DNA of 64,000 nt from Cladorhizidae sp. MBARI D1340-BT2 (Eukaryota > Porifera > Demospongiae > Poecilosclerida > Cladorhizidae): contig JAQNBH010000014.1 in assembly GCA_028752905.1 (NCBI GenBank), positions 21,135,490 through 21,199,489 on the forward strand, given 5' to 3'. The position numbers and the translations under genes are program-made. Positions 1-64,000 of the stretch are shown here, piece by piece. Position 1 is the stretch's first letter; the number at the start of each line of letters is the position of its first letter. The notes beneath the pieces were generated by a model, which did no database searches, was not told the origin of the DNA, and saw only the letters and a program-made list of their open reading frames with translations.

Positions 1-292
1 TATATGAAGACTATGTACATGTATATATACATGTACCTAGACAACTAGGAATATATGAACAGCTACATAAATATGAGCTACATAAATATGGTGTGACCCA
101 TTGGACCCCAGTGCATACAGCTCCACTGCACTCTCCAAGAGTTGACAATTGACATGCCAGGCAAACGACAGTAAATCTTGGAACTCATGCCTGCATCTAA
201 CTCATGTGAATTCATGTGAACCGGTTACGCGAGCAAGGATTAAATCACACGTGATGTTCCATGATGTGATTACAGTACAGTGAGAAGAACAT
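1..292. other. AT-rich spacer, no gene seen
   Basis: The stretch contains an imperfect palindromic AT-rich start (tatatacatgtacc-type words) and no open frame or RNA-like fold that I can support. Confidence 0.5.
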
Positions 293-1075
293 GCAGCAGC
301 TAAAGATGAGCATGCTCAGTGTTCCTCTTACTGGTAGATAGCAAGACCTGCGGCAGCTAAAGATGAGCATGCTCAGTGTTCCTCCTACTGGTAGATAGCA
401 AGACCTGCGGCAGCAGTTAAAGATGAGCATGCTCAGTGTTCCTCCTACTGGTAGATAGCAAGACCTGCGGCAGCTAAAGATGAGCATGCTCAGTGTTCCT
501 CCTACTGGTAGATAAGACCTGCGGCAGCTAAAGATGAGCATGCTCAGTGTTCCTCCTACTGGTAGATAGCAAGACCTGCGGCAGCTAAAGATGAGCATGC
601 TCAGTGTTCCTCCTACTGGTAGATAGCAAGACCTGCGACAGCTAAAGATGAGCATGCTCAGTGTTCCTCCTACTGGTAGATAGCAAGACCTGCGACAGCT
701 AAAGATGAGCATGCTCAGTGTTCCTCCTACTGGTAGATAGCAAGACCTGCGGCAGCTAAAGATGAGCATGCTCAGTGTTCCTCCTACTGGTAGATAGCAA
801 GACCTGCGGCAGCTAAAGATGAGCATGCTCAGTGTTCCTCCTACTGGTAGATAGCAAGACCTGCGGCAGCTAAAGATGAGCATGCTCAGTGTTCCTCCTA
901 CTGTTAGATAGCAAGACCTGCGGCAGCTAAAGATGAGCATGCTCAGTGTTCCTCCTACTGGCAAGACCTGCGGCAGTTAGAGAGCTTCAACATGAGCATC
1001 CTTCAGTGTTCCTACTGGTAGATTCCATGACCTGCGGTAGCTAAAGAGCTTCAACATGAGCATGCTTCAGTATTT
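293..1075. repeat. 57-bp minisatellite, about 12 copies
   Basis: A 57-bp unit containing the words GAGCATGCTCAG and TCCTACTGGTAGATAGCAAG is repeated head to tail with few substitutions. Because 57 is a multiple of three, the minus strand stays open for more than 200 codons as a 19-residue repeat. That open frame is a by-product of the period and there is no evidence that it is a gene. The last copies (961-1075) are degenerate, with insertions. Confidence 0.9.
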
Positions 1076-1517
1076 CACAAAGACTAGATCTCTACCAATC
1101 TGCAGAGGAGACTGTGATGTCGGAAAAATCTATAGCAGCGGCTAGCAAATGTGTGGCTGACCTACACCAATGAAAGTTTCCATAATCAAGCTGCAAGCAC
1201 AAGGCCACTTGTGCATTCTAAGGAGGCTCATGCGAAGATTAGAAAGTAAACTTCAATGCTTGAAAGAGCCTCAGCAAGGAGGCACTTCACAAGTGAGGTT
1301 CTGATCTACGAGAGAGTACTGTTCGAATCTTGTAGGAAAAGGAAATCTCTCCTCATGTGATATGCTGTAATGCTTTTCATGAAGTTACTGTCATTCCACG
1401 GAGGAAGCGAGGACGACCACTAAGGTAGGGTATACTGCACATCTACCTATCCCATATGCAGACTAACTTAATTAATATGACTAAGGCGAGTGATATATAT
1501 ATAGTATGCAATAAATC
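1076..1517. other. Spacer, nothing recognised
   Basis: Mixed-composition sequence with stops in all frames. No repeat, RNA gene or transposon end is recognised. Confidence 0.4.
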
Positions 1518-1680
1518 CATGGCTTGTATATAGTATCAATAATAAATTAGAAATGCATGGCTTGTATATAGTATGCAATAAATGTATGGCTTGTATATAG
1601 TATCAATAATGAATTAGAAATGCATGGCTTATATAATTATAGTATCAATAATGAATTAGAAATGCATGGCTTATTGGCTT
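1518..1680. repeat. AT-rich tandem repeat
   Basis: Four diverged copies of a unit of roughly 45-55 bp built on ATGGCTTGTATATAGTAT and AATTAGAAATGC. The spacer on both sides is equally AT-rich. Confidence 0.75.
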
Positions 1681-1989
1681 ATAGCTGGTAAATGTACAGA
1701 ATACAAAGTATATATATACAAGAGTACAATGTCTGTCCACAGATTGCAAAGTTTGATATCATTCCCACCAAAATATACCAAAATATACATGAAAAAATTA
1801 ACCACACACACTAGACACGGGATTTACCTGCACATGCCCAGTAGATATTTGTCTCGTTATAAAATAGTCATAAAACATTACTCTAATTTAATAGGTGAAG
1901 TGACAAAAATGGAGGATTTTAATTTTTTAATTTTTAAAACATCTGATGATCGCAACTGCCACCATAAACATTGTTCTTGATCTTAATGG

Positions 1990-2160
1990 CTGTTTCAGGA
2001 AGCTCTCCTGCTGAAGAATTGTTTCTGGAAGCTGTTCTGCTGAAGAATCGTTTCCGGAAGCTCTCCTTCTGAAGAATTGTTCTGGAAGCTCTCCCTGCTG
2101 AAGAATTGTTTCTGGAAGCTCTCCTGCTGAAGAATTGTTTCTGGAAGCTGTTTTGCTGAA
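1990..2160. repeat. 29-30 bp minisatellite
   Basis: Five to six imperfect copies of a unit containing CTGAAGAATTGTTTCTGGAA followed by GCTCTCC. The minus-strand open frame here (Ser/Arg/Glu rich) follows from the repeat and is not supported as a gene. Confidence 0.8.
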
Positions 2161-2169
2161 GAAAGATGC

Positions 2170-3030
2170 ATAGGGAAAAACAGAATTCATGGTGAATCCA
2201 CCACTCTTGAGAAAGGAGGCTCTCCTGGAAGGATTTCTTTGTTGTAAATTGTGTTGTAGACATAGAGTGACACACATGTAGCTCAATGTAGCTTTTATTC
2301 CCTTACCTCCAATTCTCATACCAAACTGCAACTTATTATATTTGCTATTAACAGTTTCAAAATTCTTATCACTAATAAAGTTGGTGGTTAATCGGCAGAG
2401 CACTAAGGACCACACTCACTATTCTAACTTGCCGTCATTTGCTCCTATCTTGTGTGTCCTAAGCAGTGTGTAGGAGGTTGAAGTAAAATGTATACTGTCC
2501 ACCACAGACGAAATATGGGCACAAAATATTGGTAAGAATAAGCAACTAAAATGGTGATTAAAAAAATATTTGAATAAAAATTACAAACAAACAAACAAGA
2601 GAAATTAAAAATAAATAAATAAACATGAGCGGGTGGAGGGGGTGGGGATGCGCCAAACAAGGAAGTTCCAAACTGGACTAGATTTTTTCTATCGTTGCCC
2701 CTGTTGACCTGCATATCTCTGTGCTTAACTTGTTTATATATATTATACATTACAATTAGATGAAGGGCACGTGTGGCAAGCAGCCAAACCTTCATATATA
2801 GCCCTAGCCCTGTGTCTCTTTCTTTATATTCATACAATGATGAGTGTACATCTGTGTTCATGCTATTGATTATGCTTCCTATCTTCGGGGAAAGCTGCTA
2901 AAACCAATTAAATGCCATGAATGCCATGCCATGCACAAACACGGACGTAGTCCGGGGGAAGGAGGGGGAAGGGGAAAATATATAATTTGAACTACACCCA
3001 TTTTCGGTAGGCACATGCCAAGCATGATGC
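2170..3030. other. Spacer, nothing recognised
   Basis: AT-rich, with simple AAAT-type tracts near 2585-2625 and G-rich tracts near 2630-2650 and 2955-2975. No supported coding region. Confidence 0.4.
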
Positions 3031-3039
3031 ACTTTCTAC

Positions 3040-3170
3040 ACCTTCATGACAAATCCTTCTCCAAATTGAAGAATTGAACCTTCATGACAAATCCTTCTCC
3101 AGAATTGAACCTTCATGACAAATCCTTCCCCGAATTGAAGATTGAACCTTCATGACAAATCCTTCTCGCT
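3040..3170. repeat. Short tandem repeat, about 38 bp
   Basis: Four imperfect copies of a unit containing CCTTCATGACAAATCCTTCT and GAATTGAA. Confidence 0.75.
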
Positions 3171-3367
3171 ACTTGTGTGTAATGCATGTCATGAAACTCC
3201 AACATCCTTTCCTAGCCAGCTGGTAATCATGCAGCCTACACTAAACGCCAGCGCAGCTGCTCTCTTCCCTCAGTCTTCGAATCTCCAAGCTGCAGTAGTT
3301 CTCTCAATCCTTTCTCACCAAGATGATCACTTTCTTGTTTACCTAGGTGGGTGAACTGTTCATAATC

Positions 3368-3396
3368 CCCCCCCCCCCCCCCCCCCCCCCCCCCCG
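3368..3396. repeat. Poly-C tract
   Basis: An uninterrupted run of roughly 29 cytosines. Homopolymers of this length are often mis-sized in assemblies. Confidence 0.9.
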
Positions 3397-3878
3397 CTCC
3401 CCTACCTCAGGTGGTGGTACAACAGCTAGAGAGATGCAGTACACTGTAGATATGACCATGCATGACAATACAAAGGTTTATGACAAAGGGCTTGCTTTGT
3501 TCACCAATCATACAGTATTAAACTCAAACTCAATAGACTAACTCAGAGCTAGAAATAACAGGCGGTCATTGGTCATTTTCTGAGCAATTCACCAATTTGT
3601 CCGACCAAATCACTACTTGCTCGACCAGATTGTCCTAACAGCAAATAACAAGCTAAGTGGCTACTACTAGTCAGCTGCTTAGTGTTGCAGCTGCAGTGGT
3701 TACCAAGAAGTAAAATTCACTTAGTTGTGAAAAAGAAAAAGGAGGGGGGAAAAACAGTGTGGTTAGCTAATAGCATGCAGTGCATGCCCTTGGCTAATTG
3801 GTGCCCTTGTCTAATTGTATCCCTAGGCTAATTGCAATGTATAGGCTGAGGTGTAGGAAACAGCTGAGCTAGGTACAA

Positions 3879-4103
3879 ATGATTTCAATGGTGATAGTAG
3901 CATTGAGTTATGGTGGGAAAGTACAACTAGACCAAACCAGTGGCCAAGGAGAAAGTACAGGAAGAAAGCCTGCTACTGTTACACCAAGCACCTCAGCATT
4001 GGTAGTGAATGAAGATGAAGAGAATGAGTCAGACAGAAGTAGTGAGTCTGGTGACAATCTTCCTTTAGAAGACTGGGATAACTGGATGGAGAACATGCAG
4101 TGA
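3879..4103 (+). CDS. Possible acidic C-terminal exon, unknown protein
   Basis: A 74-codon open frame ending in a Ser/Asp/Glu-rich tail with the closing motif EDWDNWMENMQ before TGA. The composition (many acidic residues, Trp-Asp-Asn-Trp near the end) looks more protein-like than neighbouring frames, and the downstream sequence is AT-rich like a 3' UTR. It is not recognised as any family and no convincing upstream exon was found, so it may be chance or a terminal exon of a gene lying to the left. Confidence 0.2.
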   Translation: MISMVIVALSYGGKVQLDQTSGQGESTGRKPATVTPSTSALVVNEDEENESDRSSESGDNLPLEDWDNWMENMQ

Positions 4104-4579
4104 CATTTTTGTCCTAGGTACTTAACTTTTCATGCTGTATTGCCTTTTTTTGGGGTTCTTATGAATAATACTATTATTATTGCAAGTATACCAACATTTA
4201 GTAGAAGTATGATGACTGACCAATATTAGAAAATGACCTAGCAAATCTTATTATGCTAGGACATCATGTCCTACCAACATTAAACCTTATTTCTAGCTCT
4301 GCTAACTCCAGTTCTGGAGGTTACATGTGCCATCTCATTGAACTCTCAGTTGACATCATACAGTAGACAAAATGGCCAATTTAACTTCATTCACTTGACA
4401 TTCCGGCTAGATACTCTAGCCTTCATCAGGAATAATCATTATCATTATTCATGATGAAAGCTAGAGAATTAGACCAAACGTCGAGTAGGTTTTTTATCGA
4501 GAAAGTCTTTGTACATGAATGTACCTTGTCTCACCCCCTAACCCTCCACTCGAGCTTTGAACCTAGCCACTGCCCTTAT

Positions 4580-4960
4580 CCTAATCCTAACAAGAACTAT
4601 TGCCCTGGCCCTAACCCTAACACGAGCAATTGCCTTGGCCCTAACCCCAACATGAGCTATTGCCTTGGCCCTAACCCTAACATAAGTTATTACACTGGCC
4701 TAACACGAGCTACAGGTATTGCCCTGGCCCTCGAGCTACAGGTATTGCCCTGGCCCTCGAGCTACAGGTATTGCCCTGGCCATCGAGCTACAGGTATTGC
4801 CCTGGCCTTAACATGAACTACAGGTATTGCCCTGGCCCTCGAGACACAGGTATTGCCCTGGCCCTCGAGCTACATGTATTGCCCTGGCCCTCAAGCTACA
4901 GGTATTGCCCTGACCCTAACACGAGCTACATGTATGGCCCTGGCACTCGAGTTACATACA
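4580..4960. repeat. Minisatellite with CCCTAA-like words
   Basis: Around a dozen copies of a 24-36 bp unit of the form GAGCTACAGGTATTGCCCTG followed by GCCCT. The left part contains CCCTAACCCTAACA, which resembles the animal telomere repeat. The telomere-like words are embedded in the longer unit and are not a pure telomeric array. Confidence 0.8.
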
Positions 4961-5569
4961 TGCATAATGCTGGCCCAAAGCTAGCTGAAGGTCAAATACA
5001 TTACAATGTCGATTACATTGTCATGCTAATGTATTGCCAGGATCGTGCCAGTGAAAGTAATCCATAGGCACCCCAAAAATATCAATGTGTGTACATATCC
5101 AGTGGCTGCATGTGGAGTCAGTAGTGACCACAGAGAGAGAACACAATGGTACAGTACATATATACCCAGCCCCCCCCCACCCTCCCAAAAAACATCACTG
5201 CAACAGAATCCATCATCTTCTATGCCTAAGGCAACCCACACCCACCTGATTGTGCCTGCCAATGTCCTGTAAGGCATTGGATGGAATATGCCCACTGGAC
5301 TCCCTCGTGGGGAGCGGCTAAAGTTCTCAGTCATCATCACCACCTCTCCTCCTCCCCCTCCTCTCTCCATTAATCTTCTCCGATACCTCACACATGCGTC
5401 TAGATCCTCCAGCATGGCCGACGACAAGACAAAAATGGGGGAAATGGGAGGAGACATTGATGTATATATTAAAATGTACTGCATGTTTGTGCAAGACATT
5501 GTCTATTTTTTTAATTATTTTCACTTGTTCCTAATAGTCTGTGCATGTCGAATACTGTCACAACCCTCC
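4961..5569. other. Spacer, nothing recognised
   Basis: Contains C-rich and CT-rich tracts (5168-5185, 5335-5370). Open frames on both strands are short and compositionally biased. It ends at the truncated 3' side of element A1. Confidence 0.4.
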
Positions 5570-6999
5570 CTGTGCTGGCTGTCCTTTCTGCCCTGAGAAC
5601 CACTTCATTTAGTTGGCTTCTGTTTCTGGCGTACACTTTTAGGTCATCCATGAACATCAGGTGTGTTAGCGGGCCTGTTTGGTGTGTTGCCATAAAACCT
5701 GTTTCCTTCCTCAGGGCGTGTGAGATTGGGGCTACACACAGGCAGAACAGGAGTGGGGATAACGAGTCCACCTGGAATATTCCTCTTTTTAGTGTGATTG
5801 GTATGGTGGTGGTCCCCTGGTTGGTTTGAATTTCAATGTTTGTAGCCCATTTAGGGATCAGTCCTGATATTGCCATCCAGATCATCTGGGGGGGTCTTAA
5901 TCGCTCTCAGTGCCTTCTTTATCCACTTGTGTGGGATGACATCATAGACCTTCCTGAAGTCGATCCATGCCATCGATAGGTCCCTCCTCTCCATTTGGTC
6001 TTCCTTATTTGCTGCCTGGTCTATTGTTATCGCGTCCAGGCAGCCCCTTGTGCCTCTGCGTATGGCTTTCTGTTCCTCAGGCAGAACCCCGATGTCCATC
6101 ACATGCCTTGTCAGCATTTCTGCTAGCATCCCTGTCAGCAGCTTATATGCTGTGTTAAGGCAGGTGATGGGGCGGTACCGTTCGGGTCTGCCTTCGCAGT
6201 TTTCCTTTGGTATCAGGACTGTCCTGCCTTTCACTAACCAACTGGGGACCTCCTTCTCGCCTTCCATTGTTTCCCACACCAGTTCGCCCATGATCTTTGC
6301 CATTTACCCAGGGGGCAAAATAGGTTTAACAGACATGGCGTGCTGTAAAAGGTTGGCTGCCAAAAATCATATGTATATATATTTATAAACAAAATATATA
6401 TGGACAACCTTGTCAACAAGCTACTGGAAATCCGTAGGAAGCCTCTGAACAACATTAACCCTTGTACATGAATATCGCACTTTTGACATGATCAGTCATT
6501 GTGGTTTATCATTGTCCCACGAATGGAATTTAGTTCTAGCAACCCCAAAGTCAACTTGTACCAACTGACTACAGTAGCAACATTAATCTTTGTACCTACT
6601 AATAGTCAAGGCACTCTTGGTAATTACTAGCATTGTACATGGTTGAATTAAAGCCCACTACCACATGGTATTTGTTTAGCTCAGAATTGGCAGGTGACTG
6701 TGCCTAGAGCTGGAGTTGACCATTGGTTTAGGTAAGTACATTAATTAAGCCAGCTAGTGCTAGCACCTATCGCAACCCCCTACTTCCTGGCTAAAGTGCA
6801 GAAAGTATCGAGTCTGCCAGCAGGTTAAGTACATCTGTTAAAAAATCATATAGCTGCTTTGCTGATAATAATGCTACAAGAAAATGCAGCAGTAGCTTTA
6901 AAAGTTATGAGCCAGAAACCATAGCAGCAAATAAAAAATTTCTCCCATTATGTCAATTTATCGTGTAGGTGTCTGACAGAAGATGACTAGTTGTACAGG

Positions 7000-9330
7000 G
7001 AAAAGGGTGCTGGAGGGAGCCGTGTCTCTGGAATGACTGAAGAGAAGGTGCGAAGACATGCTTACAAACTACACCAAGTATGTCATATGTCAAGGACCTG
7101 CAATCAAACGACTGTTGAACATTCAGCTAACAACAGCCCCAAAACGTCTTGTAGCCATGACCTGTCGACAGGACAAGACCTACAAAAGGTTGCACTATGA
7201 TGTAACCAAGGACTCATGGGTGGCAGAGAAGTCCCATGCCAAATGCAGAAACTTGTACATCAATGAAAAGAGCTACAGACTAGCAGAAAAGAGGCATCCA
7301 GGAGCAAGCTGCACAATGCAGTACCTCAACCAAAATGTCCATCATTCCCAGCAGGCATTGCACAGCAGCATTTGATGCCAAGAGTACATATCATATGTAA
7401 CAAAAGGTGGCTTAAAGGAAAGACACCTACAGCCAGGGTGTCAACAGAAACCAGCCAACAGGCGATCATTGAGAAAGCCAAGAAATTGAGTAGAGAGGAC
7501 ATTTTCCTAAGACTGATTGGGCAAGGACATGACATGGTCGCAAATGACATCATATCAGATACCATGCATGCATGAATGCATTCAAGGCAACACGAGTCCT
7601 GACTGGTAAATCTGCACAGAAGAATCTGTATGATGTGGCTTTGAATCATCTGGTGGAGCAGCTAGAAATATCCCTGTTCCTTTCAGGAGAAATGTGGCTT
7701 CCTGATCAAGTCCTTGCGGGACAACTACCAGGTGATTTTCCAGGAGCTAGGAGTAAAGACTGCAGACAAGTATAGGACCAAGAAGTAAAAATACCAATCT
7801 GCAGGCCCAGGAAAAAGTGATGAAGTTTTAGCCCTCCTACGAATGATTACAGATCATTGCTAGTGGGGGTGAAGTTGACATAGTCAACTTCTTCGGCACT
7901 CATGAATGCAGCAAGACACCCCCATCACTGTTCAATGAAGAAGAAACCATAAGAGCTGCAGGAACAAAGTCCAGTCTAGTTAAAGTCTTGAAGGAGGACA
8001 CCAAAGTGAACACTGCTCCTGGTCTACCACTACAGAAGAGGAAGACGGCAGTCATAGTAGATGCTATGCATGCTGTTCGTCACTGGTCCTTCCACAAAGA
8101 TGAAACATTTGGAGCTATTGCAGGGCGCTACAGAAACAATCTTCTGATAGATGTACCTGATGGTACGGCCATCATACATTTCTGCTGTGACAGGTACAAC
8201 TCACTGAGCTTGAAGTCTTCAGAGCGGCAGCATAGGTACAGCCAGTCACAACAACAAATGCAGTTTGAAATCAGTGAGCAGTACAGAGACCCTGACCTGC
8301 AGGAGTTCTTCTCTGTGTCTGCCAACAAAGCTGGACTTCTGAGCTTCCTGTGTTAGACATGGTGCTGAGAGGAGCAGCTTGCTCCAACCATAGGTTCGAC
8401 CCGATTGTACCTGGGTGGTGGCTCCAAAGAAAAAACAAAGAGTGTACTGCTTACAGAGGGTACAGTCACTGATGTCACTGCTTTGGAGTCCAAACAAGAG
8501 GCTGATACTAGGCTCATACTGCATTCTGTGTACATTGTCCAGAACGAGAAAGTGGACCGAGTGATCATACGCTGCTGAAAGATTTTCCTGAACTATGGGT
8601 TCGAACTGCACAAGAAAGTTATCTACCAATCCATGAGATTGCTGCTGCACTGGGACCCGCAAGCAGCTGAGGACTTCCCTTTATTCACAGTCTGAGTGGA
8701 TGCAACATCACCAGCTACCCCTACTTTACTGGGAAGAAGGTGTGGCTAAACAGCGGCAAAACAACTGAAATTTTGGCATTGGAAGACTTTGCAGATGATG
8801 ATCAGGGTCCAGCTTGGATCACAGCAGATGTTATCAACCAAGCAAAGGAGCATGTAGTCGCTGTATATACCAACAAGGGTGATGATTTCGAGGGCTCGGA
8901 CCTTGGAAGGCTCAGAGTTCACTAGTTCCTAAACAACAAGTCTATTCTCCTGAATTTGCTACTGCCCACAGAGAATGCATTCCTACAACATCTCCACAGA
9001 GAATGCATTCCTACAACATCTCCACAGAGAATGCATTCCTACAATATCTCAAATGTGCGGCATTAGCGACAGCAATCGACAGGAGTGCTCACATTTGCAA
9101 GCAGAGAGTTTAACCTTGTGAGGATTTTGGGTGGGCCATGGATGATGGAAGCTTGTACCAGTGCAATCCACACACCCAACCTGGCCACAGCAGATGATGC
9201 AGACAATCTCCTGTGGCTGCACTAAGGGCTGCAACAGAAACTTACTCATGTGCAAAGAAAAAACATAGCCTGTTAGATAGGCTGCCGGTGTCAGGGATTG
9301 AAAAATAAGTGCAGCCATGCCCACTACACT
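7000..9330 (+). pseudogene. Degenerate protein of an uncharacterised family inside the DNA transposon
   Basis: Plus-strand frames can be chained though broken by stops and shifts. They are a segment with VSTETSQQAI and KKLSREDIFLRL (7440-7510), a segment with VDAMHAVRHWSFH and TFGAIAGRY (8060-8130), one with DFADDDQGPAW and a downstream LLPPTENAF (8790-8980), and a region with GWAMDDGSLYQCNP (9133-9174). From memory, this order of motifs resembles a large family of uncharacterised proteins in cnidarians and arthropods; no search was made. A transposition role is only suggested by its position between inverted repeats. No catalytic triad was identified. Confidence 0.45.
8965..9052. repeat. Triplicated ~29-bp segment
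   Basis: Three consecutive copies of GAGAATGCATTCCTACAACA with CTCCACA lie within the degenerate coding region of the nested transposon. They look like a slippage expansion. Confidence 0.85.
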
Positions 9331-10611
9331 GCCACATTCGACAGCAGCAGTGGATTGGAAAGCGATAACTAACAGCACCAATTTAGTTTAGATTTGTGTA
9401 TTTTATTAGCTTTGTATAAGGCACACACCAAAAACAATTAAATATAGGATTGAGCGTGGATTTTGGACAATATTGTTTACCCAAAAATATGCCTTGATAT
9501 TGAGATGTAAACTGTTCAGAGAGTGTTAACAATCTATTTGGTTTGTTGGAATTAAGTTTTTCCTTCAGCATTCTCAAGGAACACAGATAAACCATAATGA
9601 CTAATTACCGCTAAGGTGAGATATTCACGTATATGGTCAGAGGCTTCCTACAGCTTTCCAGTAGCTTGTTGACAAGGTTGTCCATATACATTTTGTTTAT
9701 ACATATATATAGATAAGATTTTTGCAAGCAAACCTTTTACAGCATGCCATGTCTGTTTTGGTTTTTTATCAGGTTTCGCCCCCTGGGTAATTTTTGGGAG
9801 GATCAGGTACCACGCTCCTTGTATTCTGTCTGGGCCTGGTGCCTTCCACTTTCCTCCTTTGGCCATCGCCCGCTTCCATAGTTCTTCTTTGTTGTACTCT
9901 CCTTCTTCTGCCCCCTCCACCTTTTCCCTTGTTTCGGCTATCCAGCTCTTGATGACTTCGTTCTTCGGGTCCCATTCTCCCTTTGTACCCCATAGTTCGC
10001 TCCAGAAGGTGGCTATCTTTTGTGTCTTCTCCGGGCTTACCTTTGATCTCTTTGGTTTCCCCTTGAGGCTCCTCAGGCCGGACGTGCTGAAGTGCTTGTT
10101 TGTTTCTCATTTCCTCAGGTAAATTGCCTTCCAGCGGTTTACTTTGGTTCTGATTCTCAGTAGGGCTTTCGTTCTTGTGCGGAGCTCTTTCAATCTTGAT
10201 ACGCTCAATTTACCTCTAGAGTCTCCTCCCCAATGTTTCCTGAGCTTGTACCTCCGATTTTTCCGCCTCTTGCTGATATTTCGTCCTGCTCCTTTTGCCG
10301 TAATCTCCAAGGTGAGCCACCCAAGATTCCTCCTTAGCTCCCTTATAGAGTTTTTCCCCTCTTTGGCGCTTTCTAGGTGCTTTCTCTTCTGGTTCGCTCC
10401 CTTCCATATCCGTCTCGATTTCCTCTTTGGTCTCTTGTGTTGTCTTGGGTGTTGGTTTCTGTCTCCCTGTGAGATTTAAGTGCATGACCCTCTTTCTCAC
10501 CTCGGAATCTGCTTGGCTTACCCTCGGACTCTTGTCCTGCTCAGTTCCTGTCCTCGCCTCCGGCACGTCCACCTCTGGGGTCCTCTCCTGGTTGGGGATT
10601 CTCTCTCGTGC

Positions 10612-10690
10612 CTGGGCAGCATTGTGTGGGGAAAGAACATTGTCATCAAAAGGGTTACCTTTGTCATTTTGGGTATGTTTGGGTGCTTAC
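10612..10690 (-). other. Putative GT-AG intron in element A1
   Basis: On the minus strand the sequence AGG|GTAAGCACCC...GCTGCCCAG|GCACGAG interrupts the frame. The 79-bp segment is not a multiple of three. Removing it joins ...VATTR to ARERIPNQER... and the frame then runs on into VDVPEARTG. Plus-strand copies A2-A4 carry the same intron but with its 3' end and the start of the next exon tandemly duplicated (47 bp). Confidence 0.5.
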
Positions 10691-11583
10691 CCTGGTGGTT
10701 GCTACTCTTTTTAGTAGGGCCTCCAGAGCTTTTGCCTCTGCAGATATGAGGCAGTTCAGCCTCCACATGTCTTGTTCCCCATTCTGTTCCCATATCTCCT
10801 TCAGGATACTGTCCACCATCCCTACTTCCCGTGGGAAACTGGTATGGTCGACTCTTCCTGTTAGCTTCTTTCGAGGGGCGAAGGGGTCAGCTGTTGGGGC
10901 TTCGATCGAGTCTGGGCAGTGGATTTCGACCAAGGTTTGGGCGATGGCTTCTGCCGTTTCCTCTCTTTGTTGGGTGAGCTTATGGGTTAGGGTCGCTGTG
11001 GTGGGATCCTTGGTTTCAGGGGTGTTTCTCTGGGCTTTGGCCCCTACTCTCTTTGCCTCCTCAGGGGTACCTCTCCTTGCCTCGCTAGTCTGACGGTCGC
11101 TGGGGTGATGCCAACTTTCTTCAGTTTCAGGAGTTTCTGCCCCAAGGCAGTTCCCTTTGATGGCGAGTTAGGGTGTTGCAAGGCACACGTTTGCTCTAGC
11201 CTCATGTAGTAGCCACACTTTTGTTTAGCACATTTTCCAGCGACTCTCAGGAGGTCTTGCACTCGTGACGGGGGTCCACATGAGCCTTTTGGGTCCTCTA
11301 AAATTGGGGTCCATCTCCTTCCTTCCTTTTCTCAGCTCACCAGGTTCTGGCTTGTGTTATGTGAGATAGAGGATGGTCGGTGGTTTCACACCTGGAACTT
11401 CTCCGTTGGGATATGGTGGTTCTGTCCTCGGAGGTTGTCCTGGTTGACTTGTGTGGCATTTCTGCTCGATACTTTCGATACTTTCTTTTAGAGATGGTGG
11501 AGGGTCTTCTGGTGGAACTTGTTGTTTTGGCTCCTGCTTTTATACCCTTAGGTGGATCTGTTAGGGAGGTCTTGTATTCATGG

Positions 11584-13255
11584 GCGCCATCCATTTTCAG
11601 GTCTAGTTGATTCGGCAGGTGAGTTGTTACACACTCCTTGGCGGATTCCGACTTCCATGGCCACCGTCCTGCTGTCTATATCAACCAACACCTTTAATGG
11701 GATCTGATGAGCGTCGATTCGGGCACCTTAACCCGGCTATTGGTTCATCCCACATCGCCAGTTCTGCTTACCAAAAATGTCCCACTAGGAACCCCGGCAT
11801 TCCGCGTCCGACTTCAATCGAGCAAGCCGGACTTCTTACCCATTTAAAGTTTGAGAATAGGTTGAGGCTATTTCAGCCCCAAGAGCTCTAATCATTCGCT
11901 TCATCTGATAAAACTGCACCCGGCTCCAGCTATCCTGAGGGAAACTTTGGAGGGAACCAGCTACTAGATGGTTCGATTAGTCTTTCGCCCCTATACACAA
12001 ATTTGACGATCGATTTGCATGTCAGAATCGCTGCAATCTTCCACCAGTTTCCTATGGCTTCGCCCTATTCAGGCATGTCGCAACAGGCACGCTCTCACTC
12101 AAATCCTGCCACAGAGTGGCACGGGATCGGCAGACGATGCGCCCCCACCGAGGGAAGGCTCTCGCCACAGCAGGCCAGAACGCCTGCCTCCGCTTTCACT
12201 GCGCCCTTCGGGTTTGCCGCCCAAAGACTCGCACGCGTGTTGCACTCCTTGGTCCATGTTTCAAGACGGGTCGGATGCAGCCATTCGGATGCCAACGAAC
12301 GCGGCGCGAGGTGTGACCCGCCTCCCGCCTCGGCCGCCGAGAGAGGCCCAGCCCTCCGCCCACCCCGCACCAAGGGAGAAAGGAAGGCAGAGAGGGCACG
12401 CGCCACTGTTTCAAGACGGGTCGGATGCAGCCATTCGAATGCCAACGATCGCGGAGCAAGGTGTAAGCCCGCCTCCCGCCTCGGCCGCCGAGAGAGGCCC
12501 AGCCTCCGCCAGCCCCGCCACTGAGGGAGAGGGGAAGGCAGAGAGGGCCCGCATCAAGACGTGAGAGGGACCCCAACATCTCTCCTCAGTCGTTTCTTCG
12601 CCTTTCGGTTTTTCTCTTTCCCAGACTGCCGGGCTGTACACTCCCTGCGCCCGAGCCACCTCCCCCGGGACCACTCCAGAGCCAGGGGCAACTGCCGTTG
12701 GCCGGCTTCCCGCAGAAGTGCAGAGTGAACGGCGGGCCCGACCCGACGGCAAACCGGAGCCTATTCGGCCTCCGCCCACCGCCGGCAACCCACCGCCTCC
12801 TCCTGAGCCTGACGGGGAGCCGCTACAGCTGCATTCGTTTCCCTCCTAACAGTTTCACGATCTTTTTGACTCTCTTTTCAAAGTACTTTTCACCTTTCCC
12901 TCACGGTACCTGTTCGCTATCGGTCTCGTGCCGGTATTTAGCTTTAGATGGAGTTTACCTCACTCTTTGGGCTGCATTCCGAAAACAACCCGACTCTCCG
13001 AAGACAGCGGCAGCCCAGCCAGGCGGCGTCGCGCACGGGGCTCTCACCCTCTCCGACGCGCCTTTTCAGGTCAACTTCGCCGGCATCCGGGAAAAGGCTG
13101 CCTCTCCCGGCCACAATTCCCCGGGTCTCAGTGCCAGGGATTTCAGGCTCGAGCTCTTCCCGCTTCGCTCGCCGTTACTGGGGGAATCCTGGTTAGTTTA
13201 TCTTCCTCCGCTTAATGATATGCTTAAATTCAGCGGGTGACCTCGCCTGATTTGA
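11584..13255 (-). rRNA. 28S rRNA, 5' half
   Basis: On the minus strand this is the beginning of the large-subunit rRNA. It has the universal ITS2/28S boundary (CCGCTTAATGATATGC on the plus strand near 13213), the highly conserved CCATCCATTTTCAGG at 11588-11602, and TTCGGCAGGTGAGTTGTTAC (from 11609). It is contiguous to about 12060, followed by an unusual duplicated D2-like region and then the 5' core. The gene stops at 11584, where element A begins, so the 3' half is missing here. The core in 11600-12050 agrees better with the general metazoan consensus than the 28S fragments in the array further right. Confidence 0.9.
12259..12510. repeat. 150-bp tandem duplication in the 28S D2 region
   Basis: TTTCAAGACGGGTCGGATGC with the following GCCATTCG and CCGCCTCGGCCGCCGAGAGA block occurs twice with a 150-bp period, with a few substitutions between copies. 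The final words also appear as a short fragment directly before the plus-strand A elements (22075-22100, 42997-43030, 57251-57280). Confidence 0.75.
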
Positions 13256-13561
13256 GGTTCAATGCAAGAAGGGCCGTCGGGAACGGAGGAACGGAAAGAG
13301 TCGGTCATCTCTTCCGTCACCCGCTCCGAGGACCCATCCATCGGCATCGGGACGGGCTCCGTGCGCGACCAAAAGAGATTTAGACGCAGGCAGACCGGGA
13401 CGCATCGTCGGCACGAACCGGCCTCCGCTCTCTCATTCGTTTTCATTTATTCGTTTTCGGCACAGAGCTCGCTCGTCACTTCAAGGGAAGCCCGCATCGC
13501 AGGCGACAGGCCTCAGACCGCGCGCAGGAGCCGAGAGAAGACCCAGTCAGCGCGCACAAAA
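13256..13561 (-). other. Internal transcribed spacer 2
   Basis: The interval between the 28S 5' end and the 5.8S 3' end is about 300 bp without coding potential. The ends are placed by conserved flanks and are uncertain by a few bases. Confidence 0.85.
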
Positions 13562-13722
13562 GAACAAATGCTCAGACAGATGTGCTCACGGGTAAGTCAG
13601 GAGCGCCATTTGCATTCAAGGACTCGATGATTCACTGAATTCTGTAATTCACACTAAGTATCGCAGCTTGCTGCGTTCTTCATCGATGCACGAGCCGAGG
13701 GGTTCACCGTTAGAAGTTGTCG
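13562..13722 (-). rRNA. 5.8S rRNA
   Basis: The minus strand carries the conserved 5.8S core. On the plus strand it is seen as GATTCACTGAATTCTG, GCTTGCTGCGTTCTTCATCG and ATGCACGAGCCGAGGG. The length of about 160 nt is normal. The 5' and 3' ends are estimated to within about 10 nt. Confidence 0.9.
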
Positions 13723-13959
13723 CAATGTTTTGGGCGTGCACCCTTCTCTCTCTCTCCAAAATATACGAAACGAACGGGCATCAGGGTTGTGGTTTTTTGT
13801 TTTTTTTAAAGCTGGGGCGTAGGGAGGCGCGACAGGACTTGGTGTTTCCCCACCTGGGCCCACGATAGGCGTGGGGGACATAGCGGTTCCCCTGTGCAAC
13901 TCCTCGCCTGGGTTAGAGGCAACATGCACGTAGGTCGGACGACGGAGCAAGGCTGCGGT
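13723..13959 (-). other. Internal transcribed spacer 1
   Basis: About 240 bp between 5.8S and the 18S 3' end, with a CT-repeat and a poly-T tract near 13740-13810. Confidence 0.85.
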
Positions 13960-13998
13960 AAAGATCCTTCCGCAGGTTCCCCTATGGAAACCTTGTTG
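13960..13998 (-). rRNA. 18S rRNA, 3' terminal fragment
   Basis: On the plus strand it reads GATCCTTCCGCAGGTTCCCC followed by TATGGAAACCTTGTT, the reverse complement of the universal 3' end of small-subunit rRNA. It is separated from the rest of 18S by retrotransposon C. The usual ...GTCGTAACAAGG... is broken at this point. Confidence 0.9.
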
Positions 13999-16281
13999 CG
14001 AATTTTACACTGCCCAACTGGGGCTCCCGTTTATTTTGCGCACAGGCAGTATTGTCTGCTGGACTACAGGCCGATCGGCGTGGGAGATAAAGTACCTCGA
14101 CGTTTGATGGGCTGCTGAGTATAAGATCTAACTCTTTTCTTCAATTTGCCGTTCCTGTCTATCCTTGTTGCTGGCCCCTCACTTTTCCCCTTTTTCCTTT
14201 CCCGTCTCCCTGTGGAGCTCATCTTTTTGCTTTGTGGCAGGTGGCGTGGGTCCAATTAGAGCAAAACACTTTTAGGAGCAGGCATATATGTACATAGTAA
14301 TCGGCTATCGTACAAGTTTGTGTGTGGGTTTGGTGCTGGTCCGAGGGAGTTCATTCTTCTGTCATGTGCCTTTAAATCAGTTTCACCAAGGAGCAGAGGG
14401 TTTCTCTCTGTCCATTGGCCATGAATTCGCTGATTTCCTTTTCTGTCCAGATCTCTGCTCTCCTGAGGTGGGCTTTCATATTGCCTATCAGCCCCAGGTC
14501 TCCGAATATCACTGGTACTGTGGTTATCTTGTATCCTGGCTTTTGCCGGGCCAGGTCTGCAGCTAGTTCGCTGTATTTTGATACCTTTTGTGATTTCCTC
14601 TCTCTGATCAGTGGGTCCCACGCACATGCCACCTCAAACCAAATCACTCGCTTTCCCCCTTTCAGTTCCACTGTGAGATCAGGCCTGCGTCCCGTCGTTT
14701 CACGCAGGGTGCATAGAGGCATGTCCACCTGTATAATCTTGTCCTCCGTTTCAACCACTTCTGGTTTACTTTGGCCCTCTTTCTTCCTCAAACTTTGTGG
14801 GAACACTACTCGGAGGCCCCTGAGGACTGCCTTGGTAAGTTGATAGAGCACTCTGTCATGCCTTTCCTTATGCAGTCCCCATTGGTGGTATCCGCAGGAC
14901 GAGACTATGTGGCCAAAGGTTTCTGGGCCCTGGCTACACTTTCGGCATTCCAGGCTTACTTTTGCTTTCAGGATTCTGTGTTGGTAGCTCCTGGTCATTG
15001 TTACGCCATACTGGGCTGCTACTATGATGGCTTCGGTCTCTGGCGACAGCACTCCATCCGTCAGCCACTTGTTGCTATCCCCTTTAACTTCGCTGTCCGC
15101 CAGGACCTGCTGGTAGTGCACCCCATGGATAATCTTTTCTGCCAGTGTCTCCTCTCGGGTCCTTTTTTGTATGCCTTTGAGCTCTTCCAGGACAGAGGCC
15201 CCTTTCTGTCCTAGTTCCCCGAGGCCTTGCGGTGCCTGTAGCCCTCTTGTTGCCAGGATTTTTCCCGCATCACCTACCAAGGTTTGCTTACCCTCACCGG
15301 TGAGGAATCTTTGTAGCTGCACTGCACCTTTCACGTCTTCGTCTTCGCTGGTTGTCAGGTAAGTGGCTCCCGACACTGACTCTAGTTCCCATTGGTCTTC
15401 CAAGTTCAAGAGGCCTCGCCCTCCCTCTGCTCTTGGGAGATATAGCCTATCTATTGCAGCTCTTTTATTGTGCAGTTTCTTCCCTGATAGTTTCTTCCTC
15501 GTCCACCTGTCTAGGGCTTTCAGGTTTCCTCTTGACCACAGCACTGCCCCGAGGTAATATCTGAGCAGCCCCACGCCCCATCACGCCCCATGCATTGTGG
15601 AGTTCTGTTTTTTTCGTGGAATTCAGGTCTGTCCCCCATACCCTGTTCACTCTCTTCTTATATTCAATTGTCACTCGGTTCTTGGCTCTTGCCTGGTCGG
15701 TTCTGAAGACCTGTTCAATCCCCAGGTACCTGTACACATCTTTTACTTCCTCTATTACTCCACTTCCTAGTCTTGTCGCCCCTCCTCTCCTCGTCCTTCT
15801 GCCTTTTACCATGTGTACTGTTGCACACTTTTGGAGCCCGAGCTCCATCCCAATTGCTTGCGTTACCTTCTCAGCTCTGTTTAAGGCCTCACTGAGCTTC
15901 TTTTCAGAGGTAGCATAGACCTTCAGGTCATCCATATACATTAGGTCGGTGACTGGGACTTTTTGGTATCTACTGGGATACCCCTGTGTTCTCTTCAGGG
16001 CATTGGGACAGGGGAGCCGTGCAGGTGCAGAAGAGGAGAGGCGATAGGGAGTCGCTCTGGAATATGCCTCTCAGGAAGTCAATAGGGACCTCTGTTGTCT
16101 GATGCTCATTCACCTTGAGGGTTATATCCGACTTCCACAGGGGGATCAGGGCTTTGATTGTCTCTCTTATCTCCCTTGGTGCTCTGATCACTTTTAGCAC
16201 TCTTGTGATCCACTTGTGTGGGGTCATGTCAAAGGCCTTTTTGTAGTCGATCCACCACACCGACAGGCTGTTCCTGAGCAC

Positions 16282-16457
16282 CTGGGTCAACACACACACA
16301 CACATATACGTATATATACATATATACACACTCATGTGTACAGTATACCCACGTACACGTAGACATGCACACACCCGCACTCTTGCAGCACTATCACACA
16401 CATCTACTTATAGAGGTGATGCTAGCATAGTATCTTTTGGCCTTATGGTATTCTTAC
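16282..16457 (-). other. Putative GT-AG intron in element C RT (176 bp)
   Basis: Minus strand: GCCCAG|GTAAGAATACC...GTTGACCCAG|GTGCTC. It contains a (GT)n microsatellite before the acceptor. The length is not a multiple of three. Excision joins LDALIIDEAIAREAQ to VLRNSLSVWWIDY, which then aligns residue for residue with element A (LDAITIDQAANKEAQ then MERRDLSMAWIDF). The equivalent position in A and B has no insertion. Confidence 0.75.
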
Positions 16458-16635
16458 CTGGGCCTCCCGGGCTATGGCTTCATCTATTATTAGCGCATCT
16501 AGACAGCCCCGTCTCCCTTTCTTGAGTGCTTTCTGCTCAGTGGGGAGGATATCATACCTCTGGACATGAGCCCCTAGGACCATGGTCATCGCACTGGTTA
16601 GCCATTTGTAACTACTGTTCAGGCAGGTGATGGGT

Positions 16636-16712
16636 CTGTGGGTCAAAGTTGATAGAAACACCAGCAATTATGTATTTTGATCTGGTTATTGCTTCCTTAG
16701 CGTTTATCCTAC
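16636..16712 (-). other. Putative GT-AG intron in element C RT (77 bp)
   Basis: Minus strand: CAGTACAG|GTAGGATAAAC...TTTGACCCACAG|ACCCATC. Excision gives GQY-R-PITCLN (phase 2, AG|A), matching ERYRPITCLN in A and SQYRPITCLN in B, both uninterrupted. It is not a multiple of three. Confidence 0.75.
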
Positions 16713-16855
16713 CTGTACTGCCCTGGGCCGTTTTCTGCAGCTTCTGTGGGGATTAGTACCGTTCTGCCACTGACTAGCCACCCTGGGATTTCTCTTTCCC
16801 CTCTTAGGCACTCCATCAGTATTCCCTCCAAGATCAAAGCTGTGCATTTCAGGGT

Positions 16856-17010
16856 CTTGAGCGGTGGGTACATATGGGCATGGTGGACTTAAAGAGTCTC
16901 TTGGGGCACGGTTTGGGCACTGCTCCCCTCCTCCCCTCCCCCCTTTCTCGGCACCTTTCCCCCGTTTCCCTGCCACTTTTATCAATCACTTTTTTACTTT
17001 AAAGGCTTAC
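16856..17010 (-). other. Putative GT-AG intron in element C RT (155 bp)
   Basis: Minus strand: GCTCACTGG|GTAAGCC...CCGCTCAAG|ACCCTG. Excision joins DQISAHW to TLKCTALILEGILMECLRG, which runs on in frame to WLVSGRT. The product is about one to two residues shorter than A over the same interval, so the acceptor is less certain than for the other two. Confidence 0.6.
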
Positions 17011-18802
17011 CCAGTGAGCTGAGATCTGGTCAGGTCCTGTAGCGTTCCAGCCTGGCATTTTCTTTTGGGCATTTGCCATGCTTTCCTCCAGTTTGGGGGA
17101 GCTTGGGGGGTGTCTCTGTTCTTCTGCTTCACCGCCTCCCTTGTGTGCTGTAACCACGCTCTTACATCAGGCTGGCCCGGTCTGTAGTGGCCTTTCCTCC
17201 CACAGAGGGCTCTCCAGTACTAAGAGATCTCAGCGACTGCTTCACTTGTGAGGGATGCGGTTTTGGCTTTCTCCACATGAACCTCGTACCTTCAACCTCT
17301 AGCTTTGTCCTTTCTCTCCTGGCCCTTATGTTCTGCCTTATCCGCCGTCCCTTGAGCGCTTGGACCTGGAGCAGGTTTAGTTGTCTTGACAGTAGCTTCT
17401 TCAACGTAGCCATGTCTAGGCGTTTCTTGGGGAATATTTGGTGCAGCCTCTGCTTTGTCTTTCGGTCTTTGTGTTTGATTGATTTGTATGGCCCCCTGAT
17501 CCTGTTAATTTCTAGGGTCAGCCAGCTTAGTTGCCTTCTGGTCTTTGCAATCGTTTCTTGCAGGGCTTCTACTTTCCTTACTGCTTCTTTTTCGCCCTTT
17601 CTGCTCTGATGGTCTTCATCGCTAGGTAGCTCGGATTTGCCTAGGTTTTTTCCCCGTCTCCAGTCGTCATATGCCACTTCTTCTGGCTTGTTAATAACGC
17701 TCTCTGCCTGCATGGGTTTAGGTTCGGTTTCCGGTTCAGCTTCAGACTCGGGCTCAGGTTCAAGTTCCTTCTTTTTCCTTTCATTGATTACTGCCTCACT
17801 TTGGCAGTAGATCAAGCAGCTGATCGACCACAGTCCACTCAACCGTTCCTCTTCCCACAGATCAGCTCCAATCCTGTCGACAAGTCTCTCCACGGTTGCA
17901 GTGCCCTCTGGGGCGTTGTTTTGGCATGGGCCAGGCCTCTTTCTCTCGCTTATCGACTGGGGGCCTTTGGCAATTTCGTCCTTTACTCGCGCCCAGAGTT
18001 CTTCCTTCAGGGAATCCTCTGACGGATTACCTTGGTGTTTCTGGGCGGATTCAGGTGGATCTGGGGAAGAGGGTTGTAAGGAGTTTCATATAAATTAGAC
18101 AATACTATTAGGACCAGAAGGCTTTATCTGTGGGCTCTTCATGGTTGGCGTGTCGCTTTGCCGGTTTACACTCGCTGTCTGTCCTGTGGTCCCCTCGGGC
18201 ATTGTAGAGCAGTCTTGCTCGCTTTTGCCTCAGAGCTGGGCCTCTTGCTGGTAGCATAGGGTGGTGTGAAAACCAGGCCATCTCAAGGCGGGCAAGAAAT
18301 CCTCTTGTGAGGGGCTCAGCAATACTCAGCAGGGAAGCCTCCAGTGGTCGGGTCCACTGTATATGCTTCTTACATGTTTCCTTGGTGGTGTTTCCCCCCA
18401 TACTTGTTGAGTCTTCAGGCATTGAATCCTTGTTGGAAGGTACAAGTATTAACGCAGGCACTGGTTTATATACCTGTTGCCTTTGCGTTTGGGCGGGCCT
18501 TTTTCCCGCCGGCGGTTACTTGTTTTGCGCGGGCACGGCATTTTCCTCGTTAGCGGCGTCTTTGATTGCGGCGTCGGCGATCTTCTGCTTTTCTTTAATT
18601 GTTTTAATTGCTTCGTCGGCGCCGTCGGGCTTTCGCCCCTGTTGGGCAGGTGGCTCTTTGATCTGTTGGTCTTAGTTCTTTTCCCACATGCATTTGGGTT
18701 GGTCGTTCTTTTCCCACATGCATTTGGCTTGGTCACTGGTATGCCTGGTTTGGTTTGGCTGTTATTTGGCCACCTCCTCCGCACCCTAGACACCCCCCTA
18801 AA

Positions 18803-18908
18803 CGACTTTTACTTCCTCTAAATAGCACAGTTTGGCCAGCTTCTCTCCATGCGACCGCGATCATTGCTGCTCGCAGCACCAGCGATCCAGAGACCTCACT
18901 AAACCATT

Positions 18909-18954
<46 letters not shown>

Positions 18955-19392
18955 ATCAACGCAAGCTGCTGACTTGCACTTACTAGGAATTCCTCGTTGA
19001 TGATCAAGAATTTCAAAAATCAATCCCCAGCACGACAAAGTTTCACAAGATTCCCCGCACCTATCGGCGTAGGACATGCTCGCTGACTTTGTCAGTGTAG
19101 CGCGCGTGCGGCTCAGAACATCTAAGGGCATCACAGACCTGTTATTGCCTCAAACTTCCACTGGCTTCGGAGCCAGTTGTCCCTCTAAGAAGTCAGCTAC
19201 CATTCGGGAATGGCAGAACTAGTTAGCAGGTCAAGGTCTCGTTCGTTAATGGAATTAACCAGACAAATCACTCCACCAACTAAGAACAGCCATGCACCAC
19301 CACCCATAGAATCAAGAAAGAGCTCTCAATCTGTCAATCCTTACCATGTCTGGACCTGGTGAGTTTCCCCGTGTTGAGTCAAATTAAGCCGC

Positions 19393-19451
<59 letters not shown>

Positions 19452-19580
19452 CCCCCCGGAACCCAAAGACTTTGATTTCTCATAAGGTGCCGATGGAGTC
19501 AAACTATAACATTATCCGATCCCTAGTCGGCATAGTTTATGGTTAGGACTACGACGGTATCTGATCGTCTTAGAACCCCT

Positions 19581-19625
<45 letters not shown>

Positions 19626-20567
19626 ACAGTTGTTCGTCTTTCATAAATCCGAGAATTTCACCTCTGACAATTAAATACGAATGACCCCAACTGTCCCTCT
19701 TAATCATTACTTCGGCCCCAGAAACAACAAAATAGGACCGACGTCCTCTTCCATTATTCCATGCTAATGTATTCAGGCGAAAGCCTGCCTTGCACACTCT
19801 AATTTTTTCAAAGTAAACGTCCCGAACTCTCCGACCACAGCAGTTAAGAGCAGTCGGGGTTTTCGAAAGGAAGGGCGGCTGACTAGTGCTTACCTCGCGG
19901 CGGACCAGTTGGGCCGCCCCGAAATCCAACTACGAGCTTTTTAACTGCAACAACTTTAATATACGCTATTGGAGCTGGAATTACTGCGGCTGCTGGCACC
20001 AGACTTGCCCTCCAATTGTTCCTCGTTAAGGGGTTTAGATTGTTCTCATTCCAATTGCCAGACTACGATAGCCCAGCATTGTTATTTATTGTCACTACCT
20101 CCACGAGTCGGGATTTGGTAATTTGCGCGCCTGCTGCCTTCCTTGGATGTGGTAGCCGTCTCTCAGGCTCCGTCTCTGGAACCGAACCCTAATTCTCCGT
20201 CACCCGTTGCAACCATGGTAGGCCACTACCGTACCATCGAAAGTTGATAGGGCAGAAATTTGAATGAAGCACCGCCGGCACGGGAGCCATGCGGTTCGAG
20301 CAGTTACCATGAATCACCTGGCAACCAGGGATCCGCGAGGGGAACTTGCGCCGGTTTTGGATCTAATAAATATGTCCAATCCAGGAGTCGGGACTTTCTG
20401 TATATATTAGCTACTACGGTTATCCAAGTAGTAGAGGTACCATCAAATAAACTATAACTTATTTAATGAGCCATTCGCAGTTTCACAGTACAGAATCGTT
20501 TATACTAGGACATGCATGGCTTAGTCTTTGAGACAAGCATATGACTACTGACAGGATCAACCAGGTA
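18803..20567 (-). rRNA. 18S rRNA, main part (interrupted gene)
   Basis: The 5' end is at 20567 (plus-strand GGATCAACCAGGTAAC), and the gene runs on the minus strand to the insertion point of element C. Conserved landmarks visible on the plus strand include GGTAGTAGCGACGGGCGGTG (18913) and CCGTCAATTCCTTTAAGTTT (19418). With the 39-nt 3' fragment the gene totals about 1.80 kb, the normal size. The last helix region reads ACTGTGCTATTTAGAGG where most animals have ACTTGATCATTTAGAGG. This may be a lineage feature or sign of a pseudogene. Confidence 0.92.
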
Positions 20568-22104
20568 ACCACCGGCGTCGGACACAAGAAGGCTCCCCTG
20601 GGGAGCCGCCGCACCGTGGCCCGACGCCCCTCTCGCGAGGGACGGTCGAGCCTGAATCTCTCTTCGCTCTCCGTCACGACCGAACCGACGACGGCCTGTG
20701 CCGCCATCTGCTGCGCATTGCAAGTCCTCCGGCATGAGCGCACGCACGCCACATCGAGGGAAACCCGGGTCAGAACCGTAATTAAGTTATCGGTGCCGGG
20801 CCCTCGAGTGAGGTCCACGCCCTCGCGGCCGATGGACAGGCACACAACTTGCTCAGATCAGCTGCCCTGCGGCGGGAATGCACGCAGCCTCCTCTCGAAA
20901 TCGCTGTACGGACGACAGCGGCGCAACGGGCAGGCCTCGACCGGCTTGCAGAGGGACGTGGGCCAGACGAGCCTCTGTCGCCGATGCGGCACACTTGGCA
21001 CGACGTGACAGCCAACTGGTTGGGCCATGCGATGCAGTCAAAAATAACTCGCGGCACCCCTACGAAACGACCGGCATGCCATCGTCTGCTTTAGGTGGGT
21101 TTGTGCACAGGGTCAGAGACCAGCAGTCACCCGCCCCTCATAGTAGCTCACGTAGACCATGTCTGAGGCAAGCGCATAAAGACATGTACTTGAACCTGAA
21201 TAAACATATTGTTGTCTCTGTTTTTATGGCTACATGGACGTGAATGTCTTCCCCTCTCTGCCCCCTCTTGCCCATCTCGCCCAACTTAACCCCCTTCCCC
21301 CCAAAAAACAGATGGAGAACATGGAAACTGGGCCCATGATAGTTAGAAAGAGGGAACTGGGCCATGATAGCGAGGAAGAGTGAAATGGGCCTAAAATAGG
21401 TAGAAGGAGGAAACTGGGGCCGAGAGAGTTAGAAAGAGGGAACCGACTGTGCCCCCCAAAAATAACAAGGGGGATAGTGGGCCCAATATAGGTGGAAAGA
21501 GTGAACTCTCAGACAGAAATAGATGGAAATGGGAAACAGTGCCCTAGATAGGTAGAAAGAGGGAACTGGGCCAATAATAGGTGGAAATGGGAAACTGGGC
21601 CCAAGATAGATAGATAGATAAGATTCGATTCGGATAGATAGATAGATAGATAATGGGTGGAAATGGGAAACTGGGCCCAAGATAGATCGATGGATTAGAT
21701 AGATGGATAGTTAGATAGAGGATACTGGGTCCGAGGTAGGTAGAAAGAGGAAACTGTGTCCGAGATGGGTAGAAAGAGGAAACTGGGCTCAAGATAGGTA
21801 AGATAGGTAGGAAGAGGAAAATGGGCCAAGAATGGGAAAATGGGCCCCGAGATAGGCAGAAAGAGGGAACTGGGCCAAAAATAGGTACAAATTAGCTACA
21901 AAATCTAAAGAGAAGTCCTGGTGAGTAAAAGTCAAGGTTAAAGTCCTAGTGTATTAAAAGACCCAGTGTGTAAAAGTCCCAGTGCGTAAATTCCTAGTGT
22001 AAATTCCTAGTGCAAGTCCTAGTGCGTAATTATTATTATTTATTATTATTATCATTAATTTATTTATTTTCGACGAGAGAGGCCCAGCCCTCCGCCCGTT
22101 ATCA
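20568..22104 (-). other. 5' external transcribed spacer and intergenic spacer, copy E1
   Basis: Directly upstream of 18S (minus sense). The first 600 bp are GC-rich (5'ETS-like) and recur almost unchanged at 40947 and 55676. The rest is spacer with GATA repeats and a TTATTATTATT tract, ending in a 25-bp piece of 28S-like sequence. No coding evidence: the open frames here are GC-driven. Confidence 0.75.
21340..21880. repeat. IGS subrepeats, ~25-35 bp
   Basis: Many copies of AAACTGGGCCCAAGATAGGT and AGAAAGAGGGAACTGGGCC, interspersed with (GATA)n. The same array occurs at about 41820-42830 and 56500-57070. Confidence 0.85.
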
Positions 22105-22742
22105 TGAGCTGAGAAAAGGGAGGAAGGAGATGGACCCCGTTGTTAGAGGACCCAAAAGGCTCATGTGGACGCCGTCACGAGTGCAAGACCTGAGAGTCGC
22201 GGGAAGATGTGATAAACAAAAGAGTGGCTACTACATGAGGCTAGAGCAAACGTGGGCCTTGCAACACCCTAACTCGCCATCAAAGGGAACTGCCTTGGGG
22301 CAGAAACTCCTGAAACTGAAGAAAATTGGCATCACCCCAGCAACCGTCAGACTAGCGAGGGGTAACCCTGAGGAGGGAAAGAGAGGAGGGACCAAAGCCT
22401 AGAGAAACACTCCTGAGACCAAGGATACCACCACAGTGACCCAAACCCATAAGCTTACCCAACAAAAAGAGGAAACAGCAGAAGCCATCGCCCTAACCAT
22501 GGCCGAAATCCATTTCCCAGACCCAATTGAAGCCCCGACAGCTGACAACTTCGCCCCACGAAAGAAGCTAACAGGAAGAGTCGACCATGCCAGTTTCCCA
22601 CGCGAAGTGGAGAAGGTGGACAACGTCCTGAAGGAGATATTGGAGCAGGAGGGGGAACAAGACATGTGGAGGCTGAACTGCCCTAATACATGCAGGGGCA
22701 AAAGCTCTGGAGGCCCTACTAAAAAGAGGAGCAACCACCAGG

Positions 22743-22869
22743 GTAAGCACCCAAACATACCCAAAATGACAAAGGTAACCCTTTTGATGACAATGTTCTT
22801 TCCCCACACAATGCTGCCCAGGCACGAGAGAGAATCCCCAATGTTCTTTTCCCACACAATGCTGCCCAG
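22743..22869 (+). other. Putative intron of A2 with duplicated acceptor
   Basis: AGG|GTAAGCACCCAAAC is followed by two acceptors GCTGCCCAG (22821 and 22869), because 47 bp spanning the intron end and exon start are tandemly duplicated. A1 has the single version. Confidence 0.4.
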
Positions 22870-24791
22870 GCACGAGAGAGAATCCCCAACCAGGAGAGGA
22901 CCCCAGAGGTGGACGTGCCGGAGGCTAGGACAGGAACTGAGCAGGACAAGAGTCTGAGGGTAAGCCAAGCAGATTCCGAGGTGAGAAAGAGGGTCATGCA
23001 CTTAAATCTCACAGCGAGACAGAAACCAACACCCAAGACAACACAAGGGACCAAAGAGGAAATCGAGACGGATATGGAAGGGAGTGAACCAGATGAGAAA
23101 GCACCTAGAAAGCGCCAAAGAGGGGTAAAACTCTATAAGGGAGCTAAGGAGGAATCTTGGGTGGCTCACCTTGGAGATTACGGCAAAAGGAGCATGACAA
23201 AATATCAGCAGGAGGCGGAAAAATTGGAGGTACAAGCTCAGGAAACGTTGGGGAGGAGACTCTAGAGGTAAATTGAGCGTATCAAGATTGAAAGAGCTCC
23301 GCACAAGATCGAAAGCCCTACTGAGAATCAGAACCAAAGTAAACCGCTGGAAAGCAATTTACCTGAGGAAATGAGAAACAAACAAGCACTTCAGCACGTC
23401 CGGCCCGAGGAGCCTCAAGGGGAAACCAAAGAGATCAAAGATAAGCCCGGAGAAGACACAAAAGATAGCCACCTTCTGGAGCGAACTATAGGGTACAAAG
23501 GGAGAATGTGACCCGAAGAACGAAGTCATCAAGAGCTGGATAGCCGAAACAAGGGAAAAGGTGGAGGGGGCAGAAGAAGGAGAGTACAACAAAGAAGAAC
23601 TATGGAAGCGGGCGATGGCCAAAGGAGAAAAGTGGAAGGCACCAGGCCCAGACAGAATACAAGGAGCATGGTACCTGATCCTCCCAAAAATGGCAAAGAT
23701 CATGGGCGAACTGGTGTGGGAAACAATGGAGGGTGAGAAGGAGGTCCCCAGTTGGTTAGTGAAAGGCAGGACAGTCCTGATACCAAAGGAAAACTGAGAA
23801 GGCAGACCCGAACGGTACCGCCCCATCACCTGCCTTAACACAGCATATAAGCTGCTGACAGGGATGCTAGCAGAAATGCTGACTAGGCATGTGATGGACA
23901 GCGGGGTGCTGCTTGAGGAACAGAAAGCGATATGCAGAGGCACAAGGGGCTGCCTGGATGTGATAACAATAGACCAGGCAGCAAATAAGGAAGCCCAAAT
24001 GGAGAGGAGGGACCTATTGATGGCATGGATCGACTTCAGGAAGGCCTATGATGTCATCCCACACAAGTGGATAAAGAAGGCACTGAGAGCGATTAAGACC
24101 CCCCCAGATGATCCGGATGGCAATATTAGGACTGATCCCTAAATGGGCTACAAACATCGAAATCCAAACCAACCAGGGGAACACCACCACCACCACCACC
24201 ACCATACCAATCACACTAAAAAGAGGAATATTCCAGGGGGATTCGTTGTCCCCACTCCTGTTCTGCCTGTGCGTGGCCCCAATTTCACATGCCCTGAGGA
24301 AGGAAATTGGTTTTACGGCAGCACACCAAACAGGCCCACTGACCCACCTGATATTCGTGGATGACCTAAAAGTGTACGCCAGAAACAGAAGCCAACTAAA
24401 TGAAGTGGTCTGAAGTAGTCCTCAGGGCAGAAAGGACAGCCAGCACAGTGGGAATGACACTGGGGCTAAAGAAGTGCGCAGTAGCTCACATGGTCAGAGG
24501 GAGACAGAGACGAGGAGGAGGATCAGAGATAACCACCAGGGAAATTATTGTAGAACTGGGAGAGGAGGAGACCTACAAATACCTCGGAGTGGAGCAGAGG
24601 TTTGGGGTGGACCTAGGAAAAACCAAGGCAGGAATTGAAAAAGAGTTCACCCTAAGAACAAGGGAAAACTGGAGGTCCCTCCTCACGGCGAAGAGAACGG
24701 CAGAAACCCATAACCTGTGGTGTGTGGCGGTACTAAAATACTCCCTGGGGACGATACGCTGGTCAAGAAGTGAAGCCAAAGAACTGGACAG

Positions 24792-24842
24792 GTAAATCTA
24801 AACCCAATACAAATGTGCTGCCCTCTGTGAACTGTATTGCAG
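24792..24842 (+). other. Putative GT-AG intron in A2 after LDR
   Basis: GGACAG|GTAAATCTAAACCC...CTGTATTGCAG|GAAGAC, containing an in-frame TAA. It is 7 bp shorter than the same intron in A3. Confidence 0.65.
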
Positions 24843-26108
24843 GAAGACACGCCGTTATGAGGCAATACCAGAGCCACCAGTATGCAGCATCAGTGGCCAG
24901 ACTCTACCTACCCAGAGCAGAAGGAGGCAGAGTACTGCAGAGCATAGAACAAGCATGGGAGCTCGAGACAATTGCAACAGCAAGGTCTACTAGGGAACAG
25001 GGACCACAGAGTGCGAGAGGCAGCAAAATACCTCCAGAGAATGGAACGAGGGCGTGGAGTGATGACGCACGCCCAACAGATCGGGGCTAAGTATGGACAT
25101 GAAGACATCCCCACCAAAGAGGTTTGGAACAGTGACACAGGGAGAGAGGGAGACAACTACAGGGAAACAGGGAGAATACAGAGGGATATCAAGGGAAAAC
25201 AAGCTGCTACCTCAGGGGGACAAGGAAAAAGAAAATCCTCCACCGAGAGTTTGCGATACAGACGCTGAAGCCAGAATGCGACCGGAAAGCGACCCATGAA
25301 TGGCTGAGGACAGGGAACTTTCTGGCGAAGTCCGAGAGCCTAATAGTCTCCACCCAAGATGGCACTCTGCAAACGGCGGCATACAAAAGCCGCATCAAGA
25401 AAGATGGCACTGACCCGAGATACAGGGAATGCGGCGAAGGGATGGAGACAATGGGACATATTCTGGCGGCATGCGACACACATAAGTGGAGCCTCTACAA
25501 GGCGAGGCATGACAAAGCCCTGCACACCCTCACGAAGTCAGTGGCGAGAAAGATGGGGTGGACAATGCCAAAAAGAATCAGGATGAAGGAGGGGAGCCTA
25601 CACGGAGGCGTGATGGAGGGAAAGAGGGGCAGAATGTGCAGTGTGTACCGACAATTGAGGAAATGTCAGCAAGGCGGCCGGACCTGATCATGTTAAGAGA
25701 GGATGCCAGAAAGATCAACATCATGGAAGTGGCCTGCGCATAGGAACCCGGAATACAGCAGAGAGAATCACAGAAGTGGCAGAAATACACAGATCTAGCG
25801 GCAGACCTGGCGAACCAGTGGCCCAGGTACCATGTCTCGGTGATGCCTGTAATAATAGGGACAATGGGCGTGGTGAACAGGCTGAGAGCCCAAATGGGAA
25901 AGACAGAAATCTGGGACAAGAAAGAGATATGGGCGCTGGTCCAGGAAATGCAGAAAGGAGTGCTGACAGACCTCATGCGCATAGTGCGCAGGCACATGGC
26001 CACCCACCACACCCGAACCGAACAGAAGAACTGAACTTTATAAGAACTCAATAGCCACATGAAAAATATAAGCATGTATTAACATATCTATTACATGATC
26101 ACTTAATC

Positions 26109-26114
26109 AATAAA
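26109..26114 (+). promoter_or_regulatory. Candidate poly(A) signal AATAAA in element A2
   Basis: AATAAA lies about 75 bp after the TGA stop in the 3' UTR of A2 and is conserved in A3. It hints that A may be processed as a pol II mRNA, but the motif is common by chance in AT-rich DNA. Confidence 0.35.
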
Positions 26115-26254
26115 GACCAAAATACTAAGCGACTCAAGGGAACTTGGGGATAACAACCCGGGCCCGAGCACAACAACCTCGGTGGTCCTCCGTCAACACC
26201 GGCCGTGCAAAAAAAACATGGGGTCAGAAGCCATCATGGCAAGTGTAAAAGTCG

Positions 26255-27404
26255 TCTCCAGGTATGCAGACCCGCCTCAACGTGGCCCTGGGATGAACAA
26301 GGGTGTGGATTCGTCTGCACTTCTGGCCAAGTAAGATCTGCACTTCTGCGTGGGGTAGCTTCCCACGCAGTTGTATACAATAGCTCCTAAAGGTCGCGAA
26401 AGAGAAAGGGAGCACCCACCCTACAAAGGATTCATCGGGGAAAATGGTGAAAGGGCCTTAAGATTTTGTGTGTCTCCTCCTTGCCGAGACGGCAGTTTTA
26501 TGCCTAGTGGCGCTACGGTAGGTAGGGTGAGCAGTGGTGCAAGATAAGCTGCTCGACTGGTCAAGCGTATCCAATGGACACCTCAGTTGGACGCTTCGGT
26601 GCAAGAAATTATTATTGAGGTTGGGCCCAGGTTATCTGGGGCCCCAAAAAGAGACTTTTCCTGTGGAGAGAGCGCCATCCCGAGTTAATCACGGCGGTTG
26701 GTGCGATCGCTGCACGGGTTACAAGAATTCTGAAGAGACAGAAGGTAGAGTCATTAGACTCTCCGCCCTGGGCTGGGGCCGGGTCCACGGAGAGAGTTGC
26801 GGCAGGAGTACCATCAGCTCTGATGAGGCCTTCTGTCACTGATGAAACAGCCGCCGTTGATCGGGAAGAACCGAGATTGAGTGTCGTTTGTGATAATGAG
26901 TCAGTTGGTGACACTGATCTTAGACGAGAGCTCCGAACCGAGTTCGAGAGGCAGACTGGGGGAAGAGATGAAGGCAGTTTTGAACATCGTTCAAGGATGC
27001 TCTCCAAGGGTATCTGGAAGAACAGTCCCATAGTGCGAAAGGTTGACGAGGAAACGAGGAGAATGTGGTTAGATGGCGAAAACAGCTCCTGGCGACTCAA
27101 CTGTCTAGTTTATGCAGGTTCATTTGCGGTCTGCCGGAAGTCCCGGAAGCCTTGGCTAAAGAGAGTGGGAATCCCTCTGGGGCAGACTAGTATGACAATC
27201 AAAACCTCTAGAGCCAACGAACTCAGAAAGCTGATCGTTTGGCTTACCTGCGAGGTCACTAGACGCTCACTCATGCGACGACCCACCATGAGACAGAAGA
27301 GACTGGCGGTTTGGCTAAGGAAGATGTTCGGTAATAAGACCTTACCTGAATTGAGGGCCTTGTTGGATAACCGTAAAGGTTTGTTGAATGTCAAGGCCAT
27401 ACAG
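26255..27404 (+). mobile_element. Retrotransposon family B, 5' fragment B1
   Basis: Follows directly on the GTAAAAGTCG end of A2. It has the B 5' UTR (CTTCTGGCCAAGTAAGATCT, CTCCTAAAGGTCGCG) and the B N-terminal coding region including WRLNCLVYAGSFAVC and MFGNKTLPELRALL. It is cut at GGCCATACAG and joined to antisense 28S. The frame is 224 codons or more but lacks RT, so it is a dead fragment. It is diverged from B2-B5 and nearly identical to B6. Confidence 0.85.
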
Positions 27405-27643
27405 GCAACCTGCACAGTCGATCCAGGCAACCTCCCGAGAGGGGCTCCTAAGGCTACTCGCCTGCAACTCCTGGGGATGTACGTCGTCGCCTTCTAGCGT
27501 GGATTCTGACTTAGAGTCGTTCAGTCACAATCTAGCAGATGGTAGCTTCGCACCATTGGCTGTTCAGCCAAGTACAAATGCCAAATGTCTGAATCAACGG
27601 TTCCTCTCGTACTGAGTTGAATTATATTGAAATGACACTTCTT

Positions 27644-27683
<40 letters not shown>

Positions 27684-27801
27684 AAGCTCACGTCACCTGT
27701 TCGTGGGTGAACAATCCGATATGTGGTGAATTCTGCTACACAATAATAGGAAGAGCCGACCTCGAAGGATTAAAAAGCAATGTCACTATGAACGCTTGGC
27801 T

Positions 27802-27839
<38 letters not shown>

Positions 27840-28324
27840 GCTCTAGCCTAAAACTCTTAGAGACGAAAGGATCGATAGGCCATGCTTTCACAGTTTGTAT
27901 TCATACTGTCAAGCAAGCTTTTACCCTTTTGTTCCACATGAGATTTCCGTTCTCACTGAGCTTGCCTTAGGACACCTACGTAATTGTTTGACAGATGTGC
28001 CACCCCAGCCAAACTCACCACCTGACACTGTCTTCGACTCGGATTGACCCTCGGAGAGGACCTTAAATCCAGAAGGTGGGCCGCAAGACCCAGCTCTGCC
28101 ACATCGAATAAGTAAAGAAACGATGAAAGTAGTGGTATTTCACCGGTGCCTAAGCTCCCACCTATTCTACACCTCTCATGTCTCTTCACAAATCCTGACT
28201 AGAGTCGAGCTCAACAGGGTCTTATTTCCCCGCAGATTCTGCCAAGCCCGTTCCCTTGGCTGTAGTTTCGCTAGATAGTAGATGGGTACAGTGGGAATCT
28301 CGTTAATCCATTAATGTGCGTTAA

Positions 28325-28387
<63 letters not shown>

Positions 28388-29206
28388 AGCTTGGTTGAAT
28401 TTCTTCACTTTGACATTCAGAGCAGTGGGCAGTAATCACATTGCGTCAACACCGCTAACCAGCCATCGCAATGCTCTGTTTTAATTAAACAGTCGGATTC
28501 CCCTTGTCCATTCCAGTTCGTAAGTTGGCTGTTAGTCTCTCTTCAGTCTTCCAAGTTCTCGTTTGAATATTTGCAACTACCACCAAGATCGGCACCAGGG
28601 TCGGCTTCACCAAGGCTCACGCCAGAGGCTGCAAGGCCACTCCCGCGCCCTCCTACACATCGAGTCAAGCTCCTCGATCAGACAGCCGGGTATGGGTATG
28701 ACACTCGAGCGCCATCCATTTTCAGGGCTAGTTGATTCGGCAGGTGAGTTGTTACACACTCCTTGACGGATTCCGACTTCCATGGCCAACATCCTGCTGT
28801 CTATATCAACCAACACCTTACATGGGATCTGATGAGCGTTGATTCAGGCACCTTAACCCGGCTTTTGGTTCATCCCACATCGCCAGTTCTGCTTACCGAA
28901 AATGACCCACTAGGAACCCCGGCATTCCGCATCCGACTTCAGTAGAGCAAGCCGGACTTGTTACCCATTTAAAATTTTAGAATAGGTTGAGGCCGTTTCA
29001 GCCCCAAGACCTCTAATCATTAACTTTACCTGATAAAACTGCACTGGGCTCCAGCTATCCGGAGGGAAACTTCGGAGGGTACCATCTACTAGATGGTTCG
29101 ATTAGTCTTCTGCCCCTGCACCCAAATTTGATGATCGATGTACACGTCAGAATCGCTGCGAGCTTCCACCAGACTTTCCTCTGGCTTTGCCCTATTCAGG
29201 CTATCT
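27405..29206 (-). rRNA. 28S rRNA fragment S1 (pseudogene)
   Basis: The minus strand is a contiguous 1.8 kb of large-subunit rRNA from near the 3' end to the D3 side. Landmarks are CGGTTCCTCTCGTACTGAGT (27599), GACGGTCTAAACC (27672), AAGCCAGTTATCCCTGTGGT (27808), and the intact R2/R4-type target GGTTACCTT-like region, seen as GCATTTGGCTACCTTAAGAG (28340). Differences from the 11600-12050 gene at normally invariant places (GGCCAACATCC for GGCCACCGTCC) indicate a pseudogene. The 3' end is missing and the inner end is joined to an 18S tail in the opposite orientation. Confidence 0.85.
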
Positions 29207-29252
29207 TGGAAAGAAGCTGGCCAAACTGTGCTATTTAGAGGAAGTAAAAGTC
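29207..29252 (+). rRNA. 18S rRNA tail fragment
   Basis: GAAGCTGGCCAAACTGTGCT then ATTTAGAGGAAGTAAAAGTC is identical in form to the 18S sequence that borders element C, but on the plus strand. It marks the original 18S insertion site of element B. Equivalent tails lie at 32194-32239, 35191-35236, 38187-38232 and 50149-50194. Confidence 0.85.
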
Positions 29253-30401
29253 ATCCCTGGGTATTTAGTTCTGCCTCACCGTTGGCCCTGGGGTGAATAG
29301 GGGTGTACATTCGTCTACACTTCTGGCCAAGTAAGAACTGCACCTCTACGTAGGGTAGCTCCCGCGTAGTTGTACACATAGCTCCTAAAGGTCCAGATAA
29401 AGAAAGGGGAGCTCCCATCCTGCAAGGGATGCATTGGGGAAAAGGGTGAGGGCCTCAAGAGTTTGTGTGTCTCCTCCCGGCCGAGACGGCAGTCCTATGC
29501 CTAGTGGCACTATAGGAGGTAGGGTGAGCAGTGGTGCAAGCCGAGCTGCTCAACTAGTCCAGCGTATCCAATGGACACCTCAGTTGGACGCTTCACCGCA
29601 AGAAATAATTAATGAGGCTGGGTCCAGGTCATCGGGAGACCCAGAAAAGAGACTCTCCCTGTGGAGAGAGCGCCACCACGAGTTAAACACGACGGTTGGT
29701 GCGATTGCTGCACGGGTTACAAAGATTCTGAAGAGACAGAAGGCAGAGCCAATAGACCCTCCGCCCCAGGCTGGGTCCGGGTACACGGAGAGTGTTTCGG
29801 CACGAGTACCATCAGCTCCGATGAGGCCTTCTGTCACTGATGTAACAGCCGCCGATGAGCGGGAAGAACAGAGCTTGAGTGTCGTTTGTGATGATGAGTC
29901 AGTTGGTGACACTGAGCTTAGACGAGAGCTCCGAACCAAGTTCGAGAATCAGACTGGGGGAAGGGATGAAGGCAGTTTTGAACATCGTTCAAGGATGCTC
30001 TCCGAGGGTATCTGGAAGAACAGTCCCATAGTGCGAAAGGTTGACGAGGAAACGAGGAGAATGTGGCTAGATGGCGAAAACAGCTCCTGGCGACTCAACT
30101 GTCTAGTTTATGCAGGTTCATTTGCGGTCTGCCGGAAGTCCCGGAAGCCTCGGCTAAAGAGAGTGGGAATCCCTCTGGGGCAGACTAGTATGACAATCAA
30201 AACCTCTAGAGCCAACGAACTCAGAAAGCTGATCGTTTGGCTTACCTGCGAGGTCACTAGACGCTCACTCATGCGACGACCCACCATGAGACAGAAGAGA
30301 CTGGCGGTTTGGCTAAGGAAGATGTTCGGTAATAAGACCTTACCTGAATTGAGGGCCTTGTTGAGAACCGTAGGGGTTTGTTGAATGTCAAGGCCATACA
30401 G
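29253..30401 (+). mobile_element. Element B 5' fragment B2
   Basis: Starts with ATCCCTGGGTATTTAG directly after the 18S tail. An open frame from 29434 (316 codons) has the B N-terminal region, ending in a shifted tail because of a base loss at GTTGAGAACCGTAGG. No RT. Cut at CATACAG and joined to 28S. Confidence 0.85.
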
Positions 30402-30640
30402 GCAACCTGCACAGTCGATCCAGGCAACCTCCCGAGAGGGGCTCCTAAGGCTACTCGCCTGCAACTCCTGGGGATGTACGTCGTCGCCTTCTAGCGTGGA
30501 TTCTGACTTAGAGTCGTTCAGTCACAATCTAGCAGATGGTAGCTTCGCACCATTGGCTGTTCAGCCAAGTACAAATGCCAAATGTCTGAATCAACGGTTC
30601 CTCTCGTACTGAGTTGAATTATATTGAAATGACACTTCAT

Positions 30641-30680
<40 letters not shown>

Positions 30681-30798
30681 AAGCTCACGTCACCTGTTCG
30701 TGGGTGAACAATCCGATATGTGGTGAATTCTGCTACACAATAATAGGAAGAGCCGACCTCGAAGGATTAAAAAGCAATGTCACTATGAACGCTTGGCT

Positions 30799-30836
<38 letters not shown>

Positions 30837-31311
30837 GCTCTAGCCTAAAACTCTTAGAGACGAAAGGATCGATAGGCCATGCTTTCACAGTTTGTATTCA
30901 TACTGTCAAGCAAGCTTTTACCCTTTTGTTCCACATGAGATTTCCGTTCTCACTGAGCTTGCCTTAGGACACCTACATAATTGTTTGACAGATGTGCCAC
31001 CCCAGCCAAACTCACCACCTGACACTGTCTTCGACTCGGATTGACCCTCGGAGAGGACCTTAAATCCAGAAGGTGGGCCGCAAGACCCAGCTCTGCCACA
31101 TCGAATAAGTAAAGAAACGATGAAAGTAGTGGTATTTCACCGGTGCCTAAGCTCCCACCTATTCTACACCTCTCATGTCTCTTCAGAAATCCTGACTAGA
31201 GTCGAGCTCAACAGGGTCGCAGATTCTGCCAAGCCCGTTCCCTTGGCTGTAGTTTCGCTAGATAGTAGATGGGTACAGTGGGAATCTCGTTAATCCATTA
31301 ATGTGCGTTAA

Positions 31312-31374
<63 letters not shown>

Positions 31375-32193
31375 AGCTTGGTTGAATTTCTTCACTTTGA
31401 CATTCAGAGCAGTGGGCAGAAATCACATTGCGTCAACACCGCTAACCAGCCATCGCAATGCTCTGTTTTAATTAAACAGTCGGATTCCCCTTGTCCATTC
31501 CAGTTCGTAAGTTGGCTGTTAGTCTCTCTTCAGTCTTCCAAGTTCTCGTTTGAATATTTGCAACTACCACCAAGATCGGCACCAGGGTCGGCTTCACCAA
31601 GGCTCACGCCAGAGGCTGCAAGGCCACTCCCGCGCCCTCCTACACATCGAGTCAAGCTCCTCGATCAGACAGCCGGGTATGGGTATGACACTCGAGCGCC
31701 ATCCATTTTCAGGGCTAGTTGATTCGGCAGGTGAGTTGTTACACACTCCTTGACGGATTCCGACTTCCATGGCCAACATCCTGCTGTCTATATCAACCAA
31801 CACCTTACATGGGATCTGATGAGCGTTGATTCAGGCACCTTAACCCGGCTTTTGGTTCATCCCACATCGCCAGTTCTGCTTACCGAAAATGACCCACTAG
31901 GAACCCCGGCATTCCGCATCCGACTTCAGTAGAGCAAGCCGGACTTGTTACCCATTTAAAATTTTAGAATAGGTTGAGGCCGTTTCAGCCCCAAGACCTC
32001 TAATCATTAACTTTACCTGATAAAACTGCACTGGGCTCCAGCTATCCGGAGGGAAACTTCGGAGGGTACCATCTACTAGATGGTTCGATTAGTCTTCTGC
32101 CCCTGCACCCAAATTTGATGATCGATGTACACGTCAGAATCGCTGCGAGCTTCCACCAGACTTTCCTCTGGCTTTGCCCTATTCAGGCTATCT
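30402..32193 (-). rRNA. 28S rRNA fragment S2 (pseudogene)
   Basis: Same extent as S1, with a 10-bp loss at 31218 (the CTTATTTCCC of other copies is missing) and a few private substitutions. Confidence 0.85.
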
Positions 32194-32239
32194 TGGAAAG
32201 AAGCTGGCCAAACTGTGCTATTTAGAGGAAGTAAAAGTC

Positions 32240-33388
32240 ATCCCTGGGTATTTAGTTCTGCCTCACCGTTGGCCCTGGGGTGAATAGGGGTGTACATTCG
32301 TCTACACTTCTGGCCAAGTAAGAACTGCACCTCTACGTAGGGTAGCTCCCGCGTAGTTGTACACATAGCTCCTAAAGGTCCAGATAAAGAAAGGGGAGCT
32401 CCCATCCTGCAAGGGATGCATTGGGGAAAAGGGTGAGGGCCTCAAGAGTTTGTGTGTCTCCTCCCGGCCGAGACGGCAGTCCTATGCCTAGTGGCACTAT
32501 AGGAGGTAGGGTGAGCAGTGGTGCAAGCCGAGCTGCTCAACTAGTCCAGCGTATCCAATGGACACCTCAGTTGGACGCTTCACCGCAAGAAATAATTAAT
32601 GAGGTTGGGTCCAGGTCATCGGGAGACCCAGAAAAGAGACTCTCCCTGTGGAGAGAGCGCCACCACGAGTTAAACACGACGGTTGGTGCGATTGCTGCAC
32701 GGGTTACAAAGATTCTGAAGAGACAGAAGGCAGAGCCAATAGACCCTCCGCCCCAGGCTGGGTCCGGGTACACAGAGAGTGTTTCGGCACGAGTACCATC
32801 AGCTCCGATGAGGCCTTCTGTCACTGATGTAACAGCCGCCGATGAGCGGGAAGAACAGAGCTTGAGTGTCGTTTGTGATGATGAGTCAGTTGGTGACACT
32901 GAGCTTAGACGAGAGCTCCGAACCAAGTTCGAGAATCAGACTGGGGGAAGGGATGAAGGCAGTTTTGAACATCGTTCAAGGATGCTCTCCGAGGGTATCT
33001 GGAAGAACAGTCCCATAGTGCGAAAGGTTGACGAGGAAACGAGGAGAATGTGGCTAGATGGCGAAAACAGCTCCTGGCGACTCAACTGTCTAGTTTATGC
33101 AGGTTCATTTGCGGTCTGCCGGAAGTCCCGGAAGCCTCGGCTAAAGAGAGTGGGAATCCCTCTGGGGCAGACTAGTATGACAATCAAAACCTCTAGAGCC
33201 AACGAACTCAGAAAGCTGATCGTTTGGCTTACCTGCGAGGTCACTAGACGCTCACTCATGCGACGACCCACCATGAGACAGAAGAGACTGGCGGTTTGGC
33301 TAAGGAAGATGTTCGGTAATAAGACCTTACCTGAATTGAGGGCCTTGTTGAGAACCGTAGGGGTTTGTTGAATGTCAAGGCCATACAG
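32240..33388 (+). mobile_element. Element B 5' fragment B3
   Basis: Nearly identical to B2, with the same frame (from 32421) and the same truncation point. Confidence 0.85.
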
Positions 33389-33627
33389 GCAACCTGCACA
33401 GTCGATCCAGGCAACCTCCCGAGAGGGGCTCCTAAGGCTACTCGCCTGCAACTCCTGGGGATGTACGTCGTCGCCTTCTAGCGTGGATTCTGACTTAGAG
33501 TCGTTCAGTCACAATCTAGCAGATGGTAGCTTCGCACCATTGGCTGTTCAGCCAAGTACAAATGCCAAATGTCTGAATCAACGGTTCCTCTCGTACTGAG
33601 TTGAATTATATTGAAATGACACTTCTT

Positions 33628-33667
<40 letters not shown>

Positions 33668-33785
33668 AAGCTCACGTCACCTGTTCGTGGGTGAACAATC
33701 CGATATGTGGTGAATTCTGCTACACAATAATAGGAAGAGCCGACCTCGAAGGATTAAAAAGCAATGTCACTATGAACGCTTGGCT

Positions 33786-33823
<38 letters not shown>

Positions 33824-34308
33824 GCTCTAGCCTAAAACTCTTAGAGACGAAAGGATCGATAGGCCATGCTTTCACAGTTTGTATTCATACTGTCAAGCAA
33901 GCTTTTACCCTTTTGTTCCACATGAGATTTCCGTTCTCACTGAGCTTGCCTTAGGACACCTACGTAATTGTTTGACAGATGTGCCACCCCAGCCAAACTC
34001 ACCACCTGACACTGTCTTCGACTCGGATTGACCCTCGGAGAGGACCTTAAATCCAGAAGGTGGGCCGCAAGACCCAGCTCTGCCACATCGAATAAGTAAA
34101 GAAACGATGAAAGTAGTGGTATTTCACCGGTGCCTAAGCTCCCACCTATTCTACACCTCTCATGTCTCTTCACAAATCCTGACTAGAGTCGAGCTCAACA
34201 GGGTCTTATTTCCCCGCAGATTCTGCCAAGCCCGTTCCCTTGGCTGTAGTTTCGCTAGATAGTAGATGGGTACAGTGGGAATCTCGTTAATCCATTAATG
34301 TGCGTTAA

Positions 34309-34371
<63 letters not shown>

Positions 34372-35190
34372 AGCTTGGTTGAATTTCTTCACTTTGACAT
34401 TCAGAGCAGTGGGCAGAAATCACATTGCGTCAACACCGCTAACCAGCCATCGCAATGCTCTGTTTTAATTAAACAGTCGGATTCCCCTTGTCCATTCCAG
34501 TTCGTAAGTTGGCTGTTAGTCTCTCTTCAGTCTTCCAAGTTCTCGTTTGAATATTTGCAACTACCACCAAGATCGGCACCAGGGTCGGCTTCACCAAGGC
34601 TCACGCCAGAGGCTGCAAGGCCACTCCCGCGCCCTCCTACACATCGAGTCAAGCTCCTCGATCAGACAGCCGGGTATGGGTATGACACTCGCGCGCCATC
34701 CATTTTCAGGGCTAGTTGATTCGGCAGGTGAGTTGTTACACACTCCTTGACGGATTCCGACTTCCATGGCCAACATCCTGCTGTCTATATCAACCAACAC
34801 CTTACATGGGATCTGATGAGCGTTGATTCAGGCACCTTAACCCGGCTTTTGGTTCATCCCACATCGCCAGTTCTGCTTACCGAAAATGACCCACTAGGAA
34901 CCCCGGCATTCCGCATCCGACTTCAGTAGAGCAAGCCGGACTTGTTACCCATTTAAAATTTTAGAATAGGTTGAGGCCGTTTCAGCCCCAAGACCTCTAA
35001 TCATTAACTTTACCTGATAAAACTGCACTGGGCTCCAGCTATCCGGAGGGAAACTTCGGAGGGTACCATCTACTAGATGGTTCGATTAGTCTTCTGCCCC
35101 TGCACCCAAATTTGATGATCGATGTACACGTCAGAATCGCTGCGAGCTTCCACCAGACTTTCCTCTGGCTTTGCCCTATTCAGGCTATCT
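33389..35190 (-). rRNA. 28S rRNA fragment S3 (pseudogene)
   Basis: Same extent as S1. It shares with S1, and not with S2 or S4, the variants CTTCTTCAGTAGGG and ACCTACGTAATTG. Confidence 0.85.
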
Positions 35191-35236
35191 TGGAAAGAAG
35201 CTGGCCAAACTGTGCTATTTAGAGGAAGTAAAAGTC

Positions 35237-36385
35237 ATCCCTGGGTATTTAGTTCTGCCTCACCGTTGGCCCTGGGGTGAATAGGGGTGTACATTCGTCT
35301 ACACTTCTGGCCAAGTAAGAACTGCACCTCTACGTAGGGTAGCTCCCGCGTAGTTGTACACATAGCTCCTAAAGGTCCAGATAAAGAAAGGGGAGCTCCC
35401 ATCCTGCAAGGGATGCATTGGGGAAAAGGGTGAGGGCCTCAAGAGTTTGTGTGTCTCCTCCCGGCCGAGACGGCAGTCCTATGCCTAGTGGCACTATAGG
35501 AGGTAGGGTGAGCAGTGGTGCAAGCCGAGCTGCTCAACTAGTCCAGCGTATCCAATGGACACCTCAGTTGGACGCTTCACCGCAAGAAATAATTAATGAG
35601 GTTGGGTCCAGGTCATCGGGAGACCCAGAAAAGAGACTCTCCCTGTGGAGAGAGCGCCACCACGAGTTAAACACGACGGTTGGTGCGATTGCTGCACGGG
35701 TTACAAAGATTCTGAAGAGACAGAAGGCAGAGCCAATAGACCCTCCGCCCCAGGCTGGGTCCGGGTACACGGAGAGTGTTTCGGCACGAGTACCATCAGC
35801 TCCGATGAGGCCTTCTGTCACTGATGTAACAGCCGCCGATGAGCGGGAAGAACAGAGCTTGAGTGTCGTTTGTGATGATGAGTCAGTTGGTGACACTGAG
35901 CTTAGACGAGAGCTCCGAACCAAGTTCGAGAATCAGACTGGGGGAAGGGATGAAGGCAGTTTTGAACATCGTTCAAGGATGCTCTCCGAGGGTATCTGGA
36001 AGAACAGTCCCATAGTGCGAAAGGTTGACGAGGAAACGAGGAGAATGTGGCTAGATGGCGAAAACAGCTCCTGGCGACTCAACTGTCTAGTTTATGCAGG
36101 TTCATTTGCGGTCTGCCGGAAGTCCCGGAAGCCTCGGCTAAAGAGAGTGGGAATCCCTCTGGGGCAGACTAGTATGACAATCAAAACCTCTAGAGCCAAC
36201 GAACTCAGAAAGCTGATCGTTTGGCTTACCTGCGAGGTCACTAGACGCTCACTCATGCGACGACCCACCATGAGACAGAAGAGACTGGCGGTTTGGCTAA
36301 GGAAGATGTTCGGTAATAAGACCTTACCTGAATTGAGGGCCTTGTTGAGAACCGTAGGGGTTTGTTGAATGTCAAGGCCATACAG
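35237..36385 (+). mobile_element. Element B 5' fragment B4
   Basis: Nearly identical to B2 and B3 (frame from 35418). Same junction with 28S. Confidence 0.85.
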
Positions 36386-36624
36386 GCAACCTGCACAGTC
36401 GATCCAGGCAACCTCCCGAGAGGGGCTCCTAAGGCTACTCGCCTGCAACTCCTGGGGATGTACGTCGTCGCCTTCTAGCGTGGATTCTGACTTAGAGTCG
36501 TTCAGTCACAATCTAGCAGATGGTAGCTTCGCACCATTGGCTGTTCAGCCAAGTACAAATGCCAAATGTCTGAATCAACGGTTCCTCTCGTACTGAGTTG
36601 AATTATATTGAAATGACACTTCAT

Positions 36625-36664
<40 letters not shown>

Positions 36665-36782
36665 AAGCTCTCGTCACCTGTTCGTGGGTGAACAATCCGA
36701 TATGTGGTGAATTCTGCTACACAATAATAGGAAGAGCCGACCTCGAAGGATTAAAAAGCAATGTCACTATGAACGCTTGGCT

Positions 36783-36820
<38 letters not shown>

Positions 36821-37305
36821 GCTCTAGCCTAAAACTCTTAGAGACGAAAGGATCGATAGGCCATGCTTTCACAGTTTGTATTCATACTGTCAAGCAAGCT
36901 TTTACCCTTTTGTTCCACATGAGATTTCCGTTCTCACTGAGCTTGCCTTAGGACACCTACATAATTGTTTGACAGATGTGCCACCCCAGCCAAACTCACC
37001 ACCTGACACTGTCTTCGACTCGGATTGACCCTCGGAGAGGACCTTAAATCCAGAAGGTGGGCCGCAAGACCCAGCTCTGCCACATCGAATAAGTAAAGAA
37101 ACGATGAAAGTAGTGGTATTTCACCGGTGCCTAAGCTCCCACCTATTCTACACCTCTCATGTCTCTTCACAAATCCTGACTAGAGTCGAGCTCAACAGGG
37201 TCTTATTTCCCCGCAGATTCTGCCAAGCCCGTTCCCTTGGCTGTAGTTTCGCTAGATAGTAGATGGGTACAGTGGGAATCTCGTTAATCCATTAATGTGC
37301 GTTAA

Positions 37306-37368
<63 letters not shown>

Positions 37369-38186
37369 AGCTTGGTTGAATTTCTTCACTTTGACATTCA
37401 GAGCAGTGGGCAGAAATCACATTGCGTCAACACCGCTAACCAGCCATCGCAATGCTCTGTTTTAATTAAACAGTCGGATTCCCCTTGTCCATTCCAGTTC
37501 GTAAGTTGGCTGTTAGTCTCTCTTCAGTCTTCCAAGTTCTCGTTTGAATATTTGCAACTACCACCAAGATCGGCACCAGGGTCGGCTTCACCAAGGCTCA
37601 CGCCAGAGGCTGCAAGGCCACTCCCGTGCCCTCCTACACATCGAGTCAAGCTCCTCGACCAGACAGCCGGGTATGGGTATGCCACTCGAGCGCCATCCAT
37701 TTTCAGGGCTAGTTGATTCGGCAGGTGAGTTGTTACACACTCCTTGATGGATTCCGACTTCCATGGCCAACATCCTGCTGTCTATATCAACCAACACCTT
37801 ACATGGGATCTGATGAGCGTTGATTCAGGCACCTTAACCCGGCTTTTGGTTCATCCCACATCGCCAGTTCTGCTTACCGAAAATGACCCACTAGGAACCC
37901 CGGCATTCCGCGTCCGACTTCAGTAGAGCAAGCCGGACTTGTTACCCATTTAAAATTTGAGAATAGGTTGAGGCCGTTTCAGCCCCAAGACCTCTAATCA
38001 TTCGCTTTACCTGATAAAACTGCACTGGGCTCCAGCTATCCGGAGGGAAACTTCGGAGGGTACCAGCTACTAGATGGTTCGATTAGACTTCTGCCCCTGC
38101 ACCCAAATGTGACGATCGATGTGCACGTCAGAATCGCTGCGAGCTTCCACCAGACTTTCCTCTGCTTCGCCCTATTCAGGCTATCT
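36386..38186 (-). rRNA. 28S rRNA fragment S4 (pseudogene)
   Basis: Same extent. It shares CTTCATCAGTAGGG and ACCTACATAATTG with S2. Near its left end it drifts towards the second macro-unit's version (e.g. ATTTGAGAATAGG). Confidence 0.85.
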
Positions 38187-38232
38187 TGGAAAGAAGCTGG
38201 CCAAACTGTGCTATTTAGAGGAAGTAAAAGTC

Positions 38233-40947
38233 ATCCCTGGGTATTTAGTTCTGCCTCACCGTTGGCCATGGGGTGAACAGGGGGGTACATTCGTCTACAC
38301 TTCTGGCCAAGTATGAACTGCACCTCTACGTAGGGTAGCTCCCGCGTAGTTGTACACATAGCTCCTAAAGGTCCAGATAAAGAAAGGGGAGCTCCCATCC
38401 TGCAAGGGATGCATTGGGGGAAAGGGTGAGGGCCTCAAGAGTTTGTGTGTCTCCTCCCGGCCGAGACGGCAGTCCTATGCCTAGTGGCACTATAGGAGGT
38501 AGGGTGAGCAGTGGTGCAAGCCGAGCTGCTCAACTAGTCCAGCGTATCCAATGGACACCTCAGTTGGACGCTCTACCGCAAGAAATAATTAATGAGGTTG
38601 GGTCCAGGTCATCGGGAGACCCAGAAAAGAGACTCTCCCTGTGGAGAGAGCGCCACTACGAGTTAAACACGATGGTTGGTGCGATTGCTGCACGGGTTAC
38701 AAAGATTCTGAAGAGACAGAAGGCAGAGCCAATAGACCCTCCACCCCAGGCTGGATCCGGGTACACGGAGAGTGTTTCGGCACGAGTACCATCAGCTCCG
38801 ATGAGGCCTTCTGTCACTGATGTAACAGCCGCCGATGAGCGGGAAGAACAGAGCTTGAGTGTCGTTTGTGATGCTGAATCAGTTGGTGACACTGATCTTA
38901 GACGAGAGCTCCGAACCAAGTTCGAGAATCAGACTGGGGGAAGGGATGAAGGCAGTTTTGAACATCGTTCAAGGATGCTCTGCAAGGGTATCTGGAAGAA
39001 CAGTCCGAACAGTCCCATAGTGCGAAAGGTTGACAAGGGAATGATGAGAATGTGGCTAGATGGCGAAAACAGCTCCTGGCGACTCAACTGTCCAGGTTCA
39101 TTTGTGGTCTGCCGGAAGTCCCAGAAGCCTCGGCCAGAGAGAGTGGAAATCCCTCTGGGGCAGACTAGTATGACAATCAAAACTGCTAGAGTCAACGAAC
39201 TCAGAAAGCTGATCATTTGGCATATCTGCGAGGTCACTAGATGCTCACTCATGCGACGATCCATCATGAGACAGAAGAGACTGGCGGTGTGGCTAAGGAA
39301 GATGTTCGGTAATAAGACCTTACCTGAATTGACGGCCTTGTTGGAGAACCGTAAAGGTTTGTTGAATGTCAAGGCCATACAGCTTAGGCGCATGATGAAC
39401 AAGGAAAAGGAACGAGGTGAGAGACTGCAGTACCAACCGCACGGCCCTCGTAGTCTCATGGCTGGTGGGAGCAGCATCGGTCCGAGTAGGAGGCCGAACG
39501 AGTCGGAAGTGAAGAACTTTTGGAACAGAGTTCTCGGTAGGAAGGGTGAATTTGATCTGAAAGATAGTTCAGTATCGGGCTGGATCAAGAGCTTCAGTCA
39601 TGTTACTAATGACCAAGTCCTTTCTAAGTGTGTAAATGAAGCTACCTGGAGTAATGTCGTAGGAAAGGCACATCCGTGGAAGGCAGCAGGCCCAGATTTT
39701 ATCTCGGCCTTTTGGTGGAAGTCCTTCCACACGGCAGTGTCGGGACTGTATGAGTTAGTGAGCGAGGTGATCCTTAGGGAAAAGGAGATCCCCGACTGGA
39801 TGATAGCGGGTTGAACAGTCCTGGTGCACAAGGATGGTTGCCAGGGGAAGCCGAGCCAGTATCGGCCCATCACTTGTTTGAATAAGAGTTACAAACTTTT
39901 AACTGGCTTGCCGACGCGGATTCTCGAGAATCACGTCTATGAGAAACTGCTCCTTCTGATCGAGCAGAAAGCCCTGCGAAAAGGCAGTCGAGAATGTATT
40001 GATCGATGCCCTTTTGGTGGACTCCATGATCGTGCAGGAAGCGACTCGCAATAGGTGCAACCTGGCTATGGCATGGATAGACTACCAAAAAGCATATGAT
40101 AGAGTGCCCCACGGTTGGCTATTGAAGGTGCTTGAGGCCATCAATCACCCAAAGCACTCGTACGAGTGCTTGCCAATGTGATTTCGAAGTGGAAATCCGT
40201 ATTCAGCCTGGGATCGGGACGGGACGCGGTTCGGGTCCCAATGGTATTTAAGAGGAGACTTTTTCAGGGGGACTCCTTGTCACCTTTGCTTTTTGCCCAC
40301 AGTATTGCACCTGTGTTACACGCGTTGAAGAAGCAGGAAGAAGTTGGGAGTGCTGGTCTTAGGGCTCAAATTTACCATCTCTTTTTCATGGATGACTTGC
40401 AGAGGAATCGAGAGATTTGGAGGGGTTGATACGTAAAGTGGAAACCGTGTCTAGGGCGGTGGGAATGGAGTTCGGACTGCGAAAGTGTGCTGTGGCAGAA
40501 ATAAGAAGATGACTTCTTGTCAATGCAAGAGATATAATCCTGCCTGATGGTAGAGATATAAGGGAAATCACTTTAGTAACACGTACAAGTACCTTGGTGT
40601 CGAGCAGTCATTGAAACCGACCGACGTAAGATCAAGTAGAGACTGGCGATGACGTATTGCAAATGATTGCGCAGGATCTGGGAATCCCGCCGTAACTCAA
40701 AGTCAAAGGTGCAAACAACGAATGGGTGGGCAGTTTCTTTGTACCGATATTTTTTTGGCACGATCAAGTGGACAAAGAGCGATTTGATCCAACTTGATCG
40801 CCTCAGTGGAAAATCCTTAGGCAGAATAAGTGTCATCACGCCAACGCATCGCATCGTTGGAGAGGCTCTACCTTCACAGGGGGGCTGGGGGCCGAGGTTT
40901 AATCGGTCTACAGAACTGTTGGGAGAGGGAGGTTGTCTCAACGGCGG
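38233..40947 (+). mobile_element. Element B, longest contiguous copy B5
   Basis: Begins after the 18S tail and extends through the RT to the thumb (RLYLHRGAGGRGL, 40880), then is cut at GGTTGTCTCAACGGC and joined to ETS. The endonuclease part is missing in every B copy here. It contains the empty site for the piggyBac found in B7 (ATAA at 40501). Confidence 0.85.
38414..40920 (+). pseudogene. Broken RT polyprotein of element B5
   Basis: A 466-codon frame (38414-39814) covers a Ser/Arg-rich N-terminus, the WRLNC block, a basic region with MFGNKTLPEL, FWNRVLGRKGEFD and the RT entry HPWKAAGPDFISAFW. TGA replaces the expected Arg of GRTVLVHKDG at 39812. The sequence then continues with YRPITCLNKSYKLLTG, a 4-bp insertion (GATC/CGAT) near 40005, AWIDYQKAYDRVPHGW (40070), LFQGDSLSPLLF (40260) and FFMDDL (40385, the YADD box). 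Past this the frame is lost by small indels, including a region with FGLRKCAVAEI and a 5-bp-scale repeat GCATCGCATCG near 40845. No introns are seen at the places where A and C have them. The endonuclease is missing. Confidence 0.8.
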
Positions 40948-41501
40948 CCCGACGCCCCTCTCGCGAGGGACGGTCGAGCCTGAATCTCTCTTCGCTCTCC
41001 GTCGCAATCGAACCGACGACGACCTGTGCCGCCATCTGCTGCGCATTGGAAGTCCTCCGGCATGTGTGCACGCACGCCACATCGAGGGAAACCCGGGTCA
41101 GAACCGTAATTAAGTTATCGGTGCCGGGTCCTCGAGTGAGGTCCACGCCCTCGCGGCCGATGGACTGGCACACAACTTGCTCAGAGCAGCTGCCCTGCGG
41201 CGGGAACGCACTCAGCCACCTCTCGAAATCGCTGTACGGACGACAGTGGCGCAATGGACAGGCCTCGACCGGCTTGCAGAGGGACGTGGGCCAGACAAGC
41301 CTCCGTCGCCGATGCGGCACCCTTGGCACGACGTGACAGCTAACTGGTTGGGCCATGCGATGCAGTCAAAAATAACTCGCGGCACCCCTACGAAACGACC
41401 AGCATGCCATCGTCTGCTTTAGGTGGGTTTGTGCACTGGGTCAGAGACCAGCAGTCACCCACCCCTCATAGTAGCTCATGTAGACAATGTCTGAGGCAAG
41501 C

Positions 41502-41537
41502 GCCCTAGCCCTAGCCCTAGCCCTAGCCCTAGCCCTA
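41502..41537. repeat. (CCCTAG)6 telomere-like hexamer tract
   Basis: Six perfect CCCTAG hexamers in the IGS copy E2, absent from E1 and E3. It differs from the animal telomere repeat CCCTAA by one base. Confidence 0.9.
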
Positions 41538-42147
41538 TTGAGGCAAGCGCATAAAGACATGTACTTGAACCTGAATAAGCATATTGTTGTCTCTGTTTTT
41601 ATGGCGACATGGACGTGAATGTCTTCCCCTCTCTGCCCCCTCTTGCCCATCTCGCCCAACTTAACCCCCTTCCCCCCCAACCCTCTCTCTCTCTCGCCAC
41701 TGCTCCCTCTCTCCTTTGCTCTCACTCTCTCTTCTGAAGGAATGAACAGAGGGTAGAAAGGGAGGGCAGGCTATGTTTATGGTTGGGAGAGGAACTGGCG
41801 GGGCCAAAAACAGATGGAGAACATGGAAACTGGGCCCATGATAGTTAGAAAGAGGGAACTGGGCCATGATAGCGAGGAAGAGTGAACTGGGCCTAAAATA
41901 GGTAGGAGGAAACTGGGCCCGAGAGAGTTAGAAAGAGGGAACCGACTGTGCCCCCAAAAAATAACAAGGGGGATAGTGGGCCCAAGATAGGTAGAAAGAG
42001 TGAAATCTCAGACAGAAATAGATGGAAATGGGAAACAGTGCCCCAGATAGGTAGAAAGAGGGAACTGGGCCAATAATAGGTGGAAATGGGAAACTGGGCC
42101 CAAGATAGATAGATAGATAGATAAGATTCGATTTGGATAGATAGATA

Positions 42148-42575
42148 CCGTATTTGCCGGAGTATAAGTCGTACCGGAATATAAGTCGCACCCCCCAAAG
42201 TTGGCCATCATTTTGAAAATCTATAATAGTTGGAGTATAGGTCGCATGCGCAATGACAATAGGTAAAGTTTCGAATACCACTCCTTCCTTCCTTTAGCGC
42301 ATCTCGGCAGCGTTGTCAAAACACTCTTCTTCTTTCTCCAGTCCCTGACAGATTTTTCACTGATTCTATACTCTCTGCATACCCAACTACTTTGAGCTTA
42401 AAGCCAGCCAGTGTAACTCATTCGCTTCCCAGACATTTTATCGACACACGTGCCACTAGAGACCTCGCCCAGTTGTTTAAGGAAAAGCGGCATGTTCAGA
42501 TTATAAGTCGCACCCCTCAATTGGAGAAGAAGATTTGGAGCTACTACTGCGACTTATATACTCCGGCAAATACGG
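42148..42575. mobile_element. MITE with TA duplication, 428 bp
   Basis: The ends are inverted copies: CCGTATTTGCCGGAGTATAA on the left and the reverse complement TATACTCCGGCAAATACGG on the right. It is flanked by TA on both sides, within a (GATA)n tract that is uninterrupted in E1 and E3. It encodes no transposase. TA duplication points to the Tc1/mariner (pogo-like) group. Confidence 0.88.
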
Positions 42576-43037
42576 TAGATAGATAGATAATGGGTGGAAA
42601 TGGGAAACTGGGCCTAAGATAGATCGATGGATTAGATAGATGGATAGATAGATAGTTAGATAGAGGATACTGGGTCCGAGATAGGTAGAAAGAGGAAACT
42701 GTGTCCGAGATGGGTAGAAAGAGGAAACTGGGCTCAAGATAGGTAAGATAGGTAGGAAGAGGAAAATGGGCCAAGAATGGGAAAATGGGCCCCGAGATAG
42801 GCAGAATGAGGGAACTGGGCCAAAAATAGGTACAAATTAGCTACAAAATCTAAAGAGAAGTCCTGGTGAGTAAAAGTCAAGGTTAAAGTCCTAGTGTATT
42901 AAAAGACCCAGTGCATAAAAGTCCCAGTGCGTAAATTCCTAGTGCAAGTCCTAGTGCGTAATTATTATTATTTATTATTATTATCATTAATTTATTTATT
43001 TTCGATGAGAGAGGCCCAGCCCTCCGCCCGTTATCAT

Positions 43038-46000
43038 GAGCTGAGAAAAGGGATGAAGGAGATGGACCCCGTTGTTAGAGGACCCAAAAGGCTCATGTGG
43101 ACGCCGTCACGACTGCAAGACCTGAGAGTCGCGGGAAGATGTGATAAACAAAAGAGTGGCTACTACATGAGGCTAGAGCAAACGTGGGCCTTGCAACACC
43201 CTAACTCGCCATCAAAGGGAACTGCATTGGGGCAGAAACTCCTGAAACTGAAGAAAATTGGCATCACCACAGCGACTGTCAGACTAGCGAGGCAAAGGAG
43301 AGGAACCCCTGAGGAGGCAAAGAGAGGAGGGGCCAAAGCCTAGAGAAACACCCCTGAGACCAAGGATACCACCACAGTGACCCAAACCCATAAGCTTACC
43401 CAACAAAAAGAGGAAACAGCAGAAGCCATCGCCCTAACCATGGCCGAAATCCATTTCCCAGACCCAATTGAAGCCCCGACAGCTGACAACTTCGCCCCAC
43501 GAAAGAAGCTAACAGGAAGAGTTGACCATGCCAGCTTCCAACGCGAAGTGGAGAAGGTGGACAATGTCCTGAAGGAGATATTGGAGCAGGTGGGGGAACA
43601 AGACATGTGGAGGCTGAACTGCCCTAATACATGCAGGGGCAAAAGCTCTGGAGGCCCTACTAAAAAGAGGAGCAACCACCAGGGTAAGCACCCAAACATA
43701 CCCAAAATGACAAAGGTAACCCTTTTGATGACAATGTTCTTTCCCCACACAATGCTGCCCAGGCACGAGAGAGAATCCCCAATGTTCTTTCCCCACACAA
43801 TGCTGCCCAGGCACGAGAGAGAATCCCCAACCAGGAGAGGACCCCAGAGGTGGACGTGCCGGAGGCGAGGACAGGAACTGAGCAGGACAAGAGTCTGAGG
43901 GTAAGCCAAGCAGATTCCGAGGTGAGAAAGAGGGTCATGCACTTAAATCTCACAGCGAGACAGAAACCAACACCCAAGACAACACAAGGGACCAAAGAGG
44001 AAATCGAGACGGATATGGAAGGGAGTGAACCAGATGAGAAAGCACCTAGAAAGCGCCAAAGAGGGGTAAAACTCTATAAGGGAGCTAAGGAGGAATCTTG
44101 GGTGGCTCACCTTGGAGATTACGGCAAAAGGAGCATGACGAAATATCAGCAGGAGGCGGAAAAATTGGAGGTACAAGCTCAGGAAACGTTGGGGAGGAGA
44201 CTCTAGAGGTAAATTGAGCGTATCAAGATTGAAAGAGCTCCGCACAAGATCGAAAGACCTACTGAGAATCAGAACCAAAGTAAACCGCTGGAAAGCAATT
44301 TACCTGAGGAAATGAGAAACAAACAAGCACTTCAGCACGTCCGGCCCGAGGAGCCTCAAGGGGAAACCAAAGAGATCAAAGATAAGCCCGGAGAAGACAC
44401 AAAAGATAGCCACCTTCTGGAGCGAACTATGGGGTATAAAGGGAGAATGGGACCCGAAGAACGAAGTCATCAAGAGCTGGATAGCCGAAACAAGGGAAAA
44501 GGTGGAGGGGGCAGAAGAGGGAGAGTACAACAAAGAAGAACTATGGAAGCGGGCGATGGCCAAAGGAGGAAAGTGGAAGGCACCAGGCCCAGACAGAATA
44601 CAAGGAGCGTGGTACCTGATCCTCCCAAAAATGGCAAAGATCATGGGCGAACTGGTGTGGGAAACAATGGAGGGTGAGAAGGAGGTCCCCAGTTGGTTAG
44701 TGAAAGGCAGGACAGTCCTGATACCAAAGGAAAACTGAGAAGGCAGACCCGAACGGTACCGCCCCATCACCTGCCTTAACACAGAATATAAGCTGCTGAC
44801 AGGGATGCTAGCAGAAATGCTGACAAGGCATGTGATGGACAGCGGGGTGCTGCCTGAGGAACAGAAAGCGATATGCAGAGCACAAGGGGCTGCCTGGATG
44901 CGATAACAATAGACCAGGCAGCAAATAAGGAAGCCCAAATGGAGAGGAGGGACCTATCGATGGCATGGTTCGACTTCAGGAAGGCCTATGATGTCATCCC
45001 ACACAAGTGGATAAAGAAGGCACTGAGAGCGATTAAGAACCCCCAGATGATCCGGATGGCAATATTAGGACTGATCCCTAAATGGGCTACAAACATCGAA
45101 ATCCAAACCAACCAGGGGAACACCACCACCACCACCATACCAATCACACTAAAAAGAGGAATATTCCAGGGGGACTCGTTGTCCACACTCCTGTTCTGCC
45201 TGTGCGTGGCCCCAATTTCACACGCCCTGAGGAAGGAAACTGGTTTTACGGCAGCACACCAAACAGGCCCACTGACACACCTGATGTTCGTGGATGACCT
45301 AAAAGTGTACGCCAGAAACAGAAGCCAACTAAATGAAGTGGTCTGAAGTGGTCCTCAGGGCAGAAAGGACAGCCAGCACAGTTGGAATGACACTGGGGCT
45401 AAAGAAGTGCGCAGTAGCCCACATGGTCAGAGGGAGACAGAGACGAGGAGGAGGATCAGAGATAACCACCAGGGAAATTATTGGAGAATTGGGAGAGGAG
45501 GAGACCTACAAATACCTCGGAGTGGAGCAGAGGTTTGGGGTGGACCTAGGAAAAACCAAGGCAGGAATTGAAAAAGAGTTCACCCTAAGAACAAGGGAAA
45601 ACTGGAGGTCCCTCCTCACGGCGAAGAGAACGGCAGAAACCCATAACCTGTGTTGTGTGGCGGTACTAAAATACTCCCTGGGGACGATACGCTGGTCAAG
45701 AAGTGAAGCCAAAGAACTGGACAGGTAAATCTAAACTCAATACAAATGTGCTGCCTTAACCACTCTGTGAACTGTATTGCAGGAAGACACGCCGAATTAT
45801 GAGGCATTACCAGAGCCACCAGTACGCAGCATCAGTGGCCAGACTCTACCTACCCAGAGCAGAAGGAGGCAGAGGACTGCAGAGCATAGAACAAGCATGG
45901 GAGCTCGAGACAATTGCAACAGCAAGGTCTACTAGGGAACAGGGACCACAGAGTGCGAGAGGCAGCAAAATACCTCCAGAGAATGGAACGAGGGCGTGGA

Positions 46001-46976
46001 GTGATGACGCACGCCCAACAGATTGGGGCTAAGTACGGACATGAAGACCTCCCCACCAAAGAGGTTTGGAACAGTGACACAGGGAGAGAGGGAGATAACT
46101 ACAGGGAAACAGGGAGAATACAGAGGAATATCAAGGGAAAACAAGTTGCTACGTCAGGGGGACAAGGAAAAAGAAAATCCTCCACCGAGAGTTTGCGATA
46201 CAGACGCTGAAGCCAGAATGCGACCGGAAAGCTACCCATGAACGGCTGAGGACAGGGAACTTTCTGGCGAAGTCCGAGAGCCTAATAGTCTCCACCCAAG
46301 ATGGCACTCTGCAAACGGCGGCATACAAAAGCCGCATCAAGAAAGATGGCACTGACCCGAGATACAGGGAATGCGGCGAAGGGATGGAGACAATGGGACA
46401 TATTCTGGCGGCATGCGACACACATAAGTGGAGCCTCTACAAGGCGAGGCATGACAAAGCCCTGCACACCCTCACGAAGTCAGTGGCGAGAAAGATGGGG
46501 TGGACAATGCCAAAAAGAATCAGGATGAAGGAGGGGAGCCTACACGGAGGCGTGATGGAGGGGAAGAGGGGCAGAATGTGCAGTGTGTACCGACAATTGA
46601 GGAAATGTCAGCAAGGCGGCCGGACCTGATCATGTTAAGAGAGGATGCCAGAAAGATCAACATCATGGAAGTGGCCTGCGCATAGGAACCCGGAATACAG
46701 CAGAGAGAATCACAGAACCGGCAGAAATACACAGATCTAGCGGTAGACCTGGCGAACCAGTGGCCCAGGTACCATGTCTCGGTGACGCCCGTAATAATAG
46801 GGACAATGGGCGTGGTGAACGGGCTGAGAGCCCAACTGGGAAAGACAGAAATCTGGGACAAGAAGGAGATATGGGCGCTGGTCCAGGAAATGCAGAAAGG
46901 AGTGCTGACAGACCTCATGCGCATAGTGCGCAGGCACATGGCCACCCACCACACCCGAACCGAACAGAAGAACTGA
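43038..46976 (+). pseudogene. Broken RT-endonuclease polyprotein of element A3
   Basis: Same motif order as A2. It shares the Cys-to-TGA change (44735), the 10-bp duplication after LNEVV (45345) and the Trp-to-TAG change (46683). It differs in reading straight through AIKNPQMIRMAILGL (45030-45070), where A2 and A5 have an extra C, so the RT palm is one 157-codon frame containing AWFDFRKAYD, GIFQGDSLS and FVDDLK. One base is lost near 44880 (GCAGAGCACAAGG). The last frame (46782-46976) is the C-terminal end of the nuclease region. Confidence 0.8.
45725..45782 (+). other. GT-AG intron in A3 after LDR (58 bp)
   Basis: GACAG|GTAAATCTAAACTC...CTGTATTGCAG|GAAGAC. Splicing gives EAKELDR-KTRRIMRHYQ, then 19 residues from DR to RLYLPRAEGGRG. 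Element C has exactly 19 residues over the same interval with no insertion. Element B has 57 nt (19 codons) once a 5-bp repeat is discounted. The length (58) is not a multiple of three. Confidence 0.8.
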
Positions 46977-47050
46977 ACTTTATAAGAACTCAATAGCCAC
47001 ATGAACAATATAAGCATGTATTAACATATCTATTACATGATCACTTAATC

Positions 47051-47056
47051 AATAAA
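47051..47056 (+). promoter_or_regulatory. Candidate poly(A) signal AATAAA in element A3
   Basis: Same position relative to the stop codon as in A2. Confidence 0.35.
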
Positions 47057-47196
47057 GACCAAAATACTAAGCGACTCAAGGGAACTTGGGGATAACAACC
47101 CGGGCCCGAGCACAACAACCTCGGTGGTCCTCCGTCAACATCGGCCGTGCCAAAAAAACATGGGGTCAGAAGCCATCATGGCAAGTGTAAAAGTCG

Positions 47197-48346
47197 TCTC
47201 CAGGTATGCAGACCCGCCTCAACGTGGCCCTGGGATGAACAAGGGTGTGGATTCGTCTGCACTTCTGGACAAGTAAGATCTGCACTTCTGCGTGGGGTAG
47301 CTTCCCACGCAGTTGTATACACTAGCTCCTAAAGGTCGCGAAAGAGAAAGGGAGCTCCCACCCTACAAGGGATTCATCGGGGAAAATGGTGAAAGGGCCT
47401 AAAGAGTTTGTGTGTCTCCTCCTTGCCGAGACGGCAGTTCTATGCCTAGTGGCGCTACGGTAGGTAGGGTGAGCAGTGGTGCAAGACAAGCTGCTCGACT
47501 GGTCAAGCGTATCCAATGGACACCTCAGTTGGACGCTTCGCTGCAAGAAATTATTATTGAGGTTGGGCCCAGGTTATCTGGGGGCCCAAAAAGAGAATTT
47601 CCCTGTGGAGAGAGCGCCATCCCGAGTTAATCATGGCGGTTGGTGCGATCGCTGCACGGGTTACAAGAATTCTGAAGAGACAGAAGGTAGAGTCATTAGA
47701 CTCTCCGCCCCGGGCTGGGGCCGGGTCCACGGAGAGAGTTGCGGCAGGAGTACCATCAGCTCTGATGAGGCCTTCTGTCACTGATGAAACAGCCGCCGTT
47801 GATCGGGAAGAACCGAGATTGAGTGTCGTTTGTGATAATGAGTCAGTTGGTGACACTGATCTTAGACGAGAGCTCCGAACCGAGTTCGAGAGGCAGACTG
47901 GGGGAAGAGATGAAGGCAGTTTTGAACATCGTTCAAGGATGCTCTGCAAGGGTATCTGGAAGATCAGTCCCATAGTGCGAAAGGTTGACGAGGAAACGAG
48001 GAGAATGTGGCTAGATGGCGAAAACAGCTCCTGGCGACTCAACTGTCTAGTTTATGCAGGTTCATTTGCGGTCTGCCGGAAGTCCCGGAAGCCTCGGCTA
48101 AAGAGAGTGGGAATCCCTCTGGGGCAGACTAGTATGACAATCAAAACTGCTAGAGCCAACGAACTCAGAAAGCTGATCGTTTGGCTTACCTGCGAGGTCA
48201 CTAGATGCTCACTCATGCGACGACCCAACATGAGACAGAAGAGACTGGCGGTGTGGCTAAGGAAGATGTTCGGTAATAAGACCTTACCTGAATTGAGGGC
48301 CTTGTTGGAGAACCGTAAAGGTTTGTTGAATGTCAAGGCCATACAG
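47197..48346 (+). mobile_element. Element B 5' fragment B6
   Basis: Nearly identical to B1 and also directly follows an A element. An open frame from 47633 (268 codons) runs into the 28S junction; the last 25 or so residues are 28S-derived. Confidence 0.85.
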
Positions 48347-48585
48347 GCAACCTGCACAGTCGATCCAGGCAACCTCCCGAGAGGGGCTCCTAAGGCTACT
48401 CGCCTGCAACTCCTGGGGATATACGTCGTCGCCTTCTAGCGTGGATTCTGACTTAGAGTCGTTCAGTCACAATCTAGCAGATGGTAGCTTCGCACCATTG
48501 GCTGTTCAGCCAAGTACAAATGCCAAATGTCTGAATCAACGGTTCCTCTCGTACTGAGTTGAATTATATTGAAATGACACTTCAT

Positions 48586-48625
<40 letters not shown>

Positions 48626-48743
48626 AAGCTAACGTCACCTGTTCGCGGGTGAACAATCCGATATGTGGTGAATTCTGCTACACAATAATAGGAAGAGCCG
48701 ACCTCGAAGGATTAAAAAGCAATGTCACTATGAACGCTTGGCT

Positions 48744-48781
<38 letters not shown>

Positions 48782-49266
48782 GCTCTAGCCTAAAACTCTT
48801 AGAGACGAAAGGATCAATAGGCCATGCTTTCACAGTTTGTATTCATACTGTCAAGCAAGCTTTTACCCTTTTGTTCCACATGAGATTTCCGTTCTCACTG
48901 AGCTTGCCTTAGGAAACCTGCGTAATCGTTTGACAGATGTGCCACCCCATCCAAACTCACCACCTGACACTGTCTTCGACTCGGATTGGCCCTCGGAGAG
49001 GACCTTAAATCCAGAAGGTGGGCCGCAAGAACCAGCTCCGCCACATCGAATAAGTAAAGAAACGATGAAAGTAGTGGTATTTCACCGGTGCCGAAGCTCC
49101 CACCTATTCTACACCTCTCATGTCTCTTCACAAATCCTGACTAGAGTCGAGCTCAACAGGGTCTTATTTCCCCGCAGATTCTGCCAAGCCCGTTCCCTTG
49201 GCTGTAGTTTCGCTAGATAGTAGATGGGTACAGTGGGAATCTCGTTAATCCATTAATGCGCGTTAA

Positions 49267-49317
<51 letters not shown>

Positions 49318-50148
49318 ACCGTTTACCCGAGCTTGGTTGAATTTCTTCACTTTGACATTCAGAGCAGTGGGCAGCAATCACATTGCGTCAACACCGCTAA
49401 CCAGCCATCGCAATGCTCTGTTTTAATTAAACAGTCGGATTCCCCTTGTCCATTCCAGTTCGTAAGTTGGCTGTTAGTCTCTCTTCAGTCTTCCAAGTTC
49501 TCGTTTGAATATTTGCTACTACCACCAAGATCTGCACCAGGGGCGGCTTCACCAAGGCTCACGCCAGAGGCTGCAAGGCCACTCCCGCGCCCTCCTACAC
49601 ATCGATTCAAGCTCGTCGACCAGACAGCCGGGTATGGGTATGACACTCGTGCGCCATCCATTTTCAGGGCTAGTTGATTTGGCAGGTGAGTTGTTACACA
49701 CTCCTTGGCGGATTCCGACTTCCATGGCCAACATCCTGCTGTCTATATCAACCAACACCTTTCATGGGATCTGACAAGCGTTGATTCAGGCACCTTAACC
49801 CGGCTTTTGGTTCATCCCACATCGCCAGTTCTGCTTACCGAAAATGACCCACTAGGAACCCCGGCATTCCGCGTCCGACTTCAGTAGAGCAAGCCGGACT
49901 TGTTACCCATTTAAAGTTTGAGAATAGGTTGAGGCCGTTTCAGCCCCAAGACCTCCAATTATTCGCTTTACCTGATAAAACTGCACCGGGCTCCAGCTAT
50001 CCGGAGGGAAACTTCGGAGGGTACCAGCTACTAGATGGTTCGATTAGTCTTCCGCCCCTGCACACAAATTTGACGATCGATGTGCACGTCAGAATCGCTG
50101 CGAGCTTCCACCAGACTTTCCTGTGGCTTCACCCTATTCAGGCTATCT
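48347..50148 (-). rRNA. 28S rRNA fragment S5 (pseudogene)
   Basis: Same extent as S1-S4, with more private differences (CTGCGTAATCG, GATTGGCCCTC, ACCAGCTCCGCC). It has the ATC variant at the site where S1/S3 have TTC. Confidence 0.85.
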
Positions 50149-50194
50149 TGGAGAGAAGCTGGCCAAACTGTGCTATTTAGAGGAAGTAAAAGTC
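50149..50194 (+). rRNA. 18S rRNA tail fragment before B7
   Basis: GGAGAGAAGCTGGCCAAACT... exactly matches the 18S gene at the C insertion border (GGAGAGAAGC), where the other tails have GGAAAGAAGC. Confidence 0.85.
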
Positions 50195-52867
50195 ATCCCT
50201 GGGTATTTAGTTCTGCCTCACCGTTGGCCCTGGGGTGAACAGGGGTGTACATTCGTCTGCACTTCTGGCCAAGTAAGAACTGCACCTCTACATAGGGTAG
50301 CTCCCGCGTAGTTGTACACATAGCTCCTAAAGGTCCAGATAAAGAAAGGGGAGCTCCCATCCTGCAAGGGATGCATTGGGGAAAAGGGTGAGGGCCTCAA
50401 GAGTTTGTGTGTCTCCTCCCGGCCGAAACGGCAGTCCTATGCCTAGTGGCACTATAGGAGGTAGGGTGAGCAGTGGTGCAAGCCGAGCTGCTCAACTAGT
50501 CCAGCGTATCCAATGGACACCTCAGTTGGACGCTTCACCGCCGCAAGATATAATTAATGAGGTTGGGTCCAGGTCATCGGGAGACCCAGAGAAGAGACTC
50601 TCCCTGTGGAGAGAGCGCCACCACGAGTTAAACACGACGGTTGGTGCGATTGCTGCACGGGTTACAAAGATTCTGAAGAGACAGAAGGCAGAGCCAATAG
50701 ACCCTCCGCCCCAGGCTGGGTCCGGGTACATGGAGAGTGTTTCGGCACGAGTACCATCAGCTCCGATGAGGCCTTCTGTTACTGATGTAACAGCCGCCGA
50801 TGAGCGGGAAGAACAGAGCTTGAGTGTCGTTTGTGATGATTAGTCAGTTGGTGACACTGATCTTAGACGAGAGCTCCGAACCAAGTTCGAGAATCAGACT
50901 GGGGGAAGGGATGAAAGCAATTTTGAACATCGTTCAAGGATGCTCTGCAAGGGTATCTGGAAGAACAGTCCGAACAGTCCCATAGTGCGAAAGGTTGACA
51001 AGGGAATGATGAGAATGTGGCTAGATGGCGAAAACAGCTCCTGGCGACTCAACTGTCCAGGTTCATTTGTGGTCTGCCGGAAGTCCCAGAAGCCTCGGCC
51101 AGAGAGAGTGGGAATCCCTCTGGGGCAGACTAGTATGACAATCAAAACTGCTAGAGTCAACGAACTCAGAAAGCTGATCGTTTGGCTTATCTGCGAGGTC
51201 ACTAGATGCTCACTCATGCGACGATCCATCATGAGACAGAAGAGACTGGCGGTGTGGCTAAGGAAGATGTTCGGTAATAAGACCTTACCTGAATTGAGGG
51301 CCTTGTTGGAGAACCGTAAAGGTTTGTTGAATGTCAAGGCCATACAGCTTAGACGCATGATGAACAAGGAAAAGGAACGAGGTGAGAGACTGCAGTACCA
51401 ACCGCACGGCCCTCGTAGTCTCATGGCTGGTGGGAGCAGCATCGGTCCGAGTAGGAGGCCGAACGAGTCGGAAGTGAAGAACTTTTGGAACAGAGTTCTC
51501 GGTAGGAAGGGTGAATTTGATCTGAAAGATAGTTCAGTATCGGGCTGGATCAAGAGCTTCAGTCATGTTACTAATGACCAAGACCTTTCTAAGTGTGTAA
51601 ATGAAGCTACCTGGAGTAATGTCGTAGGAAAGGCACATCCGTGGAAGGCAGCAGGCCCAGATTTTATCTCAGCCTTTTGGTGGAAGTCCTTCCCCACGGC
51701 AGCGTCGGGACTGTATGAGTTAGTGAGCGAGGTGATCCTTAGGGAAAAGGAGATCCCCGACTGGATGATAGCGGGTTGAACAGTCCTGGTGCACAAGGAT
51801 GGTTGCCAGGGTAAGCCGAGCCAGTATCGGCCCATCACTTGTTTGAATAAGAGTTACAAACTTTTAACTGGCTTGCTGACGTGGATTCTCGAGAATCATG
51901 TCTATGAGAAACTGCTCCTTCTGATCGAGCAGAAAGCCCTGCGAAAAGGCAGTCCAGAATGTATTGATCGATGCCCTTTTGGTGGACTCCATGATCGTGC
52001 AGGAAGCGACTCGCAAGAGGTGCAACCTGGCTATGGCATGGATAGACTACCAAAAAGCATATGATAGAGTGCCCCACGGTTGGCTATTGAAGGTGCTTGA
52101 GGCCATCAATCACCCAAAGTACTCGTACGAGTGCTTGCCAATGTGATTTCGAAGTGGAAATCCGTATTCAGCCTGGGATCGGGACGGGACGCGGTTCGGG
52201 TCCCAATGGTATTTAAGAGGAGACTTTTTCAGGGGGACTCCTTGTCACCTTTGCTTTTTGCCCACAGTATTGCACCTGTGTTACACGCGTTGAAGAAGCA
52301 GGAAGAAGTTGGGAGTGCTGGTCTTAGGGCTCAAATTTACCATCTCTTTTTCATGGATGACTTGCAGAGGAACCGAGAGATTTGGAGGGGTTGATACGTA
52401 AAGTGGAAACCATGTCTAGGGCAGTGGGAATGGAGTTCGGACTGCGAAACTGTGCTGTGGCAGAAATAACTCATTGACTACCAAGTCAACATTTCATTTT
52501 TAGGTCAAAATGGGGGTAATAAAGGTTTAAAAATTATAATTCATGTCTTTCTAGGTATACACTTCATATTTAGCACCACTAATAATAACACCCTATAGAA
52601 CATTACCATAGCTGCTGGAAGACCACACCCACTCCCAAAATAAACCGCACCCACTTATAATTAAGATTCGATATTTCCAGTAACTAGTTGATGTAATATA
52701 ATTACACATTGCTTCAATAGGAAGTGAGGTAGAGCTTGCATAATTTGTGATTTTATTGTAAATTTATACAACAATGGGTGTACATAATTGGGGGTACTAA
52801 TTCAGGGAACTTCCATGAGAAAAAATAATTATGTAACAATCAGTTTAGCGGACTCAATGAGAATGTT

Positions 52868-55025
52868 TTATCGGTAGTTCACCAAAGTGTGGTATGCTTC
52901 AAAACAGGCTCCAATACACATGAATTCATTACATTTAGGGCAATAGACACTGACTTTAGTATCCTTTCTCTTGTTATTCACATTCTTAGTTTTGGAACAA
53001 ACAACGCATTTTCTTCGCTGGCTGGTATCCTTGTACGGAAAGTATTTTCCCTTTAGGCGAGATAAGTCTCTTCCTGGTCTTCTAGCCTGAAGTGTTGCAC
53101 ATTGGCCACTAGCTCTTGATAACAGCAATGGTTGTACCAGCTCATTTATTAGAGCCATGCGAAACTGACGGTTGTTTTTGATGCTAGATTCTGGGTTGTT
53201 AGTACGGAAGACTATGGAGGCATTCAATATACAAATATCGATCAATCTCCAAAACAATTTCTTCCACCATTTTATTGTCTTTCGTTTTGTAAGGGAATGG
53301 TAGGACAAATGCTGATCAGTTAGGTCTACACCATTCATGCTTTGATTGTACTCCACAATTGCTGTTGGGCATGGTATAGGTTCCTTGTTCTTTCCTCCTT
53401 TGGAACGCTTTTCTACCACTTCTATTGAGGCACTGTGAATGGTACTGAGAAAAGACACATCCCTTCTATCGTGCCAAATACCAGCTATAAAAGATTGATA
53501 AGTAGCAAACTTATATTCTGGACGCTTCACGGTAAGATGTTTCAACTCAGGTGGGAAGCATTTTCGCATTGTCCGAACTGTTCCACATGCATATGTCCCA
53601 TTCTTCAGTAAATCGAGGAACAATTTGGGGCTGCTATAGAAATTATCGGTAAAAAGTTTATGCCCTTTATTTAGGTAATTTTGCATGAGTTGCATTACAA
53701 CAGAATGAGTGTGACCACATCCAGATGGATCTGCCTTGCCTCCTCCAGTGTAAATATCATATGTAAGGACATACCCAGAGCTCGATTCAGAGTTCACAAA
53801 AATCTTGATGCCCCATTTAGTGGGCTTTTTAGGGATGTATTGCAAAAAAGACACCCTACAACGTGTGCCCACCATCATCTCATCAATAGCTAGTTCACGC
53901 TTAGGCAAGTAGTATTTAGCAAATGTTTCTGATGTCTTGTCAATGAGTGGTCTCACTTTGTATAGGGGGTCATAACCATCTTCTCCCTTTTTCTTCTGTT
54001 TTGAAGCATCAGCTAGATGTAAATACTTGGAAATTTCGTAGAATCTGTTACGTGGCATGATAGCGGAAAACCAAGGTAAGCCGAAGATAGGACTTGTCGA
54101 CCAATAGTCATGAATACGAGGGAGACGTACTAAGCCCATGGCGACATTGATGCCAATATATGCAAACAACTCGTCCCTAGTGATGTTGAAATATTCATTT
54201 TTTTGCAGAAAAGCAAGTAGCCTTGACTGATCAATGATCAGGTCAAACAGAGGAAATGACACAAACAAACAAAACATCTTCAACGGTGTGTTTTCCCGAG
54301 TTGTTCTGGGGACAGGGCCAACTGGTTGACTGAAGGCTGGTAGCTGCCTTGGTGGTAAGCCACTTGTTGAGGAACTAACATTAGCTATCTCCCATTCAAA
54401 TGGTGAAGTGCTGCGTTGACCACGTCCATGCCTACTACCAAGGCCCCTCCCACTTCCACACACCCTACCCTGTCCCCTTTTTCCATATGTACTACCACTT
54501 GCATGTCCACGGCCCCTTCCACGTCCACGGCCCCTTCCACGTCCACGGCCCCTTCCACGTCTACAGCCTCTCCCTCTGACAGGACTAGTCACACTTTCAA
54601 CCTCTTCCTCAGACGATTCCACTTCCTCCGACTCACTATCAACAGAGCTCTCATCATCATCATCATCACCTGAATACAGCATTGGTAGCTCACTTTACTC
54701 TACTACAATGATTCTAGCAGCTAGCTGACCTGAACTTACCATTCATATCTGGATCAAGAAGAAGTAGAGAGTCCCTTTCTGCTGGCATTGTACTAGGAGA
54801 AGCTGAGGAGTGAAGATTGTAGGCTCCAGCAAGGAGAGATTCAACTCTGCCTTCTTCTTCACTGTCACTATCATGTCCAAGAGACTGAACATCATCACTG
54901 TCCACTTCCAACCTTTCTTCTTCATCTACTCTTTCAAAAAAGTCATCCAAATAGGTGCCAGGTAATTTATCTCCAACACAGTAACTAGCTATATCTTCAG
55001 CAGTCAGTCTAGATGGGCCTGCCAT
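52868..55025 (-). CDS. piggyBac transposase (PGBD-like), two exons
   Basis: Cuts and pastes its own transposon through a DDD catalytic core. Exon 1 is 54740-55025 from ATG, acidic, starting MAGPSRLTAEDIASY. Exon 2 is 52868-54669. The 70-bp intron has G|GTAAGTTC and TATTCAG|GT borders, and splicing keeps the frame to give about 695 residues, a normal size. After a Gly-Arg-repeat region comes the DDE_Tnp_1_7-type domain with the three expected Asp contexts: LAIDEMMVG, LFTDNFYSS and NGVDLTDQ. The C-terminus has a cysteine-rich zinc-binding domain (CVVC...YCPKC...CIGAC). No stop or shift is seen, so it looks intact and recent. It is antisense to the surrounding element B. Confidence 0.93.
54670..54739 (-). 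other. Intron of the piggyBac transposase
   Basis: Minus strand: AATG|GTAAGTTCAGG...GCTGTATTCAG|GTGATG, phase 1. It splits a Gly codon and leads into an Asp run. Confidence 0.8.
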
Positions 55026-55675
55026 GGCTCTGAGGATCGCTGGTCAACTTTATCAACTAGTAACTACACAATGGTAAGGGCTACAGACTTCAAATTTTGT
55101 TCTAACTATAGCTCACTTCCTGCTCTATCTAATGAATATCATCAAAGCCACAGTAAATCACCACAGTTGATAAAGAGAATACTGTTGGTACTGGGGTCAT
55201 ATTGGGACCCCCCTTGGGAGCCAATGAGATAAGAAGATGAGTTCTTGTCAATGCAAGAGATATAATCCTGCCTGATGGTAGAGATATAAGGGAAATCACT
55301 TTAGTAACACGTACAAGTACCTTGGTGTCGAGCAGTCATTGAAACCGACCGACGTAAGATCAAGTAGAGACTGCCGATGACGTATTGCAAATGATTGCGC
55401 AGGATCTGGGAATCCCGCCGTAACTCAAAGTCAAAGGTGCAAACAACGAATGGGTGGGCAGTTTCTTTGTACCGATATTTTTTGGGCACGATCAAGTGGA
55501 CAAAGAGCGATTTGATCCAGCTTGATCGCCTCATGTGGAAAATCCTTAGGCAGAATAAGTGTCATCACGCCAACGCATCGCATCGTTGGAGAGGCTCTAC
55601 CTTCCCAGGGGGGCTGGGGGCCAAGGTTTAATCGGTCTACAGAACTGTTGGGAGAGGGAGGTTGTCTCAACGGCG

Positions 55676-57284
55676 GCCCAACGCCCCTCTCGCGAGGGAC
55701 GGTCGAGCCTGAATCTCTCTTCGCTCCCCGTCGCAATCGAACCGACGACGGCCTGTGCCGCCATCTGCTGCGCATTGCAAGTCCTCCGGCATGAGCGCAC
55801 GCACGCCACATCGAGGGAAACCCAGGTCAGAACCGTAATTAAGTTATCGGTGCCAGGCCCTCGAGTGAGGTCCACGCCCTCGCGGCCGATGGACAGGCAC
55901 ACAACTTGCTCAGAGCAGCTGCCCTGCGGCGGGAACGCACGCAGCCTCCTCTCGAAATCGCTGTACGGACGACAGCGGCGCAACGGGCAGGCCTCGACCG
56001 GCTTGCAGAGGGACGTGGGCCAGATGAGCCTCCGTCGCCGATGCGGCACCCGTGGCACGACGTGACAGCCAACTGGTTGGGCCATGCGATGCAGTCAAAA
56101 ATAACTCGCGGCACCCCTACGAAACGACCGGCATGCCATCGTCTGCTTTAGGTGGGTTTGTGCACTGGGTCAGAGACCAGCAGTCACCCGCCCCTCATAG
56201 TAGCTCACGTAGACCATGTCTGAGGCAAGCGCATAAAGACATGTACTTGAAACTGAATAAGCATATTGTTGTCTCTGTTTTTATGGCGACATGGACGTGA
56301 ATGTCTTCCCCTCTCTGCCCCCTCTTGCCCACCTCGCCCAACTTAACCCCCTTCCCCCCCAACCCTCTCTCTCTCCCGTCGCTGCTCCCTCTCCTTTGCT
56401 CTCTCTCTCTCTTCTGAAGGAATGAACAGAGGGTAGATCGGAGGGCAGGCTATGTTGATGGTTGGGAGAGGAACTGGCGGGGCCAAAAACAGATGGAGAA
56501 CATGGAAACTGGGCCCATGATAGTTAGAAAGAGGGAACTGGGCCATGATAGCGAGGAAGAGTGAACTGGGCCTAAAATAGGTAGAAGGAGGAAACTGGGC
56601 CCGAGAGAGTTAGAAAGAGGGAACCGACTGTGCCACCCAAAAATAACAAGGGGGATAGTGGGCCCAAGATAGGTAGAAAGAGTGAACTCTCAGACAGAAA
56701 TAGATGGAAATGGGAAACAGTGCCCTAGATAGGTAGAAAGAGGGAACTGGGCCAATAATAGGTGGAAATGGGAAACTGGTCCCAAGATAGATAGATAGAT
56801 AGATAAGATTCGATTCGGATAGATAGATAGATAGATAATGGGTGGAAATGGGAAACTGGGCCCAAGATAGATCGATGGATTAGATAGATGGATAGATAGA
56901 TAGTTAGATAGAGGATACTGGGTCCGAGATAGGTAGAAAGAGGAAACTGTGTCCGAGATGGGTAGAAAGAGGAAACTGGGCTCAAGATAGGTAAGATAGG
57001 TAGGAAGAGGAAAATGGGCCAAGAATGGGAAAATGGGCCCCGAGATAGGCAGAAAGAGGGAATTGGCCAAAAATAGGTACAAATTAGCTGCAAAATCTAA
57101 AGAGAAGTCCTGGTGCGTAAAAGTCAAGGTTAAAGTCCTAGTGTATTAAAAGACCCAGTGCGTAAAAGTCCCAGTGCGTAAATTCCTAGTGCAATTCCTA
57201 GTGCGTAATTATTATTATTTATTATTATTATCATTAATTTATTTATTTTCGACGAGAGAGGCCCAGCCCTACGCCCGTTATCAT
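55676..57284 (-). other. ETS + IGS, copy E3
   Basis: Third copy, starting at GGCCCAACGCCCCTCTCGCG after truncated B7. It has the CT-rich block of E2 but not the CCCTAG tract or the MITE. Confidence 0.8.
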
Positions 57285-58087
57285 GAGCTGAGAAAAGGGA
57301 GGAAGGAGATGGACCCCGTTGTTAGAGGACCCAAAAGGCTCATATGGACCCCGTCATGAGTGCAAGACCTGAGAGTCGCGGGAAGATGTGATAAACAAAA
57401 GAGTGGCTACTACATGAGGCTAGAGCAAACGTGGGCCTTGCAACACCCTAACTCGCCATCAAAGGGAACTGCCTTGGGGCAGAAACTCCTGAAACTGAAG
57501 AAATTTGGCATCACCCCAGCGACCGTCAGACTAGCGAGGCAAAGGAGAGGAGGCAAAGAGAGGAGGGGCCAAAGCCTAGAGAAACACCCCTGAGACCAAG
57601 GATCCCACCACAGTGACCCAAACCAATAAGCTTACCCAACAATTACCCAACAAAAAGAGGAAACAGCAGAAGCCATCGCCCTAACCATGGCCGAAATCCA
57701 TTTCCCAGACCCAATTGAAGCCCCGACAGCTGACAACTTCGCCCCACGAAAGAAGCTAACAGGAAGAGTCGACCATGCCAGTTTCCCACGCGAAGTGGAG
57801 AAGGTGGACAATGTCCTGAAGGAGATATTAAGACATGTGGAGGCTGAACTGCCCTAATATATGCAGGGGCAAAAGCTCTGGAGGCCCTACTAAAAAGAGG
57901 AGCAACCAACAGGGTAAGCACCCAAACATACCCAAAATGACAAAGGTAACCCTTTTGATGACAATGTTCTTTCCCCACACAATGATGCCCATGCACGAGA
58001 GAGAATCCCCAATGTTCTTTCCCCACACAATGCTGCCCAGGCACGAGAGAGAATCCCCAACCAGGAGAGGACCCCAGAGGTGGACGT
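57285..58087 (+). mobile_element. Retrotransposon family A, 5' fragment A4
   Basis: Same 5' start as A2 and A3. It has the duplicated intron end and a deletion of about 20 bp around 57830, and is cut at CCAGAGGTGGACG, where single-copy sequence begins. Confidence 0.85.
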
Positions 58088-58508
58088 AGCTGTTTTTGTA
58101 CTATTTTGCTTTTCCCCCCTAGCTAGTGAAGAGAAACAGCATGGCCTAATACTTGAATACTTGCTCACTAGGCAGTCGAGGGCCTAATACTTGCTTATCA
58201 GGCAGTCCAGGGCCTAATACTTGCTTATCAGGCAGTCCAAGACCTATCTTGAACAACAGAAAATGGCTTCTTTGGTACAATGGCTAATTGATATGTTCAA
58301 GGGGAAAATATTGAAAGCTCAACCAGCTAGTAGGTCTAGCAGCTTGTGACTTAGATTTGGATCACTACTTTTGTTTCACTGGCAGCATGATAATTGTTTG
58401 TCTAACCAAAGTTATCCAAAAGGGAAAAATATATATATATTTGTACTTGTCATCTAATTGATCCAATATGGCGTTATTTGTTTAGAATTTATTTTGGTCT
58501 TTTGGCCC
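58088..58508. other. Unique sequence upstream of the BEN gene
   Basis: Contains three copies of a 30-bp unit (GGCCTAATACTTGCTTATCA with GGCAGTCC) at 58145-58245, and AT-rich sequence before the first exon that could hold the promoter. No TATA box can be singled out. Confidence 0.45.
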
Positions 58509-60102
58509 ATGGAGGACTCGGTGTCTGTGGTCCAGCAAGCCAAAGTGCTACAGGGTACCTTGGTGGGAGACAACTGTAAGGTTAAGGTGGGGACAGCTGT
58601 TTACAAGGGAGAGATTTCTGCTATTGGTAAGGAAGTGCCACAATAATGAAAGCTGGTGTTATACAATATTATTTTACATAGGCACTCTGACTGAAATGGA
58701 GCAGTTGGAGTCGAATTTTGTGGGGAAAAATTCCTTGGACAACCTTTCACCACCTCATCACTCAACTTGTAGACCCAAGGCTTCTGTTTGCTCCTTGACC
58801 ACACCTCAGAAGTCTGGTGCAGTAAGTAGGCAAATCTTAGGGGACTGGTCAGGGTTTCATTTAGAAAAATGTCCAAGGGGGTCAACTGGAGGAATATTAA
58901 GTGGTTCTAATGAATTTTAATAGTACAATTTCAAAAGGTGGGGGGCAAAAAGGTGCCAAGGGGTGGCAGTCGTTCCCCCCCTTCCCCCCCTTAAATGAAA
59001 CCCTGCTGGTGAAGATGTGCTTATCTATCTTTCTTTTTATTTATTTTAAGACCGCTGACAGGAAAAGGCAATGTAGCCGTGGAGTTCGGCCAGCCAAGCA
59101 TTGTCGCGTGGTTTCTCCTATTGGTGAGTTTAATAATTCTAACTTCATTTGTTACTTTTAAAATGATACACATTTTTAAAATAGGAAGGGTATTGGATAT
59201 CACTCGTCCTGAACCCATGCTTCCCTTACCACCTGTGATGAGTCGATCTCCTACCCCGTCGGACAGGCCATCCTTGTCTTCTAGCCCGTCTCCTTTACCT
59301 CCCAGCCAGTTTGGGAATTGTTCTTCAAATTATGAAGCAGGTGATTCATATACTCCTGCGTTCAAATGAAGGCAATGTGTCTTGTACAACAACAGCAGTG
59401 TTAACAATGCTTGTGTTTCACAGATTCTTTGTTCCAGGAAGTACATACAACCACAGGCTGGCCAGAGTGGAGGAGCTCTTGCACAAGGTCTTGAGGAACC
59501 AGCAAGAGATCATGTCAAAAATTGCAACACTGATCCTGCCTCAGCCCCAGTTGCCACATGGCCCATCCTTTTTGACACCTCCACCTCCACCTGCTGTTGG
59601 GACCCCACTGCCTCCACCTGATGTTACTCCACCTGATGTTGGGACTCCACCTGATGTTGGGACTCCACCTGATGTTGAGACTCCACCTGCTGTTGGGACT
59701 CCACCCGTGGCAATACAGATACCCAGCAATCAATTGTTTTCACCCGTCTACCACCCGTCTAATGCACTTCCCTCATCTGCGATACAGCAGAACCTCATAA
59801 GTATCGAAGACGTTTTGCTGAAATACCCCAAGCTGGCCAACATCAGCAAGGTTGGCACATTGGCTTGCAAATTGGCAAAAGAAGCTGTGTTTGGAGACGA
59901 CATCTTAAGACGGTGTACTCCGATGGGGAATAGGGAGCTCCCTGCTCTACCTGCCAAAGAATTAGACGAACTAAAAAAATTTTTTTTTACACAATGCATC
60001 CACAATTTTGGAGGCATCCAGTGGAGTTCGAGCCCGTTTGGCAAACATGCCTGGAATCAATCCAGCAGGCATCCAAGAGGCTGAGACATCCAAAGAAATA
60101 GT
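58509..60102 (+). CDS. BEN-domain protein, five exons
   Basis: Exons: 58509-58626, 58682-58821, 59051-59123, 59185-59340 and 59438 to the end, each with GT-AG borders and compatible phases. The protein has a short N-terminal part (MEDSVSVVQQAKVLQG), Ser/Pro-rich linkers, a likely coiled coil (RLARVEELLHKVLRNQQEI), six PPDVGT-type repeats and a C-terminal BEN-like domain (LLKYPKLANISKVGTLACKL, then EAVFGDDILRRCTPMG). BEN domains mediate DNA or protein contacts in chromatin and transcription factors. The reading frame ends at 60084 in an odd tail, but one missing base in the A/T run at 59974-59990 would restore an ending with WQTCLESIQQASKRLRH and a stop at 60102, typical of such domains. This is either an assembly slip or a real frameshift. 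Start chosen: first ATG in the open frame of exon 1. Confidence 0.7.
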
Positions 60103-60317
60103 CCCATGATAATTGACATTTAATAATTGTTATTTTAATAATTGATTGTTTTATTAATTAGTTAATTAGTCGTGTGTATTAATAGTTTTTGCTAATTAGT
60201 GGATGTTAATTAGTCTTTTCATGAAATGCAATCTTTTCTACATACAGAGGTCATGATGTTATTGATATATATTCCAGTTTCCCTAGTATATATACGGATG
60301 CATGCTACATCAAACTT

Positions 60318-60323
60318 AATAAA
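60318..60323 (+). promoter_or_regulatory. Candidate poly(A) signal AATAAA for the BEN gene
   Basis: AATAAA about 215 bp after the probable stop, in an AT-rich 3' UTR. Confidence 0.45.
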
Positions 60324-60584
60324 GGGCGCTTCTTGGTCTACCAGTAAAAGAATTATGTATCCATGATGGCCTTCAGGCTCGTTCACAATGGTGGATACTT
60401 CCGAGTAAAAATATATATATTTTTTGCCTTTGAGACTAAATGCTTCACTTCATTATAATTGTGTCGACATACATACTGATTTCTAAACAATTAATATTCA
60501 TATATTAAATATATGTATTATATTAAATACATACTGATTTCTAAAATATTCATATTAAAATATAAGAAGAAAAAAATATGTAAA

Positions 60585-62153
60585 TCAACATGCACTCTTA
60601 TTAATATCCAGTTTTGCAGCACCATTTAGTTCGATAATCCGAGGAATTACTTTTCTCAAATGTCGGATATACCTCCGACATTTAACTAGATCCAATGTTT
60701 CCCAAAACCTTTTTATCCCTGCCACCAACTCTTCCTTATTTGTCGGCTTAACTTCTCTCCTCATATATTCTTTAAGCTCGTGCCACAAATTTTCAATTGG
60801 GTTTGCGTCAGGAGATTCTGGCGGAGTTCTCCACCAGTTGATCGAGTTCGACTCGAAGAATTGTTTTGCCAACCGGGAAGTATGTTTTGGGTCATTGTCC
60901 TGCATGAACCGATGTCCAGGGCAAATCTCTTGGATGTAGGGCAGCAATGCTTTTCCCAAAATTTCTGCATATAGAGGTGCCCGCATGATGCCATCGAATA
61001 TACATATCCCTGTTTTCCCTTGTATACTGATGCCTGCCCACACATGAACCTTGACAGGATGCTTTGCCCTGTGAATTGAAGACAAGGTTATTTCATGGCT
61101 TAGGTAATACATAATACCTCAAAGATTTTGCCACCCTAATTTAAAAAAATTGCCTTACTCTTCTGATTATGCAAAAGATCATCACACGCTCAGTTGGTTT
61201 ACATATTTAAATTACATGCATGTTGGTTTGTCAGGTCTTGCCAAGGCTGTAGACACCTGGGTTGCTGAGTGAGTAATGAGTGAGTAATGATGCAATATGG
61301 GTGAAATCCTGTGGATTAGAGCTTGAACCAAAAACTAAAATATAAAACTCGCAACATTTTAACAGCCATATCAACCTCATTGGATTAAGAACAAAATAAT
61401 GACCTCTTGTAACAAAAATGCACACAAGCTCCCCTACTGTGTAAGACCAACATATGATTACCTTGGTTTGTTCTTCACAGGTTGTCCAATTTTTCTACAA
61501 CAAAAGCGTCGGTGGGTTTCAAGTTGGACCGTGCATTCATCGGTCCAGAGGACATTTTCGAACCCATCAGCCGCCTCTCCCACAATTGTCGTGCCCACTC
61601 TAACCTCTTGATCTAAAGATGGAATGGGGATTATAATTGGAAGGAGAATGATCACAAACAGCAGCTACATCAACAGAGCAGGCCTTTGGCATTGTTAAGC
61701 TTAAACTGAAAACAACCAAAAAAGTTAGCAGAGCCCCCCCCCCCATAGCAGGAACCCAATGATGCTGTCAGTTAGCAGCATTAAGTCAGCATACACCCTT
61801 AAGAATCCCAAGTGACAACGAACCTTGTTGACGTCTCTTATTAACTGGCAGTAAGAGCTACCCCGAAAAGTCCAGCCGAGTGACGTTCTACACCGTAGAA
61901 TTGTCCTCAACGACAAAGGAAATCCCTTTTTGTTAAGGAGTTCGTGCAGCTGGTAGGCAGTCGTTTCATCGTCTATTTGCATCCTCTCTTCCACTATCTC
62001 ACGGACGGCTGCCGTTATCTTCGACGGTCTCCCGCTACCCAACTGCCTGGCTATCGTGTGGGTTTTTTGATAGCGCTTTAGGAAGTAGTCGACCCCTTGC
62101 CTCGTGGCCGTCAAACACTCCTTCTCCAAGGTCCTAACAATGGTCCGCGCCAT
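60585..62153 (-). pseudogene. Tc1/mariner transposase, three exons, one frameshift
   Basis: Catalyses TA-targeted cut-and-paste transposition. Exon 1 (61824-62153) has the N-terminal helix-turn-helix region with GSGRPSKIT. Exon 2 (61462-61612) has LEWARQ and the first catalytic Asp in VLWTDECTVQ. Exon 3 (60585-61068) has VHVWAGIS, the second Asp in MQDNDPKHTS and the Glu in NPIENLW, with 34 residues between them (DD34E). Introns have GTTCG...CTTTAG, GTAATC...TTCACAG borders. Joining exons gives DVNK-IKRLEWARQ and KNKP-R-AKHPVKV, both family-like. Exon 2 needs one extra base between LEWARQLWERR and FENVLWTDE, so the copy is probably dead. The terminal inverted repeats were not found. Confidence 0.8.
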
Positions 62154-62254
62154 CAAACCTTTCAAATTAAGAAATAAAATTCTGTTTTTGGTACGACGAA
62201 TACATCATCTTCTCGCTACTAGTACGAACTCAAATCACTGCCACGTGCAACTCG

Positions 62255-62440
62255 CGACGATCAATTCCTTTTATGCGTCTAAACGTTTCGAACGTCTAAA
62301 CGTTTCTTACGTCTAAACGTTTCGTGCGTCTAAAACCTTTATGCGTCTGAACGTTTCGTACGTTCCTTTAAGCCGGTTGGACAACGCATCGTTTAGACGC
62401 TGAACCAACGCTGCGTTTAAACGAAACGCCAAGTTTTTTA
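62255..62440. repeat. Degenerate ~17-20 bp CG-containing repeat
   Basis: Repeated words CGTCTAAACGTTTCG, in direct and partly inverted form (CGTTTAGACG, CGTTTAAACG). It lies between the Tc1/mariner gene and A5. It may be subterminal transposon sequence. Confidence 0.65.
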
Positions 62441-62451
62441 TGGCGCCTACT

Positions 62452-64000
62452 GTAAATTGAGCGTATCAAGATTGAAAGAGCTCCGCACAAGAACGAAAGC
62501 CCTACTGAGAATCAGAACGAAAGTAAACCGCTGGAAGGCAATTTACCTGAGAAAATGAGAAACAAACAAGCACTTCAGCACGTCCGGCCTGAGGAGCCTC
62601 AAGGGGAAACCAAAGAGATCAAAGATAAGCCAGGAGAAGACACAAAAGATAGCCACCTTCTGGAGCGAACTATGGGATACAAAGGGAGAATGGGACCCGA
62701 AGAACGAAGTCATCAAGAGCTGGATAGCCGAAACAAGGGAAAAGGTGGAGGGGGCAGAAGAAGGAGAGTACAACAAAGAAGAACTATGGAAGCGGGCGAT
62801 GGCCAAAGGAGGAAAGTGAAAGGCACCAGGCCCAGACAGAATACAAGGAGCGTGGTACCTGATCCTCCCAAAAATGGCAAAGATCATGGGCGAACTGGTG
62901 TGGGAAACAATGGAGGGTGAGAAGGAGGTCCCCAGTTGGTTAGTGGAAGGCAGGACAGTCCTGATACCAAAGGAAAACTGCGAAGGCCGACCCGAATGGT
63001 ACCGCCCCATCACCTGCCTTAACACAGCATATAAGCTGCTGACAGGAATGCTAGCAGAAATGCTGACAAGGCATGTGATGGACAGCGGGGTTCTGCCTGA
63101 GGAACAGAAAGCCATACGCAGAGGCACAAGGGGCTGCCTGGACGCGATAACAATAGACCAGGCAGCAAATAAGGAAGCCCAAATGGAGAGGAGGGACCTA
63201 TCGATGGCATGGATCGACATCAGGAAGGCCTATGATGTCATCCCACACAAGTGGATAAAGAAGGCACTGAGAGCGATTAAGACCCCCCCAGATGATCCGG
63301 ATGGCAATATCAGGACTGATCCCTAAATGGGCTACAAACATCGAAATCCAAACCAACCAGGGGACCACCACCACCACCACCACCACCATACCAATCACAC
63401 TAAAAAGAGGAATCTTCCAGGGGGACTCGTTGTCCCCACTCCTGTTCTGCCTGTGCGTGGCCCCAATTTCACACGCCCTGAGGAAGGAAATTGGTTTTAC
63501 GGCAGCACACCAAACAGGCCCACTGACACACCTGATGTTCGTGGATGACCTAAAAGTGTACGCCAGAAACAGAAGCCAACTAAATGAAGTGGTCTGAAGT
63601 GGTCCTCAGTGCAGAAAGGACAGCCAGCGCAGTGGGAATGACACTGGGGCTAAAGAAGTGCGCAGTAGCCCACATGGTCAGAGGGAGACAGAGACGAGGA
63701 GGAGGATCAGAGATAACCACCAGGGAAATTATTGGAGAACTGGGAGAGGAGACCTACAAATACCTCGGAGTGGAGCAGAGGTTTGGGGTGGACCTAGGAA
63801 AAACCAAGGCAGAAATTGAAAAAGAGTTCACCCTAAGAACAAGGGAAAACTGGGGGTCCCTCCTCACGGCGAAGAGAAAGGCAGAAACCCATAACCTGTG
63901 GTGTGTGGCGCTACTAAGATACTCCCTGGGGACGATACGCTGGTCAAGAAGTGAAGCCAAAGAACTGGACAGGTAAATCTAAACCCAATACAAATGTGCT
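62452..64000 (+). mobile_element. Retrotransposon family A, copy A5 (runs off window)
   Basis: Starts in the middle of the element (TAAATTGAGCGTATCAAG, equivalent to 23271 in A2) and continues past the window end. Relative to A4 about 360 bp of the element is missing between the two. Confidence 0.85.
62560..64000 (+). pseudogene. RT region of element A5
   Basis: Keeps Cys in KENCEGRPEWYRPITCLN (no TGA, unlike A2 and A3). It then has AWIDIRKAYD (Phe changed to Ile), GIFQGDSLSPLLF and FVDDLKVYA. It has the extra C near 63285, the 10-bp duplication after LNEVV at 63590, and the last exon end EAKELDR|GTAAATC at 63976, so the intron donor is the last feature in the window. Confidence 0.8.

Follow-up and report, generated by a model that had tools for sequence, protein, structure and literature searches.

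Conserved candidate spliceosomal introns in an R2-type retrotransposon inserted in the 18S rRNA genes of a sponge

Results and Discussion

Element C and its surroundings

The window examined in this study is a stretch of 64,000 nucleotides (C5:21135490-21199489) from a host genome of 857 Mb, and the rRNA genes identified in it by an Rfam search lie on the minus strand. On this strand, the 3' end of an 18S gene is split by an R2-type non-LTR retrotransposon, here called element C (14007..18801, borders approximate). Insertion in 18S had been proposed in a preliminary description made from the sequence alone, and element C is indeed flanked by the 18S body upstream (18802..20567, ending in AAAAGTCG(T)) and by the 18S 3' tail downstream (13960..14006, beginning with AAAATTCGCAACAAGG, end approximate). 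The coding region, also on the minus strand, consists of four exons separated by three intron-like segments, designated a, b and c. Exon 1 (17011..18085) encodes the N-terminal part up to ISAHW and is followed by intron a (16862..17010; 149 nt, GTAAGC...CCACCG), in which the acceptor AG reads CG. Exon 2 (16713..16861) extends from LKTLK to GQY and the first two bases of an R codon, intron b (16636..16712; 77 nt, GTAGGA...CCACAG) is in phase 2, and exon 3 (16458..16635) supplies the last base of R followed by PITCLN...AREAQ. Intron c (16282..16457; 176 nt, GTAAGA...ACCCAG) is in phase 0 and contains a GT/TA microsatellite, while exon 4 (14375..16281) encodes the remaining reverse transcriptase (RT) with YMDD and what look by eye like a CCHC motif and a restriction-like endonuclease region. 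The window copy of C is dead: apart from the introns, its frame is disrupted by a nonsense codon and four frameshifts (exon 1 has the TAG and two of the frameshifts, and exon 4 the other two, one of these inside a 10-bp tandem repeat near 15580), and it is approximately 150 nt shorter at its 5' end than full-length copies.

The surrounding DNA is heavily rearranged. Positions 21639-30401 and 42576-51347 form a duplication approximately 97% identical over 8.8 kb, amid broken rDNA and other elements, and tandem units of approximately 3 kb joining 28S pieces to the 5' part of a second element family (family B) occupy 26245-39382. In both family B copies, at 39814 and 51779, the RT is interrupted by a stop at an identical place (..WMIAG*), which suggests that they were duplicated after death. 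A 608-codon open frame at 52868-54694 on the minus strand resembles, by eye, a piggyBac-type transposase. Elsewhere in the host assembly, COX1 occurs many times and in two types on small contigs (C124-C128, C147, C177), and pieces of COX1 are also found on large, chromosome-sized contigs, including C2:12.31-12.36 Mb. Database hits to this COX1 reach 96%, and the closest one with a name is a Demospongiae entry at 92%, in line with a likely sponge host.

Intron borders in the window copy

The preliminary description reported three GT-AG segments of 155, 77 and 176 nt, none divisible by three. All three segments are present on the minus strand, although the border of the 155-nt segment was misplaced. 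In a protein alignment with 60 database relatives (P0001-P0060 of the 120 relatives listed), nearly all of the 58 rows shown read W-[L/Y/W/F]-K at the corresponding position. Excision of 155 nt would therefore remove L-K codons that are exon in the relatives, and the insert proper measures 149 nt (17010-16862), six bases off the earlier version and ending in CG in the window. At this position 16 of 16 other near copies have AG; the CG is thus best read as a mutated acceptor, and among the near copies examined the mutation is confined to the window copy. For b and c, the earlier statement that excision restores the alignment with families A and B was confirmed, the spacing being gap-free against both families as well as against the 60 relatives. 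By eye, b and c have short direct repeats at their borders (ACAG and CCCAGGT, respectively). In near copies a, b and c terminate similarly (ACCCACAG, ACCCACAG and ACCCAG); an introner-like origin based on these ACCCA..AG ends was considered and dropped, since the likeness fades in far subfamilies.

Distribution of the introns among other copies

When the genome was searched at the protein level with the C-terminal frame, 106 matches were obtained, with only the best candidates scored. The first fetch comprised 20 stretches, 18 of which cross the intron region, and inserts were found in all 18, including L024, which has lost part of exon 2 together with the acceptor end of intron a. The stretches L019 and L028 do not extend across the introns and were left out of intron counts. 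After the sample was enlarged with copies from a tandem array and five more far copies, the number of distinct copies available for exons 1 to 4 was 37, 36, 38 and 38, respectively, located on six large contigs (C1, C3, C5, C6, C11 and C14). Wherever copies could be aligned on both sides, the inserts lie at identical codons, their ends are almost always GT/GC-AG, and their lengths vary; no copy with both flanks aligned has an exon-exon join, and the shortest exon-to-exon distances are 132 nt for a, 53 nt for b (corrected for the split codon) and 51 nt for c. The preliminary description had proposed a check against second copies, and these do carry the inserts at fixed positions, with variable lengths and with no free variation in position.

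In far subfamilies, intron a measures 132-191 nt (four copies), intron b 53-75 nt, and intron c 57-61 nt in six copies (including L025) and 154 nt in L061; intron a was unmeasurable in L059 and L060. Decayed intron sites are isolated, occurring in the window copy (a), L015 (c) and L025 (b), the last having no GT-AG pair for b in an automated table. This table has 40 rows for a, 42 for b and 43 for c, with some copies entered twice owing to overlapping loci, and it misplaces intron a of the window (as 155 nt) and, in L015, L016 and L025, the decayed borders of c. Between subfamilies, the mismatch is 0.11-0.24 in the first six intron bases and 0-0.22 in the last three, compared to 0.41-0.45 in the interior. 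The segments thus show sequence properties expected of U2-type introns, with GT/GC-AG at frame-restoring borders, a fixed position, and a diverging interior and length.

The recurrence of the three sites in other copies is more than chance, and a chance origin of the GT-AG segments was ruled out on this basis. A related explanation is that the segments are ordinary insertions or microsatellite expansions with a fortuitous GT and AG. The GT/TA microsatellite in c and the direct repeats around b and c could be read in this way; however, the fixed codons in copies aligned on both sides, the conserved ends over diverged interiors, and a reading frame that opens only upon exact removal of all three segments (L014, below) leave this explanation with next to no probability.

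It is also important to note that copies are not equivalent to insertions. The region C5:23781900-23862500 (L012, L017, L018, L020 and L038-L055) is a tandem array of 5'-shortened C copies with a period of approximately 4.49 kb. This array contributes 18 of the 38 copies (18 counted by exon 3), with introns in all of them where aligned. In addition, one recombinant 5' border is common to seven copies. Because many copies are DNA duplicates of this kind, the number of independent insertions is much lower than the number of copies.

Selection, open reading frame and phylogeny

Purifying selection acts on the exons between intron-bearing subfamilies. The dN/dS ratio is 0.15-0.20 for L024 and L025 each compared to seven near copies and 0.21 for L024 compared to L025, with dS of at least 1.4 in both cases; comparisons with L019 gave 0.18-0.32. 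At such dS, ratios of 0.15-0.21 indicate that the protein was selected along lineages that already held the introns. In contrast, the ratio between the window copy and its near duplicate L011 is 0.78, as expected for decay. One copy, L014 (C5:19255600-19261200, first 990 bases N), retains a single open frame of 1,098 codons, which exists only after removal of a (184 nt), b (77 nt) and c (178 nt); with one intron kept, the longest frame falls to 766 (a), 709 (b) or 655 (c) codons. The preliminary description had offered two readings, retention of introns through retrotransposition owing to an unspliced template (for example a pol I co-transcript) and entry of introns into a dead copy. The second does not account for the family, since subfamilies at dS of at least 1.4 have the introns in common, with selection between them, and since the L014 frame is open. 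The first is supported, with splicing and the unspliced template as its putative mechanism.

Maximum likelihood analysis of the RT region placed all 15 rows with introns in a single clade (support 100). The input consisted of P0001-P0045 from the 120 relatives listed, and rows had to contain at least 200 residues, which excluded L019. Outside the intron clade lie family A, the L035-type copies and the database relatives, and no insertion was found in family A or the L035-type copies at the three sites where they could be compared. The intron clade lies next to intronless families and its exons are under selection; the introns were thus acquired secondarily, in an element that remained active.

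The introns themselves change at different relative rates near and far. Among near copies (the window copy compared to L012, L013, L014, L016 and L026), intron interiors have diverged by 0.12-0.15 while four-fold sites have diverged by 0.22-0.37. In far copies, the intron and four-fold divergence from the window are 0.88 and 0.86 for L024 and 1.20 and 0.78 for L025. The slow intron change in near copies might reflect RNA constraint or gene conversion. Between subfamilies, however, conversion is unlikely to have occurred recently, since their introns are highly divergent.

Insertion site and 5' end

The insertion point of C in the 18S gene is AAAAGTCG^TAACAAGG. The full-length copies L013, L016, L026 and L027 begin immediately after the 18S AAAAGTCG, and full-length and 5'-shortened copies have a common 18S start site but differing 5' ends. 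The 3' ends of C copies are uniform at the 18S site, and in several copies they continue into AAAAGTCGTAACAAGG, which looks like duplicated target. No clear target site was found in the flanks near four far copies, which are fragmentary. At several loci (L010, L015 and L021-L023), more than one element family occupies a single 18S site, in the order 18S, the end of another element, C, and an additional element, and the borders resemble AAAAGTCG.

Over its first 120 nt, L016 matches the whole of the Rfam HDV ribozyme model RF00094, starting at the junction, although the match is weak (27.2 bits compared to a gathering score of 50; E 0.028 for 221 bases and approximately 0.03 for 221-231 bases); the next-best Rfam match is a second HDV family, and no HDV ribozyme match appeared in a larger Rfam search of 32.7 kb. 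A ribozyme descriptor of our own matched five of seven 5' ends (three of five C-type ends and both ends of other elements), compared to 11-30 per 1000 shuffled sequences. We regard a putative HDV-like ribozyme at the 5' end of C as likely. The 18S position of full-length copies and the weak match in L016 suggest an rRNA co-transcript.

These ends also bear on how the introns could have been maintained. One explanation is that C spread as DNA only: introns or insertions entered a single copy, which unequal crossing-over in the rDNA and segmental duplication then amplified, so that the introns were never reverse-transcribed. Several observations are consistent with such spread, including the 18-copy array on C5, the recombinant 5' border in seven copies, the large duplications inside the window and the dN/dS of 0.78 between the window copy and L011, which resembles that of dead duplicates; degenerate R2 of a stick insect is also thought to multiply in this manner, according to the available part of that report (PMC4370867). 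However, the low dN/dS between subfamilies requires a working protein in intron-holding lineages, the L014 frame is open, and full-length and 5'-shortened copies with different 5' ends have a common 18S start. As an account of the whole family, spread by DNA alone is therefore improbable.

Search for spliced copies

Passage through RNA normally erases introns, and if a spliced template were used frequently, intronless C copies would be expected. A search with a 277-residue spliced RT piece gave 161 matches, with only the best candidates scored. Among the matches listed, those of the C family are interrupted at the intron sites with one exception (L025), while families at most 54% identical continue uninterrupted through these sites. 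The L025 match (69%) crosses the c site with four stops, and the L025 DNA carries intron c. A genome-wide search for the spliced junction of b only (28 bases, up to three mismatches) identified 13 places, each with exactly three mismatches; 12 of these lie within matches of an intronless sister family and one at 107 bases from such a match, and a reversed control pattern gave zero places. Thus, no spliced C copy was found among the listed matches of the protein piece or with the b junction pattern.

There are several potential explanations for the persistence of introns in a reverse-transcribed element. In one of them, the introns are genuine and ancestral but C has just one ordinary transcript, whose splicing is inefficient, with the unspliced fraction serving as template and no separation of polymerases needed. 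Every sequence result fits this equally well, none of them identifying the polymerase, and for a myxomycete rDNA gene the accessible part of one study reports RT-PCR in which spliced and unspliced mRNA are both present (PMC9548176). On the other hand, inefficient splicing should have produced some spliced copies over time and none was seen among the listed matches or with the b junction pattern; we consider this explanation less likely than not.

A further explanation concerns the strand that is copied. Target priming of the R2 type uses the 3' end of the sense RNA, and the 3' ends of C are uniform at the 18S site. Both points argue against an antisense transcript as template, in which the sense introns would go unrecognised; this would preserve the introns too and has been proposed for Penelope-like elements (PMC3846280, available part), but for C it is very improbable.

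A proposed mechanism of intron retention

We consider it probable that spliceosomal introns were gained by an active R2-type element and have been retained since the RNA that is reverse-transcribed is unspliced. The C family would be a target-primed R2-type element of 18S genes with one reading frame, which acquired its three introns before the present subfamilies separated. Judging from the L014 frame, the full-length protein would be made from RNA spliced at all three introns, whereas the RNA copied into new insertions would be unspliced, because the introns occur in every lineage and a spliced copy was not detected. Pol I transcripts mostly escape the spliceosome, and the likeliest template may therefore be an unspliced rRNA co-transcript, with its 5' end cut by the HDV-like ribozyme. 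The spliceable mRNA could come from transcription that is accessible to the spliceosome, for example by pol II on inserted rDNA. Such a source is plausible because pol II-dependent R2 expression has been reported for Drosophila, in germline stem cells whose rDNA copy number is low; in the available part of the article, its authors leave open pol II transcription of the whole inserted R2 copy (PMC11139327). Splicing in the cell, the existence of two RNA pools and the action of the protein in trans are inferred here from the genomic copies.

If the two RNAs are separate, the introns could act as a gate, with the unspliced, ribozyme-cut co-transcript, which lacks a full-length frame, as template and protein made only from spliceable transcription (for example by pol II) and acting in trans. 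We put this forward tentatively, as a possibility with less than an even chance. If true, splicing would license retrotransposition, and a gate role of the introns could account for their slower interior change relative to four-fold sites in near copies. The introns of each new insertion record the template RNA, and a full-length protein requires another RNA; the family thus makes it testable whether the RNA that is translated is the same molecule as the RNA that is reverse-transcribed.

Comparison with known systems

The RT of L014 matches five PDB sequences of solved chains (E 1e-20 to 9e-13), three of which are named R2 and two only reverse transcriptase-like. Pfam identifies RVT_1 alone in L014, and motifs seen by eye in its C-terminus are presumably those of a CCHC finger and a restriction-like endonuclease. 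Like R2 and R8, C is inserted in an rRNA gene; its RT is related to R2 structures, and an HDV-like 5' end is likely. Its position at AAAAGTCG^TAACAAGG in 18S is not the 28S site of R2. R8 of Hydra is likewise inserted in 18S (PMC5035012, available part), and the likeness of C to R8 extends as far as this choice of gene. According to the available part of a review, R2 has a single ORF and its RNA is co-transcribed with rRNA and matured by an HDV-like ribozyme (PMC12203849), compared to the three spliceosomal introns that would interrupt the frame of C. The closest intronless comparison lies in the host itself, where family A of the window and the L035-type copies have an RT lineage common with C and are close to it in the tree, with no inserts where compared. 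A scan of viral contigs with the C-terminal frame found no relative.

Degenerate R2 in the stick insect Bacillus rossius may multiply via unequal recombination (PMC4370867, available part), and part of the C copies, like these dead rDNA copies, have been multiplied as DNA; C differs in that its subfamilies with introns show coding selection between them and one copy is open. In myxomycetes, group I introns of the rDNA harbour homing endonuclease genes that are split by a short spliceosomal intron, which is spliced out in vivo (PMC9548176, available part); like C, these are intron-interrupted protein genes within rDNA. However, they are mobile as DNA, so that intron retention is no puzzle for them, unlike for C, and an Rfam search at gathering scores found no group I intron in the window.

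No intron-bearing non-LTR element was recognised among the open-access papers listed, judged mostly by titles and the openings of abstracts. The nearest parallel is with Penelope-like elements, whose frame retains spliceosomal introns despite mobility, and which, in the available part of a 2013 paper, are described as able to disperse intron-containing genes in contrast to all other retrotransposon types (PMC3846280). Like C, they are retroelements with a reading frame bearing spliceosomal introns; they differ from C in belonging to another RT class and in their GIY-YIG endonuclease, a domain that Pfam did not find in L014 at E 0.001; C is site-specific for 18S. An R2-type element with three conserved introns would be a case separate from the Penelope-like elements, and one that falls in a class with well-studied target-primed chemistry.
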